Both the position numbers and the translations under genes were made by a program. The notes under the pieces are model-generated. The model was not told where the DNA came from. It worked only from the letters and a program-made list of their open reading frames with translations, and made no database searches. Positions 1 to 38,989 of a stretch of 38,989 nucleotides of DNA are shown one piece after another. Source of the stretch: Fidelibacterota bacterium (GTDB lineage: Bacteria > Pseudomonadota > Alphaproteobacteria > Rhodospirillales > Rhodospirillaceae); the NCBI GenBank assembly GCA_947470105.1, contig CANISR010000010.1, forward strand, positions 1 through 38,989, given 5' to 3'. Position 1 is the stretch's first letter; the number at the start of each line of letters is the position of its first letter.

Positions 1-90
1 ATCGCCGGTCGGGACGAATTCCCGGAAGAGATCGAGAATCTCTTCGATGCGCGCGAATTGCTTGGGCAGGTAGGACCAGGGGACTTTCAT
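1..90 (-). CDS. DegT/DnrJ/EryC1-type aminotransferase, N-terminal fragment
   Basis: Only the first 30 codons are in the window; the gene continues past base 1. The ATG (bases 90-88) directly abuts the TAG stop of the upstream epimerase, so the two are translationally coupled. The N-terminus MKVPWSYLPKQF followed by a helix and FVPTGD resembles the opening of PLP-dependent sugar aminotransferases (DegT/DnrJ/EryC1/StrS), which often read as 'P..YL..QF......L..F...GD'. Such enzymes aminate keto-sugar nucleotides, which fits the epimerases upstream. The PLP lysine lies outside the window, so the family call rests on a short stretch and on context. Confidence 0.6.
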   Translation of the reverse strand, partial: MKVPWSYLPKQFARIEEILDLFREFVPTGD

Positions 91-1086
91 CTACTGAAGC
101 TTCTTTCCCTGCATTGTCTTGATATTGTAGTAGCGCGGATCGGTCATTGCATTCGGAAGCCGTCCGTCGCCGAAGGCCGCCACGAGATCCCGAACCGCTT
201 CCTCGACCGTATGCTTGGGCTCGAAGCCCAGTTCGCGGCGGATCTTTTCCGAGGAGACGTGATAGGAGCGCATATCGTCCGTCGGGCTTACTTCGACCGT
301 CGCCGAGCCGACGACCTTTTTCACCCGATCCGCCAGCGCCGCTACGGACAGATTCTCATAACCGGCGTTGAAGATCTTGCCGTCGATGGCTTCATCCGGA
401 AGCTGCAGGCATTTGAGATAGAGGTCCGTTATGTCCTCGATATGCAGATTAGGCCGCAGTTGCGCGCCGCCGAAGACCTTGATCTTTCCGGTATTCACGG
501 CGTGGCAGGTCAGGATATTGACGATGACATCCAGACGCTGGCGCGGCGAATAGCCGCAGACAGTCGCCGGCCGCAAGGTCAGCGTGACGAAACCCGGCGC
601 GCGCTCTTCTTCCAGGACTTGCTCGCACATGGCCTTGAACTTTGAGTAATCGGTCAGCGGCTCCAGCGGTAATTCCTCGACGACGTCGCCTTCCTTGATG
701 CCGTACACCGACGACGACGACGCATAGATGAACAGCTTGACGCCCGCCTGCTTGGAGGCGCGCACAAGCGGACGAAATGCATCATAGTTGATCGACTTGC
801 CCAGCCCCGGATCGAGCTCGAAGGACGGGTCGTTCGAGATGCAGGCCAGATGGATGACGGCTTCACAGCCCTTGAGGGCCTTCGCCACCGTCGCCGGATC
901 GCGGATGTCGCCTTTGATCTGGATCAGCTGGGGGTGATCGGCGTATCCGGGGAATACATCGTCCCCGTACAAGTACAGGTCCAGCACCGTGACGCCATAG
1001 CCGGCATTCAAGAGCTTGGGAACCAGAACGGCGCCGACATATCCGGCGCCACCGGTGATCATGATGTTGGAGCCTTTGGAGATCAT
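91..1086 (-). CDS. NAD-dependent epimerase/dehydratase (extended SDR)
   Basis: 331 residues, the usual length for an extended short-chain dehydrogenase acting on nucleotide sugars. The Rossmann motif TGGAGYVG (residues 11-18) binds NAD(P). The catalytic pair is Y147-xxx-K151 (YSKFK), with the upstream Ser-rich strand YASSSSVYG at about 121-129. It probably epimerises, dehydrates or reduces a sugar nucleotide in the cytoplasm; the exact substrate cannot be read. It is third in a minus-strand operon (epimerase, nucleotidyltransferase-kinase, this gene, aminotransferase), 21 bases after the kinase stop and abutting the aminotransferase start. A second in-frame ATG at residue 9 lies closer to the Rossmann strand and could be the true start. 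Confidence 0.9.
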   Translation of the reverse strand: MISKGSNIMITGGAGYVGAVLVPKLLNAGYGVTVLDLYLYGDDVFPGYADHPQLIQIKGDIRDPATVAKALKGCEAVIHLACISNDPSFELDPGLGKSINYDAFRPLVRASKQAGVKLFIYASSSSVYGIKEGDVVEELPLEPLTDYSKFKAMCEQVLEEERAPGFVTLTLRPATVCGYSPRQRLDVIVNILTCHAVNTGKIKVFGGAQLRPNLHIEDITDLYLKCLQLPDEAIDGKIFNAGYENLSVAALADRVKKVVGSATVEVSPTDDMRSYHVSSEKIRRELGFEPKHTVEEAVRDLVAAFGDGRLPNAMTDPRYYNIKTMQGKKLQ

Positions 1087-1107
1087 GTGAAGCGGTCCGC
1101 CAAAATT

Positions 1108-2673
1108 CTATTTCAGGAGAGTGGTGAGATACTTGAGATAAGCGACGCGCTCGATGAAGGAGCGGTGTCCGACGATGCCGACTTTCATGGCGCCGGCCAC
1201 ATTGCCGAGAAACCCGACCGTCGACAGCGGCATGCCGGAAAAAACCATCGGCGCGGTCACGGCGAAGAATGCATCTCCGGCGCCGATGGTATCGACAATG
1301 GTATTGGTCAGCGCCGGGGCCTGTGTCAGCCCGGCTGCCGGATCGGCGCCGTAGGCCGTCCGGTCGTAAGCGAGGCAGCCCTGCTTCCCCAGCGTCACGA
1401 TAATCTTGTCGCAATCGATGAACGATGGCAGCCGCAAAGTGAGGTCCTTGGGCTCCGCATACTGGTCCCGCACCGCCAGGCGCGCCTCGGGGCCATCAAG
1501 GCAGATGTAATCCGCGCGACGGTACTTGCTGATCAGGTTGTAGCCATGATTGCCGCTGTTGGTTTGGGTGTTGACCGCGAGAAACGGCGCCTTTTGGGCA
1601 AGCAGCTCCACGGTTGAGCCATGCAGCAATCCATGCCCGAAGTCCGTAACGATCACGAGATCGTAGCGGCTCAGGCGGTCTGAAATAAGCGCGTTGAGTT
1701 CATCCTGCGCCGCGGGCGGCAGCGGCGTGTCTTCCATGACGTAAAGCTCGAACAGCTTCTTGAGGGCGTGTGTCCTGTCGACAAAGCGGCATTTGCGCGT
1801 TGTCGGCGCCCCGGCGCGAACGATATGGGTCAGTTTGACGTTGTCCCGAAGCGAGGTGCGAACGAGGTCTTCGTAAGAGTCCTCGTCTCCGAGCGACGTG
1901 ATGAGCTCTACCTCGCCGCAAAAGCCGGCGACGTGATTGGCGGCGGCCACCGCTCCGCCGGCGAAAATTTCGCGCGCGCTGAACTGGGTGGCAATAATCG
2001 TCTCTTTCGAGGGGCGCCCCAACGCCGTCACATACTGGTACTCATCGATGATGGTGTCGCCGATGACCAGGACCCGAAGATTCTTGAGTTCCTCGATTTT
2101 TTTAATGAGGTCGCAGGCGCTGGCGTCGTTTCGCAAATTCTCGAGATAGGCGCCGACGGAGGGTTCGTGCGGCGCAAAATGCCGGTTGAGTAAGGTCGAC
2201 GAGCTGAACGTTTCCTCGTCCGTAAAGACGATCTTGCCGCCGTGCGCCTCGACGGCTTCGCGCTCCGCTGTGATCTTTCCGGTCAGGTCGGCGGCGGCGT
2301 CGCTGTATTCGACGCCCTTCACATAGATGTCAGGCTGGATGGCGCGCAGGACATTTTCGGCCGTCGCGGCCTGATTGATTGCAACGGCGTCCACCAGTTC
2401 CATCGACGCCAGCATTTCCGCCCGCAAATACTCGGAAAACACCGGTCGGCCCGGGCCTTTGTTGACAAACGTGTCGCCGGTCACGGTAACGACGAGATAG
2501 GAGCCGTTCAGCCGGGCCGCCTGCAGGTGGCGAACATGCCCGACATGCAGGAGGTCAAAGACGCCATGGGCGTACACAACCGTGTTACCTGCGGATTTTG
2601 CCGCCTTCACGTTCGCGGCGAGGTCCTCGATCGTCATGACCTTGGCGGACGGCCCGCTCGCGCCGCGGCTCAT
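1108..2673 (-). CDS. Bifunctional nucleotidyltransferase-PfkB sugar kinase with reversed HldE domain order
   Basis: 521 residues. The N-terminal domain (about 30-160) is a cytidylyltransferase-like nucleotidyltransferase with the HxGH motif at H43-V-G-H46 (FDLLHVGHVRHL). The C-terminal domain (about 175-521) is a ribokinase/PfkB kinase, with GDTIIDEY at its start and DTIGAGDAFF near the end; GAGD spans 464-467 and D467 is the expected catalytic base. HldE, which makes ADP-heptose, has the same two domains in the opposite order, so this is not a standard HldE. The likely role is to phosphorylate a sugar and load it onto a nucleotide. I chose the ATG at 2673 because it overlaps the upstream stop (ATGA) and removes 27 unconserved residues. 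Confidence 0.88.
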   Translation of the reverse strand: MSRGASGPSAKVMTIEDLAANVKAAKSAGNTVVYAHGVFDLLHVGHVRHLQAARLNGSYLVVTVTGDTFVNKGPGRPVFSEYLRAEMLASMELVDAVAINQAATAENVLRAIQPDIYVKGVEYSDAAADLTGKITAEREAVEAHGGKIVFTDEETFSSSTLLNRHFAPHEPSVGAYLENLRNDASACDLIKKIEELKNLRVLVIGDTIIDEYQYVTALGRPSKETIIATQFSAREIFAGGAVAAANHVAGFCGEVELITSLGDEDSYEDLVRTSLRDNVKLTHIVRAGAPTTRKCRFVDRTHALKKLFELYVMEDTPLPPAAQDELNALISDRLSRYDLVIVTDFGHGLLHGSTVELLAQKAPFLAVNTQTNSGNHGYNLISKYRRADYICLDGPEARLAVRDQYAEPKDLTLRLPSFIDCDKIIVTLGKQGCLAYDRTAYGADPAAGLTQAPALTNTIVDTIGAGDAFFAVTAPMVFSGMPLSTVGFLGNVAGAMKVGIVGHRSFIERVAYLKYLTTLLK

Positions 2674-3677
2674 TGCGCCGCTCCGAGGAATTTGAACCAA
2701 TTTGCGGTCGCCGTTTCGATGCTCGCCGGCGTCCACACGGGCGCGTCGCGCCAATCTGCAATGCGCTCCAGCATGCGCCGCACGCCCTCTTCGATCGGCA
2801 CGGTAGCGGCCCAGCCAAGCTGCTGCGTGATGCGGCCGATATCGGCATGGGTGCAGTCTGGCTCTCCGGGGCGCTTGGGCACATGAACGATATTCGTGCC
2901 GCCAAGCAATTCCGCCAGCCGATTGACCGAAACCGGCCGGCCTGTTCCGACATTCATGATCTGGCCCGCGACCGGGCTGTCGCCTGCGGCGATGAAGGCC
3001 TGCGCCACATCAGTCACGAATGTAAAATCGCGGACCTGGGTTCCATCGCCGACGATGGTCAGCGGCTTGTTGGCAAGCAATTGCGCCATGAAGACGCCGA
3101 AAACCGCGCCGTAGGTGCCGGCAGTCCGGACACGTGGCCCGTAGACGTTGAACAGGCGCAGCGCGACGACATCAATTCCATAAACCGCACCCCAATGCAT
3201 GACGATCTGCTCGCCCAGGAACTTCGTCAGGGCGTAGGGGTAGCGCGTATCGATGGCCGCGGTTTCGGGGGTGGGATAGGTCGCCGGAATGCCGTAGCAG
3301 GAGGAGGATGCCGCGTAGACGACCTTACGCACCTGAGCGGCGCGCGCGGCCTCCATAACCGTAAAAGTTCCGTCCACGTTCGTGCGGAAGTAGGCCTCCG
3401 GCTTCTCGATGGACGGCACGATATCCGCCAGAGCGGCAAGGTGAAAGACCCTCTCGGCGCCGCGGAAAGCGTTATTGACGGCTTCGGCGTCGCGAACATC
3501 CGCCTCGACGATGTCCAGGCAAGGGTGTTCTGCGACCTCGGCCAGATTACGCCGGTGTCCGCAGGCGAAATTGTCGACAATGCGGACCGAGCGGCCGGCG
3601 GCGAGGAGGACCTCGGCCAGGTGGCTACCTATAAAACCCGCGCCGCCGGTAATGACGTCTAACCGTTGGAGGCTCAT
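2670..3677 (-). CDS. UDP-glucose 4-epimerase-like NAD-dependent epimerase
   Basis: 335 residues, extended SDR. The dinucleotide motif TGGAGFIGSHL has glycines at 11, 14 and 17, and D36 (VDN) after strand 2 favours NAD. The catalytic tyrosine and lysine are Y148 and K152 (YALTK), after the AASSSCYG strand. The region around RLFNVYGPR is typical of GalE/WbpP-type epimerases and UDP-glucuronate decarboxylases. It is the first gene of the minus-strand sugar operon and is coupled to the nucleotidyltransferase-kinase by an ATGA overlap. It probably interconverts a UDP-sugar for glycan synthesis; the substrate is not determinable from the sequence alone. Confidence 0.9.
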   Translation of the reverse strand: MSLQRLDVITGGAGFIGSHLAEVLLAAGRSVRIVDNFACGHRRNLAEVAEHPCLDIVEADVRDAEAVNNAFRGAERVFHLAALADIVPSIEKPEAYFRTNVDGTFTVMEAARAAQVRKVVYAASSSCYGIPATYPTPETAAIDTRYPYALTKFLGEQIVMHWGAVYGIDVVALRLFNVYGPRVRTAGTYGAVFGVFMAQLLANKPLTIVGDGTQVRDFTFVTDVAQAFIAAGDSPVAGQIMNVGTGRPVSVNRLAELLGGTNIVHVPKRPGEPDCTHADIGRITQQLGWAATVPIEEGVRRMLERIADWRDAPVWTPASIETATANWFKFLGAAQ

Positions 3678-3904
3678 TGGGCTTTTTATTCACCGGCTTA
3701 AGCGCCGATGCAAGCCAATTGCGGGCGGAATCCGGTGGTTTTCTCTCGTCCGGCGGTCGGCCCAGGTGGAAAGCGCTTGAGTGAGTGAGTGAGTGGCGGC
3801 GGCCGGAGCGCCGTGCCCTGAGGATGCGGCACTGTTAACCAGAGATCACCAGATCGAACAAATGTGGTAATCGAGAGCATGACCAACCTATCCGTCGGCC
3901 GCGC
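3678..3904. promoter_or_regulatory. Divergent intergenic region between the two sugar operons
   Basis: These 227 bases separate two divergent operons, so both promoters should lie here. I cannot place -35/-10 boxes with confidence. The only obvious structure is four tandem TGAG units at 3778-3793. No ribosome-binding site of good quality is seen before the plus-strand ATG at 3905. Confidence 0.5.
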
Positions 3905-4882
3905 ATGAACACTTCCCTTCCAAACGATCCGTCACTTCGTCTCGTCCGTGATTTGCTCCGCGTCCGCATGGTGGAGGAAGCCATAGCGCGCGAGTACCCC
4001 AAGGGTGAAATGCGCTGTCCGGTACACCTGTCCGTGGGGCAGGAAGCGGTGGCTGTGGGGACCGGCGCCGCGCTTGAGAGGTCAGACTTGGCGGTGAGCA
4101 CACACAGAGCTCATGCCCATTACTTGGCCAAGGGCGGCAATCTGAAGCGGCTACTGGCCGAACTCTTCGGCAAGGAAGCGGGCTGCGCGCGTGGCCGCGG
4201 CGGGTCCATGCACCTGATCGACCTCGATGTCGGATTTGAGGGGTCTACCGCCATCGTCGGAAGCACTCTGCCCGTCGGCGTCGGCCTGGCGCTGGGGAGC
4301 AAGGTGCGCGGCGATTCCGCGGTGACCTGCGTTTTCCTCGGCGACGGCGCCGCCGAGGAAGGGGTGTTTTATGAATCCGCAAACTTTGCGGCGGTCCGGA
4401 AGCTGCCGGTCCTTTTCGTCTGCGAAAACAACTCGTATTCGGTGTATTCGCCCCTGGGTGTCCGTCAGCCTCCGGGACGCCGGCTCTATGAGGTTGTTCG
4501 CTCTATTGGACTCACCAGCGCTCTTCACGACGGCAACGATGTCTTTGCGGTAGCCGCTACGGTCAAGACGGCGGTCGCGGGAATCCGTCACGGGGGACCC
4601 CCCGTGTTCCTGGAATTCTCGACCTATCGCCACCTCGAACACTGTGGGCCGTTCGCGGATGACACTCTCGGCTATCGCCCGGAGCCGGATGTCGCCGCAT
4701 GGAAGGCCCGTGACCCTATCATTCAGGCCCAGGACAAGGTCCGGGATCATCCGGAATTTTCCGACGAGACCATTGGCCGCTGGCGTTCTGAGATCGCCGC
4801 CGAAATCGACGAAGCCTTCGCCTTCGCGCGCGCTACACCATGGCCGGAGCAGTCCACGCGGGCGGAATACGTTTATGCTTGA
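3905..4882 (+). CDS. Thiamine-diphosphate dehydrogenase E1 component, alpha subunit
   Basis: 325 residues, matching E1-alpha subunits of pyruvate/acetoin/branched-chain 2-oxo acid dehydrogenases. The ThDP/Mg motif begins at G146-D-G148 (FLGDGAAEEG) and ends at E174-N-N176. The preceding GRGGSMH (98-103) and HLSVGQEA (41-48) are family signatures. In E1 enzymes this subunit decarboxylates a 2-oxo acid to a ThDP-bound intermediate. It overlaps the beta-subunit start by 8 bases. No E2 acyltransferase or E3 follows; the neighbours are glycan genes. I infer C2 (acyloin-type) transfer to a sugar rather than acyl-CoA formation. Ordinary acetoin dehydrogenase activity is the main alternative. Confidence 0.9.
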   Translation: MNTSLPNDPSLRLVRDLLRVRMVEEAIAREYPKGEMRCPVHLSVGQEAVAVGTGAALERSDLAVSTHRAHAHYLAKGGNLKRLLAELFGKEAGCARGRGGSMHLIDLDVGFEGSTAIVGSTLPVGVGLALGSKVRGDSAVTCVFLGDGAAEEGVFYESANFAAVRKLPVLFVCENNSYSVYSPLGVRQPPGRRLYEVVRSIGLTSALHDGNDVFAVAATVKTAVAGIRHGGPPVFLEFSTYRHLEHCGPFADDTLGYRPEPDVAAWKARDPIIQAQDKVRDHPEFSDETIGRWRSEIAAEIDEAFAFARATPWPEQSTRAEYVYA

Positions 4883-5939
4883 GAAATCCTCTGTTCAAAT
4901 GAAGTTCGGTGAGGCCGTCCGGGATGGCCTGGACGTGGCGCTGCAACTCGACCCGCATCTGATTTGCTACGGTCTGGGCATTGATGATCCAAAGCGGATT
5001 TTCGGAACCACGGCGGGGCTGGCTGAGAAATACGGCAACGACCGCGTGTTCGACGTGCCGACCTCGGAAGCCGCCATGACCGGCATTGCGGTCGGCGCCG
5101 CGCTGCGCGGCGTCCGCTCGGTCACGGTTCACCAGCGCCTGGATTTCTTCTTTCTGGCCATGGACCAGCTCATCAACAACGCCGCCAAATGGCATTTCAT
5201 GTTCGGCGGCCAACGCTCGGTTCCGATCGTCATTCGCCTCATCCTGGGCCGCGGCTGGGGCCAGGGCCCGACCCACTCCCAGAGCGTACATTCCTGGTTC
5301 GCGCATATTCCGGGCCTGAAGGTGGTCATGCCCACGAATGCCGCAGACGCCAAGGGTTTATTGCTATCCGCCATTTTCGACCCCAACCCGGTGCTGTTTC
5401 TCGAGCACCGCTGGCTGCACGAAGCCGTATCCAACGTGCCGTCCGGCGATCATCGCGTGCCGATCGGCCGGGCGCGGGTGGTGAGCGAAGGCGGTGACGT
5501 TACGATCGTCGCGATGTCGTTCCTGGTGCCGGAGGCGATCCGTGCCTCCGCTCTGCTCGCGCGCCATGGCGTCGCCTGCCACATCATCGACTTGCGTACG
5601 ATACGGCCGCTCGATTGGGACACGGTATCCGCCGGCATCGTCAAGACCGGGCGGCTGCTGGCGCTCGATTCCGGACTTCCGATCTGCTCTGTCGCTTCTG
5701 AAATCGTAGCATTTGCAAGTGAGCGTCATTTCCATTCCCTGCGCGCGGCGCCCAGACGTTTGACGATGCCCGATCACCCCGAACCCACGAGTTTCGCGCT
5801 GACGCGGAATCTTCACCCGTCGGCCGAAAGCATCGCCGACACGGTGTGCGAGATGTTGGACCTGCCGCATCGCTTCGCGGCGGACCCTAAAGCCGGCCCG
5901 CACGATGTCCCGGGCCCATGGTTTAAAGGCCCGTTCTAA
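4875..5939 (+). CDS. Thiamine-diphosphate dehydrogenase E1 component, beta subunit
   Basis: 354 residues from the ATG at 4875, which overlaps the alpha-subunit stop by 8 bases; an upstream extension in this frame merely shadows the alpha gene. The catalytic glutamate of the PTSEAAMTG motif is E65, followed by GIAVGAAL and AMDQLINNAAK, which line the ThDP site. GPTHSQS, PGLKVVMPTNAADAKGLL and PVLFLEH are E1-beta hallmarks, and the C-terminal transketolase domain carries DLRTIRPLD. With the alpha subunit it should form an alpha2-beta2 enzyme. It stands in a glycan locus without E2/E3. Confidence 0.92.
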   Translation: MLEKSSVQMKFGEAVRDGLDVALQLDPHLICYGLGIDDPKRIFGTTAGLAEKYGNDRVFDVPTSEAAMTGIAVGAALRGVRSVTVHQRLDFFFLAMDQLINNAAKWHFMFGGQRSVPIVIRLILGRGWGQGPTHSQSVHSWFAHIPGLKVVMPTNAADAKGLLLSAIFDPNPVLFLEHRWLHEAVSNVPSGDHRVPIGRARVVSEGGDVTIVAMSFLVPEAIRASALLARHGVACHIIDLRTIRPLDWDTVSAGIVKTGRLLALDSGLPICSVASEIVAFASERHFHSLRAAPRRLTMPDHPEPTSFALTRNLHPSAESIADTVCEMLDLPHRFAADPKAGPHDVPGPWFKGPF

Positions 5940-6040
5940 GTGGCTTTTCCCCACGGGGCCATCGCGTCGCGCTTTACATTGTCTTTTTGAATCGGCGATG
6001 GTTGGGAGTCAAAGTTCGACTGGATAGCCGCGGAGCAGAC

Positions 6041-7114
6041 ATGCCTTACCGGATTTTTTCTTACATATCGCCGCGCGCGCTTGGGGATGTGGTCCTCCTC
6101 TCACTGTTTGCCAGCTCGGTCGCCGAGCTGTTCGATGACTCTGAACTCGTTATCTATTATCGCGATGATCGTCCCTATAAAGCCGGCATCGTCAGCTGCA
6201 TTCGGAACGCGAAGCGGGTTTTGAAGCCGGCCTCCGCGGGCGGCACGCTTCCAATCGAGCTTTTCGATATGGCTGGCTGGCGGCCATCGGTCGCCGATGA
6301 ACTCAACGCGCCCGAAATAAGAGGCCCGAACCTGATTTTAAGCCAGACCGTGTTTCAGGAAGGGATGCTCAATTCCATTCCTCTGGCGACTCTCGCTCCA
6401 CCGCCGGAAAAGATCGATCCGAGCGACAGCGCGCTGATGGAACTGGGACTGGATCCGGAACGATGGGTCGCCACCATTTACTGGAAAGAGCCCGGTTACG
6501 GCTTTCGTCCCCTAGAACCCTGGCGGGAGATTGCCGATCCCGAGCCATATATCGCCGTCATTCGCCACATCATCGAGAATCTCGGCGGCCAAGTCGTCAG
6601 GTTGGGCCACCCGTCGCCGACCGCGCTGCCCAAAATGAAGGGGCTGATCGATCTCGCGCATGTTCCAGACTCCGAATGGCTCCAGTTGTACGCGGTTTGG
6701 ATTTCGCGGTTCCTGTGCAGCTCTTTGTCCGGGCCTCTCTCCTATGGTCCGGCGTTCAACGTTCCTACAGTTGTTACGGATCAACGCTCCTGCCTCGGCG
6801 TATACCGGGCGCACGACTACATCGTCACACAGGGGCGCAGGTTCGGCGGCAAAATACTGCGGGGGCAGGAGGCTTTCGCGGCCGGCCTTCTCTATGACTG
6901 GGGGAAAGACCCCGCAAAATACGTCGCCAACACTGCACAGGAGCTGATCGCAGCCGCTGATGAAATGTATGGCATCACCGGCAATTGTGTCGGATGGCGG
7001 GCCCACCAGGACCCACCCATTCCAACCACGCGGCCAAATAAGCTGTGCATGCCACTGCCCGTCGTCGCGCGACCGGAATTGTTCATCCCTCCCAGCCAAC
7101 GACTGAGGGCCTAG
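6041..7114 (+). CDS. TIGR04372-like putative glycosyltransferase
   Basis: 357 residues from the ATG at 6041, preceded by GGAG nine bases upstream. An alternative ATG at 5987 would add 18 poorly conserved residues. After a first half rich in Rossmann-like strands, the pattern 'GGxVVRLGxP...LIDLAHxPDSEWLQLY...RFLCSSLSGPLSYGPAFNVPTVVTD' (about 180-270) matches my memory of the TIGR04372 family found in surface-glycan clusters. Such proteins are presumed glycosyltransferases; donor and acceptor are unknown. It lies 101 bases after the E1-beta gene and 3 bases before the aldolase, so it probably shares their transcript. Confidence 0.65.
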   Translation: MPYRIFSYISPRALGDVVLLSLFASSVAELFDDSELVIYYRDDRPYKAGIVSCIRNAKRVLKPASAGGTLPIELFDMAGWRPSVADELNAPEIRGPNLILSQTVFQEGMLNSIPLATLAPPPEKIDPSDSALMELGLDPERWVATIYWKEPGYGFRPLEPWREIADPEPYIAVIRHIIENLGGQVVRLGHPSPTALPKMKGLIDLAHVPDSEWLQLYAVWISRFLCSSLSGPLSYGPAFNVPTVVTDQRSCLGVYRAHDYIVTQGRRFGGKILRGQEAFAAGLLYDWGKDPAKYVANTAQELIAAADEMYGITGNCVGWRAHQDPPIPTTRPNKLCMPLPVVARPELFIPPSQRLRA

Positions 7115-7117
7115 GAT

Positions 7118-7861
7118 TTGCCCGCATTGGATCACGCTACGGATTGGAGCGGCGTCGGAGTTCACCAACTCCGGCTGGACCTGGCGCTTGCATTGCGGGC
7201 CGCCCATCACCATGGGCTCTCCGAAGGTGTGTGTAATCACTTCAGCGTCAGTTTGCCCGATGGGTCGGACCGCTTTCTCATCAACCCGCGCGGCCTCGCC
7301 TGGGATGAGATCGGTGCGAACGACATCGTGATGGTGAACAAGGACGGCGACAAGCTCGCTGGCAATCACGAGGTGGAATCCACCGCCATGTTCATTCACG
7401 CGGCCGTGCACCGCATCGCCCGCAAGGCCTGCGTTCTGCACACGCACATGCCGTATTCCACGTCGCTGACGCTCATAGATGACCGGGCGCTCGACACGAC
7501 GTTGTCTCAGAATGCCATGCGCTTTCACGGGCGTGTTGCCGTCGATGACAATTACAACGGGCTGGCGCTGGATGCGTCGGAGGGCGAGCGCATCGCGCAC
7601 GCCATGAACGGCGCCGATGTTGTTTTTCTCGCCAATCACGGCGTCGTCGTCTGCGGCGAACGCATGGATTATGCCTTCGACGATCTCTATTACCTCGAGC
7701 GCGCCTGCCAGGTTCAGATGATTGCCATGGCGAGCGGACAGCGCCTGATGCCGGTAAATGCGGACGTGGCGGCCAAAGTCGCGGCGCAGATGAATGAAGA
7801 GCGGTTGCAATCCACACTGTTCTTTGAGTCCCTGCGCCGGCGTCTCAAAGAGCCTAAATAA
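7118..7861 (+). CDS. Class II aldolase/adducin-family protein
   Basis: 247 residues with a TTG start at 7118; no ATG occurs before the conserved N-terminus. The zinc ligands of the L-fuculose-phosphate aldolase fold are present: H108 and H110 (LHTHMPY) and H174 (ANHGVVV). E87 in the segment before FIHAAVH is a candidate catalytic acid. GLSEGVCNHFSV (33-44) and FLINPRGLAWDEI are family features. Members cleave or form C-C bonds in sugar phosphates, or act as decarboxylases/epimerases. Its place after an E1-type ThDP pair suggests a role in making or editing an unusual sugar. Its 3' end overlaps the convergent exporter gene by 8 bases. Confidence 0.87.
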   Translation: MPALDHATDWSGVGVHQLRLDLALALRAAHHHGLSEGVCNHFSVSLPDGSDRFLINPRGLAWDEIGANDIVMVNKDGDKLAGNHEVESTAMFIHAAVHRIARKACVLHTHMPYSTSLTLIDDRALDTTLSQNAMRFHGRVAVDDNYNGLALDASEGERIAHAMNGADVVFLANHGVVVCGERMDYAFDDLYYLERACQVQMIAMASGQRLMPVNADVAAKVAAQMNEERLQSTLFFESLRRRLKEPK

Positions 7862-8612
7862 GCCCGCGCAGGCCGTCCCAGATCAGCTTGCCGCCGACGC
7901 CGACCATCACCAGGTAAATGATAAAGTAGAAGCGCTCGGTTGACACCCGGCGTACCAGCCAGACCCCCAACGCTGTAGAGGCAATGGCGAGGGGAATGAG
8001 CACCAGGGAGGTGGCAAGGTTCTCCCGCGTGAACAGGTTCAGGGCGAAGAACGGCGGCACCTTGACCCAATTGACCACGGCGAAAAAGAACACGCCGGTG
8101 CCGACAAAGACATCGCGCGCCAGGCGCTGCGGCAGGACGTAGATCTGGAACGGCGGTGCGCCCGCGTTGGCGATCATGCTGACGAAGCCGGCCACACCGC
8201 CCCAGAACACGCCCAGCACCGGATGACCTTGGCCGGGGAGTAGCGTGGCTTTGCGCGACGCCACCAGATTGCGGATGGCGAACCACACTGCGATCAGCCC
8301 CACGGCGAACTCGATGGCGGCATCAGAGACATAAGCCGCGAACAGATACCCGAGGAGCACACCGAAGCAGGCGCCGGGCAGCATGATCATGAGGTTCCGG
8401 CGGTCGAAGGTGCCGCGGTAGACCCACATGCTGACGGCGTCCTGCACGATCAGGATTGGCAGCATGATCGACGCGGCATGGATGGGAGAGATCACCAGCG
8501 CCATCAGGGGCATGGCGAGCACGCCGACACCGGCAAACCCGCCTTTGGCCAGTCCGAGCAGGAACACGGCCGGGATCGCTACCAGGTAGAATGTGAAATC
8601 CGTGATCGGCAC
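7854..8612 (-). CDS. TauE/SafE-family sulfite exporter-like membrane protein
   Basis: 252 residues, very hydrophobic, with about 7-8 membrane segments. The family's glycine-rich opening is visible (AVFLLGLAKGGFAGVGVLAMPLM) with a second related half (GVFWGGVAGFVSMIANAGAPPFQIY), the duplicated repeat typical of TauE/SafE (DUF81) permeases. Members move sulfite, sulfoacetate or other organic anions across the inner membrane; the substrate here is unknown. It is a single minus-strand gene, convergent with and overlapping the aldolase by 8 bases. A 396-base gap lies upstream. Confidence 0.88.
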   Translation of the reverse strand: MPITDFTFYLVAIPAVFLLGLAKGGFAGVGVLAMPLMALVISPIHAASIMLPILIVQDAVSMWVYRGTFDRRNLMIMLPGACFGVLLGYLFAAYVSDAAIEFAVGLIAVWFAIRNLVASRKATLLPGQGHPVLGVFWGGVAGFVSMIANAGAPPFQIYVLPQRLARDVFVGTGVFFFAVVNWVKVPPFFALNLFTRENLATSLVLIPLAIASTALGVWLVRRVSTERFYFIIYLVMVGVGGKLIWDGLRGLI

Positions 8613-9008
8613 TGGGCGGCAACGTGGTTGTGAAGCTGGGGCGGCTATCTGCTCTGTCTGGGCCGCCGAATTGGGCGACTCCGCGTCTTATAGGGCTTGT
8701 TACGCCTTTGCATAGGTCCGATACTGACCAAATCACGACCCTTCCGGCGCGTCTTCGTCCCTTTTCGCAGCGCCGATGCGCGTTCTACGCACCCATTCTC
8801 GCTGAGCTGCCCGTTGCACCAGGCTTCAAGCGCCGCGGTGCAGATCGTCAGCGCTATCGCACCAAAACTTGAGGGAAATAACCGGAGCCGGCACACCGGC
8901 TTTGGACGTCGCACGGCGCGCAAGACGACACTCCGTATGCGTTTTGGTTTCCCTGACGCATACGTGTTCTTCGGCGACACCCGCAACACCTTCCCAGGAG
9001 AAATCCAC
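8613..9008. promoter_or_regulatory. 396-base intergenic region between divergent genes
   Basis: No convincing gene is seen: frames open here have Arg/Ser/Pro-rich translations with no family look. It should hold the promoters of the exporter (minus) and the small-protein cluster (plus). Two inverted repeats lie near the plus-strand gene: AGCCGG-CACA-CCGGCT at 8886-8901, and CGTATGCG/CGCATACG at 8934-8941 and 8957-8964 with a 15-base loop. A clear AGGAG ribosome-binding site precedes the ATG at 9009. Confidence 0.55.
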
Positions 9009-9149
9009 ATGGCTAAAGGCGAACAGAAGAAGGGCCGAGAGAATAAAAAGCCCAAGCAGGACGGCAAGAGCGGCGGCAAGTCCGCCTATCAACAAGGCAA
9101 GGGCGAGATTGTGGCCAGCCCCTACCTGTCCAAGGTCAAGAAGAAGTAG
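9009..9149 (+). CDS. Small highly basic conserved protein
   Basis: 46 residues, about a third Lys/Arg, with no hydrophobic core. It begins MAKGEQKKGRENKKPKQD and ends in KVKKK. Short basic proteins starting MAKGQ/MAKGE with a KKPK stretch are, from memory, common conserved hypotheticals in alphaproteobacteria. Such a composition suggests nucleic-acid or ribosome association, but nothing proves it. The start has a strong AGGAG six to seven bases upstream. A longer in-frame reading from 8697 exists but its extra residues look non-coding. It leads a three-gene cluster of small proteins. Confidence 0.75.
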   Translation: MAKGEQKKGRENKKPKQDGKSGGKSAYQQGKGEIVASPYLSKVKKK

Positions 9150-9159
9150 CGCCAAGCAT

Positions 9160-9417
9160 ATGACCACTCGCACCACCACGCGGTCGGTGGCCTTTGCGCG
9201 GCCGTTCACGCTCGACGGCATCGATGAGTCGCAGCCGGCGGGAATCTACGTGATCGAGACCGACGAGGACTTGATCGACGGGGTCTCAATGCTGGCATAT
9301 CGCCGCACCGGCACGCGTATCCGCCTGCACGAGGACCGCTTACGCCCCGGCATCGTCGAGACGGTGAGCATCGATCCCGCCGCGGTCGAAGCAGCGTTGG
9401 CGGATATCCCCACGTGA
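9160..9417 (+). CDS. Small conserved hypothetical protein
   Basis: 85 residues from the ATG at 9160, ten bases after the small basic gene. The sequence alternates predicted beta strands (SVAFARPFTLDGI, AGIYVIETDEDLI, ISRR-like arginines, ETVSIDP) and lacks signals or membrane segments. The pattern 'F.L.G.DE..PAG.Y.VETDEE' is one I recall from alphaproteobacterial conserved hypotheticals of similar size. Its stop overlaps the GTG start of the next gene (GTGA), so the pair is translationally coupled. No function is known to me. Confidence 0.75.
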   Translation: MTTRTTTRSVAFARPFTLDGIDESQPAGIYVIETDEDLIDGVSMLAYRRTGTRIRLHEDRLRPGIVETVSIDPAAVEAALADIPT

Positions 9418-9722
9418 ACGATGATCCCGTCGACCTGGATAAGCATCGCGGCATGGCGGCCCAGAAGGGTACCGAAATCCGCCGGCGATTGGCTGAGGTG
9501 CAAGCGGACCAGGCCGCACTGAAGGCCCGCCAGCGGGAGTTCGAGGATTTTCTGGAATCGACACCGGCGGACTCCCAGCAGGAAGCCGTGAGCCGCGCGA
9601 AGTATCTGATCCAGCTTTATGCGGGAACGCAGGAGGGCGCCGACCCCCGGCGCGCCCGCCTGATCGAACGGTCGTTGGAGGAACTCGACCGGCTGTTCAA
9701 TCTGAACGGGCCGCTAGAGTAA
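9414..9722 (+). CDS. Small conserved hypothetical protein with a long helix
   Basis: 102 residues with a GTG start overlapping the previous stop (GTGA). The N-terminus carries VDLDKHRGMAAQK, followed by a charged heptad-like helix (about 20-50) that could form a coiled coil, then a helical C-terminus ending LDRLFNLNG. I recall the 'DLDKHRGMAAQKATEIRR' signature from alphaproteobacterial hypotheticals. It is soluble and has no catalytic motif. It is convergent with the symporter gene, with only 2 bases between the stop codons. Confidence 0.78.
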   Translation: MNDDPVDLDKHRGMAAQKGTEIRRRLAEVQADQAALKARQREFEDFLESTPADSQQEAVSRAKYLIQLYAGTQEGADPRRARLIERSLEELDRLFNLNGPLE

Positions 9723-9724
9723 GG

Positions 9725-11230
9725 TTACCTCGCAGTCTCCGGCTCGCGCGTGGCCAGCGACACCAGGATCATCACCAGGAACGCTGCCGGCGCGGAGATT
9801 ATAGCCGGCTGGCTGAGCGGGATGACGGGCGCTGCATTCCCCAACACCTGCACCCAGACGCTCGGGCCCAGTACGATCAGGCCGACCGATAGACCGAGGC
9901 CCGTGGCGCCGCCGGCGACGGCGCCGGCAGTAGTGAGGCGCTTCCAGAACATGGCCATGACCAGGATAGGGAAACAGGCGCTGGCGGCGATCGAGAATAC
10001 GAGCCCGGTTAGAAACAGGATGTTTTGCCCTTTGAAGGCGATGCCGAGACCGATCCCCAGTATGCCGATCAACACGCTGGCGAGGCGGAAGACAAGTTTC
10101 TCGCGCTTTTCGGAAACTACACCGCGCACGAACACCTTGGCGTAAAGATCATGTGAGATCGATGACGCTGCCGCCACGGTCAGGCCGGAGACAACCGCCA
10201 GGATGGTGGCAAAGGCCACCGCCGCGATGATGCCGAACAGCACATCGCCACCAAGGAACCGCGCGAGGTGCAGGGCGACCATATTCGATCCGCCCGGCAC
10301 CATGCCCGACGCGGTGGTGAAGTCGGGGTTGGCCGCGAGGTAGGCCACGCCTGCGGGCCCTAGGATAAATATCACCACGTAATAGACAAAACCCACCACC
10401 GAGATACTGATTGCCAGCGAACGGCGCGCTGTGACGGCATCGGGCACGGTGAAGAAACGCATGAGGATGTGCGGCATCCCGGGCATGCCGAGGATGAGCG
10501 CCATGCTCAAGGAGGCGCCCTCGATGGCTGATAAACCCAAGCCGCCCGGCTGAAACAAGTCGGCACCAAGTTTGTGGATAGCGGCGGCGCGCCCGTACAG
10601 TTCACCGATGCTGAAATGCGACTGGGCGAGGGCGAGGAATGCCAGTAGCGACACGCCGAAGGTCAGCAGCATGGCCTTGGTCAATTGCACCCAGGTGGTT
10701 GCCAGCATGCCGCCGAAAGTCACGTAGACCACCATCAGGATGCCGACCAGGATGACGGCGGCGGCGTACGGAATTCCGAACATGATCTCGATGAGTCCGC
10801 CGACGCCGAGCATCTGGCCGATCAGATACATCAATGTAACCGCCAGCGCGCTGAGGGAGCCGATGATGCGGATGGGAGTTGGCGATAGGCGCGTCGCTGC
10901 GGCATCGACGAACGTAAAACGGCCCAGGCGCCGCATGGGGCCGGCGACAAATCCCAGCATCACCACGAACCCCACCAGGGGCGCGAAGGTGTAGATCACC
11001 GCGTCGTATCCGGCGGTGAAGAACATGCCCATGCCGCCGAGAAACGTTGAGGCGGACAAGAGATCACCGGCGATGGCCCAGCCGTTCTGCCAGGCCTTGA
11101 TCTGGCCCCCGGCGGTATAAAGCTCGGCGGCCGTGCGGCTGCGCTTTTGCGCCCAATAGGTGATCGCCAACGTCACCGCGATGATGCTCAGGAACAGACC
11201 GATGGCGACCCCACTCGGAGAGGAATTCAT
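9725..11230 (-). CDS. Sodium:solute symporter, ActP/acetate permease-like
   Basis: 501 residues from the ATG at 11230; extending further upstream would read through the DUF485 gene in another frame. About 13 membrane segments are visible. SSS-family features include FFTAGYDAVIYTFAPLVGF after the first segments, VYVTFGGMLATTWVQLTKAMLL, and MPHILMRFFTVPDA, which is typical of the acetate/monocarboxylate (VC_2705/ActP) branch. It imports a small organic acid or similar solute with Na+ at the inner membrane. It is last in a five-gene minus operon, 17 bases after the DUF485 gene, the usual ActP-YjcH pairing in reverse naming order. Confidence 0.92.
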   Translation of the reverse strand: MNSSPSGVAIGLFLSIIAVTLAITYWAQKRSRTAAELYTAGGQIKAWQNGWAIAGDLLSASTFLGGMGMFFTAGYDAVIYTFAPLVGFVVMLGFVAGPMRRLGRFTFVDAAATRLSPTPIRIIGSLSALAVTLMYLIGQMLGVGGLIEIMFGIPYAAAVILVGILMVVYVTFGGMLATTWVQLTKAMLLTFGVSLLAFLALAQSHFSIGELYGRAAAIHKLGADLFQPGGLGLSAIEGASLSMALILGMPGMPHILMRFFTVPDAVTARRSLAISISVVGFVYYVVIFILGPAGVAYLAANPDFTTASGMVPGGSNMVALHLARFLGGDVLFGIIAAVAFATILAVVSGLTVAAASSISHDLYAKVFVRGVVSEKREKLVFRLASVLIGILGIGLGIAFKGQNILFLTGLVFSIAASACFPILVMAMFWKRLTTAGAVAGGATGLGLSVGLIVLGPSVWVQVLGNAAPVIPLSQPAIISAPAAFLVMILVSLATREPETAR

Positions 11231-11247
11231 GATCGCGGGCGCCCCGG

Positions 11248-11520
11248 TCAATGCTGGCTGGTATCGAAGGTCTCGCCGTCCGCCGTATCGGCGCGGATCA
11301 TCCACCAGGCAATTGCGACTGGGATGGCGAGGGACAGGGTACCCAGCAGAAACGCCAGGGTGAGATTGGCGCCGTCCCACAGCGGCCGGGCGAGGGCACC
11401 GGGCGCCAGGTAGTACATCGCCTGGAAGCCGGCGACGATGACGACAGCCAGAATGGCATAGGCCGCGCCGCGTATATCGAGCTGGATATCTGGAACTTTG
11501 GCTTTCATGTTTCCCCCCAT
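11248..11520 (-). CDS. DUF485 (YjcH-like) membrane protein
   Basis: 90 residues with two hydrophobic segments (AAYAILAVVIVAGFQAMYYL at about 19-38, and LAFLLGTLSLAIPVAIAWWM at about 54-73). It sits directly before an ActP-like symporter; small two-segment DUF485 proteins commonly precede such symporters and are presumed accessory subunits. The start is uncertain: ATG 11520 has GGAGG very close, while ATG 11508 (MKAKVP) has a G-run 4-5 bases upstream. It lies 24 bases after the FAD oxidase gene. Confidence 0.85.
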   Translation of the reverse strand: MGGNMKAKVPDIQLDIRGAAYAILAVVIVAGFQAMYYLAPGALARPLWDGANLTLAFLLGTLSLAIPVAIAWWMIRADTADGETFDTSQH

Positions 11521-11544
11521 GCTCCCTCCGTACTGATCTCACCG

Positions 11545-12819
11545 CTATCTGGCGTCGAAGGCATGCGCGATCTGGGCGCCGACCTCGTAGTAGGCCTCTT
11601 TGGATCTGCGGAACGCGACCGGCGCAGGCGCCGTCACCGGCAACGGCAGTTCGCTCTCGGGGAGACGCCCTTGAATATGTTCGGCAAGAATGCGGCCGAA
11701 CACGGTGCCCGGCGCTATACCCCGGCCGTTATATCCGGTGAAGGATACGACGTTGTCCGCGAGCCGGTGAAACATCGGCAAATGATTGCCGGTCATGCCC
11801 AGCCACCCGTACCACTCCGCGACAAAGCTCACGTCGCCGATGCGCGGAAATAATTTCTTGAGTGCGCGCTTGGCCCAGGCCTGGTGGATGCCGGTGCCGC
11901 GCAGCGCGCCAATGCTGCCGAACACCAGGCGTCCGGCGCGGTCGAAGCGGAAGGAGCTCATGATTTCCTTGGTGTCCCAGGCGCCCTGGCGTTCGGGCAG
12001 GATCGACCGGCGCAGCTCCTCGCTCAGGGGCGCGGTGGCGAGGTTGAAGTAGGGCAGGCGCACCTGTTCCGTGCGGATCTCCGGCCAGGGCGTGTTGGTG
12101 TAAGCGTCGGTGGCGACGATTACCCAGTCGGCGGAGAGCGCGCCGCCCGCCGTGCGCAGGCGCCAGGATGCGCCCGCGCGCTCCCAGCCGGTGACCGCAC
12201 TGAGCGTATGAATTTTCGCGCCCGCCTCAATGGCGGCGTGCGCAAGGCCCCGTGCATAGGCAAGGGGCTGGATAGTGCCTGCACGCAGATCGAGCAATGC
12301 CCCGGCATAGGCGTCGGTGCCGACCTTGGCTGCCGTCTCGGCCGCATCCAGCACGCGCACCGGTGCGCCGCGCGCGCTCCATTGGGCGGCGCGCTGCTTG
12401 ATTTCGGCAACGCCCCCGTCACCCACGGCGCAATGCAATGTGCCCGCCCGCACGGCCTCGCAATTGATTTTGTATTTCTCGATGATCTCGAAGACCAGGT
12501 CGGGACCGTTGCCGAGCAGGCGGCTCAACCGGTCGCCGTGCTGTTCGCCCAAGGCATCGGGCATGGCGTCGGGCATCACCCACATGCCGGCATTGACCAG
12601 ACCGACGTTGCGCCCCGATCCGCCGAAGCCGATGTCCAGCGCCTCCAGCACCACGACGTTGCGCCCGCCTTGAGCGAGATGCAGTGCTGCCGACAGTCCG
12701 GTATATCCGCCGCCCACCACCACGACGTCGGCGCGGATCTCGCCGGCGAGCGCCGATGTTTCCGGCGCGGGCGGTGCGGTGAGGCCCCAAAGTCCGTGAG
12801 AGGAAGAAAAATCGGTCAT
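11545..12819 (-). CDS. FAD-dependent amine/amino-acid oxidase (DAO family)
   Basis: 424 residues from the ATG at 12819; an upstream ATG (12873) would intrude into the preceding gene. The FAD-binding dinucleotide motif VVVVGGGYTGLSAALHLA is at about 32-49. The DAO-type layout continues with GSGRNVGLVNAGMW, a substrate domain, and YNGRGIAPGTVFGRILAEHI near the C-terminus, closing the FAD site as in gamma-glutamylputrescine oxidase and related enzymes. It should oxidise an amine or N-substituted amino acid to an imine/aldehyde with release of H2O2 or reduced carrier. An amino-acid permease upstream and an organic-acid symporter downstream suggest uptake and catabolism of a nitrogen compound. Confidence 0.88.
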   Translation of the reverse strand: MTDFSSSHGLWGLTAPPAPETSALAGEIRADVVVVGGGYTGLSAALHLAQGGRNVVVLEALDIGFGGSGRNVGLVNAGMWVMPDAMPDALGEQHGDRLSRLLGNGPDLVFEIIEKYKINCEAVRAGTLHCAVGDGGVAEIKQRAAQWSARGAPVRVLDAAETAAKVGTDAYAGALLDLRAGTIQPLAYARGLAHAAIEAGAKIHTLSAVTGWERAGASWRLRTAGGALSADWVIVATDAYTNTPWPEIRTEQVRLPYFNLATAPLSEELRRSILPERQGAWDTKEIMSSFRFDRAGRLVFGSIGALRGTGIHQAWAKRALKKLFPRIGDVSFVAEWYGWLGMTGNHLPMFHRLADNVVSFTGYNGRGIAPGTVFGRILAEHIQGRLPESELPLPVTAPAPVAFRRSKEAYYEVGAQIAHAFDAR

Positions 12820-12850
12820 CGAGGTATTTGCTCCGGTCAATCGCGATCGC

Positions 12851-14626
12851 TTAGTGCGGCTTCTCGCCGGCAAAAGCGCAGAGACTCGCCGCGATGCGCG
12901 CGATCACGCCGGTCCAGTCATTGATTTCCGTCTGCCGGTATAGGCGCGCGGTTGGGTACCAGGGGCTATCCTCACGGTCGTGCATCCAGCGCCAGTCGCC
13001 GATATAAGACAACATGATCCACACCGGCAGGCCCAGGGCGCCCGCCAGGTGGGCGACGGAGGTGTCGACGGTGATCACCAGATCCAGTTCTGCGGCGAGG
13101 GCGGCGGTATCGGCGAAGTCCGTCAGCTCGGCATTGAAATCCAGGATGGCGGGATGAGCGGCCAGCCATTCCTGGTCCTCGGGCCGCTGGTCCTTTTGCA
13201 GGCTCACCACGGTCACACCGCAGTCCAAAAGTGGCGCCAGCAGCGCCGGCAAAAGTGAGCGATGCAGTTCGCCCTGGTGACGCTCTCCGGCGCGCCAGCA
13301 TAGCCCGATGCGCGGCCGCGAAATGTCGCGCAAGCGTTCGCGCCAGCGCGCGGCAGCTTCCGCCGGCGCGGCCAGGTAAGGAACGTGGGCAGGGATGGTG
13401 CCGATGGTGGTCCCTAAAGCGAGCGGTAGGCTCAGTAGCGGGCAATGGAAGTCGGTGTCCGGCAGTACGTCGCCTTGGGCATACACCGCAGTTGCGCCCT
13501 CGATACCCGACATCAGCGGCTTCAGGACGTCTGGGACTTCCACCACCACTGTAGCGCCGCGCGCCGCCACCAGCGGCACGTAGCGGCAGAACTGCAATGC
13601 GTCGCCATAGCCTTGTTCGCCGTGCAGCAAAATGGTCTTGCCGGCGATATCTTCCGCGCCGAGCCAGAGGGGGCTGGCAAAGGTGCGCACGGTGTAGGGC
13701 CTGATGTGCCAGCGCCACTCGTACTTTTGCCAGCCCACCGGGAAATCACCGCCGTAGAGGCGGCAGAGGGCTTCGCCCCAGTGGGCCTCGCCCAGGTCGG
13801 GTCTGAGGGACTGGGCGCGGGCGTAATCACACAGGGCTTCGTCACGGCGCTTGAGCCGGACCAGGATATTGCCGCGATTCATGAGCCCTACCGCGTGGGA
13901 GGGACTGAGGCCCAGCGTCCGCTCGTAACACGCCAACGCTTCCGCGGGGCGGTGCAATTGGAGAAGGGCGGTCCCGCGATTGTTCCAGGCGTCGGCGTAT
14001 CCCGGTTTGAGTTCCAACGCGCGTTCCGCCGCGGCCAGGGCCTCGTCCAACCGGCTCAGGGCAAACAGCACCATGCTCAGGCTGTTGTGGATCTCCGCCG
14101 ATGCGGGATTGAGTTTCAAGGCTTGTTCATAGGCCGCCAGCGCCTGGTCGTATTTGCCTTGTTTCTCCAACGCCAGCCCCACGTTGTACTGCGTGGAGGC
14201 ATCATCGGGCTTGAGGGCCAGAGCCTGCGCGTAACTGGCTGCGGCCTCCTCCAATTTACCCAGTCGCCCGAGCGCGGTGCCGAGCAAGGCGTGAGTGGCG
14301 GCATCACCGGGATCGAGGGTCACGGCCTGCCGGTAACTGGCCGCGGCCGTCTCCAGTCGTCCCAGGCTTTCGAACACCGCGCCGCGTGTGGCGTGGTAGC
14401 GCCCCACGTCGCCTCGCAAGGTAATTGCCTTTGCTATGGTGCTGGCGGCGATATCGGTGCGGCCGTATTCCAGGGCGATGAGCGCCAGGCGATGCCAGCT
14501 TGCGTCATGACGCTCATCGAGGCTCAAGATCTGCCGGTAAAGCCGCTCGGCATCACCGAGGCGTCGGGCCTGGTAACACTGTTCAGCTTCCAGGATGAGC
14601 TGGGGGAGATCGGGGGCTGCGCTCAT
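12851..14626 (-). CDS. TPR protein with C-terminal GT9/heptosyltransferase-like domain
   Basis: 591 residues from the ATG at 14626, which overlaps the permease stop (ATGA). About eight tetratricopeptide repeats span residues 10-290, with repeats such as 'A.....G....A...Y.QAL.L.P..A'. The C-terminal half (about 300-591) begins YEWRW, followed by LLHGEQGYGDALQFCRYVP, GLCWRAG, and DLVITVDTSVAHLAGALG, then DREDSPWYPTARLYRQ. This is the GT9-like fold found in many bacterial TPR proteins. It may be a glycosyltransferase acting on protein or glycan; no activity is proven. Its operon partners are transport and oxidation genes, which gives no clue to its target. Confidence 0.85.
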   Translation of the reverse strand: MSAAPDLPQLILEAEQCYQARRLGDAERLYRQILSLDERHDASWHRLALIALEYGRTDIAASTIAKAITLRGDVGRYHATRGAVFESLGRLETAAASYRQAVTLDPGDAATHALLGTALGRLGKLEEAAASYAQALALKPDDASTQYNVGLALEKQGKYDQALAAYEQALKLNPASAEIHNSLSMVLFALSRLDEALAAAERALELKPGYADAWNNRGTALLQLHRPAEALACYERTLGLSPSHAVGLMNRGNILVRLKRRDEALCDYARAQSLRPDLGEAHWGEALCRLYGGDFPVGWQKYEWRWHIRPYTVRTFASPLWLGAEDIAGKTILLHGEQGYGDALQFCRYVPLVAARGATVVVEVPDVLKPLMSGIEGATAVYAQGDVLPDTDFHCPLLSLPLALGTTIGTIPAHVPYLAAPAEAAARWRERLRDISRPRIGLCWRAGERHQGELHRSLLPALLAPLLDCGVTVVSLQKDQRPEDQEWLAAHPAILDFNAELTDFADTAALAAELDLVITVDTSVAHLAGALGLPVWIMLSYIGDWRWMHDREDSPWYPTARLYRQTEINDWTGVIARIAASLCAFAGEKPH

Positions 14627-16002
14627 TCCGCCGGGGCTGGCACTTTCTTGGCGCCCGTCCGGATGAAGTAAGCGATCACGACCACAGCCAAGGCGATCAG
14701 GCTCATGAAGAGCTGGCTGGCCAAGTTTTGCGTCAGTCCCATGGCGATGAGCACACCGGCGATGCCGGCGATGGCGGCGTAACTGGCCCAGGGGAACAGC
14801 CACATCTTGATCTGGAGCTTCGCGGGATCGGTCTGTTCCAGGTGGCGGCGGTTCTTGATCTGAGCCAGGGCGATGATGACATAGATGAACAGCATCACTG
14901 CGCCCGAGGCGTTGATCAGGAAGGCGAACACCACCTGCGGCGACATGATCGATGCGATCACGCCGAAATAGCCGAAGGCGGTTCCCAAGAGAATCGCACG
15001 CGCCGGCACGCGCCGGGCGTTGAGGGTCACCAACGCCTTGGGCGCGTCGCCTTGTGAGGCGAGGGTGAACAGGGTGCGCGAGGTGACATAGATGCCGGAG
15101 TTGAGACAGGACAGCACGGCCGTCAGCACCAGAAAGTTCATCATCAAGGCCGCGCCCGGAATGCCGACAACTTCTAAGGCGGCTACGAACGGCGACTGAC
15201 CCGGCACGATCTTGTTCCACGGCACGATGCAGATGATCAGAAAGATCGACAGCAGATAAAACAGGGTTACGCGCACCATCAGTTGCGTGGTCATGCGCGC
15301 CACCACCTTGCCCGGATTCTCCGCTTCCGCCGCGGCGATGGTGGCGGCTTCGGCCCCGCTCAGGGAGAAAATGACGGTCGTCACGCCCGCGAACACCGCG
15401 CCCATGCCGAACGGTGCGAAGCCGCCGTGGGCGGTGACGTTGGCAAAGGCGCCGCCTTCGATCGGCGCGTTCATCAGATAGGCCGCGCAGGTGAATATAA
15501 AGGCAATGATCGCCGCGACCTTGATGGAGGCGAACCAGAATTCGAACTCGCCGTAAGCGCGGGCGGACCAGAGGTTGGTGACGGTCATGGCCACCATGAG
15601 CCCGAGGCCCGACTGCCAGACCGGTATGCCGGTCATGGGCTCCAGCACGCTGCCGGCGGCGATGGCTTCCACCGCGACCACCACCACCCAGTAGAACCAG
15701 TAAAGCCAGCCGCTGACAAACCCCGCCCACGGACCGAGGCCGACGCGCGCGTATTCCGTGAACCCGCCGAGACCGGGATAGACCACGGCCATCTCGCCCA
15801 GCATGCGCATGACCAGGAGGATCATGCCGCCGGCCAGCACGTAACTGACGAGGATCCCTGGGCCAATGGCCGCAATGCCGGCGCTGCTGCCGACGAACAG
15901 CCCTGCCCCGATGATGCCCCCCAGGGCGATCATAGCGATATGGCGCGGCTTCAGGGCGCGGGCCAGCCCCGGCGTTTCCACGATCGCCACGTTCTCGGAC
16001 AT
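14623..16002 (-). CDS. Amino-acid permease (APC superfamily, AAT/GABA permease type)
   Basis: 459 residues with about 12 membrane segments. The first segment holds the APC substrate/ion motif IALGGIIGAGLFVGSS (26-41); PGLGGFTEYARVGLGPWAGFVSGWLYWFYW and SGAEAATIAAAEAENP are AAT-family signatures. Gene products of this branch (GabP, CycA, ProY types) import amino acids or GABA by proton symport. The gene is first in the minus-strand operon 16002-9725. It is divergent from the AIM24 gene across an 81-base gap that must hold both promoters. The following FAD oxidase could oxidise the imported compound. Confidence 0.92.
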   Translation of the reverse strand: MSENVAIVETPGLARALKPRHIAMIALGGIIGAGLFVGSSAGIAAIGPGILVSYVLAGGMILLVMRMLGEMAVVYPGLGGFTEYARVGLGPWAGFVSGWLYWFYWVVVVAVEAIAAGSVLEPMTGIPVWQSGLGLMVAMTVTNLWSARAYGEFEFWFASIKVAAIIAFIFTCAAYLMNAPIEGGAFANVTAHGGFAPFGMGAVFAGVTTVIFSLSGAEAATIAAAEAENPGKVVARMTTQLMVRVTLFYLLSIFLIICIVPWNKIVPGQSPFVAALEVVGIPGAALMMNFLVLTAVLSCLNSGIYVTSRTLFTLASQGDAPKALVTLNARRVPARAILLGTAFGYFGVIASIMSPQVVFAFLINASGAVMLFIYVIIALAQIKNRRHLEQTDPAKLQIKMWLFPWASYAAIAGIAGVLIAMGLTQNLASQLFMSLIALAVVVIAYFIRTGAKKVPAPAE

Positions 16003-16083
16003 GTCTTGGGCCCCCGCTTGAATAGATCCCCGCCGGGATCATACAACAATTGGACGGAAATCCACCGCCAACAGGAGCGTCCA

Positions 16084-16923
16084 ATGCCGAGGCAGCCAGG
16101 TCCGTGGGAGCATCACCGCCAAGCCGGGGTCTCCGATGACATCGATTTCGAGATCAAGGGCCAGGAGTTGCAGTTCGTGGAAATCGAACTGGACCCGGGC
16201 GAGAGCGCTATCGCCGAGGCCGGGGCCATGGTGTGGAAAGACGCCGCCGTAGGTATGACCACGGTATTCGGTGACGGCAGCGGCGGCGCTGATCAAAGCT
16301 TCACCGGCAAACTGCTGGGGGCTGGCAAGCGGCTGATCACAGGCGAGAGTCTGTTCACCACAGTGTTCACCCACAACGGCCGGGGTAAGGCGCGGGTGGC
16401 CTTCGCCTCGCCCACGCCGGGGGCGATCCTGCCGCTACGCCTTGAGGATTACGGCGGGCGCCTGATTTGCCAGAAGGACAGCTTTCTTGCGGCTGCCAAG
16501 GGCGTGTCCATCGGCATTCACTTTCAGAAGCGCATCATGACCGGCCTGTTCGGCGGCGAGGGCTTCATCATGCAGAAGCTGGAGGGCGACGGCTGGGTAT
16601 TCGTTCAGATGGGCGGCACGGTGACGGAACGCACCCTGGCGGCGGGCCAGGAACTCCATGTGGATACGGGCTGCCTGGCGGCTTACACCGACGGGGTCGA
16701 TTTCGACCTCATGACGGTGGGCGGTGTGAAGAGTGTCCTGTTCGGGGGCGAAGGTCTGTTCTTCGCCCGGCTCACCGGCCCGGGCAAAGTCTGGATCCAG
16801 TCACTGCCGTTCTCGCGCCTGGCCGGACGGATGCTGGCGGCGGCCGGCAGCCGCGGCGGCCAGAACCGCGGCGAGGGTTCGGTCCTCGGTGTGCTGGGCG
16901 ATATCGTCGGCGGAAACAACTAG
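16084..16923 (+). CDS. AIM24/TIGR00266-family protein
   Basis: 279 residues from the ATG at 16084, with GGAG nine bases upstream (acaggagcgtccaATG). The family pattern is clear: FEIKGQELQFVEIELDPGESAIAEAGAMVWKD, then glycine-rich beta strands, GLFGGEGFIMQKLEGDG, and VGGVKSVLFGGEGLFFARLTGPGKVWIQSLPFSRLA. AIM24 proteins form a double beta-helix-like trimer; the yeast member is mitochondrial, and the bacterial function is unknown. The C-terminus ends in a Gly-rich tail. It is a single plus-strand gene whose stop lies 5 bases from the stop of the convergent secreted protein. Confidence 0.9.
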   Translation: MPRQPGPWEHHRQAGVSDDIDFEIKGQELQFVEIELDPGESAIAEAGAMVWKDAAVGMTTVFGDGSGGADQSFTGKLLGAGKRLITGESLFTTVFTHNGRGKARVAFASPTPGAILPLRLEDYGGRLICQKDSFLAAAKGVSIGIHFQKRIMTGLFGGEGFIMQKLEGDGWVFVQMGGTVTERTLAAGQELHVDTGCLAAYTDGVDFDLMTVGGVKSVLFGGEGLFFARLTGPGKVWIQSLPFSRLAGRMLAAAGSRGGQNRGEGSVLGVLGDIVGGNN

Positions 16924-16928
16924 CGGCC

Positions 16929-17831
16929 TTAGTGGATTTTCGCGGGCGCGGTCTTCTCGACCGTAAAGGTGTTGTCGGTGCTGGAGAACGTGATGCGCCC
17001 TTCGGCGCCGACGCGGTCCAGCATCATGCGGAGATTGCGTGACAGCCGCGCGCTGTCGCTGTCGATCTCGTACCAATACTGGGTGCTGCGCGGCGAGGTG
17101 GTCACGGGGCGGTGAAGCTTGTAGCCCTTGAAGGCTACCAGGTATTCCTCGACGTCACTGATTTCGTCCGGTGCAAAGCCGGAGAAGACCACGGTGTAGG
17201 CGCCAGGCAGGGCGCGCGGGGCATCCTTCGCGGTCGCGCGGTTGGCGGCTTCGGCGGTGGTAATCTGCTGCGACAATACCGTGCCGAGATCGCCGCCCAG
17301 CGATTTGGCGTTACGGCCAATGACCTCCAGCAGGCAGTCACGTTCGCAGCCTGCTGGCGCCTTCACGCCGCGCGGCGCGGTTACTTCAAAATTTCCGATC
17401 TTCTGTCCGGTGTGTACGTTCACCACGCGTCCGGTGATGCGGGCATAAATATCTGTGGTGTAGGCCAGCTTCCGCGCACCCGCATAAACCGTGAAGATCG
17501 CGACGGCGTCGATGGGCGGGCGCTGCACCGACCGGGCGATGTCCAGGAGTTCTGCTTCGGTGCGGCCGACGCGGTTCTGCTTGAAGTTATCGAGGGTCAC
17601 CGCGCGTTCGTCGTAAACATCAAAGCCGTCCTGAGCGAGGGAATCGCTGATGGCTTCCAGCACCTGTTTGAACACGCGGGTGTCGCGGGCGACCACAACA
17701 GTATCGAGCGTAGCGCCGCGTTCGTCGGCGTCTTCGCCCATCACCAGGATATTCGCTCTGTCCTCTGCATATGCGGCAATGGGCATCAGCCCCGCCATGC
17801 AAAACAGAATTGCCCCGACTATCCGACTCAT
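16929..17831 (-). CDS. Secreted protein with CsgG/FlgO-like domain, unknown function
   Basis: 300 residues from the ATG at 17831, which puts a clean signal peptide first (AILFCMAGLMPIAAYA, cleavage near 22). An ATG 45 bases upstream would bury the signal. The mature part (about 30-180) has an alternating fold: VFKQVLEAISDSLAQDGFDVYDE, IDAVAIFTVYAGARK and ITGRVVNVHTGQKIGNFEV. This resembles CsgG/FlgO-type outer-membrane-associated proteins; the match is by pattern only. The C-terminal region (200-300) looks like a second alpha/beta module (YTVVFSGFAPDEISDVEEYL). C172 and C176 may form a disulphide. It is divergent from the DUF4384 lipoprotein gene, so I place it at the left edge of the envelope system. 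Confidence 0.75.
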   Translation of the reverse strand: MSRIVGAILFCMAGLMPIAAYAEDRANILVMGEDADERGATLDTVVVARDTRVFKQVLEAISDSLAQDGFDVYDERAVTLDNFKQNRVGRTEAELLDIARSVQRPPIDAVAIFTVYAGARKLAYTTDIYARITGRVVNVHTGQKIGNFEVTAPRGVKAPAGCERDCLLEVIGRNAKSLGGDLGTVLSQQITTAEAANRATAKDAPRALPGAYTVVFSGFAPDEISDVEEYLVAFKGYKLHRPVTTSPRSTQYWYEIDSDSARLSRNLRMMLDRVGAEGRITFSSTDNTFTVEKTAPAKIH

Positions 17832-18072
17832 GAACCGCGCCCCCGCATATGCGCTCCCCAGCCTAGCAACGGACATATGGAATGACGAGGCGTGGAATCA
17901 ACTGCGCGCAATTCGCGGAACTTGCCCGTCGGCGGCGAATGACTCGCGGGGAGCGCGTGAAGAGATCGTGCTGCAACTCAGCGCACGATTAAGGCAGTGA
18001 CTCGTGATTTGTTCGGCGCATTTTCCATAAATACTCTGGCAGCGCGACAGTGATGCGCTTGAGATAGTGAGA
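17832..18072. promoter_or_regulatory. Divergent promoter region of the envelope system
   Basis: These 241 bases separate the secreted CsgG/FlgO-like gene (minus) from the lipoprotein gene (plus). A weak sigma70-like pair, TTGTTC at 18009-18014 and TACTCT at 18032-18037 with 17 bases between, could serve the plus operon about 30 bases before its start. No operator repeat was recognised. Confidence 0.3.
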
Positions 18073-19590
18073 ATGCTTCGGGGGCTTTTCCATTCAGCGG
18101 CGCGGCGGGCGCCGGCGGTTGTGATCGTGGTGCTTGCATCTTGCAGCACTGCGCCCATGACCACGCCTGACGCGCGCTCTACTTCAGTCATGCCCGCCGT
18201 AGCGCCCCTTCAGGTGGCTTATGCCGCGCCCGAAGCCGTGCGCGTGGTGGCGACAGATATCTTCGCCGACATTGCCCGCGATCTGCTGGCAACACTGGAG
18301 GGGGGAAAGCGCATCGCCCTGCAGCCGTTCCGGGCTGCCGACATCCCCATCACGCTGGCCGTGGCCCAGGGGTTCAACGACGCTCTGGCCCACGCCATCG
18401 AAACATCGCCGGACCAAGCGGGAGTCATCGTGGCGCGCCAGGAATTGCCGCGTCTGTTTGCCGAAGCTGAGGAATTCGGTGAAGCCAAGGACGCCGCCCG
18501 CCTGCTGGAAGCCGCCCGCGCCGATGTGCTGGTCATCGGCACGTTGACGCCGGCACGGGGTGGTGTCGACATTACATATAAAGCGTTCGACGCCAGAAGC
18601 GGCCGGCAATTGGCCTCTGCGGCGCCGCGCTTCCGTGCGGTGGATACAGCGGCGCCCAAGGGCATGCCGCTCGATCAGGCCATTGCCGCCGCCGCCGAAG
18701 AACTCGCCCGCCAAGCGCCGGATATGCGCACGGTGGAGACGCTCGGCGTCTATTACCAACAAAGCGAAGTCCAGACCGCGCTCGGCGGATATATCGGCCG
18801 CACTCTGGTGGGGCGGCTGGCGGAAAAGATCAATGGCCTCCAATCCGCGCCGGCAGCCCTGTTGCGCCCCGACCTGCAGGCCATCGACAAACTCGACGCC
18901 GGCGGCGCGGAAGAGGTCATGGTGCGCGCCCGCCCGGGCGTGTTTTTGTTGAGCGGCACCCTCTGGGACCTCGGCGCTGATGTTGAAGTGCGGTTGTCCT
19001 TGCGCGGCGGTGGCGAACGGCAGGCGTCTTACGGTGTGCGCATCCGGCGCGATGCCATCCCCGCGAGCTTCCTGCCCCTGGCGCCTGTGGGGGGCCAATC
19101 AGCGCGGCGGGAAAACCTCGGGCCCTTAGGTTTGCAGCTCTCCAGCGATCGCGGTCGCAGGCCGGTCTATGCGGCGGGCGATCAGGCTCATCTTTTGGTC
19201 CAGGCGGAGCGGGACGGCTATCTCTATTGCTTCCACCAGGCCAGCGGTCACGCCGGCGGCGGCATAACCAAGATTTTCCCTAATCCCTATCACGCCAGTG
19301 CGCGGGTGCGCGGACAGGCCAGCGTGCATATCCCGGACGCGGCCATGAACTTTGTGCTCAAGGTCTATGGTCCGGCGGGGGTGGAGCAGGTGCGGTGCTT
19401 TGCCCTCGACCGCGACGCAGAGGCCGGGTTGCCGGCGGGCCTTCTCGGGCGCGGCCTGGAGCCGCTGGCCGTGAATTCCCTCGACGATCTCGGGCAAATG
19501 TTCCGCGGCCTTCCGGCGGCCAATGTCTCCGAGGCCAGCCTGATGATGACCATCGAATCGCGCCGCGCGGCCGTCGATCAGCTTAAGTGA
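18073..19590 (+). CDS. Lipoprotein with CsgG/FlgO-like modules and DUF4384-like C-terminus
   Basis: 505 residues from ATG 18073; an in-frame GTG at 18067 is an alternative start. The lipobox L21-A-S-C24 predicts lipid attachment. Residues about 50-195 read like a CsgG/FlgO/LpoB-type module (KRIALQPFRAADIPITLAVAQGFNDAL, ADVLVIGTLTPARGG), and a second similar stretch follows (about 210-330). Residues about 345-448 match DUF4384: LQLSSDRG, AERDGYLYCFHQASG, ITKIFPNPYHAS. DUF4384 is often found on or near caspase-like proteases, and a caspase-fold protein is encoded at the far end of this cluster. The probable location is the outer membrane or periplasm; the role is unknown. It is first in the plus-strand series. 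Confidence 0.82.
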   Translation: MLRGLFHSAARRAPAVVIVVLASCSTAPMTTPDARSTSVMPAVAPLQVAYAAPEAVRVVATDIFADIARDLLATLEGGKRIALQPFRAADIPITLAVAQGFNDALAHAIETSPDQAGVIVARQELPRLFAEAEEFGEAKDAARLLEAARADVLVIGTLTPARGGVDITYKAFDARSGRQLASAAPRFRAVDTAAPKGMPLDQAIAAAAEELARQAPDMRTVETLGVYYQQSEVQTALGGYIGRTLVGRLAEKINGLQSAPAALLRPDLQAIDKLDAGGAEEVMVRARPGVFLLSGTLWDLGADVEVRLSLRGGGERQASYGVRIRRDAIPASFLPLAPVGGQSARRENLGPLGLQLSSDRGRRPVYAAGDQAHLLVQAERDGYLYCFHQASGHAGGGITKIFPNPYHASARVRGQASVHIPDAAMNFVLKVYGPAGVEQVRCFALDRDAEAGLPAGLLGRGLEPLAVNSLDDLGQMFRGLPAANVSEASLMMTIESRRAAVDQLK

Positions 19591-19683
19591 CCAAAGCTGT
19601 GCCAAAAATGTTCCCTGATCCCTTCATAGCAGGCTTCGGGCCGGTCCTTGTTATGGACGGCCCTTGCGTATCCGGGGCCGGCA

Positions 19684-20379
19684 ATGACGGGGGTCATTTT
19701 GAATTTTTCACGCTGCATCAGGGCAATCGCATGGGCGCTGTGGGCCGGGGTGGCGATGCCGGCTGCCGCCGAAACCCAAATGGATGTGCAGCGGATCATC
19801 CTCGAAGAGTCCATGAACAGCAGGGTGCCGCCGGCCCTGGCCTTGGCGGTGGCCCGGGTGGAATCCAACTTCCAGCCCCGCGCCGTCAGTCCGGCCGGCG
19901 CCAAAGGCGTCATGCAATTGATGCCCAAGACCGCGCGCGATGTGTTCGGCGTGCGCGAGGACGAATTGCTGAACGCCCGGCTCAACATTCAGCTCGGCAT
20001 CGGTTACCTGGAGCAGCTCTACGACCAGTACGGCCACCGCTGGGACCTGGCGCTGTCTCATTACAACGGCGGCACGATAGCCGGTGGCGCGGGCGCCTAT
20101 GCTGTGCCCCACGACTACACCCGCAAGTATGTGGCGGACGTACAGCGCTGGCAGCGGTTCTATTCCGCCGGCGTGTTCGAACAGCGGCCTATCCAGTGGG
20201 CGAGCGCTCCTTTAAGGCCACGGAGCGCTCCCCGTACCGAAACGCAGGTCGCGCAGCAAGATCGTCCCTGGCGCAAGAACGGGACCATCGATCCCCTGGA
20301 GTTCAACGACTGGGCGGAAGTGGAACAACGCCGGGCCGCCATGCGTCGCGGCTTGGACGACTTCAGCCGCGCGGATTGA
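19684..20379 (+). CDS. Lytic transglycosylase, SLT domain (family 1 type)
   Basis: 231 residues from ATG 19684; a TTG at 19648 is possible but would spoil the signal peptide (IRAIAWALWAGVAMPAAA, cleavage near 28-30). The SLT domain covers about 33-150. The catalytic glutamate is E60 (ARVESNF), followed by GVMQLMPKTA (75-84), NIQLGIGYLEQLYDQYG and LSHYNGG. It cleaves peptidoglycan glycan strands to 1,6-anhydro products in the periplasm. The C-terminal 80 residues are polar and unstructured. It is encoded 1 base before the next gene, so it belongs to the cluster; specialised SLT enzymes commonly open the wall for envelope-spanning machines. Confidence 0.9.
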   Translation: MTGVILNFSRCIRAIAWALWAGVAMPAAAETQMDVQRIILEESMNSRVPPALALAVARVESNFQPRAVSPAGAKGVMQLMPKTARDVFGVREDELLNARLNIQLGIGYLEQLYDQYGHRWDLALSHYNGGTIAGGAGAYAVPHDYTRKYVADVQRWQRFYSAGVFEQRPIQWASAPLRPRSAPRTETQVAQQDRPWRKNGTIDPLEFNDWAEVEQRRAAMRRGLDDFSRAD

Positions 20380-20380
20380 T

Positions 20381-21967
20381 ATGAACGCGGCGGCGCGGTC
20401 ATTATTCATCGCCGGCGCCGAAGCGGGCATGGTCGAGGACTTTCGCGTCCTCTCCGATGCCACCGCGCCCGACGGCAGCCCGCGTTATCAGGAGCGCCCC
20501 GTCCTCACCGATCTCGCGCGCTTTCTGGTGCGGGCCGGTCCCAATCGCGACATGGCCTTCTATGAGCTGTGCCACTTGGTCAATGCGGTCGACGCATCGG
20601 ACAGAGCGCGCGATCGCCGCAACGCCTTCTTTCTTGGCCCGGAGCGCGCGTCGGCGGCGCGGTTTCGCCAGCGTTTGGACATGGCCTTAGCAAAAGGCGG
20701 CTGGCGCCGCACCGGCTTCAGCCGCACCGAGCAGGGTGTGGCCATCCGCTATGCCGATGGCGCTTTTACCGTCTCCTTCGGCCGCATGCCGTTCCTGGCG
20801 GCGCTATATGAGTTCCTGGCGGGCATGGAGGACTTTTCCTTCTATCCGGAGCTGCAGATCATCTTCGATGAAATGGCCCAGGGCGCCGGCGACATAAAAG
20901 CGGTGCAGACGGCCAGTAACCGTATTGCCAGCCACTTCCGCCAGTACCGCCGCAGCCATCTGGCACCGATCCGGCAGGATGGGAAATTCGATCTGCTGTT
21001 CGGATTCCTCGCCGCGCGCTCTCCCGCCGGCCGGGTGCAGGTGGATGACGCAGCAGTGCTGGACTTCTGGTCGGAGAAGTCGGCCTCGGGGGATTTTCGC
21101 TCCTACCGCACGGTCTTCGAGGCTTTCGTTCACTTCCTGCGCGCTCTCGCGGAATCGGCCCGCAGCGAATCCATGGCCCGGGCCGCCTCCATCGGCGTGG
21201 ACCGGGAAAACGGCGAGGTTGAACCCGACGACAGCGCGGCGGATTTTGACGGCGCGGAATGGGTTTCGCCGCTCAAAGTGCTGGATGAGGAACCGGCGGC
21301 GGCGATCAAGTTCTTTACCAAGGAGAATGAGCGCAAACCCATCGAGATCCTGATGCAGTACGGACCGGCGGCGCTAAGGCTGCCGCTGGCTTTCCTTCGC
21401 TTGGAAGCTTTCGGGCCGGTTCAGTCTGCGATCACCACCGATCTGCAGGTCGGGCGTGGCGCGGACAGCGTGCGGTTGCGCGCAAGCTGCGATGAGGCGG
21501 CGCCCTATGGCAAAATTGTCGCAGGCTTCGGTGAAATCCTGGAAATCATCCGGCGCCTGCAAAAAGCCGCCTTCTACGCTCTCCATAGGAACGCACAGAA
21601 CATTTCGCCGGGTGTGCATGCGCTGAGAACTCCTGAATCGGCGTTCGACTTGGCGCGGGAAAACGCGGCGGACAAAGATCTGCCCGCGCCGCAGGAGATC
21701 GAGCGGTTGATGGCTGAATCCGCCAAAGCCTTCCGCTCCATCTCGCGTAAAGGATTCGACGAGGCGGGTCTGCGCGATGAATCGCGCATTGAGGGATTCC
21801 GTATCGGCGCCGGGGCGCTGGTCGCGGCCGCGGCACAGATCGAAAGATACCTCGCTGCGGCAGGGCGCATCGGGCGCGGAGAGAACCTGGAAGGAAGGTT
21901 TCATGAGGATCGGCGGGTGTTCAGTCAAAAGTTCTGCGCTTTGTATGAGGTGAGTACCCATGAATAG
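20381..21967 (+). CDS. Large cytoplasmic protein of unknown function, envelope system
   Basis: 528 residues, no signal peptide and no membrane segment, so probably cytoplasmic. I do not recognise a family. It is acidic and mainly helical: a helical N-terminal part (40-180, with FSFYPELQIIFDEMAQG), a central segment with VLDFWSEKSASGDFRSYRTVFEAF (about 225-250), an Asp/Glu-rich stretch at 270-290 (VDRENGEVEPDDSAADFD), and a C-terminal helical part (390-528). No catalytic triad or nucleotide-binding motif is visible. It starts 1 base after the transglycosylase stop and overlaps the following gene by 8 bases, so it is tightly coupled. It may be a scaffold or cytoplasmic base component. Confidence 0.8.
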   Translation: MNAAARSLFIAGAEAGMVEDFRVLSDATAPDGSPRYQERPVLTDLARFLVRAGPNRDMAFYELCHLVNAVDASDRARDRRNAFFLGPERASAARFRQRLDMALAKGGWRRTGFSRTEQGVAIRYADGAFTVSFGRMPFLAALYEFLAGMEDFSFYPELQIIFDEMAQGAGDIKAVQTASNRIASHFRQYRRSHLAPIRQDGKFDLLFGFLAARSPAGRVQVDDAAVLDFWSEKSASGDFRSYRTVFEAFVHFLRALAESARSESMARAASIGVDRENGEVEPDDSAADFDGAEWVSPLKVLDEEPAAAIKFFTKENERKPIEILMQYGPAALRLPLAFLRLEAFGPVQSAITTDLQVGRGADSVRLRASCDEAAPYGKIVAGFGEILEIIRRLQKAAFYALHRNAQNISPGVHALRTPESAFDLARENAADKDLPAPQEIERLMAESAKAFRSISRKGFDEAGLRDESRIEGFRIGAGALVAAAAQIERYLAAAGRIGRGENLEGRFHEDRRVFSQKFCALYEVSTHE

Positions 21968-22484
21968 TTTTGAAATTGCCCCCGGTCAGGCAGCGCGGCT
22001 GCGCGAGACCTTTGCCGAGATCCAGGATGCGGAGGCGCTGCTGTGGCCGGCTGCGGATCGCAGCCGGCGCAAACGTATGAGCGCCGGCATGCTCTACGCC
22101 GCCGCCTGCGCTGGCCACCGCCCTGAGAGCGAATCTCTCGGTGCGCGGCGGTTTTACCGCCAGGCGGTCGCGGACACCGCGCGTTTCGCGTTGCCCCTGG
22201 CGCGCGCCGCCAGTTCCAGCCTCGCGCCCGCCCGTCACGGCGATGGCTGCAATATTCGCATCGAACGGTCCCGTGCCGAGCCGGATCAGTATTTTGTCCT
22301 GGTGGAGCTGGCCAAGGGCGCCCACACCTCGCCCACATCACTGATCGTCTGTGACGCCGAAGACCGCTGCCAGCGCTTCGCGCTGCCTGTGGCCCGGGAC
22401 GGCATCTCCCAGATCGTCGCGGAATCCGATTCCGAACTCATGCGCCTGATCAGCGATCCGGCGTCCAAGGTCTACCTCAGATGA
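21960..22484 (+). CDS. Small cytoplasmic protein of unknown function, envelope system
   Basis: 174 residues, start overlapping the previous stop by 8 bases. It has no signal peptide or membrane segment. The first half is helical (FEIAPGQAARLRETFAEIQDAEALLWP; RRKRMSAGMLYAAACAG), and the second half is beta-rich (YFVLVELAKG, SPTSLIVCDAED, RFALPVARDGISQIVAE). Five or six cysteines are scattered without a metal-site spacing. I do not recognise a family. Coupling to the 528-residue protein upstream and a 10-base gap to the membrane protein downstream suggest that the three act together. Confidence 0.78.
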   Translation: MNSFEIAPGQAARLRETFAEIQDAEALLWPAADRSRRKRMSAGMLYAAACAGHRPESESLGARRFYRQAVADTARFALPLARAASSSLAPARHGDGCNIRIERSRAEPDQYFVLVELAKGAHTSPTSLIVCDAEDRCQRFALPVARDGISQIVAESDSELMRLISDPASKVYLR

Positions 22485-22494
22485 AGCCGCCGAG

Positions 22495-23766
22495 ATGAAA
22501 AGGATCGCGGTCTTTGTGGCAACCACGGCCGGGCCCGTGCGGGTCGAGCGCATCACCCGCGAGCGGGCGCCGCAGTCCATGGTCTGCCTGAACCGCACAT
22601 CCACGGTGCTGCCCATCAGCGCCGCCTACGACAGCTTCGTCCGCCCCGGTAGCGGCGTCATCGAGCGTTCATTTGGGCCGTTTGAACCGGGCGCATTTCG
22701 ACTCGATGTGGCGGCGCCCATCGAAAGCGGCGAAAGCTGGCAACTCGGGTTTTTTATAGCGCATGCCCTGTGCCCAACGCCTGAAGGCGGCACCCTGGCG
22801 ACGGCTGAGCAGGCCGATGCGATCATCTGGCTGACAGGCCATGTGGACTGCGATCTGGCTGTGGGGCCGGTCGGCCATCTGCCCGAGAAAATCCATGCGT
22901 CCCGCGAGGCCTTCGCGGACTGGCGCGCCGTCGGGCGTCCGGTATCGGTGTTTGTCCCGGCCGGAGCCGATCATGACGCGGTCTATGGCGCCGGTGTGCC
23001 TGCGGGCGTGGACATCATCGCGGTGCATACGGCGGAAGAGGTGCTTGCGGCCCTCGGTGTGGCCATGGGCGGACCACCGGTCGCGCGCGGAAATACATTG
23101 CCGGCGCATCCCGCCACGGTCCGGCGGGCGCCGGCGCGTCTGTTGGCGGGCGGCCTTGTTCTGTCAGTGGCGGCGGCGGTCGCCTTAAGCCAATGGCCGG
23201 GGACTCCGGTGCCTGCGCCGTCGGAGCATCTTGAAGCGGTGGCGACGGCGCAACCTGCCGCGCTCCCGGTCGCGGAGCAACCGGCATCGGCGCCCGTCCC
23301 CGTCGTGACGCCACCGGTCCAGGCCGCGCCATCAGCAGTACGGGTCCTGATCGTGGAGCGGCGCGCGCCGGCGGGGCGTAGCTGCGCCGAGGTGCAGTTC
23401 GGCACAGTGGCAGCGACCGAAGCGCCCGTCGCGACGTCCGGAGCTGAACCGGGTACCAGTATGCTCCAGGGCCTCTGCGGTCTCGGGGTTGCCGTGGACA
23501 ACGGCGAGGCTCCGCGGTTCGCAGCGGTGAATGTCGAAGCTGTTGCGGGCAAACTCCTGTACGGCACGGTCCGGCCCGAGGCGTTCAACGGCCAGACCGC
23601 CTTCACCGGGCGGCATGAATGGGCCATCGATCTGCCGCGCCGGCTCAAAGGTCCGTTCGAGATCCGCGTCACCGCAACGACCGGCGCGCACCCCGTAGCG
23701 GAAACCGCCGACGCGGACTCCGGCGAGGTTGCAAACCTCGTCCTCCGGCACCGGGTTATTCCTTAA
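22495..23766 (+). CDS. Bitopic membrane protein with Pro/Ala-rich periplasmic linker, unknown function
   Basis: 423 residues. A beta-rich N-terminal domain (1-200, e.g. IAVFVATTAGPVRVERI, FFIAHALCP, ADAIIWLTGHVDCDL) is followed by one membrane segment at about 214-233 (RLLAGGLVLSVAAAVAL). A linker of about 45 residues rich in Pro, Ala and Val follows, then a C-terminal domain (280-423) with two cysteines (C300, C325) that could pair in the periplasm. The topology is therefore cytoplasmic domain, helix, stalk and periplasmic domain, as in TonB/TolA-like or secretion-stalk proteins, though no family is recognised. It ends a tightly packed set of three unknown genes and precedes a 78-base gap. 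Confidence 0.8.
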   Translation: MKRIAVFVATTAGPVRVERITRERAPQSMVCLNRTSTVLPISAAYDSFVRPGSGVIERSFGPFEPGAFRLDVAAPIESGESWQLGFFIAHALCPTPEGGTLATAEQADAIIWLTGHVDCDLAVGPVGHLPEKIHASREAFADWRAVGRPVSVFVPAGADHDAVYGAGVPAGVDIIAVHTAEEVLAALGVAMGGPPVARGNTLPAHPATVRRAPARLLAGGLVLSVAAAVALSQWPGTPVPAPSEHLEAVATAQPAALPVAEQPASAPVPVVTPPVQAAPSAVRVLIVERRAPAGRSCAEVQFGTVAATEAPVATSGAEPGTSMLQGLCGLGVAVDNGEAPRFAAVNVEAVAGKLLYGTVRPEAFNGQTAFTGRHEWAIDLPRRLKGPFEIRVTATTGAHPVAETADADSGEVANLVLRHRVIP

Positions 23767-23799
23767 ATCAGCGTCCAGCTCCGGCGGAATCTCCGCCTG

Positions 23800-23839
23800 A
23801 GCCCCCCATAGCGAAGACAGCAATCGCATGGAGGGGGCT
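23800..23839 (+). promoter_or_regulatory. Hairpin masking the ribosome-binding site of the lipoprotein gene
   Basis: AGCCCCC at 23800-23806 is complementary to GGGGGCT at 23833-23839, and the latter includes the strong Shine-Dalgarno (GGAGGGGG) for the ATG at 23845. A smaller stem, GGCGGA-ATC-TCCGCC at 23783-23797, lies just before. No T-run follows, so this looks more like a translation control structure than a terminator. Function is inferred only. Confidence 0.35.
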
Positions 23840-23844
23840 ATCCC

Positions 23845-24402
23845 ATGAAATCGACCTCACGCCGCTTAGCGCGGCTCGTACCTTATATAGTCGCTGGCGG
23901 TGGACTGTTGGCCGTAGCGGCCTGCAGCCACGGCGGCTCGGCGGACGGCATTGGCTTCCGCGAAGCGCGGTTCAGCGAGATGTCGGCGGTGCGCGACTGG
24001 CGCTCCTGCCGCGACGAGGCGCTGGATCTCGACCGCCAGGCCCGCGAAGAAGCGTCGGCTGCGCGGTATCTGGCCAGCGCCAAGCTGATCGAGAAATGCG
24101 AGTCCGACGTGGGCGCCGCCGCCAAGGTCAGCGGCGATGAGCGCATGCGCGCCTATGCGCTGGGGGTGCAGAACTACATCAAGGGCGGCGACGTACCCAA
24201 GGCGCGGGAAACCCTCGATCACCTCAAGTCGGCCTTCCCGGGTGCGGACTTCTACTACGCCAACGGCTCCTCCTTCATCGACACCATGGAGTTCCTCACC
24301 GGCGTGCGCGACCGCGCCACCGTCGGCGTGATCGGCGTCTCCAATGTGGACGAAGGCTTCAAGTCCGAGCTGCGCCGGACCCAGTACTGGAAGCGGAACT
24401 AG
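23845..24402 (+). CDS. Lipoprotein of unknown function, envelope system
   Basis: 185 residues. The signal peptide ends in a lipobox, LAVAAC (C27), predicting an N-terminally lipidated protein. The mature protein is short and helical, with charged helices (RDWRSCRDEALDLDRQAREEA; RYLASAKLIEKCE; KARETLDHLKSAF) whose spacing resembles two tetratricopeptide-like hairpins. C51 and C82 could bond. The C-terminus (FKSELRRTQYWKRN) is basic. No family is recognised. The start has the cluster's strongest ribosome-binding site, but this can pair with an upstream complement. It lies 29 bases before the next secreted protein gene. Confidence 0.8.
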   Translation: MKSTSRRLARLVPYIVAGGGLLAVAACSHGGSADGIGFREARFSEMSAVRDWRSCRDEALDLDRQAREEASAARYLASAKLIEKCESDVGAAAKVSGDERMRAYALGVQNYIKGGDVPKARETLDHLKSAFPGADFYYANGSSFIDTMEFLTGVRDRATVGVIGVSNVDEGFKSELRRTQYWKRN

Positions 24403-24431
24403 GTTCGCGCTGAACACAAGGGGGATTTGCC

Positions 24432-25298
24432 ATGACCAAGCACACCGCGTCGCGCCTTGCCGCCGCCGCTGCTCTCGGACTCCTGCTGTCCGGGCCAGCT
24501 TTCGCAGGAGACATTCCGGAGTGGCATCCGGAGTCCAGCGAGCGCCTGGTCAAGTTGCCGGCGACCTACCTGAAAAAATCCCTTGAGCATGACTTCGCTG
24601 AATCCGCTCTCGGCACCGCCCTGCGTGGCACCGACGGTGAAATCGGCTTCAAGGCAAAAACGCTGCAAGACCTGCAGAACTCCATCGCCAAGGCCGAAGG
24701 CGATATGCGCATCGAGTTGCGCCATCAGTTCCTCCACGAAAAGCGCGCTTACGTCGACATGATGTCCAAGCGCAACGAACTCCAGCGCAGTCGCGTGCGG
24801 ATCCAGACGCGCCTCTTGGAGGATATGCTGGCGCGCATGCGGCCCGGCAGCAGCGGCGATTCGCCGGCTAAGCAGGAACTGATCAAACGTCAGGATGCGG
24901 CCAGGGCCCGTTTTGAATCTTCGCTGTCCACTGTGGACATGCGCCTGTTCAATTCCTCCTCGGCGCCGGAGAGCAAATATTCGGTCAAATACGCCGAGAA
25001 CTCCGCCGCCATTGAACAATTGGTGGCGCGCATCAATACCCACAAGATGAACGACGCCGTGGTGGCCGACGGCGAGAACATGAGTAAGGAAGACTACGTG
25101 CGCCAGATGCTGGCGGACGCCCAGGCCGAGTCCGCCATCATCGACCAGGAAGACACCATCCTCGGTTATATGGCCAAGTTGGTGGCGCTGGACGCTCTGG
25201 CCCTGGCCGACGAGGCCCTCGATCCGGCCTCGGCCGACTCACTCTCGCCGGAGCGCACGACGCCGGCGGCCATGACCTCGCTTTTCACCACCAACTAA
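24432..25298 (+). CDS. Secreted helical protein of unknown function, envelope system
   Basis: 288 residues with a clear signal peptide (RLAAAAALGLLLSGPAFAG, cleavage near 25). The mature protein is rich in Glu, Lys, Arg and Ala and almost certainly helical; residues about 70-150 (QDLQNSIAKAEGDMRIELRHQ, KRNELQRSRVRIQTRL) look like coiled coil. A second helical part follows at 190-260. There are no cysteines and no catalytic motif. The ribosome-binding site AAGGGGG precedes the ATG. No family is recognised. It may be a periplasmic adaptor or stalk component; this is inference from composition and location. Confidence 0.8.
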   Translation: MTKHTASRLAAAAALGLLLSGPAFAGDIPEWHPESSERLVKLPATYLKKSLEHDFAESALGTALRGTDGEIGFKAKTLQDLQNSIAKAEGDMRIELRHQFLHEKRAYVDMMSKRNELQRSRVRIQTRLLEDMLARMRPGSSGDSPAKQELIKRQDAARARFESSLSTVDMRLFNSSSAPESKYSVKYAENSAAIEQLVARINTHKMNDAVVADGENMSKEDYVRQMLADAQAESAIIDQEDTILGYMAKLVALDALALADEALDPASADSLSPERTTPAAMTSLFTTN

Positions 25299-25324
25299 TC
25301 AGCATTTGTACAGGAGCAGCACCC

Positions 25325-25711
25325 TTGCGCCTCACATCCATCCTCGCTCTCGCCGCCACTGGCCTCGCCCTGTCTGCAGGCTTCGCGGCCGCCGACACCC
25401 TCGACAACCTGGAGCGCGAACGCGCCCTGCTCATCGAAGCCATGCTTGATCCGGGCCTGGCGCCGGCGGAGCGGCAGGCGCGTATCGAAAGCGAACAGCG
25501 CCGCCTGGTGGACCTGGAGCGCATGGTGCTGCGCGACGAATCCCTCAAAGGCCGCAATACGCCGACGGTGCGCAAGGCCTTCGCCAACTACGACCTGACA
25601 TTCCTGGTGCACGCCTCGCTCGAGAAGAAGGTGTCGCTGATGGACAACTGGATGGACCAGGTCGGCATCAGCACCAATACCTTGATGGCCGCGCGCAAGG
25701 GCCGCCGCTGA
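25325..25711 (+). CDS. Small secreted helical protein of unknown function, envelope system
   Basis: 128 residues with a TTG start at 25325, preceded by AGGAG about ten bases upstream. The signal peptide (TSILALAATGLALSAGFAAA) ends near residue 23. The mature part is two or three charged helices (DNLERERALLIEAML, RQARIESEQRRLVDLERMVLRDE) and a basic tail (ARKGRR). It resembles the preceding gene product in style, and both may pack through coiled coils. It is followed after one base by the ExbB/TolQ-like gene. No family is recognised. Confidence 0.78.
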   Translation: MRLTSILALAATGLALSAGFAAADTLDNLERERALLIEAMLDPGLAPAERQARIESEQRRLVDLERMVLRDESLKGRNTPTVRKAFANYDLTFLVHASLEKKVSLMDNWMDQVGISTNTLMAARKGRR

Positions 25712-25712
25712 G

Positions 25713-26246
25713 ATGTCATCAGAGCCGCCAGTCCTGACCATGCGGCCGCAGGTTTCGCGCCAGGTGATCCTCACCCGGCGCGAAGTAGACTCGGCTGTGG
25801 TCGGCGGTATCGTCGCGGTGACTGGGTATCTCGGCTTTGCCCTGGCGGGTGCTGGTGACATGGAGACCCTCCGGGCGGTGGCGGCGAAATTTCTCGGCGT
25901 CTCGGCGCCGCTGTTCGCTGCTGCGGGCGTCTTTCTGCTGTGGGTAACAGGCGCGCTGATCGTCGATGTGGCCGGTCTGTCCCCCGCCCGCCGGCGCTGG
26001 GATGGAATTGCCAGCGCGCTGTTCTACCTGGAGAATGCCGCACCGTTCGTGGGTTTGCTCGAGTGCTTCCTCAGCATCGTTCGGGCGTTGCTGGCCTATT
26101 CCGAAGCCGGCGCCAGCGCCGCGGCCCAATCGATCCTCATCGCCAATATCGCCGTGGCCTTGGGGGCCTCTGCGGCCGGCTGCTTTGTGGCTCTGTGCGC
26201 CCACAGCCTCAAAGCGATGATCGCCCAGCGCATGGGCGCCCCGTGA
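25713..26246 (+). CDS. Divergent ExbB/TolQ/MotA-like motor stator subunit
   Basis: 177 residues, shorter than typical ExbB/TolQ (about 230-245). Three hydrophobic segments are visible at about 28-46, 60-90 and 135-160. The last two carry the family pattern: GLLECFLSIVRAL at 114-126 aligns with TolQ GLFGTVWGIMHAF, and NIAVALGASAAGCFVALCA at 145-163 aligns with GIAEALIATAIGLFAAIPA. Two conserved threonines of the ion path are altered: Cys118 at the first, Ser153 at the second. In ExbB/TolQ/MotA, five such subunits surround a dimer of ExbD/TolR/MotB. The next gene looks like that partner. I infer a proton-driven motor; the assignment is by eye. Confidence 0.65.
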   Translation: MSSEPPVLTMRPQVSRQVILTRREVDSAVVGGIVAVTGYLGFALAGAGDMETLRAVAAKFLGVSAPLFAAAGVFLLWVTGALIVDVAGLSPARRRWDGIASALFYLENAAPFVGLLECFLSIVRALLAYSEAGASAAAQSILIANIAVALGASAAGCFVALCAHSLKAMIAQRMGAP

Positions 26247-26668
26247 GCGGCTCTTATAATCCCGCCGGTGAAGTCGGCAATCTCCGCCTGCCGGTACCGT
26301 TCTTCGACCTGCTGATGGTGCTGTTGGTGACCTGTCTTGTGTTCGTGGCGCCCCTGCCGCCGGAAGGCGAAAAGGTTCAGGCCATGGACATTTCCATCGC
26401 TGAAGGAAAAACCAAATCCAGCGCCGACGCTCTTTTGCCGGTGACGGCGCGCCAGACGCCCGGTGGTTGGGCCTTCACGGTCGCCGGCGAAACCACAGTG
26501 ATTCCGCCCGCAGCACTTGCGCAGCGCGCCACCGCCGAAGGCCGCAAAATCGTGCTGGTGGTCCCGCCCGCCACCGCGCTGCAGGACCTTGTCAGCATGC
26601 AGACCGCCGTGACCGCCTTGCATGTGCCGTTCGCCCTCGCCATCAAGAGCAAGGAGATCCATCCATGA
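26243..26668 (+). CDS. ExbD/TolR-like motor subunit
   Basis: 141 residues with a GTG start overlapping the upstream stop (GTGA). A short polar N-terminus is followed by one membrane segment: RLPVPFFDLLMVLLVTCLVFVAP at about 15-37. D22 sits where ExbD D25 and TolR D23 carry protons. After it comes a periplasmic domain of about 100 residues with alternating strands and helices (AEGRKIVLVVPPATALQDLVSMQTAVTALH), close to the ExbD fold 'V.I.ad......V..vl..l...G'. The tandem with an ExbB-like gene strongly supports the call. The overlapping gene order suggests equal translation with its partners. Confidence 0.75.
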   Translation: MSGSYNPAGEVGNLRLPVPFFDLLMVLLVTCLVFVAPLPPEGEKVQAMDISIAEGKTKSSADALLPVTARQTPGGWAFTVAGETTVIPPAALAQRATAEGRKIVLVVPPATALQDLVSMQTAVTALHVPFALAIKSKEIHP

Positions 26669-27345
26669 TCCGCACCGCAATCCTCGCCGGAATTTTCCTG
26701 GTGTTGCTCTCCATTGCCTATAGCCGCCCAGGTACGGGCCTTTTACCGCCGCTGACGCGGAACGCGTCCCAGGTTGCCGCGCAGGCTGATCTCGCGCCGA
26801 AGCCGGCCGCGCCCGCGACCATCGCATCTGAGGCCCCGGTGGTTGCTGCCGCGCCCGTGAAGCCCGTGCTCCCTGTGGAAGTTGCTCATAAAGAAGAGAC
26901 GGTAGCGCTACCCGCCCAGCCGCCAGTACAGGCAGAAGCGCTGCCCGTGCCGGCACCGGATGTGGCGCCGTCGACGGCTCCCGCGGTCGCACAAACTGCT
27001 GCGCCCACTGTGGGTCAGCCTGTCTCACTCCTGCCGCCCGCCGAAACTGTTCCGGCGCGTGTGGCCGTGGCGCCGCCTGCGGCTTTGACGCCGGCGGAAG
27101 ACCTGCCCTTGATCACCGTCCCGGCGCGTCCGGTGGTGACGCCCTGGGAAGCGGCGCCGCGCACCCGCGCCGCCATGGCTGCCGCCGCTCCCGCTGCGCC
27201 GTCCGCGCCTGCGGCGGTGGCCGCTGCAGCCAAGCAGCCCGATGAAGCCGCGCCGAAGCTGATGACGCCGCAAGAGCGCAGCCGCGAGCTTTATCGCCTA
27301 GCGCGCGAGATGGAAGACACCTTCATCCACAAGCTCGCCCGCTGA
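26665..27345 (+). CDS. Membrane-anchored Ala/Pro-rich protein, envelope system
   Basis: 226 residues, ATG overlapping the previous stop (ATGA). One N-terminal hydrophobic segment (MIRTAILAGIFLVLLSIAY) probably anchors it in the inner membrane. Residues about 35-195 are low-complexity Ala, Pro and Val with scattered Glu and Lys, likely an extended periplasmic rod. The C-terminus is a charged helix (TPQERSRELYRLAREMEDTFIHKLAR). It resembles the stalk part of TonB/TolA-type proteins without a recognised C-terminal domain. Alanine-rich composition makes remote homology hard to assess. It is cotranscribed with the motor-like pair. Confidence 0.75.
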   Translation: MIRTAILAGIFLVLLSIAYSRPGTGLLPPLTRNASQVAAQADLAPKPAAPATIASEAPVVAAAPVKPVLPVEVAHKEETVALPAQPPVQAEALPVPAPDVAPSTAPAVAQTAAPTVGQPVSLLPPAETVPARVAVAPPAALTPAEDLPLITVPARPVVTPWEAAPRTRAAMAAAAPAAPSAPAAVAAAAKQPDEAAPKLMTPQERSRELYRLAREMEDTFIHKLAR

Positions 27346-27349
27346 TTCC

Positions 27350-28639
27350 ATGGCCGCGGCCGCGCCTCACCAGACCGGCGTGGACCGGGAGCGCGCCGCC
27401 GCCGCCGTGATTTTCGCGGTGGCCGCGGCCGTGGCGGCCTGGATTCTGCTGCACCGCCCGGCGCCGGTTCCCCTGCGCGTTGCGCCGCCACCCCAATCGG
27501 CGCCGGAATCCGCACCGGAGCCCCCGTCCCAGGCCGCAGCTCCATCGCCACCCGAGTCCTTGGCCTTCGAGCTGGTCGAGTTGCCCGCGCCCGCTCCGGC
27601 ACCTGCGCCTCCAGTCGAAGCGCCGCCCGTGCCTCCGCCGCCAGTGCGACCGCCGGTTCAGATGCCACGGGCGGAGGCACCGCCGCCGCCGTTGGAAAGC
27701 ACTCTGCCGCCCGCCGAGGCGCGCCCGGTTGCGAAGCCCCTCGTGCCGTTGATTCCTATGGAAGCGCCGCCGGCAATTGAACCGCCGCCGCCCGTGATGC
27801 CGCTACAGCCTGAGTCGGCCCCCCTGGCGGAAATCATTCCGCTGGCCCCCACGACGGAGGAGCGTCGCCCGCCATTGCCGGCGAAGTCGGTCGTACCGCT
27901 TCAACCCGGCGATGAGAAACCCAGCCCAAAGCCCACGCCGCCAAAGCCACTGATTTACGTGGAGGAGAAGGCCCCCGAGCCCCCGCCGCGGAAGGCGGCA
28001 CAAGTGCCCGTCAAGGTCCGACCAGTGCCGCCGCCAGAACCGCGCGCAGCTAAGGTCGAGTCTGCTCCGCCCCCACTGCCACAGGCCCCGCCCCAGCCTA
28101 TCACCGACAAAGAGGTCGCCACCGAGGGGCGTGTCCTGCTGCGCATGTTCGAGCAAGGCGCCGGACCCAGCATTGAGATCCGCTGGCCGTCCCAGGCCGG
28201 ACAGCGCGACCGGCTCTATGATGTGTTTGTGCAGTGCCTGGGGATGCGGGTCGGCATTCTGGACGATCAAGGCCACCTCTACCTAGGTGACGGGCCGCGC
28301 AACCAGGCGCTGACATTGAACACCGATAAATACAGCGGCTTTGTGCGCCGGCCCGAGGGCGCCATCGCGGAGGACGAGCAGCGCGAGATCGCGCGTATTC
28401 GCGCCTACCATGCTTCGGCGTCAGGTGCCCCGCCGGCGCGGATGTTCCCGCGGCGAGTGGACTCATTCCTCATCGGTGGGCTGCGCCAAGCCGTGGGCGA
28501 TCAATATCTCAAAATGAAATCCATTCGCGCGGCTTACCGCCTCAACGGCGGCCGTGTGATGATCGAATCGATCGTCGCCGACGGCAGGCAGGTCGCCGGC
28601 GTCATCGACCTCTCGACGGTCGCGTCCTGCTCTAATTAA
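27350..28639 (+). CDS. TonB-like membrane-anchored Pro-rich protein, envelope system
   Basis: 429 residues. A short cytoplasmic tail precedes one membrane segment (AAAAVIFAVAAAVAAWILL, about 17-35), then about 230 residues extremely rich in Pro, Glu, Lys and Ala, the layout of TonB. The C-terminal domain (about 265-429) is folded: TEGRVLLRMFEQGAG, IRWPSQAGQRDRLYDVFVQCLGM, YRLNGGRVMIESIVADGRQVAG. It lacks the YP motif of TonB and does not match a TonB C-terminus I recognise. Cysteines near 300 and at the end (ASCSN) could bond. By position and design it would carry force from the motor-like pair across the periplasm. Its stop overlaps that of the convergent protease gene. Confidence 0.75.
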   Translation: MAAAAPHQTGVDRERAAAAVIFAVAAAVAAWILLHRPAPVPLRVAPPPQSAPESAPEPPSQAAAPSPPESLAFELVELPAPAPAPAPPVEAPPVPPPPVRPPVQMPRAEAPPPPLESTLPPAEARPVAKPLVPLIPMEAPPAIEPPPPVMPLQPESAPLAEIIPLAPTTEERRPPLPAKSVVPLQPGDEKPSPKPTPPKPLIYVEEKAPEPPPRKAAQVPVKVRPVPPPEPRAAKVESAPPPLPQAPPQPITDKEVATEGRVLLRMFEQGAGPSIEIRWPSQAGQRDRLYDVFVQCLGMRVGILDDQGHLYLGDGPRNQALTLNTDKYSGFVRRPEGAIAEDEQREIARIRAYHASASGAPPARMFPRRVDSFLIGGLRQAVGDQYLKMKSIRAAYRLNGGRVMIESIVADGRQVAGVIDLSTVASCSN

Positions 28640-30087
28640 TGGAGTTGGCGATTGCGCGGCGCGGCGGGCGCCGCCAGGGACAGCGCCGCGCCATGAAGCT
28701 GAGGCTCCTGCACGTATTCGGCGCCGCGTTTCGCCGACACCCGCCGCACTTCGCGCGTGACATAGCTTTGCAGGGCATTGGCGTCGTCGGCGCCGTCGAG
28801 CAATCCGCGCATCACGAAATAGCTGAACAGCCGGTAGCCATGTTCCGGATAGTCGTTGGCGAACTGATAAGACTGGCCGGCCAGGAACACGGTGGTTTTG
28901 CCGGTAGCCCCCGCTGGCGTCGCCGGTAGCGGCGAAGGCACCAGCGGGGCCGCCCCCGGAAACAATGACTCATCTTTGCTGATGCGGCCCGAGAAGCAGG
29001 TGTCGAGGAACGCCACCACCCGCGACGCGTTGGACGTCTCGAACCGGCGCAGCAATGCGGCCAGCGACAGCATTTCGATCTCGTAGGCGCCGGGCACCGC
29101 ATCCTTGGGCACCATGAAGACATTGGCGCCGTCGCGGGACGAGAGGCCGTGGCCGGTGTAGTAGAAATAAACCGTGTCGCCGGCGGTCAGGCGCTGCACC
29201 AGGGAGTTCAGACGGCCCAGGATCTTCACGCCGGTGGCGTCGGCGCCTGTGATCAAGGTGACGTTTTCCTCCGGGATGCCGTAGCGCTTGCCCAGGAGGT
29301 CGGCCATGGTCTTGGCGGTGCGCGCCGCGAACGGCACGCTGGGCGCGTCGTCGTATTGCTCGACACCCACGGCGAACAGGTAGCGCCGCGCATCGGGCCG
29401 CGCCGCCGGAAGACGTGCGATTAACGGCGTCAGATCATCATCGACCTGGCCTTTGGCTATTGCGGGTGTTGAGGGCGGCAGCAGCGACACCGGCTCCGCG
29501 CGCGTGGCGGACTGCCGGTGGGCTTCGTCCGATGAGCGGTGAAGGCCGCCGAAATTGACCTGAAACACGCTGGCGCGGTCCGCGACGGCATCGGCGTCGC
29601 GCCATTGCATGCGTACGGGGACTGACAGGGCAAAGGGCTGGGTGCCGCGCGCGGCGCCGTCGGGGTCGAAGATCGCGGTCATGATGGCCGATCCGCCCGG
29701 CCCCACCGAGATCCAGTCGCTGTCCGGCTGTACGTCGCCGAGGCGCGACATTTCGATCAGGCGGTAGTCCGCGCCCTGAGCGTTGCGCAGGCGCAACATG
29801 CCCTTGGGCTCGCGCACGCGGGCAATCATATCTGCAATGGTGTCGGCGCCCTGCCGGTTCAAGGCCAGGGATGCGGGCGCGGTGTCGCTGGGGTTATGAA
29901 ATGACATCTGCGCCTGGACGCGGCCGTCGCGCATCTCCAGGAATTCTTCCAAGCGCACCAGCATGCCGCCGACCCTCATGGCGCTGCCCGCGGCCGGTGT
30001 CGCCGCGGCACGTGCTGCAAGGGGCGCGCAGCATGCGAGCGCGAAAGACGCAGCGAAGGCCATGCGCTTGATCCGCTCAATCTTCAT
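28636..30087 (-). CDS. Secreted caspase-family (peptidase C14-like) protease
   Basis: 483 residues with a signal peptide (MAFAASFALACCAPLAARAAA, cleavage about residue 28), so it acts in the periplasm or outside. The N-terminal module (35-200) is beta-rich and unrecognised. The caspase domain begins around 235 (RRYLFAVGVEQYDDAPSVPFA) and has catalytic H313 (YYTGHGLSSRDG) and C364 (FLDTCFSG). It ends with PEHGYRLFSYFVMRGLLDGADD, typical of bacterial caspase-like proteins. Caspase-type enzymes cut after Arg/Lys or Asp; specificity is unclear here. It is second in a minus operon, its start overlapping the preceding stop by 11 bases, and convergent with the TonB-like gene. Confidence 0.9.
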   Translation of the reverse strand: MKIERIKRMAFAASFALACCAPLAARAAATPAAGSAMRVGGMLVRLEEFLEMRDGRVQAQMSFHNPSDTAPASLALNRQGADTIADMIARVREPKGMLRLRNAQGADYRLIEMSRLGDVQPDSDWISVGPGGSAIMTAIFDPDGAARGTQPFALSVPVRMQWRDADAVADRASVFQVNFGGLHRSSDEAHRQSATRAEPVSLLPPSTPAIAKGQVDDDLTPLIARLPAARPDARRYLFAVGVEQYDDAPSVPFAARTAKTMADLLGKRYGIPEENVTLITGADATGVKILGRLNSLVQRLTAGDTVYFYYTGHGLSSRDGANVFMVPKDAVPGAYEIEMLSLAALLRRFETSNASRVVAFLDTCFSGRISKDESLFPGAAPLVPSPLPATPAGATGKTTVFLAGQSYQFANDYPEHGYRLFSYFVMRGLLDGADDANALQSYVTREVRRVSAKRGAEYVQEPQLHGAALSLAAPAAPRNRQLH

Positions 30088-30880
30088 AGCGGTCGCGGCC
30101 TTTGTGCTTGCCGTTATCGTGGAGGGCGTCGGGGATCCATCCGAAAAGATTGCCGAAATAGAACTCCGGCAGTTTCACGCGGCTCTCGGATTGGCGGTAG
30201 ACCGGCGGGCGGCGCGTCGGCGTGGCATCGGCATAGGCGCGACGCTGAGGCTGCGCCGGAAGTGCTGACGTGGGGGTATTCCAGCGCTGCGGTGACGCAG
30301 AGGACGAAGGCCGGCCGCGGGCGTAGGCGCGTTCATCCGGCAGTGAGGTTAGCGTCGGCGCGCTGACGATTTGCCAGGATCCGTCGCGCTGCCAGCAGGC
30401 TTTACCGTAAGCCGTGCGTGGGGAGCCGCCGTCCATGATGGTCTGCTGATACTCGCGGCAATATTGCGACGGCGGGTCCAGCGCTGCGGCGCTGCGGTGT
30501 GCAGATTTTGCCGGAGCGGCGACAATACGCAACGACCCATCGGGTTGCTCACACAAAGTTCCGGAGCGATCGCCGCCTGCGCCCACGGGATAATATTCGC
30601 GGCATGCCGGTTCAGAGTCACGCGGCGCGCGCGACGCCATCTGCGCGACAGGAGGCTCCGGTTGGGAAAAATCCTCGCCCTCGGTCACATAGGATTCCGA
30701 GGGGTCTGCCACATAGAAGTCGTAGGAGTCGGAAACCGGCGGTGACGCGCGTTCGGAAGAATAGGCCGCCGGCGAATCATACTCGGCCTCGCCGAAGGTG
30801 GCGCGATCTTGAGCCGCCGCCTCCAGCGCCCAAGCGGCCATGGCCGCACCGAGGACGATCCGGAAAACCACACCAGACAC
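30077..30880 (-). CDS. Secreted protein with two surface-antigen-type Cys motifs
   Basis: 267 residues with a GTG start at 30880 and a G-run ribosome-binding site. A signal peptide ends at about 23 (ALEAAAQD). Two copies of a Cys motif are visible: ACREYYPVG...LCEQPDGSLRIV at about 92-120, and YCREYQQT...ACWQRDGSWQIV at about 140-172. The unit CREY...C...DGSW.IV is known from rickettsial 17-kDa-type surface antigens, where it closes a small beta domain. The N-terminal third is Ser/Tyr/Pro-rich and the C-terminal part is basic. It is the first gene of the caspase operon, so it may be a partner, inhibitor or target of the protease. The role is unproven. Confidence 0.8.
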   Translation of the reverse strand: MSGVVFRIVLGAAMAAWALEAAAQDRATFGEAEYDSPAAYSSERASPPVSDSYDFYVADPSESYVTEGEDFSQPEPPVAQMASRAPRDSEPACREYYPVGAGGDRSGTLCEQPDGSLRIVAAPAKSAHRSAAALDPPSQYCREYQQTIMDGGSPRTAYGKACWQRDGSWQIVSAPTLTSLPDERAYARGRPSSSASPQRWNTPTSALPAQPQRRAYADATPTRRPPVYRQSESRVKLPEFYFGNLFGWIPDALHDNGKHKGRDRYED

Positions 30881-31185
30881 TCTCGTGCCCCCTGCCTTGG
30901 CTTTCAGCCACGGCGCCGCGCATTGCCCCTAAATCACCCCGCGGGATCGCGTCTTGCGCAGAGCCACCCGATCCCGGACTCAAGCGTTCTTCGATACACT
31001 GATAAAGCGAGTGCAAACCAGACAGGGACTCAAGCGAGGGTGGTCCACCACCACATTTAATGTGGGCGGCCGTCGCCGCATCCGATCCCGATTGGCGTGC
31101 CTTATTCGGGTTCTAAGCCCGTGCACGCTATGCGGGAATAGGACGTCAAGGTGTGCCGATTCGGCCGAACCGGCGGTCCCGCGGA
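30881..31185. other. 305-base intergenic region between sulfatase and caspase operon
   Basis: No gene is supported here. It should contain the promoter of the minus-strand caspase operon and perhaps the end of the sulfatase transcript. Two small overlapping hairpins are seen: GGTGG-TCCA-CCACC at 31039-31052, and CCACA-TTTAA-TGTGG at 31051-31065. No T-run makes either a textbook terminator. Confidence 0.4.
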
Positions 31186-32736
31186 CTAGAGGGACGTGCC
31201 GCCGTCAAAGAACGGCGAGAACATCTTATTGAAGTCGAGGCGTGCGGTTTCGCCGCAGCGGTCGACGTCGTCGGCGCAGGCCTCGAAAAACGCCCGCTGC
31301 CGCTGCGAAAACGTGTCCAGCGTGAAGCCGAACTGCTCCAGGGCCACGGGAGCCAGCGTCACCACGTCGATCTGCCTGGTGTGTGGGCCGGGACTGCCGG
31401 CGCAGGCGAAATTGACGCAGCGGATGTCGTAGTCGGCAATAAACCGCGTGATGTCGTCGTGCAGGAAGCGTGAGGTGAATTCCGGCTGATGATCGCCGAA
31501 CGTCATCACGCCCGCCGGCTTGCCGCGCACCTTCAGCGCCTCGAGAAATTTGCCGTAAGCCGCGTCACTGTCTTCGAAGCGCGTGAGATAATCGGAGAAC
31601 GGATCTTCGACATTGTGGGGGCCGTGCTGATTGATGGTCAGCATCAATGCGACTATGGGCCGCTCGTCCATGGTCGCGACTTTCTTGAGCATGGCGTCGT
31701 AGAGCGTCGTGTCCGGGGACTTCCAATCCCATCCGGCGCTCACACCCAGTGAAATCGGGTCGTAGAATTCATCGACGCCGATAGAGTGATAGAAGGCGGC
31801 GGCGTTGATGAACGAGCCGGGCACGGGATAGAACACCACGGTTCGATAGCCGAGCTTCTTGAGTTCAGTGAAAACCGAGCGTTTGATCCGCCCTTCAAGC
31901 TGGTGGAAAACGTAAAGCCCGTCGTTACCGAACTCCTGCGGCCGCATCTGGATCGCCACAGAGAATTCCGTCCGCCAGGTGCCGCCGGCGAAGGTGTGCA
32001 CACGTAAGGGACCGCCCAGAGAAGCGTCCTTGGCGAACAGCGTCCTGGGCGCATAACCGGGGCGCAGCGTCGCCGGGTTGAACGTGGACTCCTGCAGCAC
32101 CATGAAAATGTCCGGCAGGCCGCCCGCGGGCGCGCCGAAACCGTGGTCTAGGGTCGGCTCCGCCGCGACAGCCGTAGACGCGATGCGCAGGCTCGCGCCG
32201 GAAACTTGCGACGACCGCATGAGAGTCCTGAGTGTCGGCGCATTGGCCGAGGGCTCCCACATATCCACATGCTGCAGCCCAGTGTGCAGGCTGACGAGGC
32301 TGACGAATGCGAGTCCGCCCAGCGTCACGAGGCCGTTGCGTTCAAAGGCCGAAAATGGGGCTTTTCCCGACAGGAGATAGCGCAAATAAAAGAATGTCAG
32401 TACCGCCAGGAGAACCAGCCCCGACGCGACCCGCCAATCATTGTAGGCGAGCATGAGGACGTTCGACCGCAGGAAGTAGTGGTCGTAGATCACCAGCGGC
32501 ATGCCGACCAGAATGAACTTTACGTAGCTCACCAACAGCAAGGCGGCGGCGGGCAGCAGCGAGAACGCCAGCAGCATGAGCGGGCGCTTGCCGTGACCGC
32601 AGCCGAGCGCGAAGAACGGCAAGGCGAACAGGGCCACATTGGGGTCACTGAAGACCAGCGAGTAGATCACCGCACAAGCGGCAATCACAAATGCAAAAGC
32701 GAGGCGGGCATCGAACTCCCGCACCCGGCTCTGCAT
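31186..32736 (-). CDS. Sulfatase-fold membrane transferase (LtaS/phosphoglycerol transferase-like)
   Basis: 516 residues from ATG 32736, 5 bases after the methyltransferase stop; a GTG 24 bases upstream is an alternative that would overlap. Four to five membrane segments occupy about 10-155. The catalytic domain (about 205-516) has the nucleophile threonine in QESTFNPATL (about residue 218), preceded by the metal-ligand glutamate. TINQHGPHN and FGDHQPEF further supply metal-binding residues. LtaS-like enzymes move phosphoglycerol, phosphoethanolamine or similar groups onto surface lipids or glycans outside the inner membrane. It shares an operon with a small methyltransferase. Confidence 0.87.
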   Translation of the reverse strand: MQSRVREFDARLAFAFVIAACAVIYSLVFSDPNVALFALPFFALGCGHGKRPLMLLAFSLLPAAALLLVSYVKFILVGMPLVIYDHYFLRSNVLMLAYNDWRVASGLVLLAVLTFFYLRYLLSGKAPFSAFERNGLVTLGGLAFVSLVSLHTGLQHVDMWEPSANAPTLRTLMRSSQVSGASLRIASTAVAAEPTLDHGFGAPAGGLPDIFMVLQESTFNPATLRPGYAPRTLFAKDASLGGPLRVHTFAGGTWRTEFSVAIQMRPQEFGNDGLYVFHQLEGRIKRSVFTELKKLGYRTVVFYPVPGSFINAAAFYHSIGVDEFYDPISLGVSAGWDWKSPDTTLYDAMLKKVATMDERPIVALMLTINQHGPHNVEDPFSDYLTRFEDSDAAYGKFLEALKVRGKPAGVMTFGDHQPEFTSRFLHDDITRFIADYDIRCVNFACAGSPGPHTRQIDVVTLAPVALEQFGFTLDTFSQRQRAFFEACADDVDRCGETARLDFNKMFSPFFDGGTSL

Positions 32737-32741
32737 GTGTT

Positions 32742-33290
32742 TCAGCACGAATATCTCCACACAAACGCAGGCGGAATATTCAAGAGCTCCAGGCCGGCCA
32801 TTTTGCTGTTGGGGAAAATCCCGGCGAAGGGATCGTGCGGGAAATAGGTATAGGTGATGAGCTCGGCGATCATGCCGGTCTTGTGGCCGCGGGCGATGGC
32901 GGCGCTCAGGCGGCCGAATTCCGGATTGTTGATGCTCGGGATGCTGCTGATGACCACGGTCGGCGTGTTCAATTGCGCGAGCACCGGCATGGCGCAGCCG
33001 TCGAGGATGGTGCGGTCGGGAAACGCCACGCGCAGGGCGTCGAAGCGCTTGGTGTCGCGCTCGATGCTGACCGTGCTCGGGGGCAATACGCGGGTGACGG
33101 AGCCGTACCCGGCGCCGAGTTCAAGGACCGGCAGCGTCGCGTCGCTGATCGCATTCTTCATGCGGCGCGCCAGCCAGTGCGAGGACTCGCAGATGGCGCC
33201 GATGCTGGCCCAGTCGGAAAGGTCCGCCAGGTGCTTGCCGGGTTTACCCAAACCGGCGCGCAGCAGCGCGAGTGCTCCTGTGTACTCCAT
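32742..33290 (-). CDS. Small class I SAM methyltransferase (phospholipid N-methyltransferase-like)
   Basis: 182 residues. Motif I of the class I fold is VLELGAGYGSVTRVL (about 54-68); VSIERDTKRFDAL follows as strand 2 with its acidic residue, and SIPSIN marks the later active-site segment. Size and the N-terminal WASIGAICESSHWLARRM are like the PmtA-type phospholipid methyltransferases of alphaproteobacteria, which start with similar 'AV.PSS..LA..M'. It may methylate phosphatidylethanolamine; the assignment to PmtA is moderate. It begins a minus operon with the sulfatase-fold enzyme, suggesting a common role in envelope lipid modification. Confidence 0.78.
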   Translation of the reverse strand: MEYTGALALLRAGLGKPGKHLADLSDWASIGAICESSHWLARRMKNAISDATLPVLELGAGYGSVTRVLPPSTVSIERDTKRFDALRVAFPDRTILDGCAMPVLAQLNTPTVVISSIPSINNPEFGRLSAAIARGHKTGMIAELITYTYFPHDPFAGIFPNSKMAGLELLNIPPAFVWRYSC

Positions 33291-33521
33291 AGGCCTAGTG
33301 TCCCCCCGGACGGTCGTTCCCGCGTAACGCCATAGTCATGTATCCTTCACAAGGAGAATAATCAATTACAATCAAAGGTTTATTTGCTTCGCGACTCGGG
33401 AAATGACAGCTTTTCGGCAGGCACCCCGGGCCGTGGACCGGCTGTCATTCGACCTGTGAGGCTCGCCAAGTCCGGGGCTATAGTGACGCCGCTTCAACGC
33501 CATATGAGGGAGGGACTTCCA

Positions 33522-34595
33522 ATGCGCGCCCCGCGGCTTTCTGCTTTCGTGATCCTCGCTGCCCTGACTTCGGGCTCTGGTTTCATCCATCCGGCGACCG
33601 CAGCGGCACCGGCCGCGCCTGCCGCCGCCGCCGATCCGGTCGCGGCCGGCTCCCGCGTCGCTATGGCCCCGCGGAAACTCTCGCCCGAAGAACAGGCCGA
33701 TTCCGATGGGCTGCGCGCGCTCGCCAAAGCCACACCGATGCTGCCCATGGAACGTGTCGAAATAAAGGTCGATGCACCGTTCCCCATCGCCGCGGTCAGC
33801 GCCATGACCCAGGACAAACAAGGCAACATTTGGATCTTTCACCGCCCCGAAGACCGCAATATCGACCCGGTGGTGATGCTTGACGCCAAGGGCAAATACA
33901 TCCGCTCCTTCGGCAAGGGGCTGTATGCCATTCCGCACGGCATCCGCATCGACCCGGAAGGCAACGTGTGGACCATCGACGCCCATAATTCGACGGTGTT
34001 CAAGTTCTCGCCCGAGGGCAAGAAACTGGTGGACATCAGCGTCGGCGAAATCCCGGATGCCACACGCCCGTTCTGCGGCGCCACTGATGTGACATTCGGC
34101 AAGAACGGTCACGTTTACGTGTCCGACGGCTACTGCAACGCCCGCTTCATCGAGTACGACGCTGCAGGCAAAAAAGTGCGCCAGTGGGGCAGCGCCGGCA
34201 AGGGTGACGGCCAGTTCAACCTTGTCCACGACATCTCGCTCAGCGCCGATAACATCCTCTACGTCGCCGACCGCGAAAGCGGCCGCGTTCAGTGGTTCGA
34301 TCTCGAAGGCAAATACCTCGGCCAGAAGCATTTCGGCGGGCAGTTGTTCAGCGCCGCCGTGGCGCCGGACGGCATGGTCTATGTCGGCACCCACGCCAAA
34401 GGCATCGGCTATGAAACGGACTCGACCATCTTCAAGTTCAATCCCAAGACCGGCCAGGTCATCGGCAAACTTGAAGCGTTCGCGCACCAGATGACCATCG
34501 GCGCCGACGGCACGGTCCTGCCGGGGGCGGTGACCGTGAAGATCGGCAACGATCCCAACAGCACCTCGATCCTGGTGTTCCGCACCAAGAAGTAG
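33522..34595 (+). CDS. Secreted NHL-repeat beta-propeller protein (peptidylglycine lyase-like)
   Basis: 357 residues from ATG 33522, with GAGGGAGGG about ten bases upstream; an upstream frame would bury the signal. A signal peptide (LSAFVILAALTSGSGFIHPATA) is followed by an Ala/Pro linker (25-50) and a six-bladed propeller. Blades follow the NHL pattern: GNIWIFHRPEDRN, YAIPHGIRIDPEGNVWTIDAHN, TDVTFGKNGHVYVSDGYCNARFIEYDAAGK, NLVHDISLSADNILYVADRES, MVYVGTHAKG. The pattern resembles peptidyl-alpha-hydroxyglycine alpha-amidating lyases; bacterial members are common and mostly uncharacterised. It is a single gene with its own strong terminator. Confidence 0.88.
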   Translation: MRAPRLSAFVILAALTSGSGFIHPATAAAPAAPAAAADPVAAGSRVAMAPRKLSPEEQADSDGLRALAKATPMLPMERVEIKVDAPFPIAAVSAMTQDKQGNIWIFHRPEDRNIDPVVMLDAKGKYIRSFGKGLYAIPHGIRIDPEGNVWTIDAHNSTVFKFSPEGKKLVDISVGEIPDATRPFCGATDVTFGKNGHVYVSDGYCNARFIEYDAAGKKVRQWGSAGKGDGQFNLVHDISLSADNILYVADRESGRVQWFDLEGKYLGQKHFGGQLFSAAVAPDGMVYVGTHAKGIGYETDSTIFKFNPKTGQVIGKLEAFAHQMTIGADGTVLPGAVTVKIGNDPNSTSILVFRTKK

Positions 34596-34607
34596 TCACG
34601 AAGACAA

Positions 34608-34643
34608 AAAACGGCCGGCGCCTTCACGAGCGCCGGCCGTTTT
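34608..34643 (+). terminator. Rho-independent terminator after the propeller gene
   Basis: A perfect 14-base stem (AAAACGGCCGGCGC at 34608-34621, GCGCCGGCCGTTTT at 34630-34643) encloses an 8-base loop. The right arm ends in TTTT and the left begins in an A-run, so the hairpin could work on both strands. It is 12 bases after the stop codon at 34595. Confidence 0.92.
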
Positions 34644-34881
34644 CATTTGCAGCCTTCAGTTCTGGCGCGCGCGGCGTAGCACTGCATGCGCTGGCGCCGA
34701 CGGGGGCAGAGCCGCCTTTCCTTGTGGCCCAGCTCGCCGTCCTGATTTCTTTTGTGATCGCAGGGGTCCTGGCGACCAGGCCGTTCCAACAGGCGCCGGT
34801 GGCTGCCTAAGCCCAAGGGTTGCGTACAGGAATCCAACACCTTAAAGCTGCCTCTCGGGGGTGACAGGCAGGCTGAGGTTG
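34644..34881. other. Intergenic region without a supported gene
   Basis: These 238 bases follow the terminator and precede the next plus-strand gene. Open frames here look random. It should hold the promoter for the downstream transporter-like gene; GAGG seven bases before the ATG at 34882 is a fair ribosome-binding site. No repeat or RNA structure was recognised. Confidence 0.45.
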
Positions 34882-37845
34882 ATGAAGATTCGCGTGTCGG
34901 GTCGGGTGATGAGCTTCGCGGTCCTGGCCACGGCCTTGGCTGCCGCCAACACCTATGGCTCGACGATCGCCGCCGCCCTGTTCCTGAACCGCGCCGGCGC
35001 CACCGCCATCCCGCTTTACTATGTGCTTTACGCCGCGCTCTCGATCCCCTTGTCGGTGGCGTTCTCGCGGGTGATCGACCGCTGGCCGCGCCCGGTGTTA
35101 TTCAGAGCGCTGCTGGCGCTGGGCGCCGTTGCCATGGCCGCGGCCGCACCATTGGCGCGGAGTGAGTCGGTCGCGCTGTTCTACGCGCTCTACATCGTCG
35201 TCAGCGTTTTCGAACAGCTCAGCTACAGCGTCTTCTATGTGTTGATCGCGGACTACTTCACTTCCGTGGAAACCAATCGCAGCACCACGGCGCTGGCGGT
35301 GGGCATGGCGCTCGGGGGGCTTGCGGGCGGCGGCCTGGCAGGTGTGGGCGCCGAGCATTTTTCCGCCGCCAGCCTGATGTTCGGGATGCCCGCGCTGTTG
35401 GCCGGCGTGGCGGGACTGTTCATGGTCATCCGCCGTACGACGCCGCCGCTGGGAGAAGCCGAGCCTCAGGCCGAGGAGGGCCTGATGGCCAGCCTCGCCG
35501 CGCTGCGACCGCTAATTGCCCGTTATCCCATCGTCACATTCCTCGCGGCCGGCGTGTTCCTCAATATCGTCGTGCAGAGCTTGATCGAATACCAGGTGTT
35601 CGTGGTTTACACCGAGCACTATCCCGATGAACGGGAGCTGACCCAGTTTCTCGGCGTGCTCAACGGCGTATTGAACCTGGTGAATATCGTCACCAGTTTT
35701 CTGCTGACGGGACCGCTGCTGGCGCGTGTGGGCGTCGCGCGCATGAACCTGGTCTACCCGGCCATGACCATCTCGGCCTTCGCGGCCCTGGGCGCGTCGT
35801 TTTCATTGCCGGCGGCGATCTTCAGCCACACGGTCTACGACCCCTGGGCCCACAGTGTGGATGCGCCGGTATTCGTCGCCAACTACAACGCCATGCCGCA
35901 CCGCTTCGTCGGGCGCGTCCGCATCTTCAACGACGGTCTGATGTATCCCCTGGCCATGGCGGCGGCGGGCGCCGGGCTGTGGATGTTCCAGGACGTCGTC
36001 TCCCAAGGCACGGTGACGGCGATTGGTTTCCTGTTCGCGATCGCCTTCCTGGTGTGCGGCTTCTTTATCCGCCGCTCCTACACCCGCGGGCTCATGGAGA
36101 TGCTGCGCTCGGGCTCGGTGGATTTGAACGATAGCGAGGATGCCATCGGCGTTGTGCCGCCGGAGCTGCACGGCGACATCCGCAGACTCCTCGGCAGCGG
36201 CGACGAGCACAGCCAGGGTCTGGGACTGGAGCTGGCAGCGCGCAGCGATCCGCGCCTGTTCCAGCGCGAGATCGAAGACCTGGTGGCCCGCGCCGCGGCC
36301 CCCGTGCGCAGCATCTTCATTCGCCAGTTCGCCAGCCAACTGACGCCGGAGCTGACCGGGATGCTGCTCAGCCTGCTGGAGGCCGAGGAAGCCTCCGTGC
36401 GCGCCACCGCCATGGAAGCACTGATGACGGCGAACCATCGCCTGGACGATACCTTGCTGGAAAAGCTGGCGCGCGATCCTGCCATCAGCGTGGCGAGCCT
36501 CGCCGCTGTCGAAGCGTTCAGGCGCGGTCATGAAACCCCAGCGGTCACAACAGCCATTGACCGCCTGCTGGCCGCCAACGAGGCCTTGAGATTGCGGGTG
36601 CTGCAGGCCATCCGCCGCTGCAACGATCCAGCACTGCTGCCGATTCTCGATCGCCTGCGCCAAACGTCTTCGGACCGGGTGATGACCGCGGTTCTCGACG
36701 CCGCCGCGGATCTCGGCCCGAATACTTCGGTGCCGGGATGGGCCCACGAGACGCTCATCATGGCCACCGATCCTCACCAAGGGGCCTTGCGCGCCGCAGC
36801 CTACCGCTTGCTGGCGACCCAGGGCGACCCTGGCGACATCTTCACCGTGGCGGCGGGATTGGAAGACCCCTTGAAAGAAGTGCGCCTCGCGGCTGCCGCC
36901 GGACTTGCGGCCTTCGGCGAGGCGGCCCTGCCCGCAGTCGAGAGCGCGCTCCGCTCGGGCCAGGATATTCACGAGGATGCGGCCACCGAGGCGGCGGGGC
37001 GCATCGGCGGCGCGGCGGTAGATCATTTGCTGTACCAGCATCTCGCGGCCCGGCATTTCAGCGCGGTGAAGCGCAACACCCGCTGGCTGCAGTTGCTGCC
37101 GCCGGTGGATGGCAGCGCCAACGACCCTTGGACGCCGCTGGCGACAGCTCTTACGGACGCCAACCGCCGTGCCCTCGATGTTGCGTTGGATATCCTAGGC
37201 GCGCTGGGCTACCGACGCACCCTTCAAGCTATGCGCGGCATTCTCTCCAACGGATCGGCCCGCAGCCGGGCCAATGCGGTGGAAACCATCGCTTCCATCG
37301 GCCATCGCCGATTCGTTCAGCCGCTCCTGCCCATGCTCGAAGCTGGCCTCGACGCGGTGGTGGTGCGGCAAGGCGCCGGTTCGCCGTCGGAACTGGCGGA
37401 GATGCTGAAGGCCGCGGCCGCTGATCCCAACCGCTGGATCCGCGCCGGCGTGTTGTTCGCCGATTTATTGAATATGCCGCCGGACGGCGAAGCCGACCCC
37501 ATCGTTCAAAACACCGCCACGCACTTGCGCAGCCCCACAACCGAGGAATCCGTCATGAACCGCCTCATTTTCCTGAAATCGGTGCCGTTGTTCGCCGGGC
37601 TCTCGCTGGACGACCTCTTGTCTGTCGATCAGGCTCTGGGTCACGAAGACTACCTGGCGGGCGAGGCCATGACACCGGCACCACGCTCTATATCCTGGCC
37701 AGCGGCACAGCCGCAGTGCGGCTCGGCGGCAGCGCGCCGGATGGATCGAACGGCAAGGAGGTCGCCCGCCTGTCGGCCGGGGATTTCTTCGGCGAGATGT
37801 CGCTGTTCGACGATCAGCCGCGATCGGCCACGGTCATGGCCGTAA
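34882..37845 (+). CDS. MFS/nucleotide-carrier-like protein with HEAT repeats, C-terminus frameshifted
   Basis: In this frame about 987 residues from ATG 34882; a GTG at 34861 is possible. About 12 membrane segments (1-400) begin AVLATALAAANTYGSTIAAALFLNRAG, like ATP/ADP-carrier (Npt) or MFS transporters. HEAT-type repeats follow (about 430-880; e.g. VRATAMEALMTAN, LRAAAYRLLATQGDPGD, RLAAAAGLAAFGEAALP). The start of a cyclic-nucleotide-binding domain (LIFLKSVPLFAGLSLDDLLSV) comes at about 895. After GEAM at 37660-37671 the frame turns to non-coding-looking sequence and stops at 37845, while the rest of the domain continues in another frame. Transporter-HEAT-CNBD fusions occur in other bacteria; the substrate is unknown. 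The break may be a real mutation or a sequencing error. Confidence 0.85.
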   Translation: MKIRVSGRVMSFAVLATALAAANTYGSTIAAALFLNRAGATAIPLYYVLYAALSIPLSVAFSRVIDRWPRPVLFRALLALGAVAMAAAAPLARSESVALFYALYIVVSVFEQLSYSVFYVLIADYFTSVETNRSTTALAVGMALGGLAGGGLAGVGAEHFSAASLMFGMPALLAGVAGLFMVIRRTTPPLGEAEPQAEEGLMASLAALRPLIARYPIVTFLAAGVFLNIVVQSLIEYQVFVVYTEHYPDERELTQFLGVLNGVLNLVNIVTSFLLTGPLLARVGVARMNLVYPAMTISAFAALGASFSLPAAIFSHTVYDPWAHSVDAPVFVANYNAMPHRFVGRVRIFNDGLMYPLAMAAAGAGLWMFQDVVSQGTVTAIGFLFAIAFLVCGFFIRRSYTRGLMEMLRSGSVDLNDSEDAIGVVPPELHGDIRRLLGSGDEHSQGLGLELAARSDPRLFQREIEDLVARAAAPVRSIFIRQFASQLTPELTGMLLSLLEAEEASVRATAMEALMTANHRLDDTLLEKLARDPAISVASLAAVEAFRRGHETPAVTTAIDRLLAANEALRLRVLQAIRRCNDPALLPILDRLRQTSSDRVMTAVLDAAADLGPNTSVPGWAHETLIMATDPHQGALRAAAYRLLATQGDPGDIFTVAAGLEDPLKEVRLAAAAGLAAFGEAALPAVESALRSGQDIHEDAATEAAGRIGGAAVDHLLYQHLAARHFSAVKRNTRWLQLLPPVDGSANDPWTPLATALTDANRRALDVALDILGALGYRRTLQAMRGILSNGSARSRANAVETIASIGHRRFVQPLLPMLEAGLDAVVVRQGAGSPSELAEMLKAAAADPNRWIRAGVLFADLLNMPPDGEADPIVQNTATHLRSPTTEESVMNRLIFLKSVPLFAGLSLDDLLSVDQALGHEDYLAGEAMTPAPRSISWPAAQPQCGSAAARRMDRTARRSPACRPGISSARCRCSTISRDRPRSWP

Positions 37846-37982
37846 CCGACACGGCCGTGCTGACACTGGAACGGGACAGGTTCTCGACCCTGGTGCTGCA
37901 GCGCCCCGAAGTGCTGCTGCACATTTGCCGCATGTTCGGTAACCGCTTGCACGAAACCAATCGGAAATTATTGGCAGCCTGA
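37671..37982 (+). pseudogene. Out-of-frame end of the cyclic-nucleotide-binding domain
   Basis: In a frame shifted from the upstream gene, DTGTTLYILASGTAAVRL (from 37671) and then GDFFGEMSLFDDQPRSATV give the beta roll and phosphate-binding cassette of a CNBD, ending at residue LLAA and TGA 37980-37982. It has no good start of its own; a GTG at 37716 lies inside the domain. It is therefore the missing C-terminus of the transporter-HEAT protein. A loss of about 11 bases near 37671 would restore the usual 'GEx..xxGDxGxxLY' spacing. Its stop abuts the SET gene stop on the other strand. Confidence 0.8.
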
Positions 37983-38528
37983 TTATTCGGCGGCGTTGGC
38001 GGCGCGCTTGCGGTCGATGCGCCGCTGCAGATACGGCGAGAAATGGCCACGATTGACGGCCTGTACGTCGCTGCGCTGCCAATCATCGCTGGCCACCCGC
38101 TGGCGGCAGGGGCTCTTCGAACAGGCGCAGGGGAATTCCAGGAAGGCGCTGGAATCCGTCGTGGCGTAATCGAAGGTGATTTCCTCACCGGGCTGGATAC
38201 GCCGCAGCGCGACCAGGGTGATCTGGCCGCTCAGGCCGCAGGTGGGTTGGCAACAGTGGTTGACCAGTTCGGCCGCGTCGATGGGTTCCAGGGGCGCCAG
38301 GAACTGCTCGTCCTCCACCTGGACGACGTAGCGGCGCAACTCGGGCGGGATGGCTTCGGCGTCGGTCCGGTTGACGATCCGGCCGCCCCAGACCGCGACC
38401 ACGTCGCCCGCCTCGATGGCGCCCACCGCAAAAACACCGCGCCCGGCCTTGTCGGTGCAGGCGCGCACCGCGACCTTGGCCGACAGGTAATTTGCATAGG
38501 AGGCCGGTTCGGACATTGCTTCAGCCAT
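37983..38528 (-). CDS. SET-domain protein, putative lysine methyltransferase
   Basis: 181 residues. Residues about 18-125 form the SET fold: GRGVFAVGAIEAGDVVAVWGG at the start, then N90-H91-CCQPTCGL (SET motif III, SAM-binding) and GEEITFDYAT with Y121, the catalytic tyrosine. A cysteine cluster C134-x-C136-xxxx-C141 resembles a post-SET zinc site, with the fourth ligand possibly C96. Bacterial SET proteins methylate lysines of cellular or host proteins; no target is visible. The gene is 6 bases after the end of a SAM methyltransferase gene and likely shares its transcript. A second in-frame ATG (MSEP) is possible. Confidence 0.87.
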   Translation of the reverse strand: MAEAMSEPASYANYLSAKVAVRACTDKAGRGVFAVGAIEAGDVVAVWGGRIVNRTDAEAIPPELRRYVVQVEDEQFLAPLEPIDAAELVNHCCQPTCGLSGQITLVALRRIQPGEEITFDYATTDSSAFLEFPCACSKSPCRQRVASDDWQRSDVQAVNRGHFSPYLQRRIDRKRAANAAE

Positions 38529-38534
38529 GAGTGG

Positions 38535-38989
38535 TCATGCCGGCTTGCGCAGCACGAAGATCATGCGCCGGGAGGCGGGCGAGTTGTCCATCTTCAGGCC
38601 TTGGACAAAGTCGCCGTAGCATTCGACGATATCGAGACCGCCCGCGAGCTTGATGAGTGCTACAAACTCCTGCGGCAGCGTAAAGCGCTCCCGTGCTTTA
38701 TCGGGATAGTCGACGGTTTTTCCGTTTTCCGTGACACGGAGGATGGTCTCCACTTCGGCCACCTGGGTAAAGGCGTCGGGCTCCGGATCGTTGACGGCCC
38801 AGATGATCTCAACCTTGATGCCATCGCGCTCGCCGCGATAGGCATGGCGGCCGTAGTTCCACATGGAACAGTCGCGGGGGTGGGTAACTTCGAATAGATA
38901 AATGCCGCCGGGGGTCAGGTTCTTGGCCACCGTGCGGAAGTGTTCGACCAGATCGTCGCCGGTGGAGAGGCAGTCGATGCTGTCGTACA
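38535..38989 (-). CDS. SAM-dependent methyltransferase, 5' end outside the window
   Basis: The last 151 codons of a gene that runs off the right edge; reading stays open to base 38989. Upstream of a GTG at 38930 the frame still reads like protein: YDSIDCLSTGDDLVEHFRTVAKNLTPGG, the motif IV-V region of class I SAM methyltransferases ('FD.i.cl..sl.yl......a...L.PGG'). It then continues IYLFEVTHP, ERDGIKVEIIW, TVDYPDKARERFTLPQEFVALIKLAGGLDIV, matching the C-terminal half of this fold. The SAM-binding glycine motif lies outside the window. The small molecule or protein substrate is unknown. It precedes the SET gene in one operon. Confidence 0.83.
   Translation of the reverse strand, partial: YDSIDCLSTGDDLVEHFRTVAKNLTPGGIYLFEVTHPRDCSMWNYGRHAYRGERDGIKVEIIWAVNDPEPDAFTQVAEVETILRVTENGKTVDYPDKARERFTLPQEFVALIKLAGGLDIVECYGDFVQGLKMDNSPASRRMIFVLRKPA

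Follow-up and report, generated by a model that had tools for sequence, protein, structure and literature searches.

The window (the whole stretch of DNA analysed, 38,989 nucleotides) encodes a predicted secreted protein of the caspase family (C14) on the reverse strand (28636-30087, 483 aa, catalytic domain about residues 230-477). The first-pass annotation had described a caspase with intact His313 and Cys364 and a signal peptide. By inspection, a signal peptide is seen at the N-terminus (MKIERIKRMAFAASFALACCAPLAARA), and the two catalytic residues lie in the motifs YYTGHG (His313) and DTCFSG (Cys364), in agreement with that description. PF00656 matches the protein with 30.7 bits (cut-off 21.4), and His313, Asp362 and Cys364 are identical in 14/14 aligned caspases, that of the window included. 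Thus, the caspase assignment is not a matter of chance. The predicted structure aligns with MALT1 (Z 22.9, rmsd 3.2 Å over 220 residues), indicating a caspase fold for the part of the model outside residues 28-215, where pLDDT is under 50. Asp362, two residues before the Cys, is presumably the sign of a predicted preference for Arg/Lys. The profile of EACC1-associated caspases, NF047832, gives 76.6 bits, below its cut-off of 140. Sequence identity of the window caspase to 13 caspases linked to the operon described below is low (18-29%), and a scan of genome contigs with this protein alone found one distant locus (L052), which was set aside. An exported, apparently intact caspase is supported, with export judged from the inspected signal peptide.

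Upstream of the caspase gene lies a gene for a 267 aa protein (30077-30880, reverse strand), also with a signal peptide by inspection, and the two genes overlap by 11 bases (30077-30087), as annotated. The annotation's two copies of a Cys motif of the 17-kDa-antigen type are unequal: the second scores 81.5 bits, but with a model that had included it, and the first is weak (15.5 bits), with DGSL instead of DGSW. The protein reaches 16.5 bits with PF16998 (17 kDa surface antigen), below the cut-off of 26.6. In a search of the order's genomes, a full-length match was found in its own genome only.

The caspase gene converges on a forward-strand operon, and its stop codon and that of the last operon gene (27350-28639) both fall within TTAA at 28636-28639, bearing out the overlapping stops first noted. 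The caspase/Cys-motif pair and 13 further genes form an island of about 14 kb (16.9-30.9 kb). The only other gene on the reverse strand encodes a protein that is secreted by inspection of its signal peptide (16929-17876; tblastn matches at 11/28 order loci, no Pfam match). It is followed on the forward strand by a DUF4384 protein with a lipobox by inspection (18067-19590; PF14326, 54.5 bits) and a CsgG/FlgO-like middle (CsgG 17.9 bits, FlgO 14.4 bits, both under cut-off), a lytic transglycosylase of the SLT type (19648-20379; PF01464, 86.8 bits), and two conserved proteins of 528 aa (20381-21967) and 174 aa (21960-22484), each with tblastn matches at 23/28 order loci. A PDB profile search with the family of the 528 aa protein gave no match. 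After a Lon-like gene (22495-23766) come a 185 aa lipoprotein (23845-24402; lipobox by inspection, matches at 27/28 order loci), a 288 aa secreted protein (24432-25298), whose gene was used as the marker of the system in genome surveys, and a 128 aa secreted protein (25325-25711; matches at 28/28 order loci).

The distal genes resemble an energised envelope motor. The product of 25713-26246 is a proton channel of the ExbB/TolQ/MotA type (PF01618, 27.1 bits, cut-off 22.9). That of 26243-26668 is ExbD-like in having one TM segment with the stretch PFFDLLMVLLV; the Asp in this segment is seen by inspection, and Pfam gives no match at E 0.01. Next are a protein with a TM segment and an Ala/Pro-rich region (26665-27345), whose C-terminus is common to some loci, and a protein of TonB/TolA-like architecture (27350-28639), with a TM segment, a Pro-rich spacer and a conserved C-terminal domain. 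Homologues of the latter occur at 24/28 loci and share 26 invariant columns; Pfam and PDB profile searches gave no relative of it, nor any support for a TonB/TolA-like assignment. The channel, the ExbD-like TM stretch, the TM-plus-Pro-rich transducer, and the OmpA-type and lipoprotein neighbours found at some loci are features in common with Tol-Pal and TonB-ExbBD. What sets the island apart from those systems is a Lon-like membrane protein, together with a lytic transglycosylase, proteins of the DUF4384 family and a secreted protease that is optional; in addition, the C-terminal domain of its transducer has no PDB match in profile search.

The Lon-like protein consists of a Lon-type Ser/Lys domain (about residues 1-192) followed by a TM segment and a predicted periplasmic C-terminus, segment and topology being assigned by inspection. 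The best PDB match of its predicted fold is a Lon domain (Z 15.3, rmsd 3.0 Å over 160 residues). Ser81 and Lys132 are invariant (23/23). In the alignment to the Lon stretch, Lys132 falls on its lysine, and Ser81 is probably the equivalent of the Lon serine, judging from its motif. The match of the family profile to PDB Lon chains is weak (E 0.016-0.1), and there is no Pfam Lon match. A Lon fold with a Ser/Lys dyad is predicted for this protein.

The marker gene is present in 29/317 genomes of the order, 19/385 of the class and 8/398 of the phylum, its own genome being included in each count. In G008, of the same genus, the flanks on both sides (w5987-w7854-w12851 and sulfatase-32742-NHL) are kept with no island genes between them and no marker match; the interval holds other genes and is not a bare site. 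From these comparisons, the island is judged to be a gained-or-lost, patchily distributed block of genes. A phage or plasmid origin was considered and rejected, as 10 island proteins have no PHROG match, the marker protein has no plasmid match and no relative was found in IMG/VR. Misbinning of the contig is also unlikely, given the synteny of the flanks in G008 and homologues of the flanking sulfatase in 13/18 other genomes of the genus (54-68% identical, with one partial and one split into segments at 62% and 45%).

A PF00656 caspase is found within about 11 kb of the marker in 15/29 order genomes and 5/18 class genomes, against expectations of 0.33 and 0.23 linked loci, respectively, with each genome taken as independent and kinship ignored. 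The operon had at first been mentioned as merely convergent with the protease gene; this survey supports a non-random tie. Anywhere in the genome, PF00656 is found in 23/29 marker genomes versus 86/288 others (Fisher 2.6e-7, kinship ignored), counts that are lower bounds, as the window's own caspase was missed there and found by other scans. No linked PF00656 caspase is seen in 14/29 order and 13/18 class marker genomes, several of which have cut contigs. Thus, the protease is optional. The linked caspases differ in position and subfamily: one lies inside the operon (G157, L087), G475 (L133) has caspases on both operon sides, and the caspase at L122 is without a signal peptide. Trypsin-like genes occur at 4/28 order loci and 1/7 phylum loci (the 7 phylum genomes were searched with a purpose-built caspase profile instead of PF00656), and three order loci carry degenerate caspases, recognised by hhalign with an E of 1.5e-5 and a probability of 80% (0/30 shuffles as good).

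In the first caspase tree (93 rows, 91 after removal of identical ones), seven changes of the linked label were forced, with L004 (the linked caspase of G094, identical to the dropped L088) labelled 'first'. A tree rebuilt with L004 labelled as linked, and without six long rows of which three were linked, forced five changes. The window caspase forms a long branch, and omission of long rows weakens its association with linked caspases. The trees favour repeated recruitment to the operon.

The annotation had also proposed that the Cys-motif protein is a partner, inhibitor or substrate of the caspase. An association of proteases with this motif does recur. Trypsin genes adjoin a divergent motif lipoprotein at three loci of one family (L084, L093 and L094), where the lipoproteins were missed by the first motif model and are related through profile comparison only. 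In two genomes of one genus (L029, L030), a secreted caspase gene unlinked to the operon overlaps a motif-lipoprotein gene, and at one of 40 control caspase loci (L146) the motif is fused to the C-terminus of a secreted-looking caspase. Together with the gene overlap in the window, these cases would suit a two-gene couple independent of the motor, in which the motif protein would localise the caspase, inhibit it or serve as its substrate. However, Cys-motif proteins are encoded at the operon in five genomes without a detected PF00656 caspase (G096, G690, G613, G524 and G522, three of them of one genus), and a separate motif neighbour is found at 0/40 control loci. Such a couple is therefore improbable, and a dedicated tie is opposed by the same observations, as well as by the confinement of full-length matches of the window's motif protein to its own genome in the order search. 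17-kDa-type genes are present at G096 and 5/18 class loci. As the motif occurs both at operons of genomes with no detected caspase and fused to or overlapping unlinked caspases, it has the look of a localisation or envelope module in common use, and less that of an inhibitor or substrate with a dedicated role.

The island could instead serve conflict or phage defence, with the motor complex detecting envelope attack and the caspase or trypsin acting as effector, which we consider rather unlikely. Its patchy distribution would fit, as would the swapping of trypsin and caspase, a likeness to the NTP-dependent conflict systems (EACC1-caspase, VMAP and others) described in the available text of PMC7159879. 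By that same text, the island differs from them in its extracytoplasmic setting, the sub-threshold NF047832 score, and Pfam matches that include no AAA, vWA or GTPase domain. The canu caspase-nuclease defence system, as presented in the available part of PMC12799240, likewise has a MALT1-like caspase, there activating a nuclease, and recurrent protease acquisition; against that account, the window caspase has a signal peptide and no nuclease is among the island's Pfam matches. BrxL, a phage restriction factor, is among the Lon-fold relatives. PADLOC models match the window caspase (caspase model, E 2.7e-11) and the L084 trypsin (RT-Protease_XI 3.8e-7, LmuA 1.1e-5, and others), but these matches fall on shared peptidase domains, and the other seven of eight scanned window proteins gave only a weak, partial match to ZorA of Zorya (11.6 bits, E 0.022). 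The lack of PHROG matches for 10 island proteins also argues against defence.

A machine for surface biogenesis or maturation, with a motor for the assembly or export of surface proteins that the protease would then process or release, would account for the occurrence of DUF4384/CsgG-like, 17-kDa and OmpA-type proteins in these gene neighbourhoods and the SH3 or PG-binding domains on the linked caspases L088 and L077. However, no porin or usher is among the island's Pfam matches and the protease is optional, and this alternative seems distinctly unlikely.

The island genes absent between kept flanks in a relative, the recurring operon, and the repeated caspases, trypsins and degenerate caspases form the computed basis for a different reading: that the caspase serves as the secreted protease, an exchangeable module, of a proton-driven, Tol/Ton-like trans-envelope system borne on an island, for which we see an even chance. 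Against it stand the optional nature of the protease, the varying position and subfamily of the linked caspases, the low identity of the window caspase to them, and the lack of Pfam or PDB support for the TonB/TolA-like protein and of Pfam support for the ExbD-like one. In such a system, ExbB and ExbD would energise the TonB/TolA-like 27350 protein, which could pass through the wall where the transglycosylase opens it and reach outer-membrane lipoproteins of the DUF4384/CsgG-like and 17-kDa types. The membrane-bound Lon-like protein would act in sensing or processing at the cytoplasmic face. The state of the motor, or a disturbance of the envelope, might then activate the periplasmic caspase, which would cut an envelope substrate after Arg/Lys, and the Cys-motif protein most likely serves as an anchor, to the outer membrane or to peptidoglycan, for either the protease or the machine. 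The output may be defence, surface maturation or killing.

The p20 fold, His/Cys dyad and Asp two residues before the Cys are shared with prokaryotic orthocaspases and metacaspases (C14; PMC3501461, PMC6426788), from which the window caspase differs in its signal peptide and its tie to a motor operon. The available text of PMC3501461 refers to operons in which metacaspases accompany surface antigens and OmpA; our literature search found no publication on the present operon. More tentatively, the island could represent a new class of protease machine that spans the envelope and is driven by protons. A Lon-like domain would lie on its inner side and a secreted caspase or trypsin, open to exchange, on its outer side, and it would serve envelope surveillance or killing through a caspase-based response that acts out of the periplasm. 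The motor, Lon-like protein, protease and Cys-motif protein form a defined gene set suited to deletion tests. Published bacterial caspases, in the available texts of PMC7159879 and PMC12799240, have cytoplasmic targets or act near the inner membrane. If a Tol/Ton-like motor operon has indeed recruited exported caspases time and again, caspase biology would be extended to the envelope.

The sequence bears out the two open reading frames of the first-pass annotation, a caspase (28636-30087, reverse strand, 483 aa) and an upstream protein (30077-30880, reverse strand, 267 aa) that overlap by 11 bases, as well as the TTAA stop region common to the caspase and the convergent motor operon. The protease gene is real. 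Its product scores 30.7 bits with PF00656, and the catalytic His313 and Cys364, which had been called intact, are conserved along with Asp362 in 14/14 aligned caspases. The predicted catalytic domain model is confident for the most part, and among solved structures it comes closest to the MALT1 paracaspase (Z 22.9, 220 residues at rmsd 3.2 Å), which Foldseek also finds. The N-terminus suggests that the caspase is exported, and the predicted protease is probably an active, exported enzyme. Both Cys motifs claimed for the upstream protein are present and of the 17-kDa-antigen type, but the first copy is weak; the second was part of the motif model, so its high score is not independent evidence. 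PF16998 gives 16.5 bits on this protein, below the cut-off. A fragmentary homologue (43%) of its first motif region lies at the end of a contig (L197 154-378) of G003, which belongs to the same genus and lacks the marker gene.

The marker, a secreted protein encoded at 24432-25298, is present in 29/317 order genomes, and within its own family this search found it only in the source genome. The operon is common to 28 other order loci and is whole wherever contigs permit. Its recurring genes are a lytic transglycosylase (19648-20379), 20381, 21960, 22495, 23845, 24432, 25325, an ExbB-like gene (25713-26246), a 26665-like gene and 27350 (named by start coordinate). Often there is also a homologue of 16929, along with a short protein with one TM segment and a lipoprotein located after 27350. 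The best matches of 22495-23766 point to a predicted Lon-like domain, with sequence profiles alone being weak: its N-terminal 211 residues are modeled with pLDDT 88 and align best with Lon proteolytic domains (Z 15.3, 160 residues at rmsd 3.0 Å), followed by RadA, with BrxL among the Foldseek matches, and Ser81 and Lys132 are present in 23/23 sequences. In G008, of the same genus, synteny is kept on both flanks of the island (16929-30880), the island genes are absent, and other genes fill the interval. Thus, in this one comparison, the caspase and Cys-motif genes appear to form a single unit of gain or loss with the motor operon, although it may have taken several steps. Outside the island, the 1077-aa ORF at 12851-16084 has two separate matching stretches in G008 (L194 4933-6675 and 7205-8575), and could represent two genes that share a frame. 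The ORF at 34861-37845 is an MFS transporter with fused HEAT repeats, the end of which resembles, by inspection, a frame-shifted cyclic-nucleotide-binding domain.

The protease gene is a member of this recurrent envelope-motor island. PF00656 has 72 matches in the 29 order genomes, and 15 of them have a caspase no more than about 11 kb from the marker (G000, G262, G261, G086, G294, G074, G260, G253, G106, G110, G157, G094, G255, G104, G187). In the class set, the marker is found in 19/385 genomes, own included, with a linked caspase in 5/18 (G317, G475 twice, G501, G691, G692). The density of other caspases predicts 0.33 (order) and 0.23 (class) linked loci; the counts are raw, ignoring kinship, and the order set covers 16 genera. 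G263, with a same-subfamily caspase on a separate 4.2-kb contig (L104), was left out of the count. In the phylum set the marker is found in 8/398 genomes, own included, and of the 7 other phylum loci one carries a caspase and another a trypsin. In G475 (L133), related caspases flank the operon on both sides (2847-5135 and 18485-19900). The linked caspase of G317 (L122 12572-14137) lacks a signal peptide and has a hydrophobic segment at its C-terminus; it is a different type at the same, convergent position.

In a first tree of 91 rows, the window caspase, a long branch, falls inside a starred set of 27 rows containing 14 linked caspases, and at least 7 changes of the linked label are required. 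In a second tree of 85 rows, with six long rows left out and one label corrected, the smallest starred set with the window caspase has 40 rows (16/18 linked, 2/44 control and 21 "first" rows, the last chosen by similarity to the window caspase), and the linked label must change at least 5 times. Label changes may be losses as well as gains. These sequence trees favour repeated recruitment of caspases to the operon, without proving it.

Other proteases also occur at the operon. A motif search, which can miss members, found trypsin-like genes at order loci L073, L084, L093 (in addition to a caspase) and L094, and none at the 18 class loci; Trypsin_2 scores 74.7 bits on that of L084. In L092, L098 and L100, a protein that on inspection bears a signal peptide has lost GHG; Pfam finds no caspase in it, and it matches the caspase profile with E 1.5e-5 (0/30 column shuffles better than E 0.1). 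A defence system would fit the PADLOC matches, as among 8 window proteins a caspase model picks up the caspase and a ZorA model weakly picks up the ExbB-like protein, and the L084 trypsin matches several defence-system protease models; however, shared domains account for these matches. Related papers report surface antigens and OmpA in metacaspase operons (PMC3501461), trypsin and DUF4384 domains on alphaproteobacterial pseudo-orthocaspases (PMC6426788), conflict systems in which trypsin and caspase are mutually exclusive peptidases (PMC7159879) and recurrent acquisition of proteases in defence (PMC12799240). Among the titles and abstract openings listed, with subscription papers mostly outside the coverage, none is about this motor operon.

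A 17-kDa-type gene is found at the operon, on its strand, in order locus L097 (G096) and in 5/18 class loci (L118, L119, L122, L123, L127; the 18 loci stem from 17 genomes, two from G594 and none from G501). A DUF4384-type gene directly adjoins it in L097 and L122, and lies within about 1.5 kb in L118, L119 and L123. No PF00656 caspase was found in five of the genomes with the motif at the operon (G096, G690, G613, G524, G522). A divergent form of the motif lies beside the trypsin in L084, L093 and L094 (89.5% probability, E 2e-6 with the motif set, best of 100 shuffles 1.4e-3; 30-40%, E 3e-4 to 5e-4 with a smaller set, best shuffle 7e-3). G086 and G106 each have another caspase locus (L029, L030), where a secreted-looking caspase overlaps a lipoprotein with a C-terminal 17-kDa-type Cys motif (479-1402 and 1372-2688 in L029, L030 being alike; PF16998 20.7 bits, below the cut-off). 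A separate motif neighbour is seen at 0/40 control caspase loci. One control, L146 3743-5008 (G221), is a caspase whose signal peptide was recognised by inspection and whose C-terminus is a 17-kDa-type Cys motif (...FGTECQQPDGSWRTV), the sole such fusion among 103 caspase-profile matches across all loci examined; the motor operon is not linked to it within the 8.7 kb read. Since the Cys-motif family is common (the source genome has six further matches with E of 1e-3 or lower), some chance co-location is expected, about 1.6 cases among 47 loci of 22 kb by an arithmetic estimate. Taking the operon, trypsin, overlap and fusion cases together, the Cys motif appears to be a module for positioning proteases and parts of the machine at the envelope.
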